Source: Roseburia sp. 499
GTDB taxonomy: Bacteria > Bacillota > Clostridia > Lachnospirales > Lachnospiraceae
DNA: 64,000 nucleotides
Reading direction: 5' to 3'
NCBI RefSeq assembly: GCF_001940225.2
Contig: NZ_CP135164.1
Coordinates: 3,317,826 to 3,381,825 of the forward strand
Numbering within the stretch: the first letter of the stretch is position 1; each line of letters begins with the position of its first letter. A program made the translations under genes and the position numbers. Below the pieces are notes generated by a model. The model was not told the DNA's origin. It saw only the letters and a list, made by a program, of their open reading frames with translations, and ran no database searches. Shown piece by piece: positions 1-64,000 of this stretch.

Positions 1-2
1 AA

Positions 3-200
3 AGAATAATAGCAAATATTCCATTAGAAAGGATACTTATTGAAAGTGATGCTCCGTTTACGAAAGGACTTGAAAAGAATTATTCAATAAAGTTTATGGA
101 TGATATTTATCGATTTATATCTGAAACAAGAAATATTGATGAAGAAGAATTAGGAATAATTCTAAAAAACAACTTTAGAACTATTTTAACACAAGCGTGA
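3..200 (+). CDS. TatD-family metal-dependent hydrolase, C-terminal fragment (cut by window edge)
   Basis: The last 65 codons of an open frame entering from the left edge. The stretch RIIANIPLERILIESDAPFT matches the conserved C-terminal part of TatD-family nucleases and hydrolases, where the Asp of the ESDAP segment is a metal-site residue. The gene ends at TGA 198-200. TatD proteins are housekeeping 3'-5' nucleases, but they also occur as the fourth subunit (QatD) of the QatABCD anti-phage system, so this could be defence cargo or flanking chromosome. Which of the two cannot be decided without upstream sequence. Family assignment is good; role is open. Confidence 0.75.
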   Translation, partial: RIIANIPLERILIESDAPFTKGLEKNYSIKFMDDIYRFISETRNIDEEELGIILKNNFRTILTQA

Positions 201-374
201 TATATGTTGATATTGAATATGTTTACTGTAGGGATGGCTGTGCTAAGCTATTCCTAAATGCGGAAGGCTCCGATTTTCAGGCAATAATGCTTGAGAGTTA
301 GAGCCTTTTCTTTGTGCCTTCAAAGCGCAGCCATGGGTTCCTGCAGTCAACATATGAGAGTTGATAGTAGCTTT

Positions 375-389
375 TGGTCAAGTTGACCA
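375..389. promoter_or_regulatory. 15-bp palindrome TGGTCAAGTTGACCA, copy 1
   Basis: Perfect 7-bp arms around one central base. The same 15 bases, with identical flanks on both sides, recur at 2459-2473 at the end of the ribbon-helix-helix gene. A repeated palindrome at both ends of the first genes suggests an operator or relaxosome binding site, perhaps for the protein at 2166-2495. The function is inferred. Confidence 0.5.
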
Positions 390-624
390 GAGGTTGTCTA
401 TATTGGGGTTTTAGGGTGGATACCCTATAGCACGCGACATAGGAGCGTGGTTTTTCTGCCGATAGTTTATGCAACTATAGGCGTATCCTGTTATTCTTTG
501 TTAGTATTGCAGATCACAAGGGGTGTGGGATAACCACAAGGTGCTTGAGGTGGCTTATTTACTAGGGTTAAGAGCCTTAAGGGTCTTGAGGAGACGAAAA
601 TTTAATAATAGCAATGAGTTTTAG

Positions 625-675
625 ATACCATCAAGGTTGTTGTGAAAATCACAAGGGGCTTGGTGGTATTTTTTT
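625..675 (+). terminator. Intrinsic terminator or attenuator ahead of the first operon
   Basis: ATACCATCAAG (625-635) pairs with CTTGGTGGTAT (659-669) and is followed by a run of T to 675. An inner TTGTG/CACAA stem extends the hairpin. Its place inside the leader, just before the first 30-bp motif, suggests transcription is either stopped or attenuated here and restarted downstream. Confidence 0.65.
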
Positions 676-685
676 GCCCTATTTT

Positions 686-715
686 CTGTAATCACGATTT
701 TCAGGCTCCAAGTAC
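686..715 (+). repeat. 30-bp intergenic motif, copy 1
   Basis: First of six near-identical copies (others at 3195, 4256, 8047, 17349 and 26343). It begins CTGTAATCACGATTTTC and ends CAGGCTCCAAGTAC. It lies 30 bases upstream of the ATG at 746 and about 10 bases after a terminator T-run. All copies share the + orientation. It could be a promoter, an activator site or an RNA processing or antitermination element; the sequence alone does not say which. Confidence 0.85.
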
Positions 716-745
716 TTATTAGAGGTCAAGGAAAGGAGTGCTTAG

Positions 746-2176
746 ATGGAAGAGAAATTAACGACTCTCGAAAAATATGGATACATATACCATATGGTGG
801 GAATGAATCCAATCACCAGAAAAGAATTACGTGAAAAGATCAAAAAGGATAGTCCTAAAATGTCAGAAACGACATTGAAGAAATATTCTGATGCTCCGTT
901 TGATGGGGCATATCCAATGTTTGTAGTGAAAGAAGACAAAGCGACTTTGGATATAACAGCTTTTCGTAGTTTTATTGAGGAACTGTGTAAGTATGTTGGA
1001 ACAGATGCAGCTGTTCTGTTTACTGGCCCAGCTCCTGCACCTGGAGGACGAAAGGGTGACAATCCGCAGATTGCGAAGGTTCCAAATAAAGCAGAAAATC
1101 CGCAGATTCTTATTGAGCGCAAGAAGAACACAGAACTGTCAAAGCAGATTGCAGATTTAGAGAAACAGATTGAGGAGCTGCGTTTAGTAAATCAGAAAAT
1201 TGTAGCAGATAGCGTGCTCGCAAATATGAGTAAGGAAATAAATATTTCGACAGTTAGAGTATTTGGAAAAGCGGTTGAAGAAGATATTTTTCTCCATAAT
1301 GTGTCTGATGTTTTAGGAGAAGTCAGAGACGTAAGTAAAGTTGGAGGCATTAGACAAAGCTTTTATGTTAAAGATTCAGATAAAACAAAAGAGCTTACCG
1401 TACAGAATGTAAGGTCGAAGGTGGCAGAGATTTTATTTAGAAGTAAATTCTTTGAAAAGCTTTTCCATGATTCCTGTGCTTATGAAAAGAAAGTAAGTGG
1501 CAAGGTTGATATTACAGCCACGCAGATGGATGCAAATAGAAGAAAGTCAATAGAACTGCTTCTTTCGGATGATAAGTTAAGCAATAGGGCAAAGCTTGCA
1601 TTGTATGCCGGGTGGCATGAATATCACGGAACTGAAATGGAAGATTTACTTAATTATGCTGGTGATCATTGTTTAGATGCAAATTATGTTATCAGACTTT
1701 TGGAGAAACCGGATGTAGCAAACAATTATCAAAATGTCAGAGGGTTTTTACGTCAGGCTTGTAAAGCAAGCGAAGCAAGAATGAAACGAGAAGCTGCGAA
1801 GGAACTTATCGCAGGGGAGTGGTTTGTAATCGCAGAGTACAATGGCAAGCCTTGCAGATTTCAGATGTTTCCGGTAGAGGAATTACTTTATTTTGAAAAG
1901 CTTCTTAGAAAAGGGTTATATCCTAAAGCAGTTCTTGAAATAGACAAATTGCTTGGAACATATAAAAAGTCAGCATTTGTAGATGCAGATCCTGAGAAGG
2001 AACTTGTGGTTAGAAGTGTCGGCTATATGGATTTGGATGCGGAGTATTATGCAGAAGCTTCTAAGATGATTCATCAATATGAAAAAATGAGTGGAATTGA
2101 TGCCAATGTTCCTATTGAAGAGGATGGCAGCTCTGATGATTTTAAGGAATATGAGGAGGGAAGCCATGGCGAATAA
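746..2176 (+). CDS. Unknown protein heading the mobilization operon
   Basis: A 476-residue protein I cannot assign to a family. The start is supported by GGAAAGGAG upstream. The N-terminal 100 residues are compact and mixed, followed by a proline-rich linker (about 93-105) and a charged helical, possibly coiled-coil segment (about 120-155). The remainder is a soluble alpha/beta domain with no visible catalytic motif, signal peptide or membrane segment. The acidic C-terminus overlaps the next gene by 11 bases, so the two are probably co-translated. Position next to a MobC-like protein and ahead of a relaxase suggests a DNA-transfer or regulatory role, but this rests on context only. Confidence 0.75.
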   Translation: MEEKLTTLEKYGYIYHMVGMNPITRKELREKIKKDSPKMSETTLKKYSDAPFDGAYPMFVVKEDKATLDITAFRSFIEELCKYVGTDAAVLFTGPAPAPGGRKGDNPQIAKVPNKAENPQILIERKKNTELSKQIADLEKQIEELRLVNQKIVADSVLANMSKEINISTVRVFGKAVEEDIFLHNVSDVLGEVRDVSKVGGIRQSFYVKDSDKTKELTVQNVRSKVAEILFRSKFFEKLFHDSCAYEKKVSGKVDITATQMDANRRKSIELLLSDDKLSNRAKLALYAGWHEYHGTEMEDLLNYAGDHCLDANYVIRLLEKPDVANNYQNVRGFLRQACKASEARMKREAAKELIAGEWFVIAEYNGKPCRFQMFPVEELLYFEKLLRKGLYPKAVLEIDKLLGTYKKSAFVDADPEKELVVRSVGYMDLDAEYYAEASKMIHQYEKMSGIDANVPIEEDGSSDDFKEYEEGSHGE

Positions 2177-2495
2177 TAAGAGATTGTTTTTGTCACTATC
2201 AGAGGAAGATGTGGCGAGACTTGATGTGTTAAGAACGGAGCTTGGTATGAACCGCTCACAATATATTCGGTATGTATTGTCAGGTCAGAAAAAGAAACTT
2301 GTACCTTCAATGCAATACAAGGATGCAATAGGAAAGCTTTCAAGTATTGATTTGTCACTTAGGGTTATTGCACTTAATGAGAGTTTGGCGGAAGAGGACA
2401 GGCTTGCAATATATAGCGAGCTTGATGAGATAAAGAAAATATTTGGACAAGTAGCCTTTGGTCAAGTTGACCAGAAGCTGTCATCGGAGGTTTAG
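2166..2495 (+). CDS. Ribbon-helix-helix protein, MobC-like relaxosome accessory
   Basis: A 109-residue protein. The ATG at 2166 is chosen because GGAGGG sits just upstream; a longer frame from 2091 only shadows the preceding gene. The N-terminus (KRLFLSLSEEDVARLD, then LGMNRSQYIRYVL) has the beta-strand plus two-helix pattern of ribbon-helix-helix DNA-binding proteins such as MobC-type relaxosome accessories. A helical tail follows. Such proteins bind origin-of-transfer DNA or act as repressors. The palindrome TGGTCAAGTTGACCA lies at the 3' end of this gene and again in the leader, making it a plausible binding site. Confidence 0.7.
   Translation: MANNKRLFLSLSEEDVARLDVLRTELGMNRSQYIRYVLSGQKKKLVPSMQYKDAIGKLSSIDLSLRVIALNESLAEEDRLAIYSELDEIKKIFGQVAFGQVDQKLSSEV
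2459..2473. promoter_or_regulatory. 15-bp palindrome TGGTCAAGTTGACCA, copy 2
   Basis: Identical to the palindrome at 375-389, including bases on both flanks. It lies within the last codons of the ribbon-helix-helix gene. In-frame conservation inside a coding region suggests that the DNA site, not only the peptide, is selected. Confidence 0.5.
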
Positions 2496-2717
2496 ATGGA
2501 CGAAGTAGAATTTGATGTAAAGGAATTATTTCATTTTATGAATACACATACGGATGAATTTTTTATTCGTGTTCGATTTGACGAGGGAGGAGGATTATGT
2601 GGAGAAACAGATAGATGTAGTAGCGGTGAGATTAGTGAAGGATGGGACGATTATGAGTCCGAAGCCGATTACGATGCCTATAGATGTGGTGGAACTTCTT
2701 GGGGAGCATATGTGTGA
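2496..2717 (+). CDS. Small unknown acidic protein overlapping radC
   Basis: A possible 73-residue protein whose ATG follows the previous stop directly and has GGAGG a few bases upstream. The first 35 residues (FDVKELFHFMNTHTDEFFI and following) look like a genuine small helical protein. The last 40 residues are read from DNA that also encodes RadC in another frame. The true functional part may be only the N-terminus. No known domain is seen. Confidence 0.45.
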   Translation: MDEVEFDVKELFHFMNTHTDEFFIRVRFDEGGGLCGETDRCSSGEISEGWDDYESEADYDAYRCGGTSWGAYV

Positions 2718-3159
2718 GCTTGATAGGGAAGTGGTCTGCGTAATCAATTTGCGCTCTGATGGAACTCCTGTTAATTGTAATTTTGTAAGCATGGGAGCTG
2801 TTGATGAATGTGTGGCACATCCAAGGGAAATATTAAAGAGCTGTATTTTGACTAACGCAGCGTCTATGATCATGCTTCATAATCATCCTTCGGGAAAGCT
2901 TAATCCTAGCAAATGGGATACTATGATTACCGATAGGATGCTTAAGGTAGGAGAGCTTATAGGTATTCCACTTAGGGATCATATTATTGTAGGTGGAGAT
3001 AATCATTCTTACTTTAGCTTCCGTGAAAAGGGGCTTATGGAATTTGAACATGTGAAGCTGGAAGAGGATTATCTGAAAATTGAAAAGGAAAGATTTGCTG
3101 TGGCAGAAGCTGGTGCGGAAGAAATAGCTGCACCTGTAAGAAGGAAGCGTAGCAGATAG
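2599..3159 (+). CDS. radC: RadC-like JAB-domain protein
   Basis: A 186-residue RadC/JAB-family protein. The GTG at 2599 is chosen because GGAGGAGG ends five bases upstream; a longer frame from 2554 lies in the overlapping small gene. The metal-binding JAMM motif is intact: His94, His96 and Asp107 in LHNHPSGKLNPSKWD. RadC-like proteins are common in conjugative elements and genomic islands; the once-proposed DNA repair role is not established, and a protease-like or DNA-processing function is guessed from the fold. The basic tail RRKRSR is also found at the end of the ArdC-like neighbour, a local habit in this operon. Confidence 0.85.
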   Translation: MEKQIDVVAVRLVKDGTIMSPKPITMPIDVVELLGEHMCELDREVVCVINLRSDGTPVNCNFVSMGAVDECVAHPREILKSCILTNAASMIMLHNHPSGKLNPSKWDTMITDRMLKVGELIGIPLRDHIIVGGDNHSYFSFREKGLMEFEHVKLEEDYLKIEKERFAVAEAGAEEIAAPVRRKRSR

Positions 3160-3163
3160 AAAG

Positions 3164-3194
3164 TAGCTCGGAGAGAAATCTTCGGGCTATTTTT
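3164..3194 (+). terminator. Intrinsic terminator after radC
   Basis: TAGCTCGGAGA (3164-3174) pairs with TCTTCGGGCTA (3179-3189) over a short GAAA loop and runs into TTTTT. The T-run abuts copy 2 of the 30-bp motif. Confidence 0.75.
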
Positions 3195-3224
3195 CTGTAA
3201 TTACGAATTTTAGGCTCCAAGTAC
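3195..3224 (+). repeat. 30-bp intergenic motif, copy 2
   Basis: The most divergent copy, with TTACGAATTTTAGG in the middle, but the 3' part AGGCTCCAAGTAC is unchanged. It follows directly on a terminator and lies 45 bases before the TTG start of the ArdC-like gene. Confidence 0.85.
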
Positions 3225-3269
3225 ATAGTGTAGATATTTTCTAACACTTAGGGAAAGGAGGTAGAGGCT

Positions 3270-4241
3270 TTGAAAAAACCAAAGGTTAGTAGAGAGGAAA
3301 AGATGAGTCTGATTCAGGAAAAGTTGGAAACAGGAGTTAGAGAGATTTTTGAATCTGAAAAGTACCGAGAGTACATAAGGACAATGGCTAAGTTTCCAAA
3401 TTACAGCATCAATAACTGCATTTTGATAGCATCGCAAAGACCAGATGCTTCTTATGTATGTGGCTATAAAACTTGGCAGACAGAATTTAATCGAACTGTG
3501 AATCGTAATGAATCTGGAATTATGATTATTGCTCCTGTGAAATATAAGGCTGATGTTGAAGAACCTGTATATGATGAGAATTCTCATCCTGTAATTGGTG
3601 AAGATGGAAAGCAGAAAATGGAAAAGGTATCAAAGGAATTCCAAGGATTTCGACCGGCATATGTTTTCGATGTGGAGCAGACAAGTGGGGAACCGTTACC
3701 ATCATTAGTGCACTTACTTCAAGGTGGTGTAAGAGACTTTGAAATGATTAAGGAGGCGCTGATTGCCATTAGTCCTGTTCCAGTAACATTTGAAGCAATA
3801 AGTAGTGGGGCAAATGGATTTTATAGTCCTAGTGAAAAGCGAATTGTTGTTAAAGATGATTTACCGGAATTGCAGACGATTAAAACTCTAATTCATGAGA
3901 TTGCTCATGCGGAGCTTGGACATGGAAGCGAAGAGGACAAGTTTGATCGGAAAACCAAAGAGGTCCAGGCTGAGTCGGTTGCTTTTTGGGTAGCGGCTAT
4001 GATTGGTGACGATGGCGGACTTGACACATCTGAATATTCATTTGGGTATATATCCGGGTGGAGTAAGGATAAGGAAGTTTCTGAATTAAAGGAAAGTTTG
4101 AATTTGATAAAAGAGACAGCAGACCGTATCTCATCAAATTTGGGAAGCAAGCTTGAAGAACTGCAAAAGGAGCTGCAGACAGAAGTAAAAGAAGAAATAA
4201 CGGAATCATCTGCAGAAGTAAAAAGAAAAAAATCCAGATAA
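3270..4241 (+). CDS. ArdC-like anti-restriction protein with zinc metallopeptidase motif
   Basis: A 323-residue protein starting with TTG, placed eight bases after AAAGGAGG. The N-terminal half resembles the ssDNA-binding domain of ArdC-family proteins (YSINNCILIASQRPDASYVCGYKTWQ region). The C-terminal half holds a zincin motif, His209-Glu-Ile-Ala-His213 in LIHEIAHAELGH. ArdC-type proteins protect incoming transferred DNA from restriction enzymes, which fits a gene expressed early after conjugation. It has its own upstream 30-bp motif, so it may be transcribed separately from radC. It ends with the basic tail KRKKSR. Confidence 0.8.
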   Translation: MKKPKVSREEKMSLIQEKLETGVREIFESEKYREYIRTMAKFPNYSINNCILIASQRPDASYVCGYKTWQTEFNRTVNRNESGIMIIAPVKYKADVEEPVYDENSHPVIGEDGKQKMEKVSKEFQGFRPAYVFDVEQTSGEPLPSLVHLLQGGVRDFEMIKEALIAISPVPVTFEAISSGANGFYSPSEKRIVVKDDLPELQTIKTLIHEIAHAELGHGSEEDKFDRKTKEVQAESVAFWVAAMIGDDGGLDTSEYSFGYISGWSKDKEVSELKESLNLIKETADRISSNLGSKLEELQKELQTEVKEEITESSAEVKRKKSR

Positions 4242-4255
4242 ATTTTTAAAAATTT

Positions 4256-4285
4256 CTGTAATCACGATTTTGAGGCTCCAAGTAC
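4256..4285 (+). repeat. 30-bp intergenic motif, copy 3
   Basis: Differs from the commonest form by one base (GATTTTGAGG for GATTTTCAGG). It lies 50 bases upstream of the small gene at 4336 and follows an AT-rich stretch after the ArdC-like stop. Confidence 0.85.
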
Positions 4286-4335
4286 TAAGTGTAAGGATAA
4301 CAATCCAACAAATAAGCGAAAGGAGAATAAAGATT

Positions 4336-4476
4336 ATGGATTATGTATCTAACGGCAATGTAGTCATTGCAAAAGAGAGCAGATCAGATAAGGCAGGAAC
4401 ACTTCTTGCATATGATATGTATCTCGCAAAAAACAGAAAAGGCAGTAAGAGAAAGGAGAAGGAAAGACATGCTTAA
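4336..4476 (+). CDS. Small basic protein, unknown
   Basis: A 46-residue product ending in a lysine- and arginine-rich tail (KNRKGSKRKEKERHA). The ATG at 4336 has AAAGGAG upstream, and the gene overlaps the next by eight bases, suggesting translational coupling. No domain is recognised. It may act mainly as a leader for the following gene. Confidence 0.55.
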   Translation: MDYVSNGNVVIAKESRSDKAGTLLAYDMYLAKNRKGSKRKEKERHA

Positions 4477-5503
4477 TTTTCAGGAATTTCAGGAGTATGT
4501 AGAGATGAACCTCAAGGAGGTTTTATCAGAAGAGTACCAGGATGCAGTCGTATCATTAAATGAGGTAACCAAGAACAATGGTACAGTTCTTCATGCGGTT
4601 ACAGTAAGACCGGAGGATTCAAATATTGCTCCAAACATTTATCTTGATGGATACTTCAAGAAGTATGAGGAAGGGGCAGATATTGATATCGTAATGGGTG
4701 AAATCGGCAGAGTTGCTATGGACAACATGAGAGCACCGGAAGAGTTTGCTTCTATTGGAAGAGACTTTCAGAATTTTGATTTTGTAAAGGACAAGATCAT
4801 TATGGTAGCTGTTAATGCGGAGAGAAACAGAGATTTACTTGCAGGTGCACCTCATCAGTGCAGAGAGGATCTTGCTCTTATTTATAAGGTCATGATTGGA
4901 GACAACAAAGATGGTATCGCAACAATTACCATTAAGAATGAACATATGGCAATGTGGGGCGTAACCACAGAAACAATTCATGACTTAGCAATGGAGAATA
5001 CAAAAGAGATTCTTCCTGTAACTATTCAGTCTATGAATGAGGTTATGAGAGAGATGTTTGCGAAGGATGGAATGCCGGATGAGATTGCAGAGGCAATGTT
5101 TGCAGATATGCCTGCGAACCAGCAGATGTATGTGATTTCAAATGCCTCAAAGGTAAATGGTGCAGCTTCTATGTTCTATGAGGATGCATTATCAGGTCTT
5201 GCAGACAGAATTGGAACGGATCTATTTATTCTACCATCATCTGTGCATGAGTGCATTGCAGTATCTACTGATATGGGAACACCGGAATCACTTGCTGAAA
5301 TGGTTCAGGAAGTAAACGGAACTCAGGTTAATTTGGAAGAGCAGTTGTCGGATCATGTGTATCGTTTTGATGCAAAGGCGAAGACGATTTCACTTGCAGA
5401 TACAACTATGGAACAGTTAGAAGCAAAGGTTTCTGAAAACACTCAGGAATATGATGTTTCACAGTCACAGACTGAGGGTTCTCGCCCTCGTCATCACAGA
5501 TAA
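4469..5503 (+). CDS. DUF5688-like protein
   Basis: A 344-residue soluble protein. The ATG at 4469 (MLNFQEFQEYVEMNLKEVL) is preferred over the longer frame from 4367, which overlaps the small gene. The sequence resembles DUF5688 proteins found in clostridial mobile elements: an N-terminal helical region, the NGTVLHAVTVRPED and APNIYLDGYFKKYEEG segments, and a C-terminal half with a VHECIAVS segment. No catalytic function is known to me. The end of the protein is polar and low in complexity, with several histidines (RPRHHR). It lies in an operon with SpoVG proteins. Confidence 0.7.
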   Translation: MLNFQEFQEYVEMNLKEVLSEEYQDAVVSLNEVTKNNGTVLHAVTVRPEDSNIAPNIYLDGYFKKYEEGADIDIVMGEIGRVAMDNMRAPEEFASIGRDFQNFDFVKDKIIMVAVNAERNRDLLAGAPHQCREDLALIYKVMIGDNKDGIATITIKNEHMAMWGVTTETIHDLAMENTKEILPVTIQSMNEVMREMFAKDGMPDEIAEAMFADMPANQQMYVISNASKVNGAASMFYEDALSGLADRIGTDLFILPSSVHECIAVSTDMGTPESLAEMVQEVNGTQVNLEEQLSDHVYRFDAKAKTISLADTTMEQLEAKVSENTQEYDVSQSQTEGSRPRHHR

Positions 5504-5517
5504 GGAAGGAGATTATT

Positions 5518-5877
5518 ATGCAGGTATCGGAAGTAAGATTAAATCTGTTAAAAACAGATACAGCTGTAAAGGCGATTGGTAGTTTTGCACTTGATGGTGC
5601 ATTTGCAGTAAGGGGAGTTCGTGTAATGGAAGATAAGAATGGTCACAATTTTGTGGCTTTTCCTTCCAGGGAAAAACAGGACGGAAGCTATGAGGACATT
5701 GCGTTTCCTCTAAGCAAGGAGTTATATGCATCCATCACAGGAGCGATTATTGATGAGTATAAGCAACAGGTGGAAAAGCAGGAGCAGGCACAGAATCAGG
5801 AGGCTTCGAAGGAAGCGACCCAGACAGAGGCAGAGAGCGCAGCTGCACCTGCTCCGAAGAAAGGCAAAAGCAGATAA
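5518..5877 (+). CDS. spoVG: SpoVG-family regulator, first of two
   Basis: A 119-residue protein whose first 80 residues are a SpoVG domain (MQVSEVRL, then the FVAFPSR and DIAFPL segments). SpoVG proteins are small DNA- and RNA-binding regulators in Firmicutes. The last 35 residues form a Gln/Glu/Ala-rich tail ending KKGKSR, absent from the second copy. GGAAGGAG precedes the ATG. The gene lies 12 bases before its paralogue. An element-borne copy may adjust host or transfer gene expression; this is inferred. Confidence 0.9.
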   Translation: MQVSEVRLNLLKTDTAVKAIGSFALDGAFAVRGVRVMEDKNGHNFVAFPSREKQDGSYEDIAFPLSKELYASITGAIIDEYKQQVEKQEQAQNQEASKEATQTEAESAAAPAPKKGKSR

Positions 5878-5889
5878 GGAGGGTGTTTC

Positions 5890-6144
5890 GTGCAGGTAAC
5901 AGAGGTTAGACTTACAAAGGCTCCAAGCGAAGATAGTTGTTTGGCATATGGCAGTTTTACTTTGGATGGGGATTTTGTAGTCTGTGGAATAAGAGTCTTA
6001 AAGACAAAGGACGGAAATCTCTTTGTAGGCTATCCGTCAAAGCAAAATAGCAGAGGGGAATATAAGGATGTTTGTTTCCCGATGGCTAGAGCACTTAGAG
6101 AGGATATTTCTTTAAGAGTCCTTGAAGAGTATGAAAAATTATAA
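5890..6144 (+). CDS. spoVG: SpoVG-family regulator, second of two
   Basis: An 84-residue SpoVG domain starting at GTG 5890 after AGGAGGG. It keeps the MQVTEVRL start and the FVGYPSKQ and DVCFPM segments, and lacks the low-complexity tail of the first copy. The pair looks like a tandem duplication followed by divergence, perhaps giving heterodimers. The product is acidic at its end and has no other domain. Confidence 0.9.
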   Translation: MQVTEVRLTKAPSEDSCLAYGSFTLDGDFVVCGIRVLKTKDGNLFVGYPSKQNSRGEYKDVCFPMARALREDISLRVLEEYEKL

Positions 6145-6191
6145 GTAGTGTATTGGTTAAAATGTTCATGTTTAATTACCTCCCGATTGTG

Positions 6192-6211
6192 GCCGTCCAG
6201 AAATGGGCGGC
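6192..6211 (+). other. GC-rich hairpin before the relaxase gene
   Basis: GCCGTCC and GGGCGGC pair around AGAAAT, with a weak T-rich tail. It lies 27 bases before the relaxase start. It may be a weak terminator, a translation control hairpin or part of the nic region. Confidence 0.35.
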
Positions 6212-6238
6212 TGCTTTCATATAGAGAAAGGATGGTTT

Positions 6239-8044
6239 ATGGCAGAAGGAATTGTAGTAAAGATATGGAATGTTAGCGCAAATAGTAGTACGAGGTCTGG
6301 TGCATCACAGATTCAAAGTTCGATTGCATATATTGAAAACCCCGAAAAAGTTGGTGTGAGGATAGGGGATAACACTGGAACGCAAGTTGGAAATGAATTG
6401 TCATATGTGATGAACGATATGAAAACCTTGGATGGTTTATATGTTGGTTGCAGACACATCTCAAATATAAAAAATGCTACAGAGGAAATGATGCAAATCA
6501 AGGAGTTTTATGGAAAGCTTGATGGTCGAGTGGCAACACATGGAGTGATTTCATTAGATGAGAGTGAATCGAATCCAAAGAATGCCGGTAAGTTGATGCT
6601 TTTGTTAGACGAACTTATGCAGAAGGTATTTCCTGATAATCAGGTGGTATATGCGGTTCATACGAATACAGAGAATCTGCATATCCATTTTATATTGAAT
6701 ACGGTAGGTCTTGACGGAAAAAAGATTCATATGGATAAGAATTTTATGAAAGAGATTCTTGAGGCAAATCTTAATGACTTGGCGGAAAAATATGGATTCA
6801 CTCCTAATGAAAAGTGGCAGAAGAAAAAAGAGCCGGAAACAATACCTCTTGTGCAAAGGAAGATTTTGCTTAGGGGGTTGATTGATAATGCTATAGAGCA
6901 AACAGATGATTTTGCTGCATTTATTGCATATTTAAGAGCGGATGGATTGACAGTAAATGTGGGTAAGAATCTGTCGCTTCAAATGGAAGGTATGAGTCAT
7001 GCTATGCGAACAGGTCAGCTTGGAAGCAATTATACCATTGAGGGGATATGCAGTCGTCTTGCTTCAAAGTTAGATCCTCTGGTATGGAAGTCTGTTTCTG
7101 AGCAGTCGCATTATATCTCAGAGAGAGAAATGCTTTTATTTACACCAAATAAGATGAAAAATTATGCAGATATGGAGAAGGATGAAAAGACAGATGCAGT
7201 GAGATTATTAAAGCTTGGCAGAAATCCGTGGGTCGAAGCAAGGTCAGATAATTGGCAGATAGAAAGGATGGGTAAAGAACTAAATAAAATCGGATATGTA
7301 TATGAACTAGTACATTTTTATTCCAGGGGAGCTGACAATACGGATGCTGCCATGAAAGCTATTATTGAAAAGCGAAAGATTTTGGCAGAAGAGCGTAAAG
7401 AGATACGGGCTAATCTTAAAGCTTATAAGCCTATTATTTCTATTTATGAAGAAATGAAAAAGTATATGCTTCGTGCTTATTTATATGATGCATATGGCAG
7501 GACGGAGTACATTGATGATTTTCAGAATTACATGCAGCTGTCCGACAGGCTTATAAAAATATATGGTAAGTCGGTGGAAGAGGTGGCGGATTATATTGCA
7601 GACCAGAAAGCGCAGCTTTTATATGCCAAGGCGCAGGATGCTGAACTAAATGAGCAATACAAGGTTATTAGAAAATATGTTGATGAAAAGAGATTTCTTG
7701 TTGACGAAATGGGACTCTCTTTCTTTAAGGCAGTTGGTCATAGTGAGGCAAAAAAAGATGCAAGAGAATATGGTGTATTTGCCAGTGATATTAAATATAT
7801 AACTGCGAAGGATATAGAGGATGTCATTGTCAGAGTAGTGACTACTCCGGACGTTATTGATGGTAAGAATACCGTCACAACGACTGTAACTGTTATGACA
7901 AATGATGAGAAAACTATCAAAGAAATATCCTCAAGGGATATGGATGCAAAGGCATTTAATGATGCTTTATTTGAATTATCAAGTGAATATGGTTTAAGAG
8001 ATTGCCAGACACATAGAAAAAATATCAGAAAAAATGTGCTGTAA
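6239..8044 (+). CDS. Relaxase/mobilization nuclease (MobP-like)
   Basis: A 601-residue relaxase of the Pfam Relaxase type, which nicks the origin of transfer and pilots the single strand to the recipient. The histidine triad is visible as His141, His148 and His150 in HTNTENLHIHF, and a likely catalytic Tyr lies in the N-terminal 70 residues. The ATG at 6239 has AAAGGA six bases upstream; a frame from 6203 is longer but its extra residues are unlike the family. The C-terminal 350 residues are helical and charged, probably for DNA or coupling-protein contact. It is the last gene before the transfer apparatus. Confidence 0.85.
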   Translation: MAEGIVVKIWNVSANSSTRSGASQIQSSIAYIENPEKVGVRIGDNTGTQVGNELSYVMNDMKTLDGLYVGCRHISNIKNATEEMMQIKEFYGKLDGRVATHGVISLDESESNPKNAGKLMLLLDELMQKVFPDNQVVYAVHTNTENLHIHFILNTVGLDGKKIHMDKNFMKEILEANLNDLAEKYGFTPNEKWQKKKEPETIPLVQRKILLRGLIDNAIEQTDDFAAFIAYLRADGLTVNVGKNLSLQMEGMSHAMRTGQLGSNYTIEGICSRLASKLDPLVWKSVSEQSHYISEREMLLFTPNKMKNYADMEKDEKTDAVRLLKLGRNPWVEARSDNWQIERMGKELNKIGYVYELVHFYSRGADNTDAAMKAIIEKRKILAEERKEIRANLKAYKPIISIYEEMKKYMLRAYLYDAYGRTEYIDDFQNYMQLSDRLIKIYGKSVEEVADYIADQKAQLLYAKAQDAELNEQYKVIRKYVDEKRFLVDEMGLSFFKAVGHSEAKKDAREYGVFASDIKYITAKDIEDVIVRVVTTPDVIDGKNTVTTTVTVMTNDEKTIKEISSRDMDAKAFNDALFELSSEYGLRDCQTHRKNIRKNVL

Positions 8045-8046
8045 AT

Positions 8047-8076
8047 CTGTAATCACGATTTTTAGGCTCCAAGTAC
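8047..8076 (+). repeat. 30-bp intergenic motif, copy 4
   Basis: Starts two bases after the relaxase stop with no terminator between, showing that the motif is not simply part of a terminator. It lies 20 bases before the CpaF-like start. Confidence 0.85.
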
Positions 8077-8095
8077 ATTGTAGGAGGCGAAAATA

Positions 8096-9337
8096 ATGCA
8101 GAGATTACAGTATCAAAAAAAGACAGATGGTTCCCTGATACAGGAGCCAAGTCTTTATAAGGTAAGTTCTATTTTTAAGGAAAATGAACTTGCAGATATG
8201 TTTCTAAAGCTTAAGGCTAATGTGTGTGACCTAAATCCTGCTTTAGTAACGAAATGTATTACCGGTACTGAGCAGGATTTTATTATGCTCATGAACCGTG
8301 CAAAGGAATTTGTGGAGTTTAATTATCCAAGAGCGGGACCAGATGTAAAGAGAAAGCTTCTTGATATGTTTCAGCAGTGTGTGTTTGGCTATTATGTTTT
8401 AACGCCACTTATCACTGCAAAAGATGTATCGGATATAAAGGTGTTGGGCTTCGACCATATTGTTGTAAAAGCAAATGGCGAGAGGTATGTGGCTGATATT
8501 AGCTTTTTTAGCGAGGACGATTATAAATCCTGGTATGAGAGAATCCATAGAATTCACAAGCTTGGTCGAGCAGAGGAATTTGCTTTAGGACATTGTACGG
8601 ATAGAAAAGGTGTAGATGCTTTTTATTTAAGAATTGATGTCCAACATGCTTGTATCACATCTACAGAAAAGAACAATATTCATATTCGAAAGATGCCAAA
8701 GGAGAAACTTTCTTGGGAGTATCTTAAGGAAAACGGGATGCTTGATGATGAGATGATGGAATATCTTGCTGATAGAATTGGTGCAGGTTACGGTTTCCTA
8801 ATTTCTGGTCGAGGTGGATCCGGCAAATCTACCCTTCTTAATAATATGGTTGACTGGATTCCCTTCAATCAATCCATTCTTGTTTCTCAGGAATCGGATG
8901 AGTTATACAGCAACGTGCATCCACAGATTCAGTTTGAGCACACCATGACAGTTAGAAAAAATGATGTAGTAACGGATTTTACACTGGAAGATGAACTTAG
9001 GCTTGGGCTTTTGCAGGATATTGACAATTTTATCATAGGTGAGATTAAGGGCGGTGAGGCACTTCATGTATTTACGACTGCTATGAGTACCGGTGCAAGG
9101 TTTTTTGGAACAATTCATTCCAATGATGCAAGAAGTTCTGTGACAAGACTTGCGCAGTGTGCCAGATATGTTTCGGATTATCCTATGGAAACACTGGAGG
9201 AAATGCTTACCTGTATGCCTTTTGTGCTGATTCATATGAGTCATTTTTCTATTGATGAAATTGTTGAGATTGATGGATGGGATGCAACTAATAAGAAGCT
9301 TAAGTTTGCACAGGTATATAGGAAGGAGTGCAAGTAA
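8096..9337 (+). CDS. CpaF/TadA-like secretion ATPase, first of two
   Basis: A 413-residue ATPase of the VirB11/GspE/CpaF superfamily. Walker A is G238-RGGSGKST, and the Asp/His boxes follow (IIGEIKGGEALHVFTTAMSTG and FFGTIHSND). The N-terminal 200 residues form the usual hexamer-assembly domain. Such ATPases power Tad pilus assembly or type IV secretion. GGAGG stands before the ATG. The prepilin peptidase gene follows by two bases, pointing to the pilus side. A second, clearly different paralogue lies at 28164, next to TadB and TadC. Confidence 0.88.
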   Translation: MQRLQYQKKTDGSLIQEPSLYKVSSIFKENELADMFLKLKANVCDLNPALVTKCITGTEQDFIMLMNRAKEFVEFNYPRAGPDVKRKLLDMFQQCVFGYYVLTPLITAKDVSDIKVLGFDHIVVKANGERYVADISFFSEDDYKSWYERIHRIHKLGRAEEFALGHCTDRKGVDAFYLRIDVQHACITSTEKNNIHIRKMPKEKLSWEYLKENGMLDDEMMEYLADRIGAGYGFLISGRGGSGKSTLLNNMVDWIPFNQSILVSQESDELYSNVHPQIQFEHTMTVRKNDVVTDFTLEDELRLGLLQDIDNFIIGEIKGGEALHVFTTAMSTGARFFGTIHSNDARSSVTRLAQCARYVSDYPMETLEEMLTCMPFVLIHMSHFSIDEIVEIDGWDATNKKLKFAQVYRKECK

Positions 9338-9338
9338 A

Positions 9339-9827
9339 ATGACAGTTATGTATTTGATATTGGCGGTGCTTTCGATTGTTTATCTGATAGTGGCAACTGT
9401 CATGGACTTAAAGGAGCGAATGGTATTTGTGTTCCCCGCAATTGCCATAAATGCACTGTGGAGTGCGTATCTGCTTTTTAGTGGTTCATATGACAATACA
9501 TTTTTAAGTGTGTATTGGATGGTAAATCTGATTGTTTATTTACTTCTGAACCACTTTGGAATCTGGGGCGGAGGAGACAGTGATTTGTTCCTTTTGATGG
9601 CCAATGTGTGCCTTGCAGCAGGCTCTGTTTTGAATGGATATAGTGCGGCATTTCTTGAGTGCATTTACCTGTGTGCAGGCCTTGGATTATCCATTGGCAT
9701 TAGTCGTGTTGAAGCGGGAATCAAAAGAGAAAAGGTAACACTTAATCGCGGTGTTGCTGTGGCTCCAGGGATAGCGATTGTGATGATTGTGCTCCTATTG
9801 AAAGGGCTTATTTGGAGGGTGATGTGA
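9339..9827 (+). CDS. Prepilin peptidase, A24/CpaA-type
   Basis: A 162-residue membrane protein with the two aspartates of the A24 aspartic peptidase family: Asp23 in MDLKERMV and Asp80 in WGGGDSD. About four to five hydrophobic segments are visible. It lacks the N-methylase domain, as in the short CpaA/TadV enzymes. It should cleave the leader of the pilin-like and pseudopilin-like proteins encoded in this block. The ATG at 9339 has GGAAGGAG upstream; the frame from 9252 overlaps the ATPase gene. The stop overlaps the next start (TGATG). Confidence 0.85.
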   Translation: MTVMYLILAVLSIVYLIVATVMDLKERMVFVFPAIAINALWSAYLLFSGSYDNTFLSVYWMVNLIVYLLLNHFGIWGGGDSDLFLLMANVCLAAGSVLNGYSAAFLECIYLCAGLGLSIGISRVEAGIKREKVTLNRGVAVAPGIAIVMIVLLLKGLIWRVM

Positions 9828-11452
9828 TGGATGAAATACAAATTATAGAAAGACTTCTTCCTCAGATGTCAGAGGTTATGAATGTAATCCCAGGAGAAGA
9901 ATTTCGAATGAAGGATAACGATACTTTGCTGATCCTACAAAGGCGAATGGAAAACAGTGATCTTTGTATGGAACTGCAGGCCTTTAATGAAATCTTTTCA
10001 GATAAGGATGGCTGTAGTCTTCACAAGCTTAGAACATCAGCGGTTGCACTGATTAAGATTCGACTTTTGATTGAGCGTAAGGAGAGGGATTTTAATGCTA
10101 GAAGCTTGAGACTTCTTATAAAGGAATTCCATGTTCAGAGTACTAAGGTTGAGAACATTATCCATTTATCAAGTGTGAATGCGATGGCGGCTAGCGATTA
10201 TCAGAGGGAACGAATTGAGCAGACACTTAAGAAGAATAATGCATTTCTTGATGCCTTTCGAATTGAGATAGAAACCTTAGAAAAGCGAATTGAAAGAATG
10301 CCCGTTTCAGATGAGGAGTTAGAAGAAGAGAAGTCTTCTGATTCTAGGAAAGGAAAAAAGAGTGAAGAAGTTGTAGCTCCAGTAAAGGCAGAACGAAAGA
10401 GTCCTTTTGGCTCAATTACAAAGCGATTCCAGGAAGCAAAGGAAAAGCAGGTAATAGATGAGCAGTTAAAGGTAGTGGAGAAAGAACAGTCGGTTACAAG
10501 CTGTGAGGAGATTCCATTTTATGAGAAGAGCCTTGGGTTTACAGAGAAGTATGAATGCAAGGATATTCCAGCATATTGCATTTTCAAGCGCAAGAACAAT
10601 TTCTATTTTGGGCTTACTCGCAATGTAAATAAGACCACCTATGATAATCTTGATGGAAGCCTTATGGAACTAACAGAAGCAACAGATGATTTCTTGCAGT
10701 TTATGACTGTGGATCTTTTGTCGGAGGAATATAACTTAGTGCCTTTTTCTGATAAGGAGAAGGAAGCACTTCGAATGTATTTTAACTTCGTATCTGGTTG
10801 CTTTAGAAAGTATATTGGCGTGACTCTTACGGTGCAGGAATATTTGTCCTTTAAGGGTTATTACAACAAGCTTGTGCTTAAGATGTTCGAGCTTGAGAAG
10901 AAGGAAAAAGAAGACTATTACAAAGCATTGATATTGGCAGATGCCTATCAAGGATACATGGAGGGATATGACCTTAAGTGCTCCGATAATGAGGAAACAA
11001 TTATCGCCAATATAGTAAAGGAGAAGCATGGAAATTATATCGATGACCTTAATCTTATTATGGACAATCATATTTGTGATGAGGCTGCGAGGGCTGATTT
11101 AGTGGAGCTGATTCAAAAAATTAGAGATTTCAATAAGCCTATGGAAATAGCTGAGGTTAAGAAGGAAGAGCCTGAGGTAATTTCTCCAAAACCACAATAT
11201 GATTTGTTCCCAGTGATGCCTCAAATGTATGGAATGCCTATGATGCCAATGAACATAAATCAGGGTGTTATGCAGATTGTGATTCAGATTTTGAATCGAG
11301 ACATGGAGGTTGTGGATGAGGCTTTATATGCTGGTAGCAATATTAGCCAGGCTCTTTATGATTATCAGTCGAAGGGCGGATATATCAAGAGACTTGGCTT
11401 TAGAAATAACGGACAAGACATTTTTTGCAAAGAAGAAAAGGAGATGATTTGA
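9827..11452 (+). CDS. Unknown 541-residue protein of the transfer block
   Basis: The start ATG at 9827 overlaps the preceding stop and has GGAGGG upstream. The N-terminal 150 residues are helical; a charged low-complexity linker (about 155-225) follows. The middle part (CIFKRKNNFYFGLTRNVN onward) is a mixed domain, and near the end there is a Met/Pro-rich segment (FPVMPQMYGMPMMPMNIN) before a C-terminal small domain. No signal peptide or membrane span is seen, so it is probably cytoplasmic. It sits between pilus biogenesis genes and a membrane-anchored protein, suggesting an assembly or regulatory partner. I do not recognise the family. Confidence 0.7.
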   Translation: MDEIQIIERLLPQMSEVMNVIPGEEFRMKDNDTLLILQRRMENSDLCMELQAFNEIFSDKDGCSLHKLRTSAVALIKIRLLIERKERDFNARSLRLLIKEFHVQSTKVENIIHLSSVNAMAASDYQRERIEQTLKKNNAFLDAFRIEIETLEKRIERMPVSDEELEEEKSSDSRKGKKSEEVVAPVKAERKSPFGSITKRFQEAKEKQVIDEQLKVVEKEQSVTSCEEIPFYEKSLGFTEKYECKDIPAYCIFKRKNNFYFGLTRNVNKTTYDNLDGSLMELTEATDDFLQFMTVDLLSEEYNLVPFSDKEKEALRMYFNFVSGCFRKYIGVTLTVQEYLSFKGYYNKLVLKMFELEKKEKEDYYKALILADAYQGYMEGYDLKCSDNEETIIANIVKEKHGNYIDDLNLIMDNHICDEAARADLVELIQKIRDFNKPMEIAEVKKEEPEVISPKPQYDLFPVMPQMYGMPMMPMNINQGVMQIVIQILNRDMEVVDEALYAGSNISQALYDYQSKGGYIKRLGFRNNGQDIFCKEEKEMI

Positions 11453-12234
11453 TGAAGAAAGAAGGGAAAATTATGTGCGTTGGAATTGTAGTAATTGTAT
11501 TAGTGGTTGTGGCGATGATTACAGCCAAGAATAATCATGGTACTCAGATAAGTGGGCCAGATGATATTGAAGTATCTGATCTTGTGTTTCGCGAAGAAAT
11601 AAAAGATAAGGAAAAGAATAAGCTTGATTCGAAGGACAGAATGGAAAAGGTTATTTCCGATTACGAAAAGTCTTTAGGGAATGCAAGGTTTATCACGGTC
11701 GAAAAGGTGGTTCGAACTACCACAGAAGATACAGAGGGGAATTATAGTACAGTCTATGATTCCTATCTGGTATCTGATGTAGATCTTGTAAAGGGTAAGG
11801 ATTCGACTGAGGAATTTGCTAATGCAGTATCAGCAGCGGAGTATGATGATAGCTTAATTCAGACTGTTGATTTTGCAGATGGATTTGGTTTTTCTTATCA
11901 GGGTCTTAATGCTAGAGGCATCTATGAGGCTCTTCTTGAATTAGAAGGCTTTGATGGAGATTTGTCTAAGGTAACATTTGATAACGAAACTCATGAGATG
12001 ACAAAGCAGAATATCTATGTGCTTTTAGATGAGGGAAGTATTATTAAGAGACTTTTGCCGGAGTATGAAAGTAAGGATGTGATTGAGCAGAAAGTATATT
12101 TCCAGACCACAAAAGATGGGGATATAGAAGTTCCAGAGTGCTTTGTTGCAGTCATTAAATATCGTGAGGAGGATAAGGTAATCGAGAAGAGCATTTACCT
12201 TCAGGTGTCAGTGAATCATTGGGAGGTGGTATAA
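11452..12234 (+). CDS. Membrane-anchored extracytoplasmic protein, unknown
   Basis: A 260-residue protein with one N-terminal hydrophobic segment (residues about 9-25) and a long polar remainder, so the bulk should face outside. The ATG at 11452 overlaps the previous TGA and follows AAAGGAG. The body has charged and beta-rich stretches but no motif that I know. The next gene begins immediately after its stop, so it is probably co-expressed with the secreted repeat protein and may help to export or anchor it. Confidence 0.7.
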   Translation: MKKEGKIMCVGIVVIVLVVVAMITAKNNHGTQISGPDDIEVSDLVFREEIKDKEKNKLDSKDRMEKVISDYEKSLGNARFITVEKVVRTTTEDTEGNYSTVYDSYLVSDVDLVKGKDSTEEFANAVSAAEYDDSLIQTVDFADGFGFSYQGLNARGIYEALLELEGFDGDLSKVTFDNETHEMTKQNIYVLLDEGSIIKRLLPEYESKDVIEQKVYFQTTKDGDIEVPECFVAVIKYREEDKVIEKSIYLQVSVNHWEVV

Positions 12235-13172
12235 ATGTCAAAGTTTAAGAAGTTAATGGCAGGGGTAATGTTTGTAATGGCATTGCTCCTGTCTTCAACT
12301 ACAGTAGCCTATGCTGATGATATTGGAGCAGGCGGAACTGGAGAAGGAGATGGATCTGGATCTGGAGGTAGTAATGTGTATACCTTCTCATATCTGTATG
12401 ATGCTGGTAGTGATTCTATTCAGCTTAAGGTAGATACCAAATATCCAATAAAGTCTTTTGGAAATACGACATCACACACCTTTACAAGTCCGTCTGATAA
12501 CATCACTTTGTATACTCAGAATCCTAGGCTTGGTAGCTCACTTGATGGAGCTATTTCATCCATGATTTCTCAGGGAGGATACAACTTTACTGTTGCAGAA
12601 GTAAAGGAAAAACTGAATGCTCTTGGATATTATGATAAGGGTAATGGCGTATGGAAATATGATGGAGGTTATCTGACATATATTTCAGCAACCAAAATTA
12701 GACCAAAGCCAAAGAATCACACGGTAGCCTATGATGCTAATGGTGGTACAGGATCACCAGGTAATCAGACTAAGACAGAGAATGTAACTTTGACACTTTC
12801 CTCTAAGAAGCCAACAAGAACTGGATATAGTTTTCAGTATTGGACAGCAAGTATCGGTGGAACCTATTATCCTGGCGGTAGCTATACCCATGATCAGGAT
12901 GGTGGAACCGTAACCATGAAGGCAAATTGGAAGGATGATATTGCTCCAAGCTGCAGCTCCTTTACCGCAGTTCCAAATTATTGGAGCGCAGGTAATGGGA
13001 CAGTTTCATTTACAGTAAGAGATCAAGGAACAGGCCTTGCATCCGTTAAGCTTCAGAGATATTCCGATGTAAGTAAGTCTTGGATAGATATTGAAACTTG
13101 GACTTATAGTGGTACAAAGGATTCTCAAAGTGGAAGTTATGAGGAAACCTCAGAAGGAGTTTTTTATTATAA
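12235..13172 (+). pseudogene. Secreted repeat protein, 5' part, interrupted by IS1380
   Basis: This is the N-terminal part of a protein split by an insertion sequence at 13173-14902. It has a signal peptide (hydrophobic core to about residue 27, cleavage after VAYA), a Gly/Ser-rich linker, a unique domain, and an InlB-type repeat (VAYDANGGTGSPGNQ to MKANWKD) typical of surface adhesins. The first Ig-like unit begins near 12950. In its present state the frame runs 13 bases into the insertion and stops at TGA 13183-13185. Joining 12235-13172 to 14908-16261 restores one frame of 763 residues with no loss. The intact protein was probably an adhesin linked to the pilus. Confidence 0.85.
13168..13172. 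repeat. Target-site duplication TATAA, left copy
   Basis: TATAA directly left of the insertion sequence, matched by TATAA at 14903-14907 on the right. Removing one copy with the element restores the codons for YYKLTIKDKAGN, which align with YYKLVLTDALGN in the downstream repeat unit. Confidence 0.85.
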
Positions 13173-14902
13173 CCTGAATCCGTGAAACTTAGTTGTTTTT
13201 TTACAGGAACTGCCCAGAATCAATGTTATTCATTGCTTTACACCGAATTTTAGTACACAATTCCTGTTTGTTGCGAGATTTATATCTATTTGCAGCTTAT
13301 AAGGTGCAAAAATGACGCACCTTAACAAGCCTTTTTCTGTTTTGTATTCTTAGGCCAGAGCAAAACGCTTATAAACATCCATAAATGCATGACGCCATAC
13401 ATTACTGCAACCAATTGCCAAGACAATCCGTCGTCCATGAGTTGTTACATGTCCGGCGATTTGAATCAGATTCCCTATCACGGTTCTGATACGTCTTCTT
13501 TTAACAGGGTGTTTTGTTTTAGGAGCTCGCCTGCTTTTTAACGACTCCTGACCTATTAATCGCAAAATATTATACGCAAGCACAGTTAATTCAAGGACCA
13601 GCTCATTTGTATCAAATTTGCCGGATGGAAGTCTTTCAACATCCATATCCGTCTTGATTTCACTGTGAAACTGTTCGCATTCGCCGTGAGCATGATAGCC
13701 ATTTATGATATCATCATCGCTCCAGCCGAGATTGGTCCATATCGTATTGCACTCGATATCCGGAACCAGAAGGAACTGTCCGTTTTTATCGGTTGTTCGT
13801 TCAATCACCTCATATACAATGCGCATGGTAATGGTTTTTGATTCTCCTTCGGAATCTGTATACGCTACATCTTTCCACGAAGAACCTATGTAAACAGTTT
13901 TTCCATCACGAGGATTACGGATGTCCTTACAGCATTCCTTTACTTTGGCAATCCAATCTTCTTTGGATTCACCTCTTCGAAGATTTCTTTTTACAATAAA
14001 CCAGGAACCGTCTTCGATTAGAATGCCTAAGTTTTCAGCAGCATCATTCCCTGCGTCCATACGAACCAACAGTTGCTTGTCTGTCAGTTGATGTCCAAGC
14101 CGAAGTGTCTGCTTTAAAAATGCGGGTGTATTGCACTGGCAATGCTGACTTCCTTCCCGTAGCTCCGTATTTGCAAGAAAGCCTTCTGTGCCAATGTATG
14201 CCATCATTGGTGCATAACCATCAAATCCTTTGTATGTGTGTGCAACTCCTTCCTTATGTGTTTTTGAATTATCCATAGGAGTGACGTCAAGATCCAAAGG
14301 AACTAACCCGGATTCTAATGCGGAAGGCTGAACATGGAAGGTATGAAACATGGCAACATTTGCATTTAGGATTTCTTCCCTCAATGAAGACCCTATATCA
14401 TCCATACGCTGACGTAAGGTCTCAGCAGATGGAATCGCCCTTGTGATACCAAGAGCAAGCTTGTAATACTCAGGATCATCAGACATCTCATTGATAGCAT
14501 CATAAGAAGTCTTGCCCTGACAAAGAAGTCCGATATAAGAAAGAAGAATATCTCCGTTTTTGATTTGGCTCTGGGAACGTTTGCCATCAACCTTCATGTT
14601 ATTGCACTTTTTAATGAAGCTGCTTTTGCCAAGCATCTGTCCCACAAGAGATAATCCGCTGGGAGTAATTAGTCTTTCATTGGAAAATTCGATTACGAGT
14701 TTTTTCATAAATATCCACCTCATATATTGATACTTATATTTTACTATATGAGGTGCTAAAAACACAGAGGAAATATGAGAAAGTCATATGTTTTTATCTT
14801 CACCCATTGGGTGAAAACAAAAACTAGAAATGAAACCGTGTTACACCCAGTATTTATCGGGTATACGCCCGAAATAAGGTTATCAAGTTTCACGGATTAA
14901 GG
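13173..14902 (-). mobile_element. IS1380-family insertion sequence, complete
   Basis: A 1730-bp element bounded by inverted repeats: the left end CCTGAATCCGTGAAACTT and the right end, read on the other strand, CCTTAATCCGTGAAACTT, 17 of 18 matching. It is flanked by a 5-bp duplication TATAA. It carries one transposase gene on the minus strand and a palindrome at 14799-14815. The size, CC ends and duplication length fit the IS1380 family. The clean duplication and intact transposase suggest a recent insertion. Confidence 0.92.
13350..14708 (-). CDS. IS1380-family transposase
   Basis: A 452-residue DDE transposase. The start at 14708 (MKKLVIEFSNERLITPSG) is chosen because GAGGTGG lies just upstream on the minus strand; a 19-residue extension is possible but unlikely. 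Family landmarks include the segment VPLDLDVTPMDNS, LLVRMDAGNDAAENL and HGECEQFHSEIKTDMDVERL, which supply the acidic residues. No frameshift or stop is present, so it looks active. Confidence 0.93.
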   Translation of the reverse strand: MKKLVIEFSNERLITPSGLSLVGQMLGKSSFIKKCNNMKVDGKRSQSQIKNGDILLSYIGLLCQGKTSYDAINEMSDDPEYYKLALGITRAIPSAETLRQRMDDIGSSLREEILNANVAMFHTFHVQPSALESGLVPLDLDVTPMDNSKTHKEGVAHTYKGFDGYAPMMAYIGTEGFLANTELREGSQHCQCNTPAFLKQTLRLGHQLTDKQLLVRMDAGNDAAENLGILIEDGSWFIVKRNLRRGESKEDWIAKVKECCKDIRNPRDGKTVYIGSSWKDVAYTDSEGESKTITMRIVYEVIERTTDKNGQFLLVPDIECNTIWTNLGWSDDDIINGYHAHGECEQFHSEIKTDMDVERLPSGKFDTNELVLELTVLAYNILRLIGQESLKSRRAPKTKHPVKRRRIRTVIGNLIQIAGHVTTHGRRIVLAIGCSNVWRHAFMDVYKRFALA

Positions 14903-14907
14903 TATAA
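14903..14907. repeat. Target-site duplication TATAA, right copy
   Basis: Right partner of the duplication at 13168-13172. Confidence 0.85.
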
Positions 14908-16261
14908 GTTAACTATTAAGGATAAGGCTGGAAATACAACAACAAAAACTTATAGCTATATTTATCTTGATCATAGTAATCCAGTGATTTATGGTACAGA
15001 AAATACTGTGACGACTTGGACAAAGGTTGCACCAGTGATTAACGTGATTGCGACAGATTATCTGTCAGGAACAACTTATAATGGTTCGGGATTAAAAAGT
15101 CTTGTAATTAAGGATTCGTCAGGAACAGTGGTTAAATCTGGAGTAAGCAGTGCGAAATATAAGTTATCTGCAGCTTATCAGGGAACATATACTTGGACGA
15201 TTGTTGCAACAGATAATGTAGGACATACAAGTACTAAAACAGTAACAACAAGATACGATAAGACAGGACCAGATTGCAGCAGTCTTGTGGCGACACCTAA
15301 CAGTTGGAGTGCAGGAAATGGAACTGTGACATTTACTGCAAGAGATTCTTGGTCTGGGTTATCCTCAGCCGTGCTTAAGAGATATTCTTATGTGACTGGA
15401 ACATGGAAGGATGTGAAAAGTTGGTCGTTTAATGGAACAACAAGTTCTGTAACAAGAACTTATACGGAAACTGATGAGGGAGTCTTTTATTACAAGCTTG
15501 TATTAACAGATGCCCTTGGAAATACATCTTCCCATATATCAGCTACGATTTATCTTGATCACAGTAATCCGGAGATTTGGGGAGTTGAAAATACTGTGAC
15601 AGATTGGACGAATGTAGCTCCAACAATAAGTGTATCAGCAACAGATTATCTGTATGGTACAAGCTACAATGGTTCAGGCCTTTCAAGTGTTGTGATTAAG
15701 GATGATTCGGGAAGAGTAGTAGGCTCTGGTTCAGCATCTGCTAGCTATACTCTTGAAAAGAAATATGAAGGTAAGCATACTTGGACAATTGTTGCTATTG
15801 ATAATGTAGGGCATACAACAACCAAATATGTGACCACAAAGTATGACTGCACACCGCCTGGTATAGATGGAACAGAGATTACCTTTGTTACACCAGATGG
15901 GCAGACCGTGTCTGGTTATTGCCAGGATAATATTATCAGCCAACATATCGATGATGAAATTTCAAGAAGTCCAAACGGAGCAAACCTAAGCTCAGGAATT
16001 CGAAGTGTAATCTTGTATCGAGTGACAAATGGTAATAAGGTTGCTATCAATACAAGTAGTACGAAGAAGCTGTTTGGAAGCTCAGATACACATTCAGCAT
16101 TTGATATGTATTATGAGATTGCTGCGAATGAAAAGGTAGCAAGCTATTATGAGATTATCGTAACAGACTTTGCAGGAAATACTGTAAAGAAAAAGCTTAC
16201 TAGCCAGTACAGTTTGCTTAGCTGGTTCCATACGAGTATTGATAGAAGTACTTATGAATAG
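14908..16261 (+). pseudogene. Secreted repeat protein, 3' part, beyond the IS1380 insertion
   Basis: The remaining 451 codons of the interrupted secreted protein, in frame with 12235-13172 after removal of the insertion. It continues an A-B-A-B arrangement of beta-rich, Ig-like units: unit A runs from CSSFTAVPNYWSAGNG to YLDHSNP and is repeated as CSSLVATPNSWSAGNG to YLDHSNP; unit B (ENTVT-W then TKYD or TRYD) also occurs twice. The A and B duplicates are very similar, implying recent internal duplication. There is no LPXTG or other wall-anchor signal at the C-terminus, so attachment would need a partner. A terminator follows. Confidence 0.82.
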
Positions 16262-16267
16262 GGATTT

Positions 16268-16296
16268 AGGACTCCGAAATGGAGTCCTTTTTTCTT
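16268..16296 (+). terminator. Intrinsic terminator after the secreted repeat protein
   Basis: AGGACTCC and GGAGTCCT pair perfectly around GAAAT and are followed by a T-rich tail. It ends the operon that starts at the CpaF-like gene. Confidence 0.9.
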
Positions 16297-16320
16297 TTAT
16301 AAAAAATTTCTGATTACCCG

Positions 16321-16349
16321 TTGACAACCATTTGAATATGTGCTATCTT
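16321..16349 (+). promoter_or_regulatory. SigA-type promoter for the two small paralogues
   Basis: TTGACA (16321-16326), a 17-base spacer and TATCTT (16344-16349). The spacer and the following bases carry a partial direct repeat (TTGACAACCATTTGA and TTGATTACCATTTGA), which may be an operator. It follows a terminator and precedes the gene at 16402. Confidence 0.65.
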
Positions 16350-16401
16350 AATATCAAGTTGATTACCATTTGATTACAAGAAAAGAAAGAGAGGTATTTT
16401 T

Positions 16402-16836
16402 ATGTTCACTTACAAAATGAATGCTCAATTCGTGAACGGAACAAGTTTGTTTGATGATAGTATCAGAGAAGAGGTTAAGAAAGCAATTGAGAATTACAAT
16501 TCAAAATCTTTGATTGCTAAGAATCCAAAGCAGATTGTTGACTACAGTTATTCAAATGATGGGGTTACGCTGATCATTGAATTAGAAAGTGAAGCAGAAC
16601 TTCCAATGCCAACAAAGGCTCTTAGAATTTTAAGTACATATTTATCGGAGTGCTTAGATAAAAGCTATCTATCGCCAAATGGAAAGCAGCTTTTTAAGAT
16701 GTCTGTAGTATCGGATGCAGATGTTGATAGTAATGGAATTATTGATAGTGATGATAATTTGTCTTTAGAGGAGTTCAAGTCATTATCTGTAGATGATAAA
16801 TTAGTTGAAATTTATAAATTGTTGACCAGAAGATAG
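16402..16836 (+). CDS. Small unknown protein, paralogue of its neighbour
   Basis: A 144-residue soluble protein. The segment from about 5 to 90 (a strand, then IREEVKKAIENYNSK, then a strand ending LIIELESEAELPMPTKALRILSTYL) aligns in pattern with the next gene product, so the two are diverged tandem duplicates. The C-terminal 45 residues are acidic and look like an added tail. No catalytic motif is visible. The gene has its own promoter and lies between terminators, apart from the structural transfer genes. Confidence 0.65.
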   Translation: MFTYKMNAQFVNGTSLFDDSIREEVKKAIENYNSKSLIAKNPKQIVDYSYSNDGVTLIIELESEAELPMPTKALRILSTYLSECLDKSYLSPNGKQLFKMSVVSDADVDSNGIIDSDDNLSLEEFKSLSVDDKLVEIYKLLTRR

Positions 16837-16848
16837 GAGGATGAGTGT

Positions 16849-17175
16849 ATGTATACTAATAAATATTCTGTAAAATGGTTTGTGCCAATGCGTATTCAAG
16901 ATGATTTTTCTGAAACAGAGAAAGCCTGTATTCAACGAGCTGTGGAAGCTTTTAATGAATATTTTAAGAATGCGACACCTAAGATGGTTTCAAACAAGAA
17001 ATATATTTCTGACACAACTATAGACCATAATAAGGTAATCATAAGATTTGAAACAGAGAAACCGTTGGTGTTTATGCGTAGAGGTAATGCATTAAGACAG
17101 TTTTCAAGATTTCTTGCAGAAGAAGGATTTGATTTATTTGTGGCAGATCATCGTTTAATGCGAGCTAGTGCATAA
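16849..17175 (+). CDS. Small unknown protein, paralogue of its neighbour
   Basis: A 108-residue protein with an AGGAGGATG region upstream. Its layout (YSVKWFVPMRIQ, a helix EKACIQRAVEAFNEYFKN, strands, then RGNALRQFSRFLAEEGFDLFV) parallels the preceding protein without the acidic tail. It is basic where the neighbour is acidic. Function is unknown; a small dimeric regulatory pair is one possibility. Confidence 0.65.
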   Translation: MYTNKYSVKWFVPMRIQDDFSETEKACIQRAVEAFNEYFKNATPKMVSNKKYISDTTIDHNKVIIRFETEKPLVFMRRGNALRQFSRFLAEEGFDLFVADHRLMRASA

Positions 17176-17303
17176 TTACTGTGTATGCTATATTTTTAGA
17201 GTCCCCTCCTGGGAGTTCGGGCAAGGAGGGCTAGGGTGGTTCGGAATGGTACCATCATAAAAAAACAGAATAAAATTGGAAGCTTAACTGCTCCAAACAA
17301 AGG
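17176..17303 (+). other. Non-coding stretch with GC-rich inverted repeat
   Basis: CCCTCCT (17204-17210) can pair with AGGAGGG (17224-17230) around a G-rich loop, and ATGGTACCAT near 17246 is a perfect palindrome. I see no open frame. It may be the structured 3' end of the previous transcript. Confidence 0.4.
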
Positions 17304-17340
17304 AAATCTCAAGGAACGAAAAATTCTTTGAGATTTTTTT
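17304..17340 (+). terminator. Intrinsic terminator upstream of the pilin-like gene
   Basis: AAATCTCAAGGAA (17304-17316) pairs with TTCTTTGAGATTT (17324-17336), followed by T residues. The 30-bp motif copy 5 begins nine bases later. Confidence 0.85.
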
Positions 17341-17348
17341 GATTTTTT

Positions 17349-17378
17349 CTGTAATCACGATTTTCAGGCTCCAAGTAC
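17349..17378 (+). repeat. 30-bp intergenic motif, copy 5
   Basis: Identical over 30 bases to copies 1 and 6, with the extension CTTAATG shared with copy 6. It lies 78 bases upstream of the small pilin-like gene at 17457. Confidence 0.88.
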
Positions 17379-17456
17379 TTAATGTAAGCGATGAGAGTTG
17401 AGCTTAAAAAACTTAAATCTTAGCTTGCGAAAAATAGGAAAGGAGAAAATTGTCGA

Positions 17457-17678
17457 ATGGAAAAGCTTAGAAACAAGATTGATTCTGCAATCATTGGAGC
17501 AAAGTGCCGTCTTATGGCAAAGCGTGAAGGTAGCGACCAGCTTATCGTAATGTTCATCATTATCGCGGTAGCAGCAGGTATCGCAGGACTTCTTTACCTC
17601 TTCGGTAAGAATACATTGCTTCCAAACATTCAGAATAAATTGACAACTTTGATTGACGGTTGGTTCAATCACGCGTAA
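17457..17678 (+). CDS. Small pilin-like membrane protein (Flp-like candidate)
   Basis: A 73-residue protein with a short basic N-terminus, then REGSDQLIVMF leading into one hydrophobic helix (about residues 29-48) and a short polar tail. A Gly just before a long hydrophobic segment is the layout of Flp/type IV pilin precursors cut by an A24 prepilin peptidase, and such a peptidase is encoded at 9339. The usual Glu at position +5 is not seen, so the call is tentative. A strong ribosome binding site, a motif copy and codons of highly expressed type suggest an abundant product. Confidence 0.55.
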   Translation: MEKLRNKIDSAIIGAKCRLMAKREGSDQLIVMFIIIAVAAGIAGLLYLFGKNTLLPNIQNKLTTLIDGWFNHA

Positions 17679-17687
17679 GGAGGACTC

Positions 17688-18698
17688 ATGGGAAAAAACG
17701 CAGGTAAAAAAGCAATCCTAAGAGAAGAAAAAAGGCTTCAAAAAGAGAAAAAACGTCAAATAGAGCAGGCCAACAAAATGCTCATTCCAGTGAGTAAAAA
17801 AACAAATCAGTCACTTGGAATCATTTCATTTGACCCAGAAGGGACATTTCGATTTGTAAATAATCGCTGGCTTAGAGTATTTGTGGCAACGGAAGACACC
17901 TTATGTCATATGGCAAAAATGAGCCTAAAGCTTCACGGAAGGATGCGAATTACCATGCACATGAGCGGAAGTGGTGGCAGGGAAACCTGCCACATTTCTC
18001 TTATGGAAACCGGAGAAATCTATGAGGAAGTAAGACAGAAATTTAAGCACGATGAAGAATTTTTAAGAACTATCGGGGTGCTTAAACAGATGTCGGTTGA
18101 TGAGGTCATGAACACAGTGGCAGAGAATTTCTTTATAGATACGAGGTTTTCATATGCTTCCTATGTGCGTGGAAACAAGGATTGGGAGAAGGAATGCTTT
18201 GCTAAGGTAACAGAGAGTGATGATTCGTTTACTACTGGAAGGTATTACGGAGAAGGATTTATTACTTTGGCAATGCCAACTGCCACTCAGGCAGATCTCA
18301 TAAAAAGATTAAAGGAATTAGGATGTGAATTCTTTTTTGGAATTGACATGAACGCTTTATCTGTCGAAGAGCAAAGCGATTTCAATAGAAATCTGGAAAA
18401 GAGATATAACAGAAGATTATCTGTGAATGGAGCAGAGGATTATGTGAATACATCTATGATTCTTGCAATTATTTGTGATTCGGACGATGCAAGAAAGATC
18501 GTGGAACAAACCTTTGTGTCTGTTTTTGAAGGATATGGATTTTGTATGGCACCGGCATTTGCAAATCAGAAGCAGGTATATCATAGTCTGCTGAGCTTTG
18601 GAATTGTTGATGCGAAGGTAATGAGAAATGTAGATGTAAATGTTTTATCGGTAGTGTTTGGAGGTGAAAGTCGTGAAAATGCCAAAGTCGAAGTATGA
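17688..18698 (+). CDS. VirB4 N-terminal-domain-like protein without ATPase domain
   Basis: A 336-residue protein lying directly before the VirB4-like ATPase and overlapping it by 26 bases. A lysine-rich N-terminal helix is followed by a domain (SLGIISFDPEGTFRFVNNRWLRVFVA onward) whose pattern resembles the N-terminal, membrane-associated part of VirB4/TraC proteins. No Walker A or B motif is present. It may be a partner subunit of VirB4 derived from duplication of its N-terminal domain. The resemblance is by eye only. Confidence 0.55.
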   Translation: MGKNAGKKAILREEKRLQKEKKRQIEQANKMLIPVSKKTNQSLGIISFDPEGTFRFVNNRWLRVFVATEDTLCHMAKMSLKLHGRMRITMHMSGSGGRETCHISLMETGEIYEEVRQKFKHDEEFLRTIGVLKQMSVDEVMNTVAENFFIDTRFSYASYVRGNKDWEKECFAKVTESDDSFTTGRYYGEGFITLAMPTATQADLIKRLKELGCEFFFGIDMNALSVEEQSDFNRNLEKRYNRRLSVNGAEDYVNTSMILAIICDSDDARKIVEQTFVSVFEGYGFCMAPAFANQKQVYHSLLSFGIVDAKVMRNVDVNVLSVVFGGESRENAKVEV

Positions 18699-21168
18699 GC
18701 AGACAAAGGTTCCGGATGAACCGCTTATAAAGGAAATGTCATCGGTACAGGATATTTTTTCAATTCTTAGCATCGATGACAGCGGTATATTTGAACTTCC
18801 GGCGAGAAGGTTTTCAAAGCTTTATGTACTCAGCGATATTAACTTTGCGGGAGTTACGGATGAAGAGCAGAAAGCTATTATCATAAACTTCTCAAAGGTG
18901 CTTAAGACAATTCCGTGTAGATTTTCATATTCTGTAGCCAATGAACATGTAGACGAGAAAAAGTTTCATGAAAAGATTTTGTATAGCATGAAACACGATA
19001 AGTATGACGGTTTAAGAAAAAGTTATAACAAGATTATTAAGGATAAGGTAAGCGATGCAAAGCAAGGGCTGTATCAGACGATTTATTTGACACTTACTAT
19101 CATGGCAGAGGATATGGCTGATGCAAAAGGAACATTTAGTTCCATTGAGAGTGCGGTTAGAAGTGCTTTTGTTGGTATTGGTGTAAATGGTATCCAGGGC
19201 TCAGTCATGAGAACAGTAGGTATCAATGAGAGGATGCAGCTTTTATTTAATCTTACCCATATTGGAATTGAGACAGAATATGAATTTGATTTTGACAGAG
19301 AATTAGCCGCTAAGCATGATTGGGTTAATATCTTGTCTCCAGCAAGTGTACGTTTTGAAAATGAGCATTTTGTAATGAATGGACAGGTCGGCAAGGTGTT
19401 TTATATTCATGAATATCCAAAGAGCTTAGAGAGTGACATTATATCGGCACTTAGTAAGATGAACTGCACAAGCTATGTAACCGTTAATAATGAGCTTCTT
19501 GATATTTCGGGCTTTAAGCAAGAGATAGCAAGAAAGTATATGGGTGTTGGTATGAAAATTGAAAACGAGAAGCAGAGAAATCGTAATAATAACGACTATC
19601 TTGCGGATGCTAGCCAGAAGCTCTTAAACGAGAAGGAAAAGTTGGATCAGTTTTCAAAGGAACTTGATACCAATGATGACCATTATTTTAACTCTACAAT
19701 GATGGTACTTATTATTGCAGACGATATGGAAGAACTTGCAAGAATTGAAGAAAAGCTTATGAATGCAGCCTCACTTAAGTCATTAAAGCTTAAAAGCTGT
19801 TTTGGAAAGCAAAGAGAAGGACTTAATTCTGTTTTGCCACTTGGCATTCAGGAATTTAAAAGGGTAGTGAATCTTTCTTCAAGTTGTCTTGCAATGTTAA
19901 TGCCATATAAGACGCAGGAACTTAATGATATTGGTGGCATTTATTATGGTGTGAATCAATTGTCTCAAAATGTGATATTTGCGGATAAAAAGAAGCTTAA
20001 GAATCATAACGGTCTTATCTTAGGACAGTCAGGTTCTGGTAAGTCAGTATTTGCAAAATCGGAGATTATCTGCACGTATACCAATTACGAGAATGATCAG
20101 ATTCTTATCGTGGCTCCACAGCTTGAATATAATGGGTTAGCTGACGAAACGGATGGTACAGTTATTTCCTTTGATAGCACCAAGGAGGCTTATGTGAATC
20201 CTATGGATGTGGATTTTGAAGGAGTTGATTATGGGCGACTTAGAGAGATTATCTCTGATAAAGCGGATTTTATTTTGTCGTTATTATCGAGCTGCTTAAA
20301 AAGGGATATGCTTCCGGAAGAGCAGGGAATCGTAGATAGCGTTATTGAAAAGGTTTATTCAGAAAATTATGCCATGAGAAAAAGACTCAATGGTATATCT
20401 GAGGAAGAATCAGAATATAGCGTGCCAGGATATATGCGAAGCGATTCTGTTGTAATTACTGCAGAAACAAATATGAGCAATGAGGAACAGGTTAGAGCTT
20501 ATTCGCCCACCTTACAGGATGTGTATCAGGGGCTTTTGGATGAGGGAAGCAATCTGGCAGTTCATTTAGCAGCGGCTATGGAAATCTTTGTAAATGGTTC
20601 ACTTAATCTGTTTAATCACAGAACAAATGTGGATCTAAGCAATAGATTTATCGTATTTGATTTATCTGGTCTTAAGGATAATCTTCGTATCACTGCGATG
20701 CTTATTATGATGGAGACTGTAAGAAATAAAATCAAGGAAAATGCGAAAGAAGGACGTTGGACACACCTTTATATTGACGAATTTCATGAGCTTTTAGCGG
20801 TGGAACAAGTGGCTTCCTTTGTACTTAAGCTGTGGAAGGAAATCAGAAAAATGTCCGGTATCTTAAATGGTATTACTCAGAATATGTCAGATTTACTGAA
20901 CAATGATAATGGCGGTAAGCTTCAGGCGATTCTTTCTAACACGGAGTACTTTGCGCTTCTTAGCCAGTCAACGCTTGATAAAAATAAGCTGATGCAGTTT
21001 TTACCAAGTATCAGTCCTGCAATGTTTAACTTTGTTGATAATGCAGCAAGTGGTACTGGACTTCTTAAGATGGGGGCTGTAACCGTACCATTTGATATGA
21101 GAATGGATAAGAATAGTGAAATCTATAGAATTGTAAACACTGACGGAGGTGGCAGCTATGGAGTTTAA
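18673..21168 (+). CDS. VirB4/TraC-like conjugative ATPase
   Basis: An 831-residue ATPase that energises pilus and channel assembly in type IV secretion. Walker A is G451-QSGSGKS and Walker B is LYID702-E703F. The N-terminal 430 residues form the usual VirB4 domain. The start is GTG 18673, eight bases after GGAGG; the longer frame begins at a TTG that is itself part of the ribosome binding region. It overlaps the preceding gene and is followed by the NlpC/P60 gene with an 11-base overlap, so all three are coupled. Confidence 0.92.
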   Translation: MKMPKSKYEQTKVPDEPLIKEMSSVQDIFSILSIDDSGIFELPARRFSKLYVLSDINFAGVTDEEQKAIIINFSKVLKTIPCRFSYSVANEHVDEKKFHEKILYSMKHDKYDGLRKSYNKIIKDKVSDAKQGLYQTIYLTLTIMAEDMADAKGTFSSIESAVRSAFVGIGVNGIQGSVMRTVGINERMQLLFNLTHIGIETEYEFDFDRELAAKHDWVNILSPASVRFENEHFVMNGQVGKVFYIHEYPKSLESDIISALSKMNCTSYVTVNNELLDISGFKQEIARKYMGVGMKIENEKQRNRNNNDYLADASQKLLNEKEKLDQFSKELDTNDDHYFNSTMMVLIIADDMEELARIEEKLMNAASLKSLKLKSCFGKQREGLNSVLPLGIQEFKRVVNLSSSCLAMLMPYKTQELNDIGGIYYGVNQLSQNVIFADKKKLKNHNGLILGQSGSGKSVFAKSEIICTYTNYENDQILIVAPQLEYNGLADETDGTVISFDSTKEAYVNPMDVDFEGVDYGRLREIISDKADFILSLLSSCLKRDMLPEEQGIVDSVIEKVYSENYAMRKRLNGISEEESEYSVPGYMRSDSVVITAETNMSNEEQVRAYSPTLQDVYQGLLDEGSNLAVHLAAAMEIFVNGSLNLFNHRTNVDLSNRFIVFDLSGLKDNLRITAMLIMMETVRNKIKENAKEGRWTHLYIDEFHELLAVEQVASFVLKLWKEIRKMSGILNGITQNMSDLLNNDNGGKLQAILSNTEYFALLSQSTLDKNKLMQFLPSISPAMFNFVDNAASGTGLLKMGAVTVPFDMRMDKNSEIYRIVNTDGGGSYGV

Positions 21169-22540
21169 GAGTAGCCAGGTTGCCTTTAAGTCAAAGAACA
21201 ATTTTACAGATGACATGAAAAGATTTGTGGTTGATGAGGTAGCTAGATTTACTACTGATAGTAATGAAGCTGCCTCTGCTTCGTTAGATGAGATGGCAGA
21301 AAAGGCAGTGAGGTTATCGGCTGATAAGAATAAACGCTCAGTAGAAGAACAAAAGCAGATACTTCATGAAATCAAAGAAAAGAAAAAGGCTCTTAAGAAG
21401 GAATCAATCAATCCATCAGATCCAGAGATGATTACCAGAGGTTCTTCTTATTCCAAATCAGAAACTGTTGCTAGTTCATCCAGATCAACAGTTGGAAATG
21501 TTTCGAGTTCGACTGGCTCATTTGCAGATACAAGCACAAGTTATTCTTCTAACTCTGCAGGAAATTCTAAGTCTACAGAAGGTAAATTTGGAGGCGAAGA
21601 GGTAATAGAAAAGGAATTCACGAAAGAAACAGATAAACATTTTTCTGATGACACTAAGTTTGATAAGGAGACAAAGCAGAAGGAACTGAACAAGAAGCAG
21701 GACACAGCAAAAAAAGAAAAATCAAAGGAGCAGAAGAAGGCTGCATCAAAGACTTCCATCGCAACGATGCTTCGAGCAAAAAAGGATATGGCAAATGACC
21801 TTGCTTCCGATAAGTCTACAGGAAATGCTTTCGCGGATGGAGTATCAGGACTTATGAAGACCTTAGTGGATTTAGTAAATCCGATGCGATGGGTTAAGTC
21901 GTTACTAGCAAAGCTTGGAGCAATTCTTGCTCCATACATTGCAATTTTTATGGTGGTTGCAACAATTGTAATAATTATTGTGATGTTTATCTTTTCGGTA
22001 TTACAGCCACTAAAAGAAGTGAGCGATGCTATTACAGGGTTCCTATCAGTCTTTTCTTCGGAGCCGGATGTTTATATCAATTCTACCATGTCTAGTGAGG
22101 ATATTGATGAAATTGTTGAGGCGATTACTTGTGATGAAACACAGGAGAAGGTAATCAGATTTGCATTAAGTAAAGTTGGTAGTCCATATAGTCAGGCGAA
22201 TAGAACAAGCGGAACAGCATTTGATTGTAGCTCTTTAGCATATTATGCGTGGGATGCAGCCGGAACAGATATTAGTTATGGGACAAGGTATCCACCAACA
22301 GCTGCAGAGGGAGCAAGGCTTCTAAACGAAAAAGGAAAGACATTAGATACCATGGATTTGTTGCCGGGAGATTTAATCTATTATGGTGGCAGTAGTAATG
22401 GAAGATACATGGGAATCTATCATGTTGCTATTTATATTGGAAACGGAAATGCAGTGGAAGCATTAAATGAACGCTGTGGCGTGGTTTACCAGAAGTTGCG
22501 CACAAAGAATGCCATTATGGTCGCAAGACCTAACAAATAG
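21158..22540 (+). CDS. NlpC/P60 cell wall hydrolase of the transfer system
   Basis: A 460-residue membrane-anchored peptidoglycan hydrolase. The N-terminal 240 residues are charged and Ser/Lys-rich and should be cytoplasmic; a hydrophobic segment lies at about 256-282; the C-terminal 125 residues are an NlpC/P60 domain with Cys357 in FDCSS and His422 in YHVAIYIGNG. It would open the wall for the conjugation channel, as VirB1-type or TcpG-type enzymes do. The ATG at 21158 is chosen because GGAGGTGG lies just upstream. Confidence 0.88.
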   Translation: MEFKSSQVAFKSKNNFTDDMKRFVVDEVARFTTDSNEAASASLDEMAEKAVRLSADKNKRSVEEQKQILHEIKEKKKALKKESINPSDPEMITRGSSYSKSETVASSSRSTVGNVSSSTGSFADTSTSYSSNSAGNSKSTEGKFGGEEVIEKEFTKETDKHFSDDTKFDKETKQKELNKKQDTAKKEKSKEQKKAASKTSIATMLRAKKDMANDLASDKSTGNAFADGVSGLMKTLVDLVNPMRWVKSLLAKLGAILAPYIAIFMVVATIVIIIVMFIFSVLQPLKEVSDAITGFLSVFSSEPDVYINSTMSSEDIDEIVEAITCDETQEKVIRFALSKVGSPYSQANRTSGTAFDCSSLAYYAWDAAGTDISYGTRYPPTAAEGARLLNEKGKTLDTMDLLPGDLIYYGGSSNGRYMGIYHVAIYIGNGNAVEALNERCGVVYQKLRTKNAIMVARPNK

Positions 22541-22557
22541 AAGGGAGAGATGAAAGT

Positions 22558-24003
22558 ATGGCAGATGAAATTTCACAGGTAGTAGAGATGGAGTATAAGG
22601 GAGTGTATTACCTATTTAAAGGAAGTAAAGCAATGGTTGCCTTGATTGCAAAGGCGATTAAGGCTTTAACTGACCATCATTACAATAAATATTTGAACAA
22701 GCCAGGAAACTGTGACTGGAAGAAGATGCAGGAGATATCAAAAGGGGTTCCACCTATTTTAGAGTTTCCGAAGGAAATGTTTGAAGAAAAGGTTATCAGA
22801 ATTGATTCTGATGGAACTAAGATTATGAAATCAGACTTTGACCTTTATTGTGAAAAGTACAATTTGAGATATTGTATTATGCCAGACCTTAATCCGAATG
22901 ATGACTATATTCCGGTTGCAGTTCCAGCTCAGGATGTAGGAATTCATAAGGAACAGATTAAGGCGGTTATGGAAAGACGAATCAACAATGAACAGGATAA
23001 GGACAAGGCTATTGATGCCAAGATTGTTATGGTCAAAGAGAAGATTGCAAATGCTACAAGTGATACGGAAAGAGAGGCTGCAGAGAAGGAGCTTGCAATG
23101 TTACTTGATGCGAAGGCTGAGAATGCAGATCTCTTAAAGGAATCAAAGGAAAAGGCAGAGCATGAGAATGAGATTGATTTTGCTGAGTACTTAAAGCAGG
23201 GAGAGGGCTGTCTTTTTGCAACTGATCCAGAGAGAGCATTGGAGCAGGATGAGGTGTGTGGTATTGTCCGTGAATACACGCCGTATGATTGTATGTGGCC
23301 AGTAAGAGATGAAGACCATATTCCAGAGACTGGTGAGGTTTTCTACAGTCAGGTTACCAGTGATGAAAAGATTCATATGATTAAGCGTGAGTTTCGTAAG
23401 GATGATGCAGGCCATATTTATTCTGAGTATAAGGTTAGAATGCCAGGATCTTCGGAAGTGAAGATTTTCTCTGATTATGGATTAAGCCGTGAACAGTGGA
23501 AGAAGCAGATTCCAGCCATGCTTAAGGAAGCTGGTCTTGAGAATGGACAAAAAACTGCAGTTGTTCAGTCTGAGGAACGTTTCAAAAAATATCAGGAGTA
23601 TCTTGAGGCAAATTTTAAGAAGGCTTCTGAAGGAGAAAAGCCGGCAGAAGCGGAGTACAGCAGTGAGGAAGCCAAGGAATTTGTGAAGGGATATAATGCC
23701 AAAGTTCAGGATAAAAAGGAATATGAAGAGACGCTTTATTCTACTGTAGCAGTTCCAGTTGCAAAGCTTATGCCGGACGGAGAAGAAGTAATGTGCATGG
23801 AGATTTCAGAGGGGCTTGTAAAGGGTGTGATGATTGAGTCTGTAAATGACAAAACAGCACATGTTTTTATTAAGGATGATGCAACATATTCGGTACAAAA
23901 GCACGATGGAACCATGAAGGAAATGTCAGGATCAGACATTGCAAAGAGTGTATCGGAATCTGCAAAGGAAGCAATTTCAAAGGTTGCAGGAAGGAGAAGA
24001 TAG
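22558..24003 (+). CDS. PcfB-like (DUF3801-type) protein upstream of the coupling protein
   Basis: A 481-residue soluble protein. The N-terminal 140 residues (VYYLFKGSKAMVALIAKAIKAL, then FDLYCEKYNLRYCIMPDLN) resemble DUF3801/PcfB proteins, which in Gram-positive conjugation lie directly before the coupling protein and help to recruit substrate. A long Glu/Lys/Ala helix spans about 140-215, probably a coiled coil. The C-terminal half is unknown. It is much longer than typical PcfB proteins, so a fusion is likely. The coupling protein gene starts three bases after its stop. Confidence 0.65.
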   Translation: MADEISQVVEMEYKGVYYLFKGSKAMVALIAKAIKALTDHHYNKYLNKPGNCDWKKMQEISKGVPPILEFPKEMFEEKVIRIDSDGTKIMKSDFDLYCEKYNLRYCIMPDLNPNDDYIPVAVPAQDVGIHKEQIKAVMERRINNEQDKDKAIDAKIVMVKEKIANATSDTEREAAEKELAMLLDAKAENADLLKESKEKAEHENEIDFAEYLKQGEGCLFATDPERALEQDEVCGIVREYTPYDCMWPVRDEDHIPETGEVFYSQVTSDEKIHMIKREFRKDDAGHIYSEYKVRMPGSSEVKIFSDYGLSREQWKKQIPAMLKEAGLENGQKTAVVQSEERFKKYQEYLEANFKKASEGEKPAEAEYSSEEAKEFVKGYNAKVQDKKEYEETLYSTVAVPVAKLMPDGEEVMCMEISEGLVKGVMIESVNDKTAHVFIKDDATYSVQKHDGTMKEMSGSDIAKSVSESAKEAISKVAGRRR

Positions 24004-24006
24004 TCT

Positions 24007-26337
24007 ATGGGTAAAACGGGTGGAAGTTCCATAAAGAAGCATACAAGAACACTTAAGGAAACATTGATTATGTATGGCATTGGTTCAGTTCTTTGTATAT
24101 ATCTTGGATTTCTATGTGGCGCTGTATGGATGCCAGATAATAATTTGTGGGAATTTATGGCGAACTTCAATGAGTTTATTATCCAAAGACACAATTTTAT
24201 AGTGGGGTTTACGAAAGCAACCCCTGCTTTTATTGCGGTCTTTTGGGTAATGTTTTCTATGGCATTCATTATTATGGCAACAAAATTTGAGCATCCGTTT
24301 GCAGGTCAGGAATATGGTGTGGCAAAGTGGGGAAATGCAAAAGATTTTACAAGACAGTTTGCAAACCATGATCCAAAGAATGAGATTGAAGTAGTAACCG
24401 GAAATGCGAATATATCAGAGAAACTTACGGTTAATTGCAAGAACTACTGGCTAGCAGAGGGTGTGTATCTATCCATTGATAATGTGAAAACCTCAAATCT
24501 TAATATGCTTGTTGTAGGACCTCCAGGTTCTGGTAAGTCTTTCAGACTTGCACGTCCGATGCTTAGTCAGCTTTGTGGGAATTTCCTTGTAACTGATCCA
24601 AAGGGAGAATTGTATAAGCAGACAGGACAGTATTTTGAGGATAACGGTTATGAAGTAATGGTCATGAATGTGGAATCAGAGGATGGTATGCCAATGAGTA
24701 TTCATTTTAATCCATTCCGATATATTAGAAACGAGTCAGATATTATGTCCATTGCAGGTATCTTAATGAAAGCGACAACTCCACAGGATGAAGCTGGCGG
24801 TGGTAATGATCAGTTCTTCGAGCAGAGTGCAGAAGTGCTTTTGACTTCACTGATTTACATCATGAAGGAATATATCGTAGAGGAAGAAAGAAACTGGGCA
24901 ACCTTTGTAAAGCTTCTTAATGCGACTACAGTCTATACAAAAGCAGATGGATCGATTGATAACAGACCAGGGGGAATATTGGATATTGCAAAGAAAGCAC
25001 AGCTTAAGTGGAAGAAGAACCATGATTCCGATTTCCCTGGGTATGTTGCTATTGAGAAGTATTATAACGGTGCAGCGGAGACAACATCCTCTATTGTAGC
25101 TTCTCTTGATGCACATTGTAGATATATGAAACTGCAATGTGTAATTGATTTGTTATCAGAGGATGAAATCAAGATTAGCGAAAGCTTTGGCTATTCAAGA
25201 AAGAGCGAGAATTCAGCAACTGGAAAGAGAATACTGTTTATCGTAACCAGTGAGGATAAGAGATATTATGACTGGATTCCAAGTATGGTTTATTCATTAT
25301 TCTTTGATGAACTGTATCATCTTACAGCAATTGATCCAAAGCTTCATGAAACACTGCCACATCATTTGACATTTTTGATGGATGAATTTGCCAATGTTAC
25401 TTTGCCGGATTCCTTTGTCGAGAAGCTATCAACTATGCGAAGCAGAAATATGTCAGCAGTTATTATTGTGCAAAACTTAATTCAGCTTAAGCGCAAATTC
25501 CCAAAGTTTGATATGGATAAGGACCTTATTGGTAACTGTTCCATAATCGATATTTTGGGTGCGCCTGATATGGACTCCTGTGAGTACTTAAGTAAGCATT
25601 TTGGTACCCAGACGATTCATAAAGCAAGTGATTCTGATGCAAAGGATTACAGGGGAAGTAGTTCAAGGTCAGAGGATGTTATGCAAAAGCCTCTTTTATC
25701 TGCAGAAGATATTTTTGCGATGAAAAAGGATGGTGAGTGCGCCATTGTCATTAAGGGTGCAGACCCACTTTTTGAAACGAAATGCCGTATGGAGAAAACT
25801 CCTTTTGTGAAGTTACTTTGTAGAAAGACAAATCCTTATGATCCAAAGAGAACAAGACAAAAACGAGAGAAGTTTAAGATGGAAAACAGTATGTTTTTCT
25901 TAAGTGGAGAAGAAGCAGTTACACAGGCAAAGAAAATTAGGGAATCAGGTAGTACAATTCTTCGATTGACGGAGAATGATGTTGAAAACCTGATTTTGGA
26001 GGGAAAGATGGATACTCCTGTAACAACTTTAAAATTCACAGAAGAAATGCAAAAGAAGCTTCATGAGAATTATGAGAGATACATAGATGAGCACTCTACA
26101 GCTCCTATTGATTTTTCAATTTATAAGGAAAAGAATGATGACAGTGCGGAGGCGAAGAAGAAATATGTTAGTCGAGCAGAAACTGTACAAAACCTTATTC
26201 AGTACGGATATTCTAAAGCTCAGATTAGGTTTTTATATGAGCTTATTATGGCAGATTATGACGCAGAAAGAATACGGAATATGTTCCCGACCGACTGCGC
26301 CATTGAAGAAATAAAAAATTTTGCAAAAATTCTATAG
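24007..26337 (+). CDS. VirD4/TraG-like type IV coupling protein
   Basis: A 776-residue coupling protein that links the relaxosome to the secretion channel. Two hydrophobic segments lie near the N-terminus (about residues 18-40 and 67-88). Walker A is G171-PPGSGKS and Walker B is LMD459-E460FAN. The family segment FLVTDPKGELYKQTG is present. The order PcfB-like then coupling protein matches Firmicutes conjugation modules. Copy 6 of the 30-bp motif begins six bases after the stop. Confidence 0.93.
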   Translation: MGKTGGSSIKKHTRTLKETLIMYGIGSVLCIYLGFLCGAVWMPDNNLWEFMANFNEFIIQRHNFIVGFTKATPAFIAVFWVMFSMAFIIMATKFEHPFAGQEYGVAKWGNAKDFTRQFANHDPKNEIEVVTGNANISEKLTVNCKNYWLAEGVYLSIDNVKTSNLNMLVVGPPGSGKSFRLARPMLSQLCGNFLVTDPKGELYKQTGQYFEDNGYEVMVMNVESEDGMPMSIHFNPFRYIRNESDIMSIAGILMKATTPQDEAGGGNDQFFEQSAEVLLTSLIYIMKEYIVEEERNWATFVKLLNATTVYTKADGSIDNRPGGILDIAKKAQLKWKKNHDSDFPGYVAIEKYYNGAAETTSSIVASLDAHCRYMKLQCVIDLLSEDEIKISESFGYSRKSENSATGKRILFIVTSEDKRYYDWIPSMVYSLFFDELYHLTAIDPKLHETLPHHLTFLMDEFANVTLPDSFVEKLSTMRSRNMSAVIIVQNLIQLKRKFPKFDMDKDLIGNCSIIDILGAPDMDSCEYLSKHFGTQTIHKASDSDAKDYRGSSSRSEDVMQKPLLSAEDIFAMKKDGECAIVIKGADPLFETKCRMEKTPFVKLLCRKTNPYDPKRTRQKREKFKMENSMFFLSGEEAVTQAKKIRESGSTILRLTENDVENLILEGKMDTPVTTLKFTEEMQKKLHENYERYIDEHSTAPIDFSIYKEKNDDSAEAKKKYVSRAETVQNLIQYGYSKAQIRFLYELIMADYDAERIRNMFPTDCAIEEIKNFAKIL

Positions 26338-26342
26338 TTTTT

Positions 26343-26372
26343 CTGTAATCACGATTTTCAGGCTCCAAGTAC
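26343..26372 (+). repeat. 30-bp intergenic motif, copy 6
   Basis: Identical over 30 bases to copies 1 and 5. It lies 55 bases before the VirB2-like gene; as with copy 5, the gene served encodes a small, probably abundant membrane protein. Confidence 0.88.
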
Positions 26373-26427
26373 TTAATGAAAGGGTTAAGGAATTAGCTCT
26401 TACCAATAAGGAAAGGAGAACTAAAAT

Positions 26428-26661
26428 ATGGGAAACATGATTTTGGCAGCAACAAGTTATACAAAGGCTATTACAAGTTTAAAGTCTGTGCTCCTTACAC
26501 TTGGTAGTGCAATTGGAGCTGTAATGTTGGTTTATGGTGGAATTAAATTTGCTATGGCATTCCGCCAGATGGATCAACAGGGTGAGCATCAGGCTGTTTA
26601 CTCAGTAGTAGCTGGTGGCGTTCTTGTAGGATTAAGTGCTCTTGTTTCAGCACTTACCTAA
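26428..26661 (+). CDS. Small two-helix membrane protein, VirB2/Maff2-like pilin candidate
   Basis: A 77-residue protein with two hydrophobic helices (about 17-38 and 56-76) joined by the polar loop RQMDQQGEHQ. This is the layout of VirB2/TrbC-type conjugative pilins and of Maff2-family proteins found in clostridial conjugative elements. It precedes the VirB6-like gene as expected. A terminator after it suggests that its transcript is made in excess over downstream genes. Confidence 0.75.
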   Translation: MGNMILAATSYTKAITSLKSVLLTLGSAIGAVMLVYGGIKFAMAFRQMDQQGEHQAVYSVVAGGVLVGLSALVSALT

Positions 26662-26666
26662 ATTGG

Positions 26667-26701
26667 TCCCGGCTCTTTTCTATGAGGAGCTGGGATTTTT
26701 T
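26667..26701 (+). terminator. Intrinsic terminator between VirB2-like and VirB6-like genes
   Basis: TCCCGGCTC (26667-26675) pairs with GAGCTGGGA (26687-26695) and runs into six T residues. Partial readthrough would give high pilin and lower channel protein. Confidence 0.85.
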
Positions 26702-26730
26702 CGTTAACAGGTAGTAGAAAGGAGACGTTT

Positions 26731-27606
26731 ATGGAAGGCATAGTAAAAGCGCTATATAACTGTGCGTTTACCGTCTGGAATGCTCTCATGGAGATTGCAA
26801 TGACGCTCTTTACTACAAGTCCTAAACTGGCAGCAGGAGGAACACCATATTCAACGGTGCACACATTTTATAATGCAATAGCAGATGCGACTGTACCAAT
26901 TGCGACAGTGTTTTTTATCATTGCAATTTATAAGTCAGTCATATCGGCACCGCCCGGACAGCAGGCACAAAGGTTTCTGCATGATGCGTTAAGATACTGC
27001 ATTATCTTATATATCGCAGCGAATATGTGGAGCATTATGGGTTACATCATTGATTTCACAGATGGAATTACAGGAAAGCTATCTGCAGTTAGTGGTTACA
27101 CATTATCCGTAAGTGGAGATATGGAAACGATTATAGAGGATTGCTTGAAACTACCAAGTTTTGAGCTATCTGGAGAGTGGCTTGAAAAGTTCTGGAGTAC
27201 AATCGGATGTTCATTGTTGTTCTTGATTGGCGGTATCGTATTGCTATTTATTATGGTTGCAAGTTGTTTATCTATCATAAGTAGCGGATTCCAGAGAATC
27301 TTAAAGCCACTTATGATTCTGCCATTTGCAGGAATTGCTATTGCACTTGGAGCTGGAGGTCACGATATTTCAAGATCACTTGTAACATATATCAAGACTT
27401 TCTTTGGATTCTGCATATCTGGAGCTTTGATGGTAGTAGCGGTAAAAACGGGTGTATCGTTATGTACGAATTTGGTGAATTTTGATCTCGCAGGTGCATC
27501 GAATATCTATAAGTGCATCTTAATTACCGTTCAGATGGCAATCACACCAATTGTAATCAGTGGACTTGTAAAGGGTAGTGATGCAATCACTGCAAGAATG
27601 TTCTAG
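26731..27606 (+). CDS. VirB6/TrbL-like conjugal membrane protein
   Basis: A 291-residue polytopic membrane protein with about five to six hydrophobic helices (near 50-75, 87-105, 145-180, 190-210, 225-245 and 255-280). This pattern and its position between the VirB2-like and PrgI-like genes fit the VirB6/TrbL channel component of Gram-positive systems. AAAGGAG lies before the ATG. Confidence 0.82.
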   Translation: MEGIVKALYNCAFTVWNALMEIAMTLFTTSPKLAAGGTPYSTVHTFYNAIADATVPIATVFFIIAIYKSVISAPPGQQAQRFLHDALRYCIILYIAANMWSIMGYIIDFTDGITGKLSAVSGYTLSVSGDMETIIEDCLKLPSFELSGEWLEKFWSTIGCSLLFLIGGIVLLFIMVASCLSIISSGFQRILKPLMILPFAGIAIALGAGGHDISRSLVTYIKTFFGFCISGALMVVAVKTGVSLCTNLVNFDLAGASNIYKCILITVQMAITPIVISGLVKGSDAITARMF

Positions 27607-27622
27607 GAAGGAGAGATTAGTT

Positions 27623-28171
27623 ATGGCGCAAATGAACAGAAATGTAAATTTGGAAGAGATTGATTCGGATGCATTATTCGGTATCGATGCCTTAAAGAAC
27701 CAGACGATATTGCAAAAAATAGTGTTTTTCGGAAGTGTCATTGCAGGAGTGCTAGTTAATGTGTTGCTCCCACTGTATTATGACACCCCAAGAATAGTAT
27801 GCATTCTTATCTTTTTGGGGCTTCTATTAGTGGGAGTAGCAATTGGCTGTAATTATACAGAGGACATGACTTATGGAAAGTATCTGTATTGCTTTTTCTT
27901 TAAGCCGTCTATATCCCTTCAGTATGTATCAACAGAGGATGTAGAGAAGGTAAAGGAAAAGGCCATTGTCTTAAAGAAAGAGGAAGAAATGACCTTAAGT
28001 CGACAGCAGCAGGCAGATCCTGCAGAGCAAAGAAAGCTTTTGATTAAGTTAGTTGCTTTTGTGTTGGTTATCGTAGTAGCGATTGGTTCGGTATTTATTT
28101 ACAAAGGAATTAATGAAGGAAACAACCTCCACCATGAGGCGGGGGAGATTATGGAGGAAACAGATGAATAG
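27623..28171 (+). CDS. PrgI/VirB3-like membrane protein
   Basis: A 182-residue protein with two close hydrophobic segments (about 32-52 and 56-75), a cytoplasmic stretch, and a third hydrophobic segment near the C-terminus (about 148-166). The paired helices and an N-terminal polar tail resemble PrgI/VirB3 proteins that bind VirB4 at the membrane; the extra C-terminal helix is unusual. The ATG at 27623 follows AAGGAG; a longer frame starts inside the previous gene. It overlaps the next gene by eight bases. Confidence 0.65.
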   Translation: MAQMNRNVNLEEIDSDALFGIDALKNQTILQKIVFFGSVIAGVLVNVLLPLYYDTPRIVCILIFLGLLLVGVAIGCNYTEDMTYGKYLYCFFFKPSISLQYVSTEDVEKVKEKAIVLKKEEEMTLSRQQQADPAEQRKLLIKLVAFVLVIVVAIGSVFIYKGINEGNNLHHEAGEIMEETDE

Positions 28172-29444
28172 AGAAATGAAAGAATACGCAGATTTAGCTA
28201 GACTTCTTGAAACTGAATTCCATGAGAGACAGGATGCAGGAATCTTAGCAAATCTCAATAAGAAAAACATTGAAGGATTACATGTCACAAGAGAGAAGAT
28301 TCTTTCAGACATGAGAAGACAGTTAACAGAGTATCAGGATGAAGAGGGTAACGAGCTTACCAGTGAAGAAAAGGATCTTGTGATTGATCTCATTAAGAAA
28401 GAGTTATGGGGTTATGGGATCATTGATGATCTGATTCATGACAAGGGAATTTCTGATATTAAGCTTTATGGGCCAAGTAGAGTCCGTACCAAAAGAACAG
28501 GTAAGAGAGAAGAGGCAGCAGTTACTTTTGCTGATGATGCAGCTTACAAGATGTTTGTTACAAAGCTTCTTGAAAGAAACAAGGTAAACCTTGGTACTGC
28601 CAATGCGATTCAGACTTTTACTGATGCAACTCAGGATGATTTTATCTTACGAATCACGATTATCTCTGGACTTTTGGTGGATGGTGGAAAACCAGTAGTG
28701 GCGATTCGAAAGATTCCAAAGGATAAGTACACACTTGAGAATCTTGAAAAGGCTGGAATGTTTAAGCACAGAGCATCCGGCAGAACTATCAAGTTGGATC
28801 GTTCTGGTATTAAGAAGTATTTTTCTGAGGATAATACAGATTTCAATACCCTTATGAATCAGATGATTCGATCAAAAGGGATTCTTTTTACCGGTAAGGG
28901 AGCAAGTGGTAAGACAACTCTTATGAATGCCATGATTGCTGAAATCCCATTTGATGAGTCGGTGATGATTTGCCAGGAAAATGCAGAGTTATTTGACCTT
29001 GTGCATCCAGACTTATTTAGTTGTCATGTAATGACCAATCAGGGTGATTCAAAGATTAGCTATGAGCTTGGTGATTTAACAAGAGCAGCACTTCTTGTTG
29101 ACCTTGACCGTGTGATTGTAGGTGAAGTAAAGGAAGGTTCAGAAGCAGCTGGTCTTTCAAAGGCATCTATGACAGGACATAAGTGTTGGACTTCTGTTCA
29201 CGGAGAAAGTTGTGAGATGGCAGTAGATAAGATGGCAGATTATATCAGCCAGGCTACTGGATATTCCACAAGAGATTCTTTAAAGCAGTTACAGGGTTTT
29301 GAGTATGTAGTGCATCTTCGTAACTTTATGGTAGATGAGATTATCAGAATCGCTGGCTGGGATAAGGAAAGAGAAGCTTTGATTTTTGAGACTGTATATC
29401 CTTTTGTGGCGAAAGGAGTAGGAGATGAGAAAACGAGTTGTTAG
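28164..29444 (+). CDS. CpaF/TadA-like secretion ATPase, second of two
   Basis: A 426-residue VirB11/CpaF-superfamily ATPase. Walker A is G244-KGASGKT, and the Asp and His boxes (VIVGEVKEGSEAAGLSKASMTG, CWTSVHGES) are present. The start ATG 28164 has GGAGG six bases upstream and overlaps the preceding stop. Its neighbours are TadB, TadC and TadE-like genes, so it probably drives the Tad-type pilus part; the paralogue at 8096 may serve the channel, or the two may form one mixed machine. Confidence 0.88.
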   Translation: MNREMKEYADLARLLETEFHERQDAGILANLNKKNIEGLHVTREKILSDMRRQLTEYQDEEGNELTSEEKDLVIDLIKKELWGYGIIDDLIHDKGISDIKLYGPSRVRTKRTGKREEAAVTFADDAAYKMFVTKLLERNKVNLGTANAIQTFTDATQDDFILRITIISGLLVDGGKPVVAIRKIPKDKYTLENLEKAGMFKHRASGRTIKLDRSGIKKYFSEDNTDFNTLMNQMIRSKGILFTGKGASGKTTLMNAMIAEIPFDESVMICQENAELFDLVHPDLFSCHVMTNQGDSKISYELGDLTRAALLVDLDRVIVGEVKEGSEAAGLSKASMTGHKCWTSVHGESCEMAVDKMADYISQATGYSTRDSLKQLQGFEYVVHLRNFMVDEIIRIAGWDKEREALIFETVYPFVAKGVGDEKTSC

Positions 29445-30507
29445 TTTGGCACTTATTACAGCAATGGCATTTTCATTAACTGGATGCGGAATGTTTAATA
29501 CGCTTCTTGGTTTGTCAAATGATAAGCCTACAAGCTTTAAGGATGTAAATGATCTTGAAAGTGGAAATGCTTATGTATGGCATCATGAGGGCGGAAAGAT
29601 AGAAGAGGATCTTAAGAAGGCCAGTGATAAGAATGTATTTTTTACCTGCATTACTGGGAATTACAACTTTAAGAAAAAGGAACTGGAGGAAGTAACAGAA
29701 TATCCAAGAAGCATTTGGATTGATACATCTACGGATTCAAAGATTCCAACAGTGATGGCAGGAGATTATCTTTTATACGTGCATGATGAGACGGTACCGG
29801 AATCCATTGTCTTTGAACGATTTGCTGATTACGGATATACGATTGGTATTTCTAATATGCAAGCAGATATGGGAGGACATTATTATCTGATGTTTGCTGA
29901 TGTTGAGGACGATGATTACAAGTACTTCATTGACATGGAGTCAGATGCATCGGAGCTTACAAAGCTTGGTGTTATCTCAAAGCTTTACCTTGATAAGGTA
30001 GGGAATATGAGAGTAGATAAGGATTCGGTATCGGATGGTGGAACTGTTCTTAATCTTAAAAAGGACAAGACATACACCTGCGAGTTTTACACAGGAACTT
30101 ATTATCAAGATTTTAGCTTAAAGGCCAATATCCATAGTTTTGGAAGCTTTGAGAGATTTGTAAGTTACGATTACGAGTTTATGCATAGCAATGTAATTGC
30201 GATTAAGATTCCAGATTACTTTGTCAGTGGATATTACTTTGTAAATGGTGTAGGGCTTTTTAGGTATGTATCTGATACTGATGCAAAGGCATATAACGGA
30301 GAAGCTTATGATCCAAACATCAACTGGAACGAGCCTATGATTCTTTATAACGAAGATGGAACCGTTTTATATGATCCAAGTGATCCTGATAGCAACAAGC
30401 CAAACATCGATGATATCTCAGACCCAGGAGATTATGGGGATGTGGATATAAATGTGCCAATAGAAGTAGAAGAAAAGGAGGAAGATGCAAGTGGAGGTAG
30501 TAGTTAA
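29425..30507 (+). CDS. Lipoprotein of the transfer/pilus block
   Basis: A 360-residue exported protein with a lipobox: MRKRVVSLALITAMAFSLTG then Cys21. The mature part is mixed alpha/beta without a familiar domain and ends in an acidic, Glu/Asp-rich tail. It overlaps the ATPase gene by 20 bases. In Tad systems a lipoprotein (TadD-like role) is common, but this sequence does not show tetratricopeptide repeats, so the role is only suggested by place. Confidence 0.78.
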   Translation: MRKRVVSLALITAMAFSLTGCGMFNTLLGLSNDKPTSFKDVNDLESGNAYVWHHEGGKIEEDLKKASDKNVFFTCITGNYNFKKKELEEVTEYPRSIWIDTSTDSKIPTVMAGDYLLYVHDETVPESIVFERFADYGYTIGISNMQADMGGHYYLMFADVEDDDYKYFIDMESDASELTKLGVISKLYLDKVGNMRVDKDSVSDGGTVLNLKKDKTYTCEFYTGTYYQDFSLKANIHSFGSFERFVSYDYEFMHSNVIAIKIPDYFVSGYYFVNGVGLFRYVSDTDAKAYNGEAYDPNINWNEPMILYNEDGTVLYDPSDPDSNKPNIDDISDPGDYGDVDINVPIEVEEKEEDASGGSS

Positions 30508-30508
30508 G

Positions 30509-31441
30509 ATGATTCCCTGGGCGCTCATATTTCTCTTTGCATTTCTCTTTATGTTTATTGTTCATAAGAGATTTGTTGAGAACAATGTCTGGGGAAAACT
30601 TGTAAAGAAATATAAGGATAATGTGGATGCAAAGGTGTTATCGGAAGCCGAGTTCGTAACGAGATTTGGTGCCATTGAGAATAATTCCCTTTTGTATAAG
30701 CTTGATCGAATGATGCTTGTCAGTGGTATTAAGAACAGATTTAAGTTTGCAAATGGCGAAACGTTCTTAGGAGCGCTGATTCTAGCTGCGATTGCAGGTT
30801 TCTTTGAGGGGACGATTCTCTTTCAAAATGGATTGGTTGGTATCTTTTTAGCTTGTGCCCAGGCAGTAGTTCTTTATGGAATTGTCATGGCACTTGCAGG
30901 AAAGACTTACAACCAGATTGAGGATAACACAGCGATTTTTATATCCATCTTATCTAATCATGCAAAGGGTAGCAGTGATATCGTAACAATCTTTCAGAAT
31001 ACGATTCCGTCTCTATCTGGTCCACTTAAGCGAATTGCAGAGAAGTTTGTGATGGACGCAGAAGCAACGGGAAATGTAGATATTGCTTTTGATTATATGA
31101 AAGAGTCGGTAGACAACAGACAGTTGCAGACCATCATTGTAAACCTAAAAAACTGTATGCATTATCAGGCAAATTATGAAGAGGTGTTAGCTCAGATGAT
31201 GAGCCAGGTGGCAGCAGGATTATCAGCGCGAGAAGACAGAAAGAATATTCTGTTTTCCATGAAGATGACACTTGTTGTTATCAGTATCATGGCGGTAGTT
31301 ATCGTTCTTATTATTGGAGCGGGTCTTGATATTGATGTAGCAGGAAGTTTGACAGGAACAATTGTAGGACAGATTTTACTTCTGATTACTGGCCTTTTAT
31401 ATCTGATGGTCGGTATCAAGATGTTTAAGACAGACAAGTAA
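30509..31441 (+). CDS. TadB-like pilus platform membrane protein
   Basis: A 310-residue inner-membrane protein of the T2SS F/TadB type. Hydrophobic segments occur at the N-terminus (about 2-18), near 90-130 and two at the C-terminus (about 245-300); a cytoplasmic helical domain lies between. GGAGGT ends ten bases before ATG 30509, which starts just after the lipoprotein stop; an in-frame ATG at 30485 with GGAGG three bases upstream is the alternative and would add eight residues. It should bind the ATPase at 28164. Confidence 0.8.
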   Translation: MIPWALIFLFAFLFMFIVHKRFVENNVWGKLVKKYKDNVDAKVLSEAEFVTRFGAIENNSLLYKLDRMMLVSGIKNRFKFANGETFLGALILAAIAGFFEGTILFQNGLVGIFLACAQAVVLYGIVMALAGKTYNQIEDNTAIFISILSNHAKGSSDIVTIFQNTIPSLSGPLKRIAEKFVMDAEATGNVDIAFDYMKESVDNRQLQTIIVNLKNCMHYQANYEEVLAQMMSQVAAGLSAREDRKNILFSMKMTLVVISIMAVVIVLIIGAGLDIDVAGSLTGTIVGQILLLITGLLYLMVGIKMFKTDK

Positions 31442-31458
31442 GAAAGGAGGACGATGGA

Positions 31459-32298
31459 TTGATTAAGATTTTATATGCATTATTGTTTATCATTGCATTT
31501 TCTCTTGCCCAGGGCATTGTATATCTCATCAGAGGTACAACCCCAGCAAAGGAAGCAAAGAAGACAATCAATAAGGTGAAGAGTTCATCTGTATTAACAA
31601 GGTTTGTCGCTGAGAAGCAGATTGAGCTTAAGAAGATGGGAGCCGGAGTTCTCCTTAAAGATCAGATGACAGTAAGTCAGTGGTACATGTTTAAAGCTTT
31701 AATGGCAGCAGCATTTGGAATGATTACATTCTTTATCATAAGTGGAGTTATGAATTCAGCTGTTGGTAAACCATTAACAGTTGTGGCAGGAGTACTTGGC
31801 TGGTTCTTCTTAGATGTGATTTTAAGATTACAGAACAAGTCATCTAATGACGAGATGATGCCTGACATCATGGAAATGAGTAGATCCGTGCTCTATGGAA
31901 AACGGGGCGGTCAGTACATTGCAGATGCACTTAAGGATTCTGTAATCGTAGTTGAGAATAAGCGTCTTAAGACAGCGCTTATGAAGCTTCGAAGTGAGCT
32001 TGATTCTGGAAGATCCTTAGATAGCTGTCTTTATGAGCTTGAGATGAGCTTTTCCAATGGTGAGATTAGTTCGTTCTGTACTGTCATTAAGTCCTTGCAG
32101 TCAACAGGTCAGGTAGATGAAGCGCTTCGTACACTAGAAAGTAACATTGAAAGAGAGCAGGTCAGTGTAAATAAGAGACGTTGTATTGTACTTGAGCAGA
32201 AGACAATGCTTTATGTAGTATTTATCGCTATGGATATCTTAGCCATGATACTTTATTGCATTGTTATGAAGTTATTAGAGCTTCAGATTGGATTTTAA
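31459..32298 (+). CDS. TadC-like pilus platform membrane protein
   Basis: A 279-residue paralogue-type partner of TadB. It starts at TTG 31459, eight bases after GGAGG; the ATG at 31454 is followed at once by a stop, so TTG is the only reasonable start. Hydrophobic segments lie at the N-terminus, near 75-115 and at the C-terminus (about 250-275), around a cytoplasmic domain (MMPDIMEMSRSVLYGKRGGQ onward) typical of TadC. Confidence 0.8.
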   Translation: MIKILYALLFIIAFSLAQGIVYLIRGTTPAKEAKKTINKVKSSSVLTRFVAEKQIELKKMGAGVLLKDQMTVSQWYMFKALMAAAFGMITFFIISGVMNSAVGKPLTVVAGVLGWFFLDVILRLQNKSSNDEMMPDIMEMSRSVLYGKRGGQYIADALKDSVIVVENKRLKTALMKLRSELDSGRSLDSCLYELEMSFSNGEISSFCTVIKSLQSTGQVDEALRTLESNIEREQVSVNKRRCIVLEQKTMLYVVFIAMDILAMILYCIVMKLLELQIGF

Positions 32299-32310
32299 GG
32301 AGGTGGCAGC

Positions 32311-32727
32311 ATGAAGTTATTAAAGAAAAAGCGCAAAGCCTCCGTCATTGAAAACACGCTTGTGATGTTTATCAATCTGGTTTTAGTCTGTGCATTCCTT
32401 GTGATTATCTTTGGTGCCTTTTCTGGCATCAGTGATAAGTGGGGAATGAGACAGGTGGCAAGAGAGTACATGCTGATTATGGAGACAGAAGGATATCTTA
32501 AGCCAGCAGATCAGGCAGCACTTAAGGCAGAGCTTGAAGGTTATGGACTGTACAATATCAGTTTTTCGGGAACCACAACCAGTGAAGTGAATTATGGAGA
32601 CAGAATTTATCTTTGTATCAGTGGAACCTATGATGACAATATTTTATCTTTTGCCGGAGCTATATCTAAGTATACGACTCATCCAAGTACCATTACGATA
32701 AAACGCCAGACAACGGCGAAGCAGTAA
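32311..32727 (+). CDS. TadE-like pseudopilin (DUF4320-type)
   Basis: A 138-residue protein: a basic leader KLLKKKRKASVIENTLVMF runs into one hydrophobic helix (about 15-38), followed by a small beta-rich domain. This is the architecture of TadE-type pseudopilins; the Glu in the SVIENTL segment sits where pilins have their conserved acidic residue. AAGGAGGTGG precedes the ATG. Confidence 0.7.
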   Translation: MKLLKKKRKASVIENTLVMFINLVLVCAFLVIIFGAFSGISDKWGMRQVAREYMLIMETEGYLKPADQAALKAELEGYGLYNISFSGTTTSEVNYGDRIYLCISGTYDDNILSFAGAISKYTTHPSTITIKRQTTAKQ

Positions 32728-32739
32728 GGCGGTGGTATT

Positions 32740-33309
32740 GTGAAGAAACTGATTAAAAGAAAGAAGCAGGCGACAGGAGCTTTTGGATATTTGTTTATGT
32801 TCATGACGGTGTTGATTGTAGCAATTATCACTTTATATATGGCGCAGGTAAGTAAGCTTATGACTCATCAGCATCATGTGGATGATTCGTTAGCAGATGC
32901 AGTTTTAGCAAGTCTTGTAGCAGATGATGTGTACTATTTTGAAACTTATGAGCTTACAGGTACACCAGTTGTAAGATTTAGAGATAAGGATAAATCTTAT
33001 GCAATCTTTAAGGATTGTATGAATGATTCGGTATCAGAAACAGATGGATTCTATTACAACTTTGGTTTTGATACCTTTATCTGTTATGAGGTGGAAGGTA
33101 ATATCGTAAAGGCTACGGAGTATTCTGGTAATGGCGGTTATAAAAGGACATGGACTGCAAGGATTGGCTCTGAAAGAACTCCCACTGGAGAAGTGGTAAA
33201 AGAAACATCAGCCTATGGCAGGGTAAGATTTGGAATCAAGAGCATTATTAATGGAAATTTGATAACAAAAACCAAAGACATTTATTGTACTTTGGAAATC
33301 AACAATTAG
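32740..33309 (+). CDS. TadE/TadF-like pseudopilin
   Basis: A 189-residue protein starting at GTG 32740. A basic leader (KKLIKRKKQATGAFGYLF) leads into one hydrophobic helix (about 14-36), followed by an exported mixed domain. It is probably the second minor pseudopilin of the Tad machine, paired with the gene before it. The Gly followed by a hydrophobic stretch could be a prepilin peptidase site. Confidence 0.65.
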   Translation: MKKLIKRKKQATGAFGYLFMFMTVLIVAIITLYMAQVSKLMTHQHHVDDSLADAVLASLVADDVYYFETYELTGTPVVRFRDKDKSYAIFKDCMNDSVSETDGFYYNFGFDTFICYEVEGNIVKATEYSGNGGYKRTWTARIGSERTPTGEVVKETSAYGRVRFGIKSIINGNLITKTKDIYCTLEINN

Positions 33310-33324
33310 GAAGGAGACTATTAT

Positions 33325-34065
33325 ATGTTTGAAAAAAAGATAAGCGAAGAGCAGAAAAAGAAGATGGAAAAAGAGACAAAGAGATCTCTTAAGAAGGAAA
33401 AGAAGGACAAGGCAGCAGACAACAAGATTCTTTCGGTAGTGAAGGTAGTTGTTTTACCGCTTTTATTTGCAGGTATTGTGGTATGTGCAATCTATCTTGC
33501 TATGCAGCAGAAAGCAGTTCAGGATGATCTGAAAACAACGGTTGTCTGCATGAAGGAAGACGTGCCTGCTAATACCTATGTGGAATCAAAGGATATTGAA
33601 AAGTACTTTACGACAGTGAAGGTACAACTTGAAGCAGTACCGGAAAATGCATACAAATCACTTTCGGATTTTTCAAAGGATGGATTCTATATTGAGAATT
33701 CAATGAAAAAATCCCAGATGGTGCTTTCTTGCAATATTGCTTCTAAGGATGAAGTGATGGACAAGTATTTAGCAGGTTATGAGGTAACATCCTTTGATGC
33801 CCAGAACTTTTCTGATGGTGTAAATGGTTCTCTTAGACGAGGGGATATCGTGGATGTATATGCATTGGATCCTGCAACAGAGCTTTTGACTTTATATGCA
33901 GAAAATGTATATGTGGCAGAGGTATATGATAATTCCGGTAAAAAGGTGACAGAGCCTGATGGAATTGCAACAGCATTTACAGTATGGGTAACACCAGATG
34001 AGGTAGAGAGCTTAAATTTGGCGGTTGTGTATGGCGGAGTGCAGATGTATTTGAAGACGGAGTAG
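33325..34065 (+). CDS. CpaB/RcpC-like pilus assembly protein
   Basis: A 246-residue protein with a lysine-rich cytoplasmic N-terminus, one hydrophobic anchor (about 40-58) and an exported SAF-type domain: the segments VVCMKEDVPANTYVESKDIEKYF and GSLRRGDIVDVYAL match CpaB/RcpC proteins of Tad systems. It is the last gene of the transfer block. GAAGGAG precedes the ATG. Confidence 0.8.
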   Translation: MFEKKISEEQKKKMEKETKRSLKKEKKDKAADNKILSVVKVVVLPLLFAGIVVCAIYLAMQQKAVQDDLKTTVVCMKEDVPANTYVESKDIEKYFTTVKVQLEAVPENAYKSLSDFSKDGFYIENSMKKSQMVLSCNIASKDEVMDKYLAGYEVTSFDAQNFSDGVNGSLRRGDIVDVYALDPATELLTLYAENVYVAEVYDNSGKKVTEPDGIATAFTVWVTPDEVESLNLAVVYGGVQMYLKTE

Positions 34066-34117
34066 AGATTTCAATAACTCTTGAAATACGTTAGGAAGCA
34101 ATCTTGGAAAATAATAG

Positions 34118-34146
34118 TTGACAAAATAATGGTGGTGGAATAAAAT
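34118..34146 (+). promoter_or_regulatory. SigA-type promoter before the GTPase leader
   Basis: TTGACA (34118-34123), a 17-base spacer and TAAAAT (34141-34146). It lies between the pilus block and the GTPase module. Transcription would begin near 34153 and run into the terminator at 34272. Confidence 0.7.
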
Positions 34147-34264
34147 GATATTTACAGATGTGACTCTACAAGATGCGAACTACGAAAACGCTGAGTCGAA
34201 GTCATTACCAGTACACGATTTTAGGAACACCACCTTTATCAAGTATGCGGCGAGAGATTTATGA
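34145..34264 (+). CDS. Possible 39-residue small ORF in the GTPase leader
   Basis: An open frame starting MIFTDVTLQD and ending FIKYAARDL, closed by TGA 34262-34264 just before a terminator. GGTGGTGG lies upstream as a weak ribosome binding site. Its ATG overlaps the -10 element of the promoter at 34118, so a transcript from that promoter would miss the start codon. Either the ORF is read from an upstream transcript, or this is a non-coding leader RNA of about 140 bases. Confidence 0.3.
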   Translation: MIFTDVTLQDANYENAESKSLPVHDFRNTTFIKYAARDL

Positions 34265-34271
34265 GATGAGT

Positions 34272-34297
34272 CCGTGCATACGCACGGTTTTTTTTAT
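34272..34297 (+). terminator. Intrinsic terminator in the GTPase leader
   Basis: CCGTGC and GCACGG pair around ATAC, followed by eight T residues. It would separate the short leader transcript from the GTPase gene. Confidence 0.88.
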
Positions 34298-34302
34298 TTT
34301 AT

Positions 34303-34348
34303 AACCTCCTTGTAATAGTCATGTCTGATGATAAATTACAAGGAGGTT
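34303..34348 (+). promoter_or_regulatory. Perfect 14-bp hairpin covering the GTPase ribosome binding site
   Basis: AACCTCCTTGTAAT (34303-34316) is exactly complementary to ATTACAAGGAGGTT (34335-34348), with an 18-base loop. The right arm contains the AGGAGG that serves the ATG at 34357, so the folded RNA would hide the ribosome binding site; the six T residues after it also make it terminator-like. A strong off-state for the GTPase gene is the natural reading. Confidence 0.8.
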
Positions 34349-34356
34349 TTTTCATT

Positions 34357-36531
34357 ATGAGAAAACGTGAAATGACAAAGCTTATGGCAGCTGAGGCACA
34401 TAAGCGAATGAAATCCGCACAGTCGTTGGTAGTCATTGGTCCAACATCGTCAGGAAAGAGCACATTGGTTTATGCATTGGTAAATCATAAGTTGATTAAG
34501 TTCATCATGGTTGGTGTGGGTGATAAGTGTCAGACAACCATAATTCCATGCAACTTTATGTTTGATGCGAGAATAGAGAGAAATGAAGATTTTTCAATCC
34601 AAATCAAAAGTAAGTCATTTTCTACAAAGCCAATTCATATGAAGGTTATGGAGATGCTTGCAAAGCAATTTGCTGCAAATGATTATGATTGTGCTGATAC
34701 TATTGATTCAATTGATGAAGCAGCATTTCAGATGGTTCTTGAACCTACTGATGCTTCATATCATCTCGGAAAGCTAGCGGATGAAATTTCTATTGAACAG
34801 TTTAAGCTAGTAATTAATACAGCACTACTCACTATTGAGAATGCTGAAGAACCTTTCCTTAATCGAGTAAAAGCGAAGAAGAAAGAACCGGATAAGCGCA
34901 AAGTTTCAATAGAAGAGATCAGAAATATTGTGATGGAAGATATGTGGAGTGAGTTGAACCCAATCTTGTTAGAGGAATACCAGGCTTGGTTAAATAGTAT
35001 TGGCAAACTTATTTCTGATAGATTAGACAAGTGCCTTGGTTGCATAGATGACCCTAACAGTATACTTGAGTACACTGTTGATGAGAATGATGCTGAGCTA
35101 AAGTATGGAGGTGCGATTTTACAAAGCCTTTTTGATCCTTTTGAACCATATAGTTTAGTAATCGAGGATATGACTGTTGCCTGCAGACCTAGAGAGGAAC
35201 TTATAAAACAGTTCGATGATAAAATCCCTCTTAGATTTTGTTTGCGAGACACCATGGGACTTAATCAGATTAGTGCAGACAATAATTCTATAAAGGATGC
35301 GCTTGATATAGCATTAAATTGTAGCCCGGATAGCATTTTACTTTTAATGAATTTGGAAGAAAAGGATGAGGTTATCATTGATTGTTGTGAGGCAATTAAT
35401 ACAAGGGTAAGTAAAGCACAGAAACTTGATATTCCAATCTATGTAATATTTACTAAAGCTGACAGAGTGATTAGTAATATTATTAATAAAGCAGAGCGCG
35501 ATACGGTTGAATTAAGACAAGAGGATTATTCGAAGAATATCTGTGGAGCTATTGATACTATGGAAAAGAGCATTAAGAAATACCTTACATGTCTCAAAAA
35601 TCAAGACTCAACGTGGCTTTCAATCAGATATATGGAAGAAAAAATTGATCCAATACAGACTGCATTAAGAGACTTAAATGATGAAAGACGACGCAAGTTT
35701 ACTCAAGATGGTTTGTACGAATTCATTAACGAAGTACTGATGGAAACACAGATGAGAATTCTTCCAAAGGGAATGAAAGCCCCTTTATTTGTTACTGTGA
35801 AAGAAACAAGCTCGCCTGCTATCAATATAAGTGTAATACAAGGGGTTATCAGTACAGAATACAGCCAAATTGTTTCAGCACTAACTACTGAAAAGGCAAT
35901 TGTAAATGGATATCAGATTACCGACACACGTAGGATTCACGGAAGGAGTGTAGTTAGGTATTATGAGAACCTTCAGGTGGGCTTAGGGTATACGACAAAT
36001 GCGTATGTATATGGTAATTTTAGTATCAATATGAAGGGTATGTTAAGAAAAGTGCTTGAAAAATATATTCCTGATTTCCTTACATTGTATGAAAGCGAAG
36101 CTATCAAAACTTTGGCTGATAATCTAGATGATGTCGAACTGGATTATATTATAGAGGAATTAGACGCAAACAAAGATATTACAAGATTTGCGTTTTCGGA
36201 TATTAATCCGGCGGTATTTGATGGATTACCTGAGAAGGCTAGAAAAATTCAGAAGTTACACTTGATTTTCAGACATTACTTTGCTGCTTCTGAGAAGTAC
36301 AATATGGTTATTGATAAGGTTGCATTTAATCTCTCATATGGAAATAAGATTATTCGCAATATGGTTGATCAAAAGTACAATGAACCATATATAACATACG
36401 ACCAGACTATTAGAGATATGCAGGAAAACTTTATTAAGTTCTTCTCTTCCGAAAGATTTGCAGACATGCTTACTACAGAAATTAGTAATGCAATGACCGA
36501 GATTGTAAACAAGATGTTTGTGATTATTTAG
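34357..36531 (+). CDS. Large P-loop GTPase, unknown family
   Basis: A 724-residue protein with the GTPase signature order: G1 at G28-PTSSGKST, G3 as D298-TMG, and G4 as T366-KAD. About 180 residues inserted between G1 and G3 are helical. The C-terminal 330 residues are helical with no clear membrane segment. The overall form recalls dynamin-like or septin-like bacterial GTPases but I cannot name the family. The ATG at 34357 is preferred to an upstream in-frame ATG at 34321 because the latter lies in the hairpin loop without a ribosome binding site. Small zinc-ribbon genes follow. Confidence 0.75.
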   Translation: MRKREMTKLMAAEAHKRMKSAQSLVVIGPTSSGKSTLVYALVNHKLIKFIMVGVGDKCQTTIIPCNFMFDARIERNEDFSIQIKSKSFSTKPIHMKVMEMLAKQFAANDYDCADTIDSIDEAAFQMVLEPTDASYHLGKLADEISIEQFKLVINTALLTIENAEEPFLNRVKAKKKEPDKRKVSIEEIRNIVMEDMWSELNPILLEEYQAWLNSIGKLISDRLDKCLGCIDDPNSILEYTVDENDAELKYGGAILQSLFDPFEPYSLVIEDMTVACRPREELIKQFDDKIPLRFCLRDTMGLNQISADNNSIKDALDIALNCSPDSILLLMNLEEKDEVIIDCCEAINTRVSKAQKLDIPIYVIFTKADRVISNIINKAERDTVELRQEDYSKNICGAIDTMEKSIKKYLTCLKNQDSTWLSIRYMEEKIDPIQTALRDLNDERRRKFTQDGLYEFINEVLMETQMRILPKGMKAPLFVTVKETSSPAINISVIQGVISTEYSQIVSALTTEKAIVNGYQITDTRRIHGRSVVRYYENLQVGLGYTTNAYVYGNFSINMKGMLRKVLEKYIPDFLTLYESEAIKTLADNLDDVELDYIIEELDANKDITRFAFSDINPAVFDGLPEKARKIQKLHLIFRHYFAASEKYNMVIDKVAFNLSYGNKIIRNMVDQKYNEPYITYDQTIRDMQENFIKFFSSERFADMLTTEISNAMTEIVNKMFVII

Positions 36532-36544
36532 GAGGGCAATGCTA

Positions 36545-36748
36545 ATGAATGTAGATAATATTGTAAATCTCAATGAGTTAGAATCCACAGGAATTATTGA
36601 ATGTCCCTATTGTGGAAAGGGCAAGGCATACATTTATGGAGCGACTGGAATGCAGTCGAGTGGATGTAGTGTATGCAAGAGAATAGTCCTTTGGGATTTT
36701 GACAACAAAACAGCTTACAAAGCTTCTGCAAAGAAATTTGCAAGTTAA
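36545..36748 (+). CDS. Small zinc-ribbon protein
   Basis: A 67-residue protein with two cysteine pairs, CPYC and CSVC, spaced as in zinc ribbons. The ATG at 36545 is eight bases after GGAGGG; an ATG six bases earlier is too close. It lies 13 bases after the GTPase stop and is probably co-translated. It may bind nucleic acid or act as a small regulator. Confidence 0.7.
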   Translation: MNVDNIVNLNELESTGIIECPYCGKGKAYIYGATGMQSSGCSVCKRIVLWDFDNKTAYKASAKKFAS

Positions 36749-37206
36749 TATATAGATGCTACTTGAGCACCAGGGGCCGCATAGCGAGCTACCACTTAGC
36801 CGGGGCAGATAAACATTTAAGGAATAAGTTCTTTGTGTTTATGTGCACCGGTTTTTTTGTTGCAATTCGATGTCATCTAAAGACATTGGAATAAAAAAAT
36901 TTTTCATGCTGAAATATGCATAAAATCTAACTTTGAGAGATTTTGAGGTTTTGCAGTGCAAAATAATACTTGAAAAATTCTCCAATGCAGAGTATTATAC
37001 AAAAAGAACAAGTGTTCGATAAGATTGAATATTTGGGATCAGCTAGAGTATTCTGCAGTGGGGGACACGGGCTCGGTGTCTTACGGAAAACCCGCTTCAT
37101 TAGCCGCTAGATCAACGGCTATGGCTACATTTGCACGAGAATGACAATTCCCTTTTTTCTCGATGAGATGAACGTTACTATTTATCTTTATTGGAGGTGA
37201 ATTCTG
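36749..37206 (+). other. Structured non-coding interval between zinc-ribbon genes
   Basis: A 458-base gene-free stretch. After the terminator at 36800-36858 there is an inverted repeat ATAATACT/AGTATTAT (36963-36970 and 36991-36998), then hairpins GACAC/GTGTC near 37068 and TAGCCG/CGGCTA near 37100. The segment 37020-37160 is unusually GC-rich for the region and looks like a folded RNA. A weak promoter-like TTGAAT with TATTCT lies near 37023-37050. I cannot match it to a known RNA family. Confidence 0.5.
36800..36858 (+). terminator. Long intrinsic terminator after the first zinc-ribbon gene
   Basis: CCGG pairs with CCGG at the base, ATAAACA (36809-36815) pairs with TGTTTAT (36836-36842), and AAGGAA with TTCTTT inside; seven T residues follow at 36852-36858. 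Confidence 0.75.
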
Positions 37207-37404
37207 TTGCAAGAGATCACATTTTATTGCAAGAACTGTAAGAAGAGTTTGCATATGTCATATATTCTTACAGGAAACGATGATGCACCGGTGTTACCGA
37301 GTGTAACCATCAAGTGTACATGCTGTAAGCGTGTGTTAATGCTTAAGAAGTACACAGAAAAGAAACTGTTGGAACATGCTGTTGGGGATAGGTTTTACAT
37401 CTAA
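37207..37404 (+). CDS. Small zinc-ribbon protein
   Basis: A 65-residue protein starting at TTG 37207, six bases after GGAGGTGA. It carries CKNC near the N-terminus and CTCC in the middle (VTIKCTCCKRVLML), consistent with a zinc ribbon. It has its own non-coding surroundings and is not closely joined to its neighbours. Confidence 0.65.
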   Translation: MQEITFYCKNCKKSLHMSYILTGNDDAPVLPSVTIKCTCCKRVLMLKKYTEKKLLEHAVGDRFYI

Positions 37405-37470
37405 GCAGCTACAAGAACACTATACAACTGAATTAGTGCTCATCACGATACACGGGCATGACCCAAGAGA

Positions 37471-37525
37471 GGCGTGAAAAACATTTACCAGCGAGGACTG
37501 GGCGTTTTTCACGTCTTATTTTTTT
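37471..37525 (+). terminator. Intrinsic terminator after the second zinc-ribbon gene
   Basis: GGCGTGAAAAAC (37471-37482) pairs with GTTTTTCACGTC (37504-37515), allowing a G-U pair, and is followed by TTATTTTTTT. The loop is 21 bases. The bases 37405-37470 before it hold no gene. Confidence 0.85.
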
Positions 37526-37543
37526 ATCTGAATATGGAAATCG

Positions 37544-37588
37544 AAGGCTTTCTTCCTGGTAGCAACCGGGAGGGAGGCCTTTTCTTTT
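37544..37588 (+). terminator. Second intrinsic terminator before the 364-residue gene
   Basis: AAGGCTTTCTTCC (37544-37556) pairs with GGGAGGGAGGCCTT (37568-37581) with small mismatches, followed by T-rich sequence. Two terminators in tandem isolate the next gene strongly, so it should have its own promoter, or the second is an attenuator. Confidence 0.75.
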
Positions 37589-37662
37589 AGCCAATTTAAT
37601 ACCCAGAGGATGTGTGCGCTTCCTCCCAAGACAAATTTTTTAAGTCGCAGGAGGAAAAGAAT

Positions 37663-38757
37663 ATGCGTACAACATTAACATTTAACAGTAACTTGGAGTC
37701 TTTGTCAGATTATATGACAAGAGTAACAGCAATCCTTAGAGCTATAAGGGATAGCGTACCTGCAGCAGATGGCATTGATTACAGTGTTGAATTAACTAAG
37801 GCAGAGAAGATTGAGTTATTTCAGGAGACTTTAATTCTTGCCATTCAGGAGATGGAGAGAACTACAGGAAAGCATTGCACTCGTAAGCACCAGTTTGGAC
37901 AGGATGAAGAGGATTTTATTAGTAATTTCAAGATTGTTATTTCTGATAATTTGCTTTCGTTCAATGATTCTGTTCATCTTGAGGATGGAGAGAAGCAGTA
38001 TCAGTTTTCAACATTTCTTAAGCATCTTTCATCCGAAGCACTTATTCTTACCTATGCCGGTATGCATGGTGTAACCAGGGATGTTGAGAAGAAGTTTAAT
38101 CAGATTCTAAATTTAAGAAAGAGACTTGCAAAGGATAGAGAAAAAGACATTTATTCTATTACTCCAGAAATGATTCATGAAGTGAAGCCAGAATACTCTG
38201 TTAAGGATATCAAAGCAGTGTTTGATTATCTTGACGGAAGGATGTCAGTTGAACAGATGATTGAGGAGGACGGTATGGAAGGAGAAGCATTCGAGGATAA
38301 GAACCATGAAGGTCCTGATCTTAAGAATGAGGTAATGGATATTAACGTTCAGAAATTCTTTAATCTTTTCCTGGGAAAGATGAGTGATTTGGAGAAGTTC
38401 TTTGCCTTGATTGAGATTGGCTGTTCAGACAAGTACGCTTCTATGACTGTATCTCAGCTTGGTGTGGATCCGGTGTTTATGAATATTGTGGCTGCAGATT
38501 CAAGATATGCAAAGAACATTATGACTGGTGATGTGGTTATTAAAAGACCAGATCGTCACTCATATACAGACAGAGATATTGAGCTTAAAGATGTCAAATA
38601 TGTTGGCGGAACTGTGGTTCGTTATCAGAGAGAGCAGACCAGACTTCGCTGGGCGAAGCTTAGAGAGGTATTGACTGAGGATGATATTCTTGGAAATAAG
38701 AGTGTGGAGTACTTCCAGGAGAAGTGGGAGAAACTTATAAAGAAATATGATAACTAA
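37663..38757 (+). CDS. Unknown protein following the GTPase/zinc-ribbon module
   Basis: A 364-residue soluble protein; ATG 37663 follows GGAGG. It is largely helical, acidic and Lys/Glu-rich, with no signal peptide, membrane segment or recognised motif. The segment MIEEDGMEGEAFEDKNHEGPDL near residue 205 looks like a disordered linker between two helical domains. I do not recognise the family. Confidence 0.7.
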   Translation: MRTTLTFNSNLESLSDYMTRVTAILRAIRDSVPAADGIDYSVELTKAEKIELFQETLILAIQEMERTTGKHCTRKHQFGQDEEDFISNFKIVISDNLLSFNDSVHLEDGEKQYQFSTFLKHLSSEALILTYAGMHGVTRDVEKKFNQILNLRKRLAKDREKDIYSITPEMIHEVKPEYSVKDIKAVFDYLDGRMSVEQMIEEDGMEGEAFEDKNHEGPDLKNEVMDINVQKFFNLFLGKMSDLEKFFALIEIGCSDKYASMTVSQLGVDPVFMNIVAADSRYAKNIMTGDVVIKRPDRHSYTDRDIELKDVKYVGGTVVRYQREQTRLRWAKLREVLTEDDILGNKSVEYFQEKWEKLIKKYDN

Positions 38758-38903
38758 ATGGCCGATAAGTATTGGATTATTTTAAAAATCTGTTGTACTC
38801 GGTTTATAGATATTTTAAATTGTTATCAATAGTTTATTTGTGCAAAATATATATCTTAGTTGTTTAGAATGACGAGTTAATGAGCAGAATTACTGAAAAT
38901 ATA

Positions 38904-38932
38904 TTGACATTGTGCGAATGAAAGTGTATAAT
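38904..38932 (+). promoter_or_regulatory. Consensus SigA promoter for the riboswitch operon
   Basis: TTGACA (38904-38909), exactly 17 bases, TATAAT (38927-38932). This is a perfect match to the housekeeping consensus, so control must act after initiation, which fits the riboswitch that begins about 12 bases downstream. Confidence 0.92.
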
Positions 38933-38943
38933 TGTTGTTAGCT

Positions 38944-39022
38944 TGATATTGAGGCAAAGTATGTGAAAACATATGACGCAAAACTATAGGGACTGTAGAA
39001 TGTCAGCCAGTTGCAGTATTGA
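38944..39022 (+). ncRNA. Cyclic di-GMP-I (GEMM-I) riboswitch
   Basis: The aptamer landmarks are all visible: GAGGCAAAG, a P2 stem GTATGT-GAAA-ACATAT with a GNRA tetraloop, the hallmark GACGCAAA directly after it, a P3 region starting ACTATAGGG that contains GTCAGCCAG, and a closing P1 in which GATATTG (38945-38951) pairs with CAGTATT (39014-39020). P3 is short. A terminator hairpin lies six bases downstream, so the switch most likely acts on transcription termination. It places the downstream operon under control of the second messenger c-di-GMP. Confidence 0.87.
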
Positions 39023-39027
39023 TTATT

Positions 39028-39072
39028 AGACACAGTCTTTTCTACAAAATGGGAAAGCCTGTGTCTCTTTTT
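39028..39072 (+). terminator. Riboswitch expression-platform terminator
   Basis: AGACACAG (39028-39035) pairs with CTGTGTCT (39059-39066), then CTTTTT. It lies between the aptamer and the gene at 39092. The bases just before the stem overlap the end of P1, allowing mutually exclusive folding. Confidence 0.85.
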
Positions 39073-39091
39073 GTATCATGTGAGGTGAATT

Positions 39092-39292
39092 ATGAATGGA
39101 TATTTAAAAATTTCAGAAGTTTCAGAAAAGTGGGGGATTAAGGAGAGGAGAATCAATACTTTGTGCCTTGAAGGACGTATAGAAGGCGCTATCAAGTTTG
39201 GGAATACTTGGGCTATACCAGAAAATGCTGAGAAGCCAAAGGATGAGAGAATAAAGAGTGGTAAATATATTAAGGAAAAAAGATTAGTATGA
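39092..39292 (+). CDS. Small helix-turn-helix DNA-binding protein
   Basis: A 66-residue protein: YLKISEVSEKWGIKERRINTLCLEGRIEGA is a winged helix-turn-helix of the excisionase/MerR type, followed by FGNTWAIPENAEKP and a basic tail. Such proteins are common in Firmicutes mobile elements. It is the first gene after the c-di-GMP riboswitch and may regulate the operon or act as an excision factor. A 208-base interval with no clear gene separates it from the helicase. Confidence 0.75.
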   Translation: MNGYLKISEVSEKWGIKERRINTLCLEGRIEGAIKFGNTWAIPENAEKPKDERIKSGKYIKEKRLV

Positions 39293-39500
39293 CATATAGT
39301 GTCTTGGTAATTATATATAATTGGTTAGGAACATTGAGCTATTAATTGTTCTACTAGTACGGCAGAGAAAGGCATGGTATTGAGGTAGATATCTAGTAAT
39401 AAAGATATTAGAAAAAATACTTGGTGTTCTTGGTGTGGGCATAATAGAAACAGTTGTGGTTGCTGATTTACCAAAGTCGTGAGATACGGGGATGAAAGAT

Positions 39501-42500
39501 ATGGCAAATGACAAAGATTTTACGAAATTGATAGCGGGAATTGTTGGTGCTAGTATTGCAGGTGTAGCGGTATCTGCAACGGTTAAAGGTGTTAAATCAT
39601 CAAGTAATAAAGACAAAGAAATAACCAATGCAACACACAAAAAAACATCAGATGATATTTTTGAGGAAGAACGTATCAAACAGGAAATGGATGATATGTG
39701 GAAACAAAAACAAATGGATGATATGTGGGAAGAACATAGAATTATGCAGCATTCAGTATGTGGCTCGGAAAGGAACAATATGGCAGATAGAAATGATAAT
39801 AGCTTTTATGACAATGATGAATATGAAATCGACGATTATGAAAATGAATATGACGAGGACGATGAGTATGATGAAGAAGACGAAACAGAAGAAATAGATA
39901 ATTCGGAAATGTCATTTTATGGACGCAACATTTGTATTTTGCTAAACGATAGTGAAGATGATAGAAGAAATAAATTAAAGACAAGCGAAGCAAATCTGGT
40001 TAAGAGATTCCCAAAATTAAAGGAATTATCTTCAATAGATAGAATGCAGCAAATCTTGGACGGATTATTTCCTGAAGGTTTTCAGAAGCAGATGTATGTA
40101 AGAAATCTTACCTTTACGGGTAAGAATGGTTATGATGTCAAGGTTCTTGGAATAAGACCTGAAAGAACACCAGGAGATTTTCTTGAAGGTTATTTACCAG
40201 ATGAAGTGTCTTTGCTTTTTAAAGGACATATTGCTGGGAAGGAATTTCGAGTTGATTCAGTCTTTGAAGTAATGGATACAGAGCAGCTTGACTTTGAGGT
40301 GGATGTTGTTGCCACTCCTTATCAATCTCCTGAAAGAATAGGGGCAAACTTCCTTTATGATATTTTGGATAATGCCGGTTCACTTACAGAATATACAGGT
40401 GAAAAACTTGAAGAGTGGAAGGAGTATTTGGCGTGGAAACGAGAACTTGCTAGTCGTCAGATTTATGGATGCAAGTATTTCAAGGTAGGATTCGACGAAG
40501 AAAAGAAAAGGTTGAATTTCTGGCTCGTCTTTGAAGATCCGGATACATTTAAGGCATTTAAGAAGTATTTAAGCCGTGATATTCAAGTTTTTGACAATAA
40601 CTATTCAAAGGATAAATGGCATTTTGATTTTGCTGGAGATATCAATAATAGAAAGCAGCGATTTAATAGTGTAGAACTTGGACGTTATAGAGGCGTTGTT
40701 AGCGAATACTATCTTAGGGATAATAGTGAATTCTTTGATGAAGAGCAGGAAGAAAAACATATATTAACCGAAGAAGAGTGGATGAGTGGCGACTATGATG
40801 ATGAAGTATATGAAGAGGAAACTTCAAAGGGAAGTATTTACGAAGCATATGATAATCCTTATATAGTTCAGGTTGCTTATGATCTTAATCGTAGAGATAT
40901 AGATGAGATAAATCAGCGTAATTTAGACGATGAGGAAGCAGTTCAGTATGTATACGATAATATTTTAGGTAATTACTATACGGATGGATTCTTGGCACTG
41001 TCTGCAATAGGAGATTTTGTACTTATTAGAAGATTCCAGCAGGCGATAGATCAGCTTGAAAGAGACGAATGCTATTCTCCAAACCTAGCCATGTGGCTTT
41101 TTAATGTAAACAGAGCAAGAACTCCTGAAGATATCGACATAGATATAGATAAGTGGCTTAACCCAAAAATAGAGAAAAATGAAAATCAGAAGGAAGCTGT
41201 TAGAAAAATGCTTGCTGCACCTGATTTATGTTTAGTTCAGGGTCCTCCAGGAACAGGTAAGACAACAGTTATTGCTGAGGCAATCTATCAGTTTGTTCGT
41301 AGAGGGGATAGAGTCCTTGTGGCATCGCAATCTAATGATGCGGTGGATAATGCATTGGAACGATTGGCAGATTCACCTGAAATTAGAGCTATAAGATTAG
41401 GTCAAAAAGGCAAGAAAAAGAGAAAAGTTGAAGATTTAAGTACCAGAAAGTTTGGAGAAGATGAGGCACTTAAATACTATTATCATGCTCTTTCACTTCA
41501 ACTATCGAAGAATTGGCTTGATTTGTGGGATTCACTAGAAAGCGGTGGTGTACAGTACGACACAGATATTCGAGATGCGAGCCTTTTTAACCAAGATATT
41601 GCTTCTTTAAATACAGAATTGTCAGGATTAAATCAGGAGTATGAGGATGTAAGAAAAGAATTTGCCTTATTAACAAAGGAATTTGAAAGGGCCAATGATG
41701 AAAATACAAAGTTAGAAGAGGATAGACATCAGTATCGACTGGCATCAGATTGTTTTAACGGTGAATCAGATTCACAGTTCTATTTGTCTGAGGACATGCT
41801 AAAAATCTTCGAAACAAAGCTGAATAAGCTTATAGATATTACTACAAAAGTAGGTATATACCTTACGCCTGGCTTGCTCGATGTTGAAGTAATGGGACTT
41901 GGAAAAGAACAAGCCTATGTATATATGATTTCCAAGAATCTTAAGACACTGAGCGGATTATGTGAGAAGATTCGGAGCGCAAAGGGAAATGATAGTAGTA
42001 ATGATGGAGAGATATTAATCCTTAATAGTCAGCTGTCTGATGTAAAGCAGAAACTTTTGGAGTGTTTGCAAGAAGATGACACTGATGGAGCCGCACAGTA
42101 TACAAAAGAAATGAAGTCGTTACAAAAGAGAATTGATGAACTTAAATTCTCGTCCTCGGTGGTTACTATTTCTGATGTTGAAAAGAGCATTTTGGGGAAA
42201 AATGTAATAGATGGTATTGAAGCTGGCGACACGGATAAATGGTTAGAAACATTTACTTTAGTTATCGATAAATGGACACAGGCTATTGCGTTAGCTTTGG
42301 CTACAGTTAAGGAAGAAATCGCATCACGAAAAAGTATAGATGTATCCGAAATAATAAAACGACGTTCTGTTGCTGAAAGTAAAGTGTCAGAAATTGTTGA
42401 AAGAATGGACAAAACGAAAGCTCAGATAATTACTAAAAAGCAAACGTTATTAAAACTAAGAGAAAAGTACGACATAGAATCCACTAATGCTAACGATATC

Positions 42501-43820
42501 ATTGCTCATATCAAGCAGTTAAAGGAAAACAATATTAGGCAGCTTAATGAGCAGAGAAGTTTTAGAAATGATTGGGAAAAAACAATTAGAGGTTTCAAAG
42601 AGCGTTTGGATGATGCAGATGCATTTAAGTATGACCAAGAACATTATCAGCAGATTTATATAAATGCATGTAATGTAGTAGGCATTTCTTGTACCGATAA
42701 TATGAGGAATCTAACTGATAACGGATACAATGACTTTGATGTTGTAATAATTGATGAGGTTAGTAAAGCGACTCCACCAGAACTTTTGATTCCATTAATG
42801 AAGGCACGTAAAGCAATACTTGTAGGTGACCATAGACAGCTTCCACCTATGTTCAAAGAGCACGAAGGGTCTTATAAGGAACTTGCCGAAAGCCAAGAAA
42901 ACGCACCAGAAGAGGTAAGAGATTTACTCACCCAGGATAATTTTAAGAGATTCCAAAAGATGGTTACTTCTTCATTGTTTAAGGATTATTTTGAACAAGC
43001 TGAAGATGAAATAAAGCATTCTTTGTTGGTACAGTATCGCATGCATACAGACATCATGGATATTATAAACCGATTCTATGAGCAACGTTTATCATGTGGT
43101 AATTCAGAAGAAGTTGAACGTATGGAGAAGAGCCACGATTTAACTATTAAAGGTGTAGATGGTAGTACTTTTATTACTCCGACAAGACATGCATATTGGA
43201 TTGACTCTTCTTTCACTCCGAGTGACAAGCCGATCTATGAGGTTAGACCTAATAATAGCACCTCAAATTATAATGTCTTGGAAAAGTATATTGTAATGGA
43301 GTTGTTAAAGAAAATTGCTGATGCATATAGAGAGCAAGGATATAACAAAAACAATAAAAAAACTGTTGGAGTTATCAGCTTTTATCAGATGCAGGTAAAC
43401 GAGATTAGAGAAGCGTTTAGAGAAGCAAAAAGAACATTTGATTTTTCGGCTATTGATGTGGATATTAATACAGTGGATAGATTCCAGGGTAAGGAAAAGA
43501 ACATCATCATTACTAGTTTGGTAAGAAACAACGAAAAGGGACGTGCTAGTAAGCATGTAGTTGCTTTTGAACGTATTAATGTTGCGTTTTCAAGAGCTCA
43601 GGAGCTTCTGTTTATTGTTGGTGCTAAACATATGTATGAGAATCAAGCTGTTCAACTTCCTAATATGGATATGCCGGGATTTAAGACGGCTCCTGTATAT
43701 AAAAACATTATGGAAGGACTTAACAGAAAAGGATGTTTTAAGACTTGCAATAAGATAATAACACCAGAAATAGAGGAAGAAATTATTGCTGAGTATAAAG
43801 AGATGGGGGGAAAATTATGA
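39501..43820 (+). CDS. Superfamily 1 helicase (Upf1/DNA2-like AAA_11/AAA_12)
   Basis: A 1439-residue protein. After a hydrophobic patch near residues 11-29 and a very acidic stretch (about 95-135), a helicase core begins near residue 550. Walker A is G581-PPGTGKTT, Walker B is IID1085-E1086, and the later motifs VQYRMH, GVISFYQ, VDRFQ1329G and VAFSRA are intact. A long helical insertion (about 680-1060) splits the core between motifs I and II. ATG 39501 is preferred because GGGG lies at a proper distance; ATG 39492 is the alternative. It overlaps the next gene by ATGA, so helicase and PIN nuclease are made together. Confidence 0.88.
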   Translation: MANDKDFTKLIAGIVGASIAGVAVSATVKGVKSSSNKDKEITNATHKKTSDDIFEEERIKQEMDDMWKQKQMDDMWEEHRIMQHSVCGSERNNMADRNDNSFYDNDEYEIDDYENEYDEDDEYDEEDETEEIDNSEMSFYGRNICILLNDSEDDRRNKLKTSEANLVKRFPKLKELSSIDRMQQILDGLFPEGFQKQMYVRNLTFTGKNGYDVKVLGIRPERTPGDFLEGYLPDEVSLLFKGHIAGKEFRVDSVFEVMDTEQLDFEVDVVATPYQSPERIGANFLYDILDNAGSLTEYTGEKLEEWKEYLAWKRELASRQIYGCKYFKVGFDEEKKRLNFWLVFEDPDTFKAFKKYLSRDIQVFDNNYSKDKWHFDFAGDINNRKQRFNSVELGRYRGVVSEYYLRDNSEFFDEEQEEKHILTEEEWMSGDYDDEVYEEETSKGSIYEAYDNPYIVQVAYDLNRRDIDEINQRNLDDEEAVQYVYDNILGNYYTDGFLALSAIGDFVLIRRFQQAIDQLERDECYSPNLAMWLFNVNRARTPEDIDIDIDKWLNPKIEKNENQKEAVRKMLAAPDLCLVQGPPGTGKTTVIAEAIYQFVRRGDRVLVASQSNDAVDNALERLADSPEIRAIRLGQKGKKKRKVEDLSTRKFGEDEALKYYYHALSLQLSKNWLDLWDSLESGGVQYDTDIRDASLFNQDIASLNTELSGLNQEYEDVRKEFALLTKEFERANDENTKLEEDRHQYRLASDCFNGESDSQFYLSEDMLKIFETKLNKLIDITTKVGIYLTPGLLDVEVMGLGKEQAYVYMISKNLKTLSGLCEKIRSAKGNDSSNDGEILILNSQLSDVKQKLLECLQEDDTDGAAQYTKEMKSLQKRIDELKFSSSVVTISDVEKSILGKNVIDGIEAGDTDKWLETFTLVIDKWTQAIALALATVKEEIASRKSIDVSEIIKRRSVAESKVSEIVERMDKTKAQIITKKQTLLKLREKYDIESTNANDIIAHIKQLKENNIRQLNEQRSFRNDWEKTIRGFKERLDDADAFKYDQEHYQQIYINACNVVGISCTDNMRNLTDNGYNDFDVVIIDEVSKATPPELLIPLMKARKAILVGDHRQLPPMFKEHEGSYKELAESQENAPEEVRDLLTQDNFKRFQKMVTSSLFKDYFEQAEDEIKHSLLVQYRMHTDIMDIINRFYEQRLSCGNSEEVERMEKSHDLTIKGVDGSTFITPTRHAYWIDSSFTPSDKPIYEVRPNNSTSNYNVLEKYIVMELLKKIADAYREQGYNKNNKKTVGVISFYQMQVNEIREAFREAKRTFDFSAIDVDINTVDRFQGKEKNIIITSLVRNNEKGRASKHVVAFERINVAFSRAQELLFIVGAKHMYENQAVQLPNMDMPGFKTAPVYKNIMEGLNRKGCFKTCNKIITPEIEEEIIAEYKEMGGKL

Positions 43821-46273
43821 TTTTTTCAGAAGTAACACTTTCATACCCTTGTGTACAGCATAATGTTGAAGTCGCACATTTTACAGCTAGAAAATCCACA
43901 GCTATTGAGTGGCTTATTCTTGAGGCTATTAGCAAGTGTGAGAAGCTGACTAATTACACTGGTATTTCAATAGGTGATTTTTTTGAACAGATATTTACAA
44001 TTTCAGATGCTGATCTTTTGATTAGACCAGTTTTAATCTCGCTACAAGACATGGGAGCGATAACTATATCAGGAATTGATGATGAGACAGAACTTGATAC
44101 AGTTGCAATGAGCAATTTAAAATTGACCAACACTGGACGAGAAATGCAAACTTTGGGGCTTTTACCTGGGACAACATCAGAAGAAACTTTTTCCATTTAC
44201 TATGATATTGTTGCTGAATCTTTGAAAGATGAAGCAAATGTTTTCAAAGAAGAGTCAACTGGGATCCGAGTAATTGATATTGAGGATGCAGATGATACAG
44301 AATTTCCGGAAGGAGCAATTAGAGAGTGGTTATTCTCCATTCAGAACGATAAAAAGCGAAAGCGGTTAAACTGGCTTACTCCAACAACGAGGATAGAGTC
44401 GATCACTCGTCTTGGCTCAGAATTATATTGGAAAAATATCACACGAAAAGTTGAACTAGTCGAGGGAATGCGTTGGAAGGTTTCTGGAGTAGAGGATGAG
44501 AATATAGATGAGGTTACATTAGAAGAATCGGATATTTCATGTCCCGAGAATTTAAAAGATTTACCTTATTTGGAGATATCAGATCCAGATGCCGAAATAA
44601 AAAGACTTGTATCAATTGCAGAAATCAATTCATTAATAGGGGAATTCCTTCAAAAGGATGATTTGTTTTGTGTAGAGTCAAAGTACTATAAGGACATAAA
44701 GGTAAATCAGCAAGGCAAGAAAAAAATCAGAATAGGAATAGTATATGGTTTTGATAAGTTTGAGGTAGAGAGCAAAGGAAAGCAAATCATTATACGTGTA
44801 CCTGATTGTGAATTTAGGAGTATGGGACTTTACTTTAATACAAAAGATTCGGTACAGGCAGGCATTGCTACGGTAACCGCAGGATCTATTTCTAAAGATA
44901 TCGCAATTGCATATATTCCAAATACAAGTGAGATAAGCCTTACTAATACTGTAGTGGAAATTGTTGATAAATATTACGCTCAAGATAATACTATTTTGTT
45001 TGCATTATATGAACTCGGACTAAAGGAAATGTTCTTGCAATATTCCGAACGTATTATTTCTGAAGAGGAAAATATTGCAGATAAAGCTAAAACAATTGAA
45101 CAGTTTAATGAGAAGAGCAGGGGCTATTATGGACAGAATATTATTTCAGCGGCAGACAAGGAAAGGTTGCTTGTAAACGAGAATTACATAGTGGGAAAAT
45201 GCCAGACAATAGAAGGTGCTAAGAATGTTATAGCAGAGTATGCAGAGATAAATGCATTTAGACAAGACGAAAGTTTATTCCAACGAATAATGAAACTGTC
45301 TATTGAAACTGTTGGTGAGCAAGACTCTTTGGAAGATATATGGGATTTTTGGAAGGCTATTTCCTCAGCAAAGAAAGCCTATATAAACTGGGTTACAAAA
45401 CTTGGCCTCCAGAAGAAACTGTACTCAAAGAAAAGTATTATGACCTTTATAAATAAATTCACTGACGAAAATATTTTTGAAATTGAGGAATATACTGCTG
45501 TTGAACAGATTATTCTTAGTATGAGAAGAATATCATTGCAAATAGAAAATATGCTGCCCGAACTGAATCTGTATAAAACGGTTAGCGAAGAAAAATATAA
45601 TGAGCTTGTACTTAGTCACATCGATATTATTGAGAATCTGTATGATCAGTCTAGAAAATGGCAGGATGAAGAAGAACGTTTCAATAATAAGATAATTGAA
45701 CTAGAGGAAATACTTACGACAGATACACCATTTGATAATGTAAGAAAGAATATATCCGGACTGCGTAATGCTCTTGCTACATTCTTTGATGATTCCTTCA
45801 TGAGATTTAATAAGGTGTATATTGTGGATACATGTACACTTATGAATGAACCTAGCTTGATTTCATGGTTTGATGGGGAAAAAGCATTACTTGTTATTCC
45901 AATGATTGTACTTGATGAACTTGATGGCTTAAAGAGTGATGAAGATGAAGAAAAAGCTTTCAAGGCAAGAGAGGTAATTAGAAATATTAGTAATTACAAA
46001 GCATACGATTGGCTGAGCACAAGCGAATCAAGTCATCCGGAATTGCTTTCAGATGATTTAGATAAAGAACGAAATGATAATAAAATTCTGTCGATTGCAA
46101 TTCGGTACTGTGCAAAGAAACCTATTCTGTTAACTGATGATATTAATCTTGGAAACATCGCAAGTGCAAATAAAATTGAGAATATGACTCTTGAAGCATA
46201 TCAAGCGATGAAGCAACACGAGAAGTTGTCAAACAAGGGTAATAGTAAGAAATCAAAGAAAAAGAAGAAATAA
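43817..46273 (+). CDS. PIN-domain nuclease with large helical N-terminus
   Basis: An 818-residue protein. The C-terminal 150 residues are a PIN RNase domain with the acidic set Asp671 (VDTCTLM), Glu701 (VLDELDGLKSD), Asp754 (RNDNKIL) and Asp774 (LTDDINLG). The first 660 residues are unknown, with a mixed N-terminal part and helical middle. A Lys-rich tail ends the protein. PIN domains cut RNA, often tRNA or mRNA, and serve as effectors in conflict systems; pairing with an SF1 helicase suggests sensing or unwinding by the helicase and cutting by PIN. Confidence 0.82.
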   Translation: MIFSEVTLSYPCVQHNVEVAHFTARKSTAIEWLILEAISKCEKLTNYTGISIGDFFEQIFTISDADLLIRPVLISLQDMGAITISGIDDETELDTVAMSNLKLTNTGREMQTLGLLPGTTSEETFSIYYDIVAESLKDEANVFKEESTGIRVIDIEDADDTEFPEGAIREWLFSIQNDKKRKRLNWLTPTTRIESITRLGSELYWKNITRKVELVEGMRWKVSGVEDENIDEVTLEESDISCPENLKDLPYLEISDPDAEIKRLVSIAEINSLIGEFLQKDDLFCVESKYYKDIKVNQQGKKKIRIGIVYGFDKFEVESKGKQIIIRVPDCEFRSMGLYFNTKDSVQAGIATVTAGSISKDIAIAYIPNTSEISLTNTVVEIVDKYYAQDNTILFALYELGLKEMFLQYSERIISEEENIADKAKTIEQFNEKSRGYYGQNIISAADKERLLVNENYIVGKCQTIEGAKNVIAEYAEINAFRQDESLFQRIMKLSIETVGEQDSLEDIWDFWKAISSAKKAYINWVTKLGLQKKLYSKKSIMTFINKFTDENIFEIEEYTAVEQIILSMRRISLQIENMLPELNLYKTVSEEKYNELVLSHIDIIENLYDQSRKWQDEEERFNNKIIELEEILTTDTPFDNVRKNISGLRNALATFFDDSFMRFNKVYIVDTCTLMNEPSLISWFDGEKALLVIPMIVLDELDGLKSDEDEEKAFKAREVIRNISNYKAYDWLSTSESSHPELLSDDLDKERNDNKILSIAIRYCAKKPILLTDDINLGNIASANKIENMTLEAYQAMKQHEKLSNKGNSKKSKKKKK

Positions 46274-46282
46274 GGAGGTTTT

Positions 46283-47413
46283 ATGAGTAGTTCATATGAA
46301 TATTCTTATGCTCTTGAAGCAGCGCGTAGGAGACAAATCTATTTGAATCGAATTGCTTCAACAACAGAGCAATTTTTTAATCGGTATAATCAGCAGTATA
46401 GAGAAATGAAAAACCGTGGACTGGCTGCATATATTCCATCTGAGATGAGCAGATTAGAATCGGATCTTTCCAGAATTAGAAGCTTATTAACCTCCAATCC
46501 AGAAGAAGCAAGAGACCTTAGTTACGAGGTGGGTTCATATATTAGAAGTATGTCGTCATTGGCTTCTGGGGCTCGTGAACAATTTGAACGTGCCGAAAGA
46601 ATGCGAGTTGAGGCACTTAGAGAAGAAAGAGAACATCAGCAGAGTGCCTTGATGAAAGAGTATTTTGAAATTTTGCAGACAATAACTAATCCAATAGTTG
46701 TTAACTATTCCATTTCTGAAATGCAGCAAATTAGGCGCGAGATTGAAAATGGCAGATTGACAAGTTCTTCAGAACTTAGAAAGAAGTCAGCAGATGTAAT
46801 ATCATCTGCAGAAATCAAGGCTGTTGAATGGAAAGAAGGAACAATTAAGAAAAATCGTCAGAAAGACGCGGCACAAGCTCTTAGTGAGGCTGAAGAGCGT
46901 CTTAAAACAGAGAAAATAGAAAATCAAGAAAAAACACAAGAGTTTTTGGATAAAATTAGCAAGCTCAAAGCAGGGCTTGATGCAGGAACTGTTGATGCAG
47001 ACACTGTTGAAAAGCAGGTGGTTTCTATTGAGAGTGAAGTTGACGATACCCTTATTTCTGAAGAAACAAGGCGTGAAACTGTGATGGCAATTGTCAAACA
47101 GCTTAAGAGTCAGGAATTTACTGTAGAAAAACCACAGCTGGTACAGACAGACGGCAAAAATTTTGTGAAGATAGTAGCAAAGCAACCATCGGGTAAACGT
47201 GCAATCTGCAATGTGGACTTGCATGGAAAGATAGCATATAAATTTGATAATTATGCTGGAATGACTTGCTTAAAGGATATAGAAAAATTTAATGTTGATC
47301 TTGAACAAGTTTATTCAGTAAAGTTGTCTGATGAAAGAGTATTGTGGCAAAATCCAGACAGACTTTCTATGGATGCAAATAGCTTACCGAGTAATGAAGG
47401 GAGAAAGGCATAA
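46283..47413 (+). CDS. Coiled-coil protein of the helicase/PIN operon
   Basis: A 376-residue protein with AAGGAGG before the ATG. Residues about 1-280 are heavily helical and charged with coiled-coil character (QFERAERMRVEALREEREHQ, EAEERLKTEKIENQEKTQ). The C-terminal 90 residues form a small mixed domain (FVKIVAKQPSGKRAICNVDL and after). It has no catalytic motif. It may bridge the nuclease and the AAA+ ATPase. The stop overlaps the next start (TAATG). Confidence 0.72.
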   Translation: MSSSYEYSYALEAARRRQIYLNRIASTTEQFFNRYNQQYREMKNRGLAAYIPSEMSRLESDLSRIRSLLTSNPEEARDLSYEVGSYIRSMSSLASGAREQFERAERMRVEALREEREHQQSALMKEYFEILQTITNPIVVNYSISEMQQIRREIENGRLTSSSELRKKSADVISSAEIKAVEWKEGTIKKNRQKDAAQALSEAEERLKTEKIENQEKTQEFLDKISKLKAGLDAGTVDADTVEKQVVSIESEVDDTLISEETRRETVMAIVKQLKSQEFTVEKPQLVQTDGKNFVKIVAKQPSGKRAICNVDLHGKIAYKFDNYAGMTCLKDIEKFNVDLEQVYSVKLSDERVLWQNPDRLSMDANSLPSNEGRKA

Positions 47414-49263
47414 TGGCGGATAAAGAATTGAATCTTTGGCTAGAGCGATTTAGCCGAGATATAGGATATAAATCTTCAGTAATAGTTTTTGGAAACACAG
47501 CTGATATAATGCTTAATCCTAGAAATTCTGGTAAATATGACTCAGTAATAAATACTCTTATTTCTTATATTCGAGATAAAGGATTTAAGCAGGTTGTTAA
47601 ATGGGATCGTGTAGACGGGATTGATCACAGTATATCAGACGAAATTGTTGGTGTGGATGATCAGAATGTGCAGGAACCTAGTTCTAATGATTATGACTTG
47701 GGTGGTTATGATTTAGGTGATAATACAAATCAGGGGAGAAACTGCTATAAGTCACCAGATGAATTCTTCCCTTATATGCTAAATGTAATGAAGAATAGCT
47801 CAAATAGGACAGCTTTCATATTAGATTATTCAGATTATATTTTTGGAAATGCAAATTCACTATCTGAGAAGGAACGTGATTATCTTGCAACACTGGGAAA
47901 AACGCTTGAAGCAGGCCAATCCTACAATATGCTCGATAGCGATTTTGCAGATATAGGAAATATTGTTGTTATAGTGGCTCACAATAACGCAATGATTCCG
48001 CCTGCGTATTATCTGAATAATTCGATGGTTAGTTCCGTAAGCGTTCCTTTGCCTGGACACAATGAAAGAGAACACTTTATTGATACTAATAGAGCGTGCT
48101 TAAATATTACACAGGACATTATTTCAGATAAAACTGCTAAAGATGACCTGATTGATGCACTAGATGGTTTTTCACTTAAGGATATTGCACAGATGATGAA
48201 GTTATCAAGACAGATGACAGAAAAAATGTCATTTGAGAAACTTATCAATCTATTCAAATATGGTGAGAAAGTAAGTCCTTGGGAAGAATTATCAAAAGAT
48301 AAAATAGAGCGTATTGAGGAAGAACTCGGTAAAAGAGTTAAAGGTCAGGATGCGGCGATTTCAAAAGTGAAGGATGTAATTATCAGGGCATATACAGGTT
48401 TTTCAGGTTTACAGCATTCATCAAAGCAGAAAAAACCGAAAGGAACATTATTCTTTGTTGGACCTACAGGTGTTGGTAAAACGGAACTTGCGAAATCATT
48501 AGCTAGTTTTGTATTTGGAGATGAAAATGCATGTATTCGTTTTGATATGTCTGAATATAACCACGAGCATAGTGATCAGAGGCTTGTTGGAGCGCCTCCA
48601 GGATATGTTGGATATGAGGCAGGTGGACAGCTTACTAATGCAGTAAAAGAAAAGCCATTCTGTGTTTTGCTATTTGATGAAATTGAAAAAGCGCATGGAA
48701 GAATTCTTGATAAGTTTTTGCAGATACTTGAAGACGGACGTCTTACTGATGGTAAGGGTGAGACGGTTTATTTTTCTGAAACAATTATTATCTTCACATC
48801 AAATATAGGTGCTGCAGAAGTAGATTCTAACATGGACTCAAAGGAAGTTAAGAAGCAGTTTGTGGAAAAAGTGCAGAAACACTTTATAGAGGAATTAGGA
48901 AGACCGGAGTTACTAAACCGTATTGGGGATAATATTGTTGCATTCAACTTTATTGATGATCCAACTGTATTTACGAAGATTGCAAAATTGAAGTTTAAGA
49001 CAATCGAAGACTTCGTAGAGGAGAGATATGGAGCAAGAATTGCATTTGAAAATGAGGATGAGATTTTTGTATCTATAGGCAAGAAGGCTGGAAAGCAAAA
49101 TGGTGGTCGAGGTCTTTTAAATGTTATGGAAACGGTGATTATTAATCCGTTATCAGAGTTTATCTTCGAGAGATCTGATATGTTGAGAAATAGACAGATC
49201 TTGATTAAACCGATGTTTCCGGACAGACCGGAATTATGCAGGTTTGAGTTTGAATTGAAGTAG
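47413..49263 (+). CDS. ClpB/ClpA-like AAA+ ATPase
   Basis: A 616-residue AAA+ protein. The C-terminal half is a ClpB D2-type module: Walker A G350-PTGVGKTE, the substrate pore loop PPG397-YVG, Walker B VLLFDEIEKAH, sensor FTSNIGA and the C-terminal small domain. The N-terminal 300 residues look like a degenerate AAA domain without a Walker A motif (FILDYSDYIF, VVIVAHN and LPGHNER segments keep the fold's spacing). There is no ClpP-binding loop visible. A disaggregase or remodelling role on the partner proteins is likely. Confidence 0.85.
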   Translation: MADKELNLWLERFSRDIGYKSSVIVFGNTADIMLNPRNSGKYDSVINTLISYIRDKGFKQVVKWDRVDGIDHSISDEIVGVDDQNVQEPSSNDYDLGGYDLGDNTNQGRNCYKSPDEFFPYMLNVMKNSSNRTAFILDYSDYIFGNANSLSEKERDYLATLGKTLEAGQSYNMLDSDFADIGNIVVIVAHNNAMIPPAYYLNNSMVSSVSVPLPGHNEREHFIDTNRACLNITQDIISDKTAKDDLIDALDGFSLKDIAQMMKLSRQMTEKMSFEKLINLFKYGEKVSPWEELSKDKIERIEEELGKRVKGQDAAISKVKDVIIRAYTGFSGLQHSSKQKKPKGTLFFVGPTGVGKTELAKSLASFVFGDENACIRFDMSEYNHEHSDQRLVGAPPGYVGYEAGGQLTNAVKEKPFCVLLFDEIEKAHGRILDKFLQILEDGRLTDGKGETVYFSETIIIFTSNIGAAEVDSNMDSKEVKKQFVEKVQKHFIEELGRPELLNRIGDNIVAFNFIDDPTVFTKIAKLKFKTIEDFVEERYGARIAFENEDEIFVSIGKKAGKQNGGRGLLNVMETVIINPLSEFIFERSDMLRNRQILIKPMFPDRPELCRFEFELK

Positions 49264-49271
49264 GTGATTAG

Positions 49272-49838
49272 ATGGCTTATTTAAATCTTGCGTCTATTAG
49301 ACTTTGTACTGAGTCTGAGGGACCTGGAAAAAGAATTGCTATATGGGTTCAAGGGTGCGAAAGAAGATGCCCTGGGTGTTGCAATCTTGATATGCAGGAA
49401 ATACGAAAAAACATAATAGTAGATACAAATGATTTGATAGAGCTTATTCAAAAATCTATGGCTTCAGATGAAATAGAAGGTTTGTCATTTATAGGTGGTG
49501 AACCAATGTTGCAAGCTGAAGGGTTAAGTGAAATTGCAAAGTGGGCTCATTCGGTTGGGCTCACAGTACTTGTGTTCACTGGTTATTTATATAATGAACT
49601 GGTTGAGATGAATAATAAAAGCGTGGATGAACTCTTGTCAAATATTGATTTGATAGTGGACGGACCATATTTGCAGGAATTGTATGATAATGAACGTGAT
49701 TGGATTGGTTCAAAAAATCAAAACATCCATTTTTTAACACAAGCTTATGAGCCTGGGATAGAATTTGAAAAGCAAGAGCACCAGATGGAGGTTTTGGTTT
49801 CGGAAAACGATATCTTGGTAAATGGATGGCCATATTAG
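49272..49838 (+). CDS. NrdG/PflA-like radical SAM activase-type protein
   Basis: A 188-residue 4Fe-4S protein with the radical SAM motif C29-ERR-C33-PG-C36 and the glycine-rich segment FIGGEPMLQ that binds SAM. It resembles the activases of anaerobic ribonucleotide reductase (NrdG) and other glycyl-radical enzymes, but no NrdD or glycyl-radical partner is in the window. It is the last gene of the tight operon (eight bases after the ATPase), and the RiPP precursor follows 188 bases later. It could modify a protein of the operon or join the RiPP pathway. Confidence 0.82.
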   Translation: MAYLNLASIRLCTESEGPGKRIAIWVQGCERRCPGCCNLDMQEIRKNIIVDTNDLIELIQKSMASDEIEGLSFIGGEPMLQAEGLSEIAKWAHSVGLTVLVFTGYLYNELVEMNNKSVDELLSNIDLIVDGPYLQELYDNERDWIGSKNQNIHFLTQAYEPGIEFEKQEHQMEVLVSENDILVNGWPY

Positions 49839-49864
49839 GTAGTGACTCCATAACATGTTGCTCA

Positions 49865-49893
49865 TTGAAAAATAGTGAAATTATGTTTAGATA
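49865..49893 (+). promoter_or_regulatory. Weak promoter candidate before the RiPP precursor
   Basis: TTGAAA, a 17-base spacer and TAGATA, about 130 bases before the precursor start. The -10 is poor. No terminator is visible after the NrdG-like gene, so readthrough from the riboswitch operon is an equal possibility. Confidence 0.25.
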
Positions 49894-50026
49894 CAATGCA
49901 GAATAGATGATAACCAGATACTGGATGGGTTTATTGTGGGTGACATAAGAAGCTACTTGAGATTAATATGATCTAATCAGCCATAAGGTTGAAAAGATAA
50001 AATAATATAGGAGGGAGGTAACAATT

Positions 50027-50137
50027 ATGCAGGAGCTTAATAATGCAATTATTGAAGAGTCTTGGCAGGATATCAACCGTGCAGAGTGTGAAGAGTCTAG
50101 CTTGTTTGACATGTGTTCATGGGGAGAAGCTAACTAA
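50027..50137 (+). CDS. Candidate RiPP precursor peptide, 36 residues
   Basis: A 36-residue acidic peptide starting MQELNNAIIEESWQD and ending DMCSWGEAN. The ATG has a very strong AGGAGGGAGG eight bases upstream, more than expected by chance for a short frame. The N-terminal part resembles a helical leader; two Cys (21 and 30) and a Trp (32) lie in the C-terminal half, suitable for thioether, carbon-carbon or similar cross-links by radical SAM enzymes. It stands alone before a terminator and three radical SAM genes, the usual layout of a ribosomal peptide cluster. The product class is not recognised. Confidence 0.72.
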   Translation: MQELNNAIIEESWQDINRAECEESSLFDMCSWGEAN

Positions 50138-50167
50138 TTCACAAGTATAGTTGCTGTTATTGGACAT

Positions 50168-50203
50168 GGCTGTTTGTGAAAAGATAGCAAACAGCCTTTA
50201 TTA
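50168..50203 (+). terminator. Attenuating terminator between precursor and maturation genes
   Basis: GGCTGTTTG (50168-50176) pairs exactly with CAAACAGCC (50188-50196), followed by a short TTTATTA tail. Such hairpins keep precursor mRNA in excess over enzyme mRNA. Confidence 0.8.
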
Positions 50204-50216
50204 GAGGTGAAATAAA

Positions 50217-51197
50217 TTGCAAATATATTTTTTGTTAACTGAAAATTGTAATTTGAATTGTTCTATGTGCATAAGAGGAAGACAAGAAGGAATTAATATG
50301 GATATAGAACAACTTGAGGCTGTATTAGCGAAAAATGATTTTTCGCATCATGATATTGTTATTACAGGTGGAGAACCATCAATACATTCAAGGTATCAAG
50401 AAATTGTAGAATTAATGTGTTCGAAGGCAAAAACAGTGACTGTTACTAGTAATGGCACCCTTGACCTACATATAGATGCATTAACTCAGTATGATAATTT
50501 GTTTTTTCAGATATCGTTGGATGGCGATGAATTAGAACATAACGATATTAGAGGGGATGGAACATTCACAGTTACTTGGAACACTCTTGAAAAATTGGAT
50601 TGTCTTAAGATGAAATATGTTGTTGCATCTGTAGTGAGTCGAAAAAATAAGGATAAAATATTTAAATTAGCATCCAAATTAGAGACTTTGAAAAATATGC
50701 GATTTTGGAGAATTTCATATGAGATGCCGTTTGGGAGTGCTGAGGGACTTTCAAATATAATGGGAGCAGATGAATGGAATATGTTTGTGGATAGCTTGAT
50801 AGACATTGTAAAGTTTAGGATGATAATTCAAAAAATATTCCCATTTGATTTATATGATAAAAAAAAGGATGAATTGGATGAAATTGCAAAATCAAGAAAC
50901 AGAAGTCTAAATTGTGGAAGTGGAACAAGTAAAATATATGTATATCCAGATTTTAATGTCTATCCATGCACATGTCTTACTGATTTTTGTGTGGGAAATC
51001 TTACAAATGAGAAATTAGAGGATATATTGGGAGGACCTAAGAATAGGCTTTTTTCCGAGTATGCGCTCAAGGAAGAATCTGAATGTCAGAAATGCGAATA
51101 TAAAACATTTTGTAATGGAGGTTGTGTAGGAATGTCTTACCATTATTTTGGTGAGCTTGGAATGGGTGACAAAAGATGCCCGAAACTACATAAATAA
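50217..51197 (+). CDS. Radical SAM/SPASM peptide maturase, first of three
   Basis: A 326-residue enzyme starting at TTG 50217, seven bases after AGAGGTGA. The radical SAM cluster is C11-NLN-C15-SM-C18 with the SAM-binding ITGGEPS. The C-terminal part is a SPASM domain holding auxiliary iron-sulfur clusters (LNCGSG, YPDFNVYPCTCL, GNL, then CQKCEYKTFCNGGC). SPASM radical SAM proteins modify peptide side chains in RiPPs. The next gene starts two bases after its stop. Confidence 0.9.
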   Translation: MQIYFLLTENCNLNCSMCIRGRQEGINMDIEQLEAVLAKNDFSHHDIVITGGEPSIHSRYQEIVELMCSKAKTVTVTSNGTLDLHIDALTQYDNLFFQISLDGDELEHNDIRGDGTFTVTWNTLEKLDCLKMKYVVASVVSRKNKDKIFKLASKLETLKNMRFWRISYEMPFGSAEGLSNIMGADEWNMFVDSLIDIVKFRMIIQKIFPFDLYDKKKDELDEIAKSRNRSLNCGSGTSKIYVYPDFNVYPCTCLTDFCVGNLTNEKLEDILGGPKNRLFSEYALKEESECQKCEYKTFCNGGCVGMSYHYFGELGMGDKRCPKLHK

Positions 51198-51199
51198 AG

Positions 51200-52093
51200 A
51201 TGAGAATATTTTATTTTAATATTACGTACGGTTGTAATAGCAATTGTATTTTTTGCTATTCCCACAATACAAAGCATAGTAAAAAAACTTACAACGAAAT
51301 ATCTTCAGAGGCGTTCTTTAAGTATCTAGATGATAATAATTTGAAACCGGAGGATAGAGTAATTATAAATGGTGGAGAACCTTTTTTGCATTCGCAGATA
51401 GATTGTATATTGAAAGGATTACAAACATATGGCTGTGAAGTTTTGATATATACAAATGGTAGATTAGTGAAAAATTTTTCGCTTGAATATCTGTCAGAAA
51501 AATATAGATTTGTTATTCCTATTCATGGATATGAGGAGATTCATGATAAGATTACAGGAGTGCCTGGAAGCTATGATGAAACCCTTCAGAGCCTTCATTA
51601 TCTAAAAGATAATGTAAGGTGTAAAGTAGATATAAAAATTATTATTAATAACTATATGATAGATCAAGACCCTGACAAAAATAAGCTGGGGATTTCGTTA
51701 GCAAATGTTCCTTTTAATAATGCTGTACATATAACTAAGATGGCAGATACTATAGTTTCAAAACGAAATGGATGTAAAAGCGTGAAAAATGAAAAGGCCG
51801 CAGAGTACACTAAATGGTTGTTTGATTATTACAAGAGTAGGGATATTAATATAAAATTGTTTGACACATGCGTTAAAAATATAGAATGGGAAAAATATGG
51901 TGAGATGCCCCATTATCTTGACAGCATAACAGTTTACTTTAAAGATAAAAATCAATTTAGAGAAATGATTCTTGAAAGGTCATTGCCCGAGTGTATGCCT
52001 ACGTGTATGTGCAAAGAAAAGTGCGTTTCAGCTGTTGATGAGTACAAGGCGATTGAATTTGTTAAGGGAAAAATAATTGAAAATTTGGAGTGA
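51200..52093 (+). CDS. Radical SAM protein, second of three
   Basis: A 297-residue enzyme with C12-NSN-C16-IF-C19 and INGGEPFLH. There is no ribosome binding site of its own, so it should be translated by coupling to the first enzyme. The C-terminal segment has a Cys cluster (LPECMPTCMCKEKCVS) that may hold an extra iron-sulfur cluster but is shorter than a full SPASM domain. Probably acts on the same peptide or on the product of the first enzyme. Confidence 0.87.
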   Translation: MRIFYFNITYGCNSNCIFCYSHNTKHSKKTYNEISSEAFFKYLDDNNLKPEDRVIINGGEPFLHSQIDCILKGLQTYGCEVLIYTNGRLVKNFSLEYLSEKYRFVIPIHGYEEIHDKITGVPGSYDETLQSLHYLKDNVRCKVDIKIIINNYMIDQDPDKNKLGISLANVPFNNAVHITKMADTIVSKRNGCKSVKNEKAAEYTKWLFDYYKSRDINIKLFDTCVKNIEWEKYGEMPHYLDSITVYFKDKNQFREMILERSLPECMPTCMCKEKCVSAVDEYKAIEFVKGKIIENLE

Positions 52094-52097
52094 AAAA

Positions 52098-53255
52098 ATG
52101 ATACATGAAATTGCATTAACGATAAAGCCAACAATGAGTTGTAACATGAGGTGCAAGCATTGCTTTAATGGCGACATACTGAACTCTTCTGAAATGTTAG
52201 AATTGGATAAGGTTAAGAACTTTATTGAGGCTGCCTGCAAAAAATATAAAGATGTCAAAATAACGTTTCATGGCGGGGAGCCGACTCTTGCAGGAATTGA
52301 ATATTACAAAACTGTGTTCTCATTTCAAAATGAGATGAAGATTAAATATGGAACAAAGTTTTCTAATAATTTCACAACCAATGCATTGTTATTAAATGAT
52401 GAACTGATGGAATTGTTGATAGAAAATAATGCACTTATCAATATTTCTTTTGATGGCCCATATAATGATTATTTGAGAGCATATAGTGATATTGTTCTTG
52501 ATAGAATTATGAATGTAAAGTCCAAAGGTGGGAGAACCCGAGCATTCTGTACCATATCCAAAGGATCATATGAACATTTAAAAGATATTTATTTGTGGTT
52601 CAGTGAGCGAGCGATTGATTTTAAAATATTACCTATTGAACCTAGGGGTTACGCAGCAATTGATAAGGAACTCCTTATGGACATAGATATTTTTATGAAG
52701 AATCTTACTGAAACTTACAGATATTGGCTATTGGATAAGAATTGTGACATAAGATTTTATACGTTTGAAGAATTTGCAGATCTTCGGAGAACTACTCAAT
52801 TCAAGCCGTTTTGGTTTAAGCGAGAAATTGCGCTTAATCCAGATGGTAAAATATACCCATTTGGAAGACCAAACGATATACAGTTTTGTCTTGGTGAATC
52901 AGATGATAGTCTTGATTTAGAGGCATGTTTTTCTTCTAAAGAATATGAAAGAATGATAGAGATATTGCAAGCATACAGAGAACAGTATTGTAAGAAGTGC
53001 TCTGCTACGATGGTTTGTAATGGAGTTTGTATCTGTATGTCATATATGTATGTTCAAGATTCACAGTTACTAGAATATAGCTGTAATCAGTCTAGACATA
53101 TTTTCGAAAATATACTAGATATTAATGACGAGGTCATTGAAGATATTCGTACAGGGAATGATGAAAAATATAATGAATTCGCAAGAAATATTTTTATGAA
53201 GGATATAGATAATTATGCAAAGAGTATTTCGTTCAAGAGGAATCAGATTAATTAA
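52098..53255 (+). CDS. Radical SAM/SPASM peptide maturase, third of three
   Basis: A 385-residue enzyme. ATG 52098 follows GGAGTG and lies five bases after the previous stop. The core has C15-NMR-C19-KH-C22 and FHGGEPTLAG, of the anaerobic sulfatase-maturase/SPASM type. The end carries CKKCSATMVCNGVCICMS. The last 41 bases overlap the next gene. Sequence differs enough from the first two that three separate modification steps are plausible. Confidence 0.88.
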   Translation: MIHEIALTIKPTMSCNMRCKHCFNGDILNSSEMLELDKVKNFIEAACKKYKDVKITFHGGEPTLAGIEYYKTVFSFQNEMKIKYGTKFSNNFTTNALLLNDELMELLIENNALINISFDGPYNDYLRAYSDIVLDRIMNVKSKGGRTRAFCTISKGSYEHLKDIYLWFSERAIDFKILPIEPRGYAAIDKELLMDIDIFMKNLTETYRYWLLDKNCDIRFYTFEEFADLRRTTQFKPFWFKREIALNPDGKIYPFGRPNDIQFCLGESDDSLDLEACFSSKEYERMIEILQAYREQYCKKCSATMVCNGVCICMSYMYVQDSQLLEYSCNQSRHIFENILDINDEVIEDIRTGNDEKYNEFARNIFMKDIDNYAKSISFKRNQIN

Positions 53256-53940
53256 GTCAGAGGATGGTGTTTGCTGTAGAGAGAAAGTTTATTATGAACC
53301 AGATGGGGCATATATGATAAAGAACTCATCAGTAAATAGACTACAGTCTGATGGGATTATTTCTTTGTTTGAATATGCTATTGTCGATGGAACAATAGAT
53401 TCATTTAATTATCATGTAAACCTTAATAATGACTATAGCCGCATTTATCAAGGATTGCCAAATTACATTTTTGATGAAGTAACAGAATTGGATTCTTATT
53501 TAGGGAATCCATTTAAGAATTATACAATAGGATACAAATTTTGTAATGCCGAAATAAGAGGGAGGAGTTTTTATTTTTATCCAACAGTATGGAAGGAAAA
53601 TAGATATGGTATTAAAGGTATCACGGATACAGATATCATAACTAAAAAAGTAGATTCTTTTTATGAGTATATCGGATTAAATAAAGAATTGTACGGAGAT
53701 GAAATGAAAGATTTTATTGAATCGATATGTAAATTAAAGGGGGTAAGTATTGCTTATGAAATGAATAAGAAAGACTACAAAATATACTGTCGAATGAATA
53801 TGGAGCGGTTAAAAAAACTTTTAAAAAAACATATGGGATATGACTTGATAGATCATGATGAATATGGACCAGTAGTCTTAGTTGCCCAAAGGATTTATGA
53901 TTCAGCTATAGTGGGCTATAACTTATATTATTTGGCATAG
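53215..53940 (+). CDS. Unknown protein of the RiPP cluster
   Basis: A 241-residue soluble protein overlapping the third radical SAM gene by 41 bases. It is rich in Tyr, Asn and aromatic strands (RSFYFYPTVWKENRYG, VSIAYEMNKKDYKIYCRMN). There is no known motif; the repeated strand pattern could suit a beta-barrel enzyme or a peptide-binding partner, but this is only an impression. It is probably needed for peptide maturation or recognition because it lies inside the operon. Confidence 0.7.
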   Translation: MQRVFRSRGIRLIKSEDGVCCREKVYYEPDGAYMIKNSSVNRLQSDGIISLFEYAIVDGTIDSFNYHVNLNNDYSRIYQGLPNYIFDEVTELDSYLGNPFKNYTIGYKFCNAEIRGRSFYFYPTVWKENRYGIKGITDTDIITKKVDSFYEYIGLNKELYGDEMKDFIESICKLKGVSIAYEMNKKDYKIYCRMNMERLKKLLKKHMGYDLIDHDEYGPVVLVAQRIYDSAIVGYNLYYLA

Positions 53941-53950
53941 AGGATTAATT

Positions 53951-54631
53951 GTGAGATATAAAATAGCTGGAGAAATATGGGAATATGACACGAATATTGT
54001 TGAGATCATAAATGGGTTTTCGGACTATGAATCTCAAGAATATGTAGATGAAGTGATTAATTTGCGCTTGGATGGGATAGATAGTTTTTGTAATCATTAT
54101 TCTATGTTATATGTTCAGGCAGAGAAGATTTATACATTGCAGGTTTTTGCAGAGGAATTGCTGCAGAAAGAAAAATTGCTTTTGCATGCTGGAGTAGTTG
54201 TTGTTAAAACTAAGTGTTTTGTGATTATAGGTGGACCAGGAGAAGGTAAGAGTACTCTTTTAGAATTGCTTGTAACAAGGCTTGGACATAATTGTGTCGA
54301 AATAATTGCAGATGATAGGGCAGTAATAGCTCTGGTAGATAGTCATCTGGAAGTGTGGAATACACCTTGGAGCAAAAAAGGAGTATGTTGCAAAGAAAAT
54401 GGTTATAAGATAGATGGTATTTTGTTTTTAGAAAAAAGTGAAGACTTTATGATTTATGATATTGATGTTGAAACATCATTAAACATTTTATCTAAGCTGT
54501 ATCCGCGAGATGTGTGGGATAAGGTGGCTGAATTGGCTAAAAGTCTTCTAAATGAGTGCGCGACGTATAAATTTGACAATAACCTTGTAAATTTTGATAT
54601 ATGTAAATTTGAAGAGGTGCTAAAAGTTTAA
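53951..54631 (+). CDS. HPr-kinase-like P-loop protein of the RiPP cluster
   Basis: A 226-residue protein starting at GTG 53951. The P-loop is GG94-PGEGKST, preceded by LLHAGVVVV and followed by EIIADDRAVI, the pattern of HPr kinase/phosphorylase-like proteins. Stand-alone HprK-like proteins occur in several RiPP clusters, for example with lasso peptides, where they phosphorylate the peptide or assist processing. The stop overlaps the next start. Confidence 0.78.
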   Translation: MRYKIAGEIWEYDTNIVEIINGFSDYESQEYVDEVINLRLDGIDSFCNHYSMLYVQAEKIYTLQVFAEELLQKEKLLLHAGVVVVKTKCFVIIGGPGEGKSTLLELLVTRLGHNCVEIIADDRAVIALVDSHLEVWNTPWSKKGVCCKENGYKIDGILFLEKSEDFMIYDIDVETSLNILSKLYPRDVWDKVAELAKSLLNECATYKFDNNLVNFDICKFEEVLKV

Positions 54632-55530
54632 TGTATGATTATATTATAGTAGGTTCTGGTGTTGCAGGGGCGGTTTGTGCGTATGAACTGTCTAGAATTG
54701 GTTATAGCTGCCTTGCTATTGAAAAAAATGCTAAAGATTATGAAAAGATATGTGGTGGAGGAGTCTCTTATAAGGCACTACATTTACTAAAAGGTATCGG
54801 TATTGATACAAATGAATTGATGAGGTTGGAATCCCAAATAGTGAACGGGCATGTTATTTATAAAGGTAGGAAAAGCTATATTAAAGAATACAAGAAGGAT
54901 AATATATCTTTAGGAATACAAAGAAATATATTTGATCGATTTTTAATGAAGCAAGCTATAGAGTTTGGAGCCGAGGCTATTTATGGGGAATTAGTTGAAA
55001 GCATTGATAAATTAGCAGACAGATACCGGATAAATAACTATGAGGCAAAGAATATAGTTATTGCATCAGGAGCAAGACCATTATTTTATGGAAAAATATC
55101 TCATGAACAAAGTATAGGGTATTCTGCACAAATAAAAGCAGATGTGATATTGGATAATCAAAAGTTCTACTATTGGTATTTTTCTGAAAATGATGATAGT
55201 AAGTATTTCTGGGTTTTCCCTATAGGTGAAAATTTATGGAATATTGGAGTGTGGAGCAGATATTGGTATAAAGGATTAAAAGAAGATTTTAGGGATTGTT
55301 TTACTAATATTTTTTATCCTAACATTTCGGGAGAGTTTCAATTTTATAGAATGCCTAGAGCAGAATTTCTAGGACATGTTGATCAGAGAACTACTTCAGA
55401 ATTATTTTCGAATGGAATTGGAGATTTTGCTGGTAAATGTAATCCGAAAAATGGAGGGGGAATAATTGGGGCAGTAGAATCAGCGATTACTTTAGCAGAG
55501 AATGAAAAAAGTAAGCTGAGAACTTATTAG
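54631..55530 (+). CDS. FAD-dependent oxidoreductase (geranylgeranyl-reductase-like)
   Basis: A 299-residue flavoprotein. The Rossmann motif VG8-SG-VAG and LAIEKN bind FAD; ICGGGVSYKAL and a late GDFAGKCNPKNGGGI segment are typical of the geranylgeranyl reductase-like branch. It could oxidise or reduce the modified peptide or a lipid group. It is the last gene of the RiPP cluster and overlaps its neighbour by one base. Confidence 0.82.
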   Translation: MYDYIIVGSGVAGAVCAYELSRIGYSCLAIEKNAKDYEKICGGGVSYKALHLLKGIGIDTNELMRLESQIVNGHVIYKGRKSYIKEYKKDNISLGIQRNIFDRFLMKQAIEFGAEAIYGELVESIDKLADRYRINNYEAKNIVIASGARPLFYGKISHEQSIGYSAQIKADVILDNQKFYYWYFSENDDSKYFWVFPIGENLWNIGVWSRYWYKGLKEDFRDCFTNIFYPNISGEFQFYRMPRAEFLGHVDQRTTSELFSNGIGDFAGKCNPKNGGGIIGAVESAITLAENEKSKLRTY

Positions 55531-55598
55531 GTTGCATTCTAAAAAAACGACATGTTGTGACTAGAGATATATTTAAAAGTGAATAAGAAGGTACGAAT

Positions 55599-56606
55599 AT
55601 GGAGGAAAAAAGAACTAAAAATTATAGAACTTTAGAAATGTATGTTTCCCTATGCGAAGGAAAGATTATCAATAAAAGAGAAGCTGCTAAAAAATATGGT
55701 GTTGATGCTCGTTCTGTTCAAAGAGATATTGATGATATAAGAGAGTTTTTGGATGATCAAAGCCTACAGGGGGATGGGCGAATAGTTGAATATGACCGTT
55801 CAAAAAAGGGGTTTGTTATGGTTGGAGAAGAACCTTCCATGATGACAAATAGTGAGATTTTAGCTGTAGCTAAAATACTTCTTGAGAGTCGTGCATTTAC
55901 AAAGAAGGAGCTAAAAAATATTCTTGATAAACTTGTTGAGGGATGTGTTCCATTGAAGAACATGAAGCTTGTTAGTGATTTGATTTCAAATGAAAAGTAT
56001 CATTATGTCGAATTGAATCATAAGGAGTACATTCAGGATAAGCTTTGGGAGATTGGTTCTGACATTCAGGAACATAATCTTGTGTCACTCAGGTATGCAA
56101 GAATGAATGCACCAAGGGAATCAATAAAAAGAGTTGTTGAACCAATTTCAATTATGTTTTCTGAATATTATTTTTATTTGAATGCATATATAGTTGAGAA
56201 GGATGAATCTGGGAAATATGTGCATAAGTATAATTATCCTGCAATTTTTCGAATTGATAGAATAAAGAATTATAAGACTTTGGAAGAAAAATTTAGGGTA
56301 TCATATGCTAATCGTTTTGAAGAGGGTGAGTTCAGGAAGCGAGTTCAGTTCATGTATGCCGGTAGGCTTCAAAGCATAAAGCTCAAGTTTTATGGCAGTA
56401 ATCCGGAACCTATATTGGACAGACTTCCAACCGCAAGGGTGGTTGAACAGTATGATAATGAGTGTACAATTGAGGCAGAGGTTTATGGAAAGGGTGTTAT
56501 TATGTGGTTGCTGAGTCAGGGGAGTAAAGTGGAATTATTACGACCTGAGAGTATGCGGGATGAGATGAGAAAAGTTCTTCATGAGATGTTGAATTTATAT
56601 GAATAA
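55599..56606 (+). CDS. WYL-domain transcription regulator
   Basis: A 335-residue regulator with an N-terminal winged helix (INKREAAKKYGVDARSVQRDIDDIREFL, about 24-52) and a C-terminal WYL domain (about 140-240, with ISIMFSEYYFYLNAYIVEKD and the FRIDRI segment) followed by a WCX-type extension. WYL regulators sense ligands such as nucleic acids and often control defence genes. It could regulate the RiPP cluster upstream or the GTPase module downstream. Confidence 0.88.
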   Translation: MEEKRTKNYRTLEMYVSLCEGKIINKREAAKKYGVDARSVQRDIDDIREFLDDQSLQGDGRIVEYDRSKKGFVMVGEEPSMMTNSEILAVAKILLESRAFTKKELKNILDKLVEGCVPLKNMKLVSDLISNEKYHYVELNHKEYIQDKLWEIGSDIQEHNLVSLRYARMNAPRESIKRVVEPISIMFSEYYFYLNAYIVEKDESGKYVHKYNYPAIFRIDRIKNYKTLEEKFRVSYANRFEEGEFRKRVQFMYAGRLQSIKLKFYGSNPEPILDRLPTARVVEQYDNECTIEAEVYGKGVIMWLLSQGSKVELLRPESMRDEMRKVLHEMLNLYE

Positions 56607-56627
56607 GAGTAGCTGGAGGTGGGTGCT

Positions 56628-56879
56628 GTGACGATGGTGCCTATGATGAAAAGATGTCCAAAGTGTCATAGAAGATTTAATTGGAATCCGGATGTTAGAA
56701 ATTTTATATGCCCGTATTGCCGTGGTTTAGGAAACCCAGGAAAGACGATTTTAGAAAAGATTCTCGGAAAGAAAAACAAGGAGGATGACTTAACAGATGA
56801 GGTTTGGGTAAATACGGAAAATCCGGTGCTTGGAAAGGATGGAAAGCCCCAAAATAAAAAGATAAAAATTGATAAATAA
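56628..56879 (+). CDS. Small zinc-ribbon protein
   Basis: An 83-residue protein starting at GTG 56628, eight bases after GGAGG. Two cysteine pairs, CPKC and CPYC, form a zinc ribbon at residues about 8-30; the rest is a charged tail. It resembles in style the zinc-ribbon genes after the first GTPase. Confidence 0.72.
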   Translation: MTMVPMMKRCPKCHRRFNWNPDVRNFICPYCRGLGNPGKTILEKILGKKNKEDDLTDEVWVNTENPVLGKDGKPQNKKIKIDK

Positions 56880-56886
56880 TGATGCG

Positions 56887-56922
56887 AAATCTCTTATCTG
56901 ACAGCCGGGTAGGAGATTTTTT
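56887..56922 (+). terminator. Intrinsic terminator after the zinc-ribbon gene
   Basis: AAATCTCTTATC (56887-56898) pairs with GGTAGGAGATTT (56908-56919) with minor mismatch, followed by T residues. Confidence 0.75.
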
Positions 56923-56936
56923 ATTTTCTTTTGAGG

Positions 56937-56981
56937 ATGACAAAGGGTGTCATGCATGAGGGATAGAATGTAATTACATTC
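56937..56981. promoter_or_regulatory. Two palindromes, candidate operators for the GTPase gene
   Basis: ATGACA-AAGGG-TGTCAT at 56937-56953 and the perfect 16-bp palindrome GAATGTAATTACATTC at 56966-56981. They lie between a terminator and the GTPase start, where a promoter is expected. The WYL regulator next door is a natural candidate to bind one of them. Confidence 0.5.
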
Positions 56982-57049
56982 AGAGGACAGGAGGAGCGTC
57001 TCCAGTTTGAGAAGGATAATGTATTGTAAACCGAAAGGAGATTATTTGT

Positions 57050-58213
57050 ATGGCATTGTTTACAGATTTATTTAAGAACATTGGTGACAGCATTGATGAT
57101 GTGCTGAGAGCACAGGAAGCCGGAGAAGGCACTATCAAAGAGAATATGGACGACCTCTGTGATATCCTCGAAGAGGAAATTCTTAGGAGTAAGGCATCAG
57201 AGGATGAAAAGAAAGAACTCTTAAAGAGACTCAGAAAGTTCTGTAATACTGAGACAAACATTATGCTTGTGGGAGCTACTGGTTGTGGTAAAAGTTCTAC
57301 CATCAATGCATTGTTTGCAGTAGGTGAAGAGGAAGAAGAAACAACAGAAGTTGTTAACGATGGCGATGATGACGTGGTTGTTGCTGAGGTAAAGACAAAA
57401 AAGCCTAAATATGTAGAAGTTGCAAAGGTTGGCAGCAAGGCAGATCCGGAGACAAAGGATATTGAAAAATACAAGATTGGTAATTTAGTTCTCTGGGATA
57501 CTCCAGGTCTTGGCGATGGAACTGAGATTGATGAGCATCATAAGGAAGTCATTACAGAGCTTCTTAGAGAAGAGGATGATGACGGCAATGCTCTGATCGA
57601 CCTCGTGCTTGTTATTCTTGACGGTTCCACAAGAGATCTTGGTACCTCTTATAAGATTCTTAATGATGTAATTATTCCGGAGCTTAAGGATGATACAAAC
57701 AGAATCCTTATTGCTCTTAATCAGGCCGACATTGCTATGAAAACCGGTCGTCACTGGGATTATGAGAAGAATGAGCCTGACGAGACCTTGATTGCTTTCC
57801 TAAATGAGAAAGTAGAGTCAATCAAGACAAGAATTAAAGAGGATTCTAATCTCGAAGTAGAGCCTGTTTATTATTGTGCAGGATATGAGGAAGAATCAGG
57901 GGATGTGGTTCATCCATATAACCTCTCTAAGCTTCTCTATTACATTATGAATTCACTTCCTGCTGAGAAGCGCGTAGCAATCATGGAAGGAATCAATACC
58001 GACTCTGATAATTATGAGCATAATGATGAGGACGAAGATTATAACGAAGGAATTAAAGATAGTTTTTATGATTCCTTTGATTACATCGGGGATGGCGCAG
58101 ATAAAGGAGCTGAGATTGGTGGAACCATTCTTGGTATTCCTGGAGCTATCGTAGGAGCAGTTGTTGGAGGATTTATCGGTTGCGTTCATAGTATCCTCGA
58201 TGATATTTTCTAA
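57050..58213 (+). CDS. P-loop GTPase with glycine-rich C-terminal membrane segment
   Basis: A 387-residue GTPase: G1 is G75-ATGCGKSS, G3 is WD150-TPGLGD, and G4-like ALNQAD follows. The N-terminal 60 residues are helical. The C-terminus (GAEIGGTILGIPGAIVGAVV and onward) is a glycine-rich hydrophobic hairpin suited to insert into membrane, as in dynamin-like or AIG1/IRG-like GTPases. GAAAGGAG precedes the ATG. It is not closely similar to the GTPase at 34357. Confidence 0.82.
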   Translation: MALFTDLFKNIGDSIDDVLRAQEAGEGTIKENMDDLCDILEEEILRSKASEDEKKELLKRLRKFCNTETNIMLVGATGCGKSSTINALFAVGEEEEETTEVVNDGDDDVVVAEVKTKKPKYVEVAKVGSKADPETKDIEKYKIGNLVLWDTPGLGDGTEIDEHHKEVITELLREEDDDGNALIDLVLVILDGSTRDLGTSYKILNDVIIPELKDDTNRILIALNQADIAMKTGRHWDYEKNEPDETLIAFLNEKVESIKTRIKEDSNLEVEPVYYCAGYEEESGDVVHPYNLSKLLYYIMNSLPAEKRVAIMEGINTDSDNYEHNDEDEDYNEGIKDSFYDSFDYIGDGADKGAEIGGTILGIPGAIVGAVVGGFIGCVHSILDDIF

Positions 58214-58240
58214 TTTCAAATATAGAAAGGGCGGTCGTTT

Positions 58241-59026
58241 ATGGACGATTATGCAAGTATTGTTAATGCTTTTGAAGAGTTAATTAAATACAATGCCGGA
58301 ATTATTGAGGCCATAGGGGACTGCCCTAATATTGAAAGAGTAGTAAACAGAGAACCGGTATTTTGGAGAAGCATTGACTCAAAGGGCGGTTTTGAATGTC
58401 AAGTTAATATTCTATCTGGGAAATGCAGGGTCGTATCTCCATCTGGTATGAGAGTGGCAAATGGAAGCCGTAATGTTATGGTAGAGAAAATGAAACGTCT
58501 TAGTTCCCGAAGCTTCCTTAAGCCAGGAGATGTAATCGGTGTTAGCCGTAAAGGCATATATGAGCATTATGCAGTTTATCTTGGAAATAATAGGGTTATT
58601 CATTATTGCGGTGAAGGTAATGATTTTGGTGGAACAGTTAGCGTTCATGAAGCAGATATATCTGAGTTTTTAAAGGATTCCAAGAATTATTTTGTTGTAT
58701 GGTTTGATAAAGGAATCCCTTATAAAATTCAGAATGAAACTACATTTTTATTTAATGGCTCCCTTGATTATTATAACGGTGGATTTCAGAAGGTAAAAAG
58801 AAACATATTCTCTGCAGATGAAACTATTAAGCGAGCAAAGAGCAGAATTGGTGAGACAGAGTACAATCTTATCACTAATAACTGCGAGCATTTTGCAATG
58901 TGGTGCAAAACCGGAGTGTCAGAGTCAAGTCAGGTAAAGAATATTGCGAGGGCAGCACTTGCATCAGGAGTGACCGGATATGGTCTTCGTTCTCCAGAGG
59001 CAAAGAGATTATTAATCACTACATAA
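58241..59026 (+). CDS. LRAT-domain (NlpC/P60-like) protein
   Basis: A 261-residue protein. The LRAT fold is shown by LKPGDVIGVSRKGIYEHYAV with His109, then VIH121YCG, and later NNC215EHFAMWC. These give the Cys-His-His active site of acyltransferases and thiol hydrolases of the LRAT group. It could act on lipids or proteins at the membrane together with the GTPase 27 bases upstream. Confidence 0.82.
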   Translation: MDDYASIVNAFEELIKYNAGIIEAIGDCPNIERVVNREPVFWRSIDSKGGFECQVNILSGKCRVVSPSGMRVANGSRNVMVEKMKRLSSRSFLKPGDVIGVSRKGIYEHYAVYLGNNRVIHYCGEGNDFGGTVSVHEADISEFLKDSKNYFVVWFDKGIPYKIQNETTFLFNGSLDYYNGGFQKVKRNIFSADETIKRAKSRIGETEYNLITNNCEHFAMWCKTGVSESSQVKNIARAALASGVTGYGLRSPEAKRLLITT

Positions 59027-59042
59027 AAGGCGGTGAGGTTTA

Positions 59043-59213
59043 ATGAGAAAAATCGAATTTAAGGTTTGTAGAAAATGTAATAAAATGTACCGCTGGGAAA
59101 GTGGTGGAATCGTTATGACTCCTCGTGATCATATGGACATGGGTTTGTGTGAGAGATGCAGAGCCAAGATGGTGTTTAATACTATTGGCGACTTATTTAA
59201 GCGTAAGAAATAA
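59043..59213 (+). CDS. Small zinc-ribbon protein, 56 residues
   Basis: A short gene with GGCGGTGAGG before ATG 59043. The product has CRKC near residue 9 and CERC near residue 36 in a basic background, ending FKRKK. It is the third zinc ribbon of this kind at short distance from a GTPase gene in the window, counting those at 36545 and 56628. Confidence 0.7.
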   Translation: MRKIEFKVCRKCNKMYRWESGGIVMTPRDHMDMGLCERCRAKMVFNTIGDLFKRKK

Positions 59214-59261
59214 AATGATTTGTGTCGATATTATTGCTGATAGGAAGAGAGGTGAAGAGAA

Positions 59262-60221
59262 GTGTTTGAAACATTACTGGATGAGTTCATGCCAGCTGAG
59301 GATTTAAGAGAATATTTGAAAAAAGGAGTTATATCAGATAGTTATATGGCTGATATTATTTTTTATTCTCCTGTTCCGGTAGAGAAGAAGAGAAAAGCTT
59401 TGCTTGAGCTTGAGCAAATGGATTTTCCTGAGGATAGAAAGTTGTTTAAAGAGTATTGGATTAAGTACCGTCCATCAATTGAAGAGGCTTTGAAACTAAG
59501 AAGAACGAAAGATGCAATTTTTATAGTATATGAGCAGACTATTTATGGTGATGATGTAGACTCAGAAGAATGGATGCATGGCATTTTCTCTTCATATGCT
59601 GCAGCTGAGGCTTGTATTAAAAAGGACATTAAAGAAAAGAAGGATGAAGAGGACCAGATGTCATGGTATGAAATAAATCTTTGGGCCAAAGGTGATAGTG
59701 ATTCTTATGTTGATACCTGCACCTATTATTATATAGACGGTGAGCTTGTTTACACGGAGGTTGAATTAGGTAATGATTTTCATGAGAGTTGTACAGATGG
59801 AGAACTACGAATTCCAGTATCGTATAAGCCGGGAGATATTCTGATTGCTGACAGATATCCTTTTGGGCGCAAAGAAAAATTCGTAGTGCTTCAGATTGGA
59901 GATAATCGGGATTGTTGCTGCTTGCAGGCACTTTGTAAAAAAGCAGATGGTACCTGGGAGGTAGGAGCAGTAAAACATGGAATGATTGGATCGATAGGAT
60001 ACCCCAGAGTTTCTGTTCTTTATACTGCTAAGAAGTATGAGCCAGATTTATCTGATTCAGAAGACACTATTCTTGCTAAGGTAAGTGAAATGGTTGCTGG
60101 GGATGAGAAAAGAGGCACTGTTATCTGGGATGAAATGTGTTGTGGGAAGAATGATGAAGAGCTAATGACTATTCTCGATGGTATTGTTTTTTCTATAGCA
60201 GAGCAGACGGCTGACAACTAG
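59262..60221 (+). CDS. Unknown protein, last gene before the introns
   Basis: A 319-residue soluble acidic protein starting at GTG 59262 after AGAGGTGA. The N-terminal 70 residues are helical; the middle (AIFIVYEQTIYGDD to IDGELVYTEVE) is mixed; a beta-rich part follows (YKPGDILIADRYPFGRKEKFVVLQ). No motif is recognised. Cysteines cluster near residue 215 (DCCCLQALC) without metal-site spacing. A hairpin follows its stop. Confidence 0.7.
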   Translation: MFETLLDEFMPAEDLREYLKKGVISDSYMADIIFYSPVPVEKKRKALLELEQMDFPEDRKLFKEYWIKYRPSIEEALKLRRTKDAIFIVYEQTIYGDDVDSEEWMHGIFSSYAAAEACIKKDIKEKKDEEDQMSWYEINLWAKGDSDSYVDTCTYYYIDGELVYTEVELGNDFHESCTDGELRIPVSYKPGDILIADRYPFGRKEKFVVLQIGDNRDCCCLQALCKKADGTWEVGAVKHGMIGSIGYPRVSVLYTAKKYEPDLSDSEDTILAKVSEMVAGDEKRGTVIWDEMCCGKNDEELMTILDGIVFSIAEQTADN

Positions 60222-60239
60222 TAAAGATGTTCAACATAA

Positions 60240-60282
60240 AAAGGCTATCAGGGAGGTGACGGGCATCTCTCTGGTAGCCTTT
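60240..60282 (+). terminator. Terminator-like hairpin next to the first intron
   Basis: AAAGGCTATCAGGGAG (60240-60255) pairs with CTCTCTGGTAGCCTTT (60267-60282), allowing two mismatches or G-U pairs. The intron begins eight bases later. Group IIC introns choose such sites. Confidence 0.7.
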
Positions 60283-60734
60283 AGTAGTATGTGCGCCTGG
60301 CGGCGCACGTTTCTAACGGGTGTAAGTCCCGAATCCGCCCGGCAGTGGGAAGGATATAGCCGAAGGCAAGGGTGTCCTCGTGAGGGGAATCTGAAGGAAG
60401 CCAGATGTGGGAACAGACTAACCACGGGCAAATCTCTGGTCTGACGAAAAGAAATCACATATAAGGTCTATCGTGAGGGTAAGACTGCATACCAAGCCGA
60501 AGCCCAATAACTGCACGGAATCACGAGGGATAAATGTGGCAGATAGATGGAGAGAAAGAAACGTGTGGTACCCGGGGAGACCTGTGTGAAACGCTTTGAG
60601 AGAAGTAACCACTGCACAAGGAAACGAGGCAGTATTGAACGCACAGGAGTCAGCAGAGGTCATAGTAGCCGAAAGGTGAAGGACCGAATCAGTAGGAGTC
60701 TTTAGTATAACCGAGAAAGGAGGAATGACCAATT

Positions 60735-62129
60735 ATGACAGAAAACATTAGGAATAATGGCTGTTTGCAAAGAGATAGTGCGGAACACGAAGAGTATGCG
60801 AAAGCGTCTAGGTCATTCAATCAGATATGGAAAGAAAGAGACAGTGCACAGCCGAAACTCTTGGAGGAGATACTGTATAAAGATAATTTTAACAGAGCAT
60901 ATAAGAGAGTTAAGGCAAATAAGGGAGCGTCAGGTATTGATGGGATGACCATTGAAGAGGCACTTCCATATCTTAAGGAACATCAGCAGGAGTTGACTAA
61001 CCGAATCTACAGAGGAAAGTATACTCCGTCGCCAGTAAGGCGAGTTGAGATTCCTAAACCAGATGGTGGTGTGCGAAAGCTTGGCATACCAACAGTGATA
61101 GACCGTACACTTCAACAGGCAATAACCCAACAGTTAGTGCCAATCTATGAACCACTGTTTGCAGACGGTAGTTTTGGCTACCGTCCTAACAGAAGTGCGA
61201 AAGGAGCAATTCTTAAGGTTAAAGAGTATGCAGAGCAAGGCTACACATATGCGGTAGTCCTTGATTTATCAAAATACTTTGATACCATCAACCACGAAAT
61301 ACTCATCAATCTTCTTCGGAAGAATATTAAAGATGAGCGCGTGGTGCAACTTATTAAGCGTTATTTGAAAAGTGGGGTAATGGAAAACGGAGTGGTCATT
61401 GACACAGAAGAAGGTTCACCGCAAGGGGGGAATTTATCGCCACTACTTGCAAATATCTACCTCAATGAGTTTGACCAAGAGTTCTTAAAGAGAGGTGTTC
61501 CTTTCATACGATATGCTGACGACATCGTGCTTCTAGCCAAGAGCAAGCGAGCATCCGAAAGACTCTTGGAAAGCAGTACGAGATACCTTGAAGAGAAACT
61601 GAAATTAACAGTTAACAGAGAGAAAAGCCGAACTGTCAGTGTGTTTGCAATCCGAAATTTTAAATTTCTTGGCTTTGCGTTGGGAAGGAACGGAAGTGGC
61701 ATTTATGTCAGAGTACATCCAAAGTCATGGAAGAAGTTTAAGTCTAGGTTGAAAGAATTATCTTCCCGTAAGTCTGTACAGTCAATCAAGCCAAGCCTTG
61801 AGAAAATCAAGGTCTATGCAAGAGGATGGCTTAACTACTATGGAATAGCGAGCATGAAGAATAACATCGATGACATCAATGGATGGCTCTATCACAGAAT
61901 ACGTATGTGCATATGGAAACAATGGAAACTACCAAAGACGAAAAAGAGAAATCTTATCAAAATGGGAATACCAGAATACTTTGCGCATATGGCGGCTAAT
62001 AGCCGAAAAAGACATTGGTTCTGCGCCAACCTCACGACGGTAAAGCGGGCTATGTCAAAAGAAAGACTGATAAACAGTGGCTTTTATGATTTAGCCACAG
62101 CCTATCAGTCTGTGCACGTCAACTATTGA
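60735..62129 (+). CDS. ltrA: Group II intron reverse transcriptase/maturase, class C-like
   Basis: A 464-residue RT-maturase. The RT motifs VKANKGASGIDGM, VRRVEIPKPDGGVRKLGIPT, FGYRPNRSAKGAI, the active site Y260-ADD and GSPQGGNLSPLLANIYL are intact; the maturase X domain (VYARGWLNYYGIASMKN) follows. No HNH endonuclease domain is present. The wording of the RT motifs resembles the GsI-IIC type. AAAGGAGG stands before the ATG. Confidence 0.93.
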   Translation: MTENIRNNGCLQRDSAEHEEYAKASRSFNQIWKERDSAQPKLLEEILYKDNFNRAYKRVKANKGASGIDGMTIEEALPYLKEHQQELTNRIYRGKYTPSPVRRVEIPKPDGGVRKLGIPTVIDRTLQQAITQQLVPIYEPLFADGSFGYRPNRSAKGAILKVKEYAEQGYTYAVVLDLSKYFDTINHEILINLLRKNIKDERVVQLIKRYLKSGVMENGVVIDTEEGSPQGGNLSPLLANIYLNEFDQEFLKRGVPFIRYADDIVLLAKSKRASERLLESSTRYLEEKLKLTVNREKSRTVSVFAIRNFKFLGFALGRNGSGIYVRVHPKSWKKFKSRLKELSSRKSVQSIKPSLEKIKVYARGWLNYYGIASMKNNIDDINGWLYHRIRMCIWKQWKLPKTKKRNLIKMGIPEYFAHMAANSRKRHWFCANLTTVKRAMSKERLINSGFYDLATAYQSVHVNY

Positions 62130-62163
62130 AACCGCCGTGTACCGAACGGTACGCACGGTGGTG
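62129..62163 (+). ncRNA. Group II intron 1 domain V
   Basis: A 34-base hairpin in which ACCGCCGTG pairs with CACGGTGGT, with an inner stem TACC/GGTA around GAAC. It lies directly after the maturase stop. Confidence 0.75.
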
Positions 62164-62675
62164 GTGTGCCATGAAAGGCGCACAGAAGATGAAGGCAGGT
62201 CCTTCGGCAGGGATTGAACAGGCAAATCTGTCAAATCACTCTAATGCTGCTGTAGTCAAGCCTATGGTAGTAAGCGATTAGAGAAAAGGCTACAAACTAA
62301 TAGTCAGATAGGATACATGAAGATGAACGCAAGTGAACCATTGATGAAGTGTCGAAAGCGTAAGATTTCTGCAAAACTCACTTTTCACCACTAGGTGGGG
62401 ATAAAGATAATGGATACCTGTAACGCTGATTATCTGTGGAACGGCATTAAGATGGCATGAGCATGTATTAGGCTTCTGTGTGAAACATGGGAACCTACAG
62501 ACTAATGAAAATCGAAAAGGTACAAGTCGCAGAAAGGCAAGACCGAAAGTAGAAAAGTAGACTGTAGGGGCGGAGTCATTCGTAGTAGTTATGAAGTCAC
62601 TGTAATGGTGATGGAGCAAAGGGATGACATCATTGAGCTTGAATTTGAGAACAACTAGAAAACTAGGAGGATTTG

Positions 62676-63917
62676 ATGAACGAGAGCAAGCAATACGAAA
62701 TACCAAAGAAGGCTGTCATTGAAGCATACAAAAGAGTTAAGGCTAATAAAGGAAGTGCTGGAATAGACGGTATAGATTTTGAAAAGTTTGAAGGAAAACT
62801 CAATAACAATCTCTATAAAATATGGAATCGAATGAGTTCAGGCAGTTATTTTCCATCACCTGTAATGGCGGTAGAAATACCAAAGAAAACAGGAGGTGTC
62901 AGACGATTAGGTATACCAACTATAACAGATAGAGTGGCACAAATGGTGGCAAGAATGTACGTGGAAAGTGCAGTAGAGCCTATGTTTTGTGATGACTCTT
63001 ATGGATATAGACCTAACAAGTCAGCTTTGGATGCGATAGAGATGACAAGAAAGAGATGTTGGTACTATGATTATGTAATAGAATTGGACGTGAAAGGTCT
63101 ATTTGATAACATTGACCATGAGTTACTAATGAGAGTTGTGCGAAGACATGTCAAAGAGGTGTGGATATGCATGTACATTGAAAGGTGGCTCAAAACTCCT
63201 TTTGTATTGAGGAATGGCGAGGTAATAGAGCGAAATGCGGGAACACCACAGGGTGGAGTTATTAGTCCTGTGCTTGCGAATATGTTCTTACATTATGTCT
63301 TTGATATGTGGATGAAAAGAAATTTTCCACAGGCACCATTTGAAAGATATGCAGATGATGGAGTTGTACATTGTAAAACTAAAGGAGAGGCTCTTTTCAT
63401 AAAGGAATGTTTGGTAAAGAGATTTGCAGAGTGCAAACTTGAACTACATCCGATTAAAACAAGAATTGTGTACTGCAAAGACAAGGATAGAACGAGGAAT
63501 GAGGATTTAACAGAGTTTGATTTTCTTGGATATACCTTCAAAGCTGTATACATTATGTGTAAAGATGGGAAAATGCGTTCAAACTTTATTGCATCAGTCA
63601 GTAAAACGTCAGCTAAAACATTCAGGGATAAGATAAAATCGTTAGAAATTCACAAGAAAACTGGGTGTAAAATCGACATGATTGCAAAAATTTTAAATCC
63701 AATGTTGAGAGGTTGGATTAACTACTTTGGGAAATTCAATCCTTCAGCGATGAAATATACACTTCAGTGTGTAGAGCGTAGATTAGTTAAATGGGCAATG
63801 TGTAAATATAAAAATTTCCGTGGACACAGACAAAGGGCAGAAAAATGGCTCTTGTCTGTAAGAAAACGAGAGCCTAAGTTATTTGCTCATTGGAGCAAAA
63901 TGTATTTGTATTGTTAA
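62676..63917 (+). CDS. ltrA: Group II intron reverse transcriptase/maturase, second type
   Basis: A 413-residue RT-maturase with VKANKGSAGIDGI, YGYRPNKSALDAI, Y225-ADD and GTPQGGVISPVLANMFLHY intact. The X domain ends with GWINYFGKF and a basic tail. It lacks an endonuclease domain. ATG 62676 is preferred to the TTG three bases earlier because of the AGGAGG spacing. It differs greatly from the first maturase, so the introns arrived independently. Confidence 0.92.
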   Translation: MNESKQYEIPKKAVIEAYKRVKANKGSAGIDGIDFEKFEGKLNNNLYKIWNRMSSGSYFPSPVMAVEIPKKTGGVRRLGIPTITDRVAQMVARMYVESAVEPMFCDDSYGYRPNKSALDAIEMTRKRCWYYDYVIELDVKGLFDNIDHELLMRVVRRHVKEVWICMYIERWLKTPFVLRNGEVIERNAGTPQGGVISPVLANMFLHYVFDMWMKRNFPQAPFERYADDGVVHCKTKGEALFIKECLVKRFAECKLELHPIKTRIVYCKDKDRTRNEDLTEFDFLGYTFKAVYIMCKDGKMRSNFIASVSKTSAKTFRDKIKSLEIHKKTGCKIDMIAKILNPMLRGWINYFGKFNPSAMKYTLQCVERRLVKWAMCKYKNFRGHRQRAEKWLLSVRKREPKLFAHWSKMYLYC

Positions 63918-63924
63918 ATGATAA

Positions 63925-63958
63925 GAGCCGTATGAAGGGAGACTTTCACGTACGGTTC
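63925..63958 (+). ncRNA. Group II intron 2 domain V
   Basis: The 34-base hairpin starts GAGCCGTATGAAGG and ends CACGTACGGTTC, with the AGC catalytic triad and a short capped inner stem. It is a textbook domain V and lies seven bases after the maturase stop. Confidence 0.9.
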
Positions 63959-64000
63959 CGTGAGAAGTTTGAGGTGAGAGTCCTCTTACTTACTCGACTG

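Follow-up and report, generated by a model that had tools for sequence, protein, structure and literature searches.

The locus lies in a 64,000-nucleotide stretch of Roseburia sp. 499 DNA (the window, at its full length) and is built around five genes, read from the open reading frames at 39492-49838 of the plus strand, that code for an SF1 helicase, a PIN-domain protein, a long-helix protein, an Hsp100/ClpB-like AAA+ protein and an NrdG-like radical SAM protein (Table 1). The first-pass annotation had described these genes, hereafter the core, as overlapping or nearly touching, and the gaps between successive genes are indeed -4, 9, -1 and 8 bases. It did not mention the 66-aa ORF upstream, nor the precursor-like peptide and the three radical SAM genes (50217-53255) downstream.

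Table 1. Features of the locus (window positions)
Feature	Position	Strand	Evidence and remarks
Sigma-70-type promoter, TTGACA-17-TATAAT	38904..38932	+	12/12 consensus positions; L004 DNA similar
c-di-GMP-I riboswitch aptamer	38943..39018	+	RF01051, 56.4 bits (gathering 35)
Terminator-like hairpin and U-run	39028..39073	+	Hairpin 39028-39066 in RNA fold; possible expression platform
66-aa ORF, helix-turn-helix-like, possible regulator	39092..39292	+	HTH by look of the sequence
UPF1/IGHMBP2-type SF1 helicase, MkoA-like, ~360-residue insertion	39492..43820	+	1442 aa; Pfam AAA_11/AAA_12; PADLOC MkoA E 7.4e-109
PIN-domain protein, C-terminal PIN	43817..46273	+	818 aa; PIN_4 1.1e-18, residues 668-791
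Long-helix (coiled-coil) protein, conserved C-terminal region	46283..47413	+	376 aa; Pfam match sub-threshold only
Hsp100/ClpB-like AAA+	47413..49263	+	616 aa; AAA_2 3.6e-52; first AAA-like domain degenerate, second intact
NrdG-like radical SAM protein	49272..49838	+	188 aa; Fer4_12 2.7e-34
RiPP-like precursor, 36 aa, ending MCSWGEAN	50027..50137	+	Partner in L037 (17870-17977) ends MCSWGEFN
Radical SAM/SPASM protein 1	50217..51197	+	Pfam; 48% identity in G318
Radical SAM protein 2	51200..52093	+	Pfam; 41% identity in G318
Radical SAM protein 3	52077..53255	+	Pfam; best NCBIfam DynA, 129.1 bits (cut-off 450); 46% identity in G318

Upstream, a consensus promoter is followed by the riboswitch, the terminator-like hairpin (absent from the output of a simple terminator scan), the small gene and then the core. 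The first-pass annotation calls the operon c-di-GMP-controlled. The riboswitch is real at this locus, where its aptamer is the only RF01051 match above cut-off in the whole 3.38 Mb genome (the same genome has 18 GGDEF matches), but such control is not general: at the remaining 11 loci with a core, no RF01051 match reaches the gathering score; the G837 contig includes just 138 bases before the start of its helicase gene. At L004, the promoter-like DNA and the 66-aa gene are both kept (ORF 546-740, 92% identity over 61 residues), yet the region gives no Rfam match at E <= 1. With the riboswitch found at the window locus only, c-di-GMP control was rejected as a defining trait of the core.

The five core proteins

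The helicase is nearest in the PDB to SMUBP-2, DNA2 and UPF1, and its motifs I, II, III and Q(Y/F)RMH are present at all 12 loci where the core was found, whereas the exact patterns for motifs V and VI find no match in 4/12 and 3/12, respectively. The unusual insertion that had been noticed in its core is borne out. Motifs I and II, usually about 140 residues apart in UPF1, are separated by 503 residues in the window and by 482-518 at 11 of the 12 loci (394 in Leisingera), so that the helicase does have an inserted segment of some 360 residues, conserved across the loci compared.

In the PIN protein, the acidic columns D671, E701, D754 and D775 are kept at all 10 loci that have the domain, and the profile is closest in the PDB to EST1A/SMG6 (E 0.0035). 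The domain is missing in G412 and G837, that is in 2/12 loci, and therefore PIN is not an obligatory effector. The first ~120-210 residues match MkoB in 9/15 alignment members and 3/7 divergent proteins (best E 1.1e-5; weakly in the window protein, residues 6-179, E 0.0092), with no match in the other 6/15 and 4/7. The structure model (pLDDT 72, pTM 0.42, the PIN part mostly below 50) retrieved nothing from Foldseek at E <= 0.001.

Conserved in 12/12 loci, the gene 3 protein is modelled with a mean pLDDT of 76 and a pTM of 0.43, its helices lying within residues 3-276 and residues 315-376 scoring below 50; Foldseek found nothing for this model at E <= 0.001. It is a probable scaffold, and will be called so below. 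The ClpB-like protein keeps Walker A and GGRG at all 12 loci, its residues 1-286 match AAA+ chains as a profile (best paraplegin, E 9.3e-4), and it stays below the ClpB equivalog TIGR03346 (277.1 bits, cut-off 1232.1). The NrdG-like protein likewise has its CxxxCxGC motif at every locus and falls under the cut-off of the NrdG equivalog TIGR02491 (104.1 bits against 126.1). A glycyl-radical-like motif was considered as the target of this enzyme and rejected, the pattern occurring in 2/60 core proteins.

Distribution, mobile DNA and neighbouring cassettes

The five genes occur in unchanged order at 12 loci, from two Bacillota classes and from alpha-, beta- and gammaproteobacterial plasmids; Fusobacteriota would be a third phylum with the core, judged by protein names only. 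Trees of the single genes show the same main splits, and pairwise identities among the five genes correlate across loci (rho 0.77-0.91). The proposal of one functional unit thus stands, and the check for the same neighbours in unrelated lineages excludes a restriction to one element family. In some 1,900 genome look-ups, repeats included, the core appears sporadic, with the scaffold in 2/368 genomes of the host's own family and the PIN protein in 2/391 of the host's class. A distant search with Moellerella scaffold/AAA DNA gave matches in 1,459/5,426 E. coli genomes, none exceeding 80% of the query, and the best 20 out of 1,466 hits are Clp-type genes that align with 10% of its length.

A phage origin of the core was rejected: neither the PIN protein nor the scaffold from Moellerella matched any of 50,697 phage records, and of 18 pattern hits of the PIN alignment against viral contigs none was confirmed. 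The best 80 of at least 585 viral relatives of the ClpB-like protein are ordinary Hsp100s, because none aligns before residue 196.

The window itself, a conjugative element, carries genes for a relaxase and for TraG-like and VirD4-like proteins, and five core loci are on plasmids, 2/5 of them typed conjugative. One core (L005) sits on an 85 kb Lachnospiraceae contig among genes that look chromosomal by eye, and relatives of the scaffold also occur on two much longer contigs (2.6 and 3.1 Mb). Defence-type genes, by a lenient reading of the annotation, lie near 5/5 plasmid cores versus 2-3/5 control stretches of the same plasmids; such a neighbourhood was rejected as proof of defence, the controls carrying such genes as well.

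In all five comparisons made, the DNA ceases to be similar no more than 3 bases from the stop codon of gene 5, and differing biosynthetic cassettes are often found 3' of this boundary. Among 11 loci with visible downstream DNA, biosynthesis-type genes follow co-directionally in six (window, L004, L005, G318, G817 and Acinetobacter; in L004 a gap that contains a transposase-like ORF comes first), the cassette is upstream in two (Moellerella and Photobacterium), and three are cassette-free (G837, Polaromonas and Leisingera); the total of 8/11 comes without a matched control set. Two cassettes recur with distant cores. One is a carbamoyltransferase/SIS/DUF6270 set, found beside the core in two phyla, whose DUF6270 gene matches six of 72,556 plasmid records, all from Moellerella and the same six that the scaffold search gave. 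The other is that of the window, whose precursor and radical SAM trio are kept with the core in the distant genome G318; the 6-residue run common to the two precursors was reached by 0/200 shuffled pairs. G827 has a related trio with a precursor-like ORF (by eye), and a scaffold search found no core there.

The window cassette looks like an undescribed RiPP-type cluster with a putative modified peptide as its product. It resembles the radical-SAM RiPP clusters of DynA, StsB and PapB type in its radical SAM/SPASM proteins and in a precursor that is short and acidic and whose C-terminal motif is conserved, but its scores are all far below the NCBIfam cut-offs of these maturases, and MCSWGE(A/F)N may already be known from other work. 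Radical SAM protein 3 has relatives in 27 plasmid records, of which the best 20, all 24-37% identical, are generic maturases. The equivalog model of prokaryotic viperin (cut-off 180) gives 26-45 bits for the NrdG-like protein and for proteins 2 and 3 of the radical SAM trio, and PADLOC matches to pVip (E 4e-8 to 1e-14) were read as general radical SAM likeness and not as viperin.

Known systems and the function of the core

The claim that the combination corresponds to no named system needs qualification. MkoA is the best PADLOC match also for the two plasmid helicases tested (Acinetobacter 8.7e-96, Moellerella 7e-102), so that the core shares with Mokosh types I and II an MkoA-family SF1 helicase and, as in type I, a separate nuclease; the likeness of the PIN protein's N-terminus to MkoB is weak and seen in part of the proteins. 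Mokosh, in the available part of PMC11672841, is defined by a PLD-family nuclease, separate or fused, in types I and II, and by a kinase in type I. The core differs in having PIN_4 instead of PLD (neither a PLD nuclease domain nor a Ser/Thr kinase domain matches the window's five core proteins at E <= 0.05), three additional conserved genes, and cassettes. By these comparisons Mokosh is the closest named system, and the core would work in a similar way but not be a member of it; in this sense the claim holds in part. None of the PADLOC 2023 models tried matches the five-gene core as a unit. PDC-M37B and DolB, two PADLOC candidates, are matched by the AAA protein alone, within ClpB-like residues 243-483 (E 9.9e-33 and 1.2e-20). 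To our knowledge, helicase defence systems do not combine a radical enzyme with a motor of the Hsp100 type.

Other likenesses are more partial. UPF1 and SMG6 form a eukaryotic RNA-decay pair, active in nonsense-mediated decay, and the core, too, pairs a UPF1/IGHMBP2-type helicase with a PIN protein, both eukaryotic proteins being among the nearest solved structures; the remaining components differ and we do not claim orthology. NrdG, the activase of class III ribonucleotide reductase, shares the cysteine motif and the sub-cut-off score given above, whereas no reductase is found among the five core genes, to which this comparison was confined. The NTP-dependent ternary conflict systems are described, in the part of Kaur et al. 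2020 (PMC7159879) available, as SF1 helicase modules that accompany PIN effectors, with a radical SAM domain proposed in one subtype to modify a peptide effector. As far as that part goes, the core resembles them in coupling SF1 helicase, PIN domain and radical SAM, but no vWA, MoxR or FtsH is present among the window's five core proteins. The open-licence literature searched does not describe the five-gene core, the nearest items being mentions of Mokosh and general papers on conflict systems.

We think that the core acts like an RNA-surveillance complex, carried on mobile DNA as a probable anti-invader system, and we give this reading a probability of about 0.5. It builds on what is observed: the homologies and the order of the genes, their motifs and shared inheritance, the break in similarity behind gene 5, and the cassettes. 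The helicase would engage foreign or aberrant RNA, or R-loops, and the PIN protein, with its weakly MkoB-like N-terminus, would be the nuclease partner that is recruited and then cuts. The helical protein of gene 3 would hold the complex together, the Hsp100-like ATPase would load, remodel or reset it, and the NrdG-like enzyme might provide an activating modification or a redox check on a core partner. The whole would travel on conjugative elements and plasmids, often beside an exchangeable biosynthetic cassette, here the radical-SAM peptide cluster, with which it may cooperate. Intact in two phyla and present on conjugative DNA, the core is thus a concrete candidate for a defence or conflict system that has yet to be described, probably defensive and related to Mokosh; what would be new is a Mokosh-like helicase partnered by PIN and not PLD, to which a radical enzyme and a motor of the Hsp100 type are joined.

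The cassettes allow a different interpretation, which we regard as less likely: the core could be a chassis for them that controls their product, protects from it, or installs it on RNA, ribosomes or a partner, the NrdG-like enzyme taking part in the chemistry and defence being secondary or absent. Candidate products on this interpretation are a peptide or a carbamoylated sugar-like or nucleotide-like compound. The co-directional genes 3' of the core in 6/11 loci (upstream in two more), the two cassettes seen again with distant cores and the Moellerella records common to DUF6270 and scaffold speak for it. It accords less well with the three cassette-free loci, with the related trio and precursor-like ORF of G827, a genome where searching for the scaffold revealed no core, and with chemistries so diverse that one common step is hard to name; the uncontrolled count of 8/11 also weakens it.

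That the core instead serves the mobile element, in transfer, establishment or the suppression of host barriers during conjugation, would fit the conjugation genes of the window and the five plasmid loci, two of them typed conjugative, and seems unlikely to us in view of the chromosomal-looking neighbours in L005, the scaffold relatives on megabase contigs and the lack of any single transfer system common to the loci. We are just as sceptical of an operon for stress or RNA quality control that belongs to normal cell physiology and responds to lifestyle signals through c-di-GMP, which the riboswitch, the GGDEF matches and the UPF1/SMG6 resemblance might suggest, but which is difficult to reconcile with so sporadic and mobile a core (see the family and class counts above) and with a riboswitch not found at the 11 other loci.

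Under our preferred reading, that of an RNA-surveillance complex used against invaders, the cassettes, which stand at a fixed point and in one case include a precursor-like peptide, would connect immunity with the chemistry of natural products in a way that can be tested. A broader and somewhat speculative extension would be a modular system, in which an RNA-sensing helicase/Hsp100/radical-SAM core is combined with swappable chemical effectors, mostly plugged in behind gene 5. If this were true, the sensing of invaders would be coupled to exchangeable small-molecule or peptide effectors, and the PIN-less versions would use the cassette or other core enzymes as effector. The effectors concerned would include radical-SAM peptides, carbamoylated sugar-like compounds and the products of kinase plus radical SAM cassettes.

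Conservation of the five-gene operon

The five genes lie where the first-pass annotation had placed them, with gaps of -4, 9, -1 and 8 bases, and the operon is conserved beyond the window. The question it had raised, whether these genes are neighbours in unrelated lineages, is answered by 12 core loci from Bacillota and Pseudomonadota, all with the same gene order and short gaps (maximum 61 bases, in Acinetobacter). The set comprises the window, L004, L005, G318, G412, G817, G837 and five plasmids. Pairwise identities are correlated between genes (rho 0.77-0.91), the five gene trees all separate Bacillota from Pseudomonadota, and two pairs, the genomes G318 and G817 and the plasmids of Acinetobacter and Photobacterium, recur in 5/5 trees (with support of 93/94 for the scaffold and higher values for the other four genes); the positions of Polaromonas, Moellerella and the three Lachnospiraceae loci differ among trees or lack resolution. 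All 12 loci keep exact matches to motifs I, II, III and Q(Y/F)RMH of the helicase, to Walker A, TSN(I/L)G and GGRG of the AAA+ protein, and to CxxxCxGC. With stricter patterns some plasmid loci no longer fit, both for the helicase (VDRFQG 8/12, FSRA 9/12) and for the AAA+ protein (Walker B 11/12, pore loop 10/12, arginine-finger stretch 8/12).

In our genome draws, which are samples, the PIN-protein search recovered the core in 2/398 genomes of the phylum (the window's own and G318) and in 2/391 of the class (its own and G412); another 49 of the phylum genomes match solely within residues 621-797, the PIN part. Profile searches were positive in 3/151 and 3/189 genomes of G318's family and in 1/38 of G412's; in the window's own family they gave full-length matches in 2/200 genomes, with five PIN-only matches besides, and 2/368 in a second search. 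Loci L004 and L005 were obtained by genome scan, L004 and genome G987 being, to judge by length, one contig. The scaffold protein matches 10/72,556 plasmid records (six Moellerella, one each from Polaromonas, Acinetobacter, Photobacterium and Leisingera), and the five genes stand in order on 5/5 of the plasmids opened, one per lineage. Protein searches returned 196 relatives of the PIN protein, 425 of the AAA N-terminal part and 591 of the scaffold; the matches listed (120 of each) include some whose names point to Fusobacterium, Veillonella, Megamonas and Roseburia.

A possible RNA-surveillance complex

We think that the most likely reading, with a probability of about one half, is that the core is an RNA-surveillance complex, for which we infer the substrate, a defence role and the radical chemistry. 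The helicase would sense RNA, its PIN partner would cut, the scaffold would assemble the complex, the Hsp100-like motor would remodel, and the radical enzyme would activate or guard; at the window locus, c-di-GMP would gate expression, with either sign.

The nearest solved relatives of the helicase are SMUBP-2, DNA2 and UPF1; its score lies below the cut-off of NCBI's IGHMBP2-family model, and its motifs I and II are about 500 residues apart in 11/12 loci. The PIN part of the partner's profile is closest to EST1A/SMG6 (E 0.0035). This domain is missing in G412 and G837, where the proteins end at 470 and 479 residues, and its loss, twice, counts against the reading. The scaffold is modelled as long helices for most of its length, with a conserved C-terminal region; in two of its relatives, P0335 (497 aa) and P0344 (527 aa), the N-terminal helical region looks duplicated. 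The second domain of the AAA+ protein is ClpB-like; the first may be read as a degenerate AAA domain, because residues 1-286 match AAA+ chains by profile (paraplegin, E 9.3e-4) and no Walker A was seen there. Its best PADLOC matches, PDC-M37B and DolB, cover the AAA part only. The fifth protein is NrdG-like, with a score below the NrdG cut-off. The structure models yielded no fold match, which likewise counts against the reading.

The first-pass statement that the genes match no named defence system needs some qualification. Mokosh is the nearest named system by function: the helicase matches MkoA (E 7.4e-109), the N-terminal part of MkoB weakly matches that of the PIN protein in 9/15 alignment members, and the weak match recurs in 3/7 divergent PIN proteins (best E 1.1e-5). 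However, Mokosh differs in its PLD nuclease and kinase; neither was found among the window's proteins and, judged by this gene content, the core is not a member. Our searches of an open-licence library turned up no description of the five-gene combination.

Genes beside the core

The main rival, in which the core acts as chassis to the biosynthesis-type cassettes beside it, seems to us rather unlikely. Cassette-type genes occur at 8/11 loci with visible surroundings, 6 of them downstream, a count without matched control that leaves out G412, where the contig ends; none was seen around the Polaromonas and Leisingera cores. DNA similarity breaks off with the gene-5 stop codon, or at most 3 bases beyond it, in five comparisons (window with L004, L005 and L038, the G412 locus; L004 with L005; G318 with G817), which are not independent because they share members. 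The core proteins of G318 and G817 are 77-86% identical, yet their downstream genes are unlike.

The window's core is followed by a gene for a 36-aa peptide and by three genes for radical SAM proteins; all four are also present in G318, with identities of 30-55% for the core proteins and 41-48% for the radical SAM proteins; the two peptides share MCSWGE, a run whose length was equalled in 0/200 shuffled pairs. G827 carries a related trio (32-40% identical, in a different order) with a precursor-like ORF, and a scaffold search found no core in that genome, which we counted against the reading. The G817 cassette comprises HAD, carbamoyltransferase, nucleotidyltransferase-like, DUF6270, SIS, histidine-phosphatase-like and HAD genes; for two of them, nucleotidyltransferase and phosphatase, the match falls slightly short of the Pfam cut-off. 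In Moellerella the stretch between carbamoyltransferase and HAD keeps this gene order, with four genes 38-45% identical to those of G817, and it lies upstream of the core, with insertion-sequence genes and others in between; the sole plasmid matches to DUF6270 are the six Moellerella records, which also match scaffold and PIN protein. Acinetobacter has a thymidylate-kinase-like, a radical SAM and a third gene, the radical SAM gene fully matching only its own plasmid record, with three partial matches at 34%. L004 has a transposase-like ORF followed by kinase-like, radical-SAM-like (below cut-off), unassigned and glycosyltransferase genes, L005 a PP-loop/phosphatase fusion with three unassigned genes, and Photobacterium two divergent radical SAM genes upstream of the core; in G837 a 13-repeat CRISPR-like array takes the cassette's place.

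Defence-type genes lie within 15 kb of 5/5 plasmid cores on a lenient reading that counts toxin-antitoxin and ArdA. Control stretches on the same plasmids contain them in 2-3/5 cases, one being the same BREX locus as near the core; given these controls, the result counts against the RNA-surveillance reading.

The window locus

The window is the terminal stretch of the genome's sole contig (3.38 Mb), and its left part is a conjugative element that carries relaxase, TraG-like, VirD4-like and Tad-like genes. The proposed c-di-GMP control is plausible for the window, where a riboswitch is present; at the 11 other core loci none was found at gathering score (in G837 just 138 upstream bases are visible), which counts against the reading. 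The genome has 1 c-di-GMP-I riboswitch match and 18 GGDEF matches.

Features at the window and related loci (positions relative to the window or to the locus named)
Feature	Position	Remarks
Promoter	upstream of core	12/12 consensus positions
c-di-GMP-I riboswitch	upstream of core	
Hairpin with U-run	upstream of core	
66-aa ORF	upstream of core	
Tad-like pilus genes	window 28083-34065	T2SSE, two T2SSF, sub-threshold RcpC/CpaB; within conjugative element
GTPase-like gene, one side of module	window 34321-36531	736 aa; sub-threshold GTPase and dynamin matches
GTPase-like gene, other side	window 57050-58213	387 aa; MMR_HSR1/IIGP matches
LRAT-domain gene	window 58241-59026	near module
Related LRAT gene	L144 (Acinetobacter) 7909-8574	immediately upstream of core; 36% over 159 aa
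Four group II intron matches	window 60374-63998	RF02001, RF01999, RF01998, RF00029; contig end
Two long ORFs among them	window 60735-62129, 62673-63917	
PIN-protein genes stopping before PIN domain	L038 3657-5069; L134 (G837) 3891-5330	other four core genes open
CRISPR-like array	L134 8981-9907	13 copies, 37-nt repeat, 71-74 nt spacing; ~60 bases past last core gene
Radical SAM trio of G827	L151 4707-7961	precursor-like ORF 4707-4841; PLP-enzyme-looking ORF follows

The intron matches at the contig end suggest nested or tandem introns.
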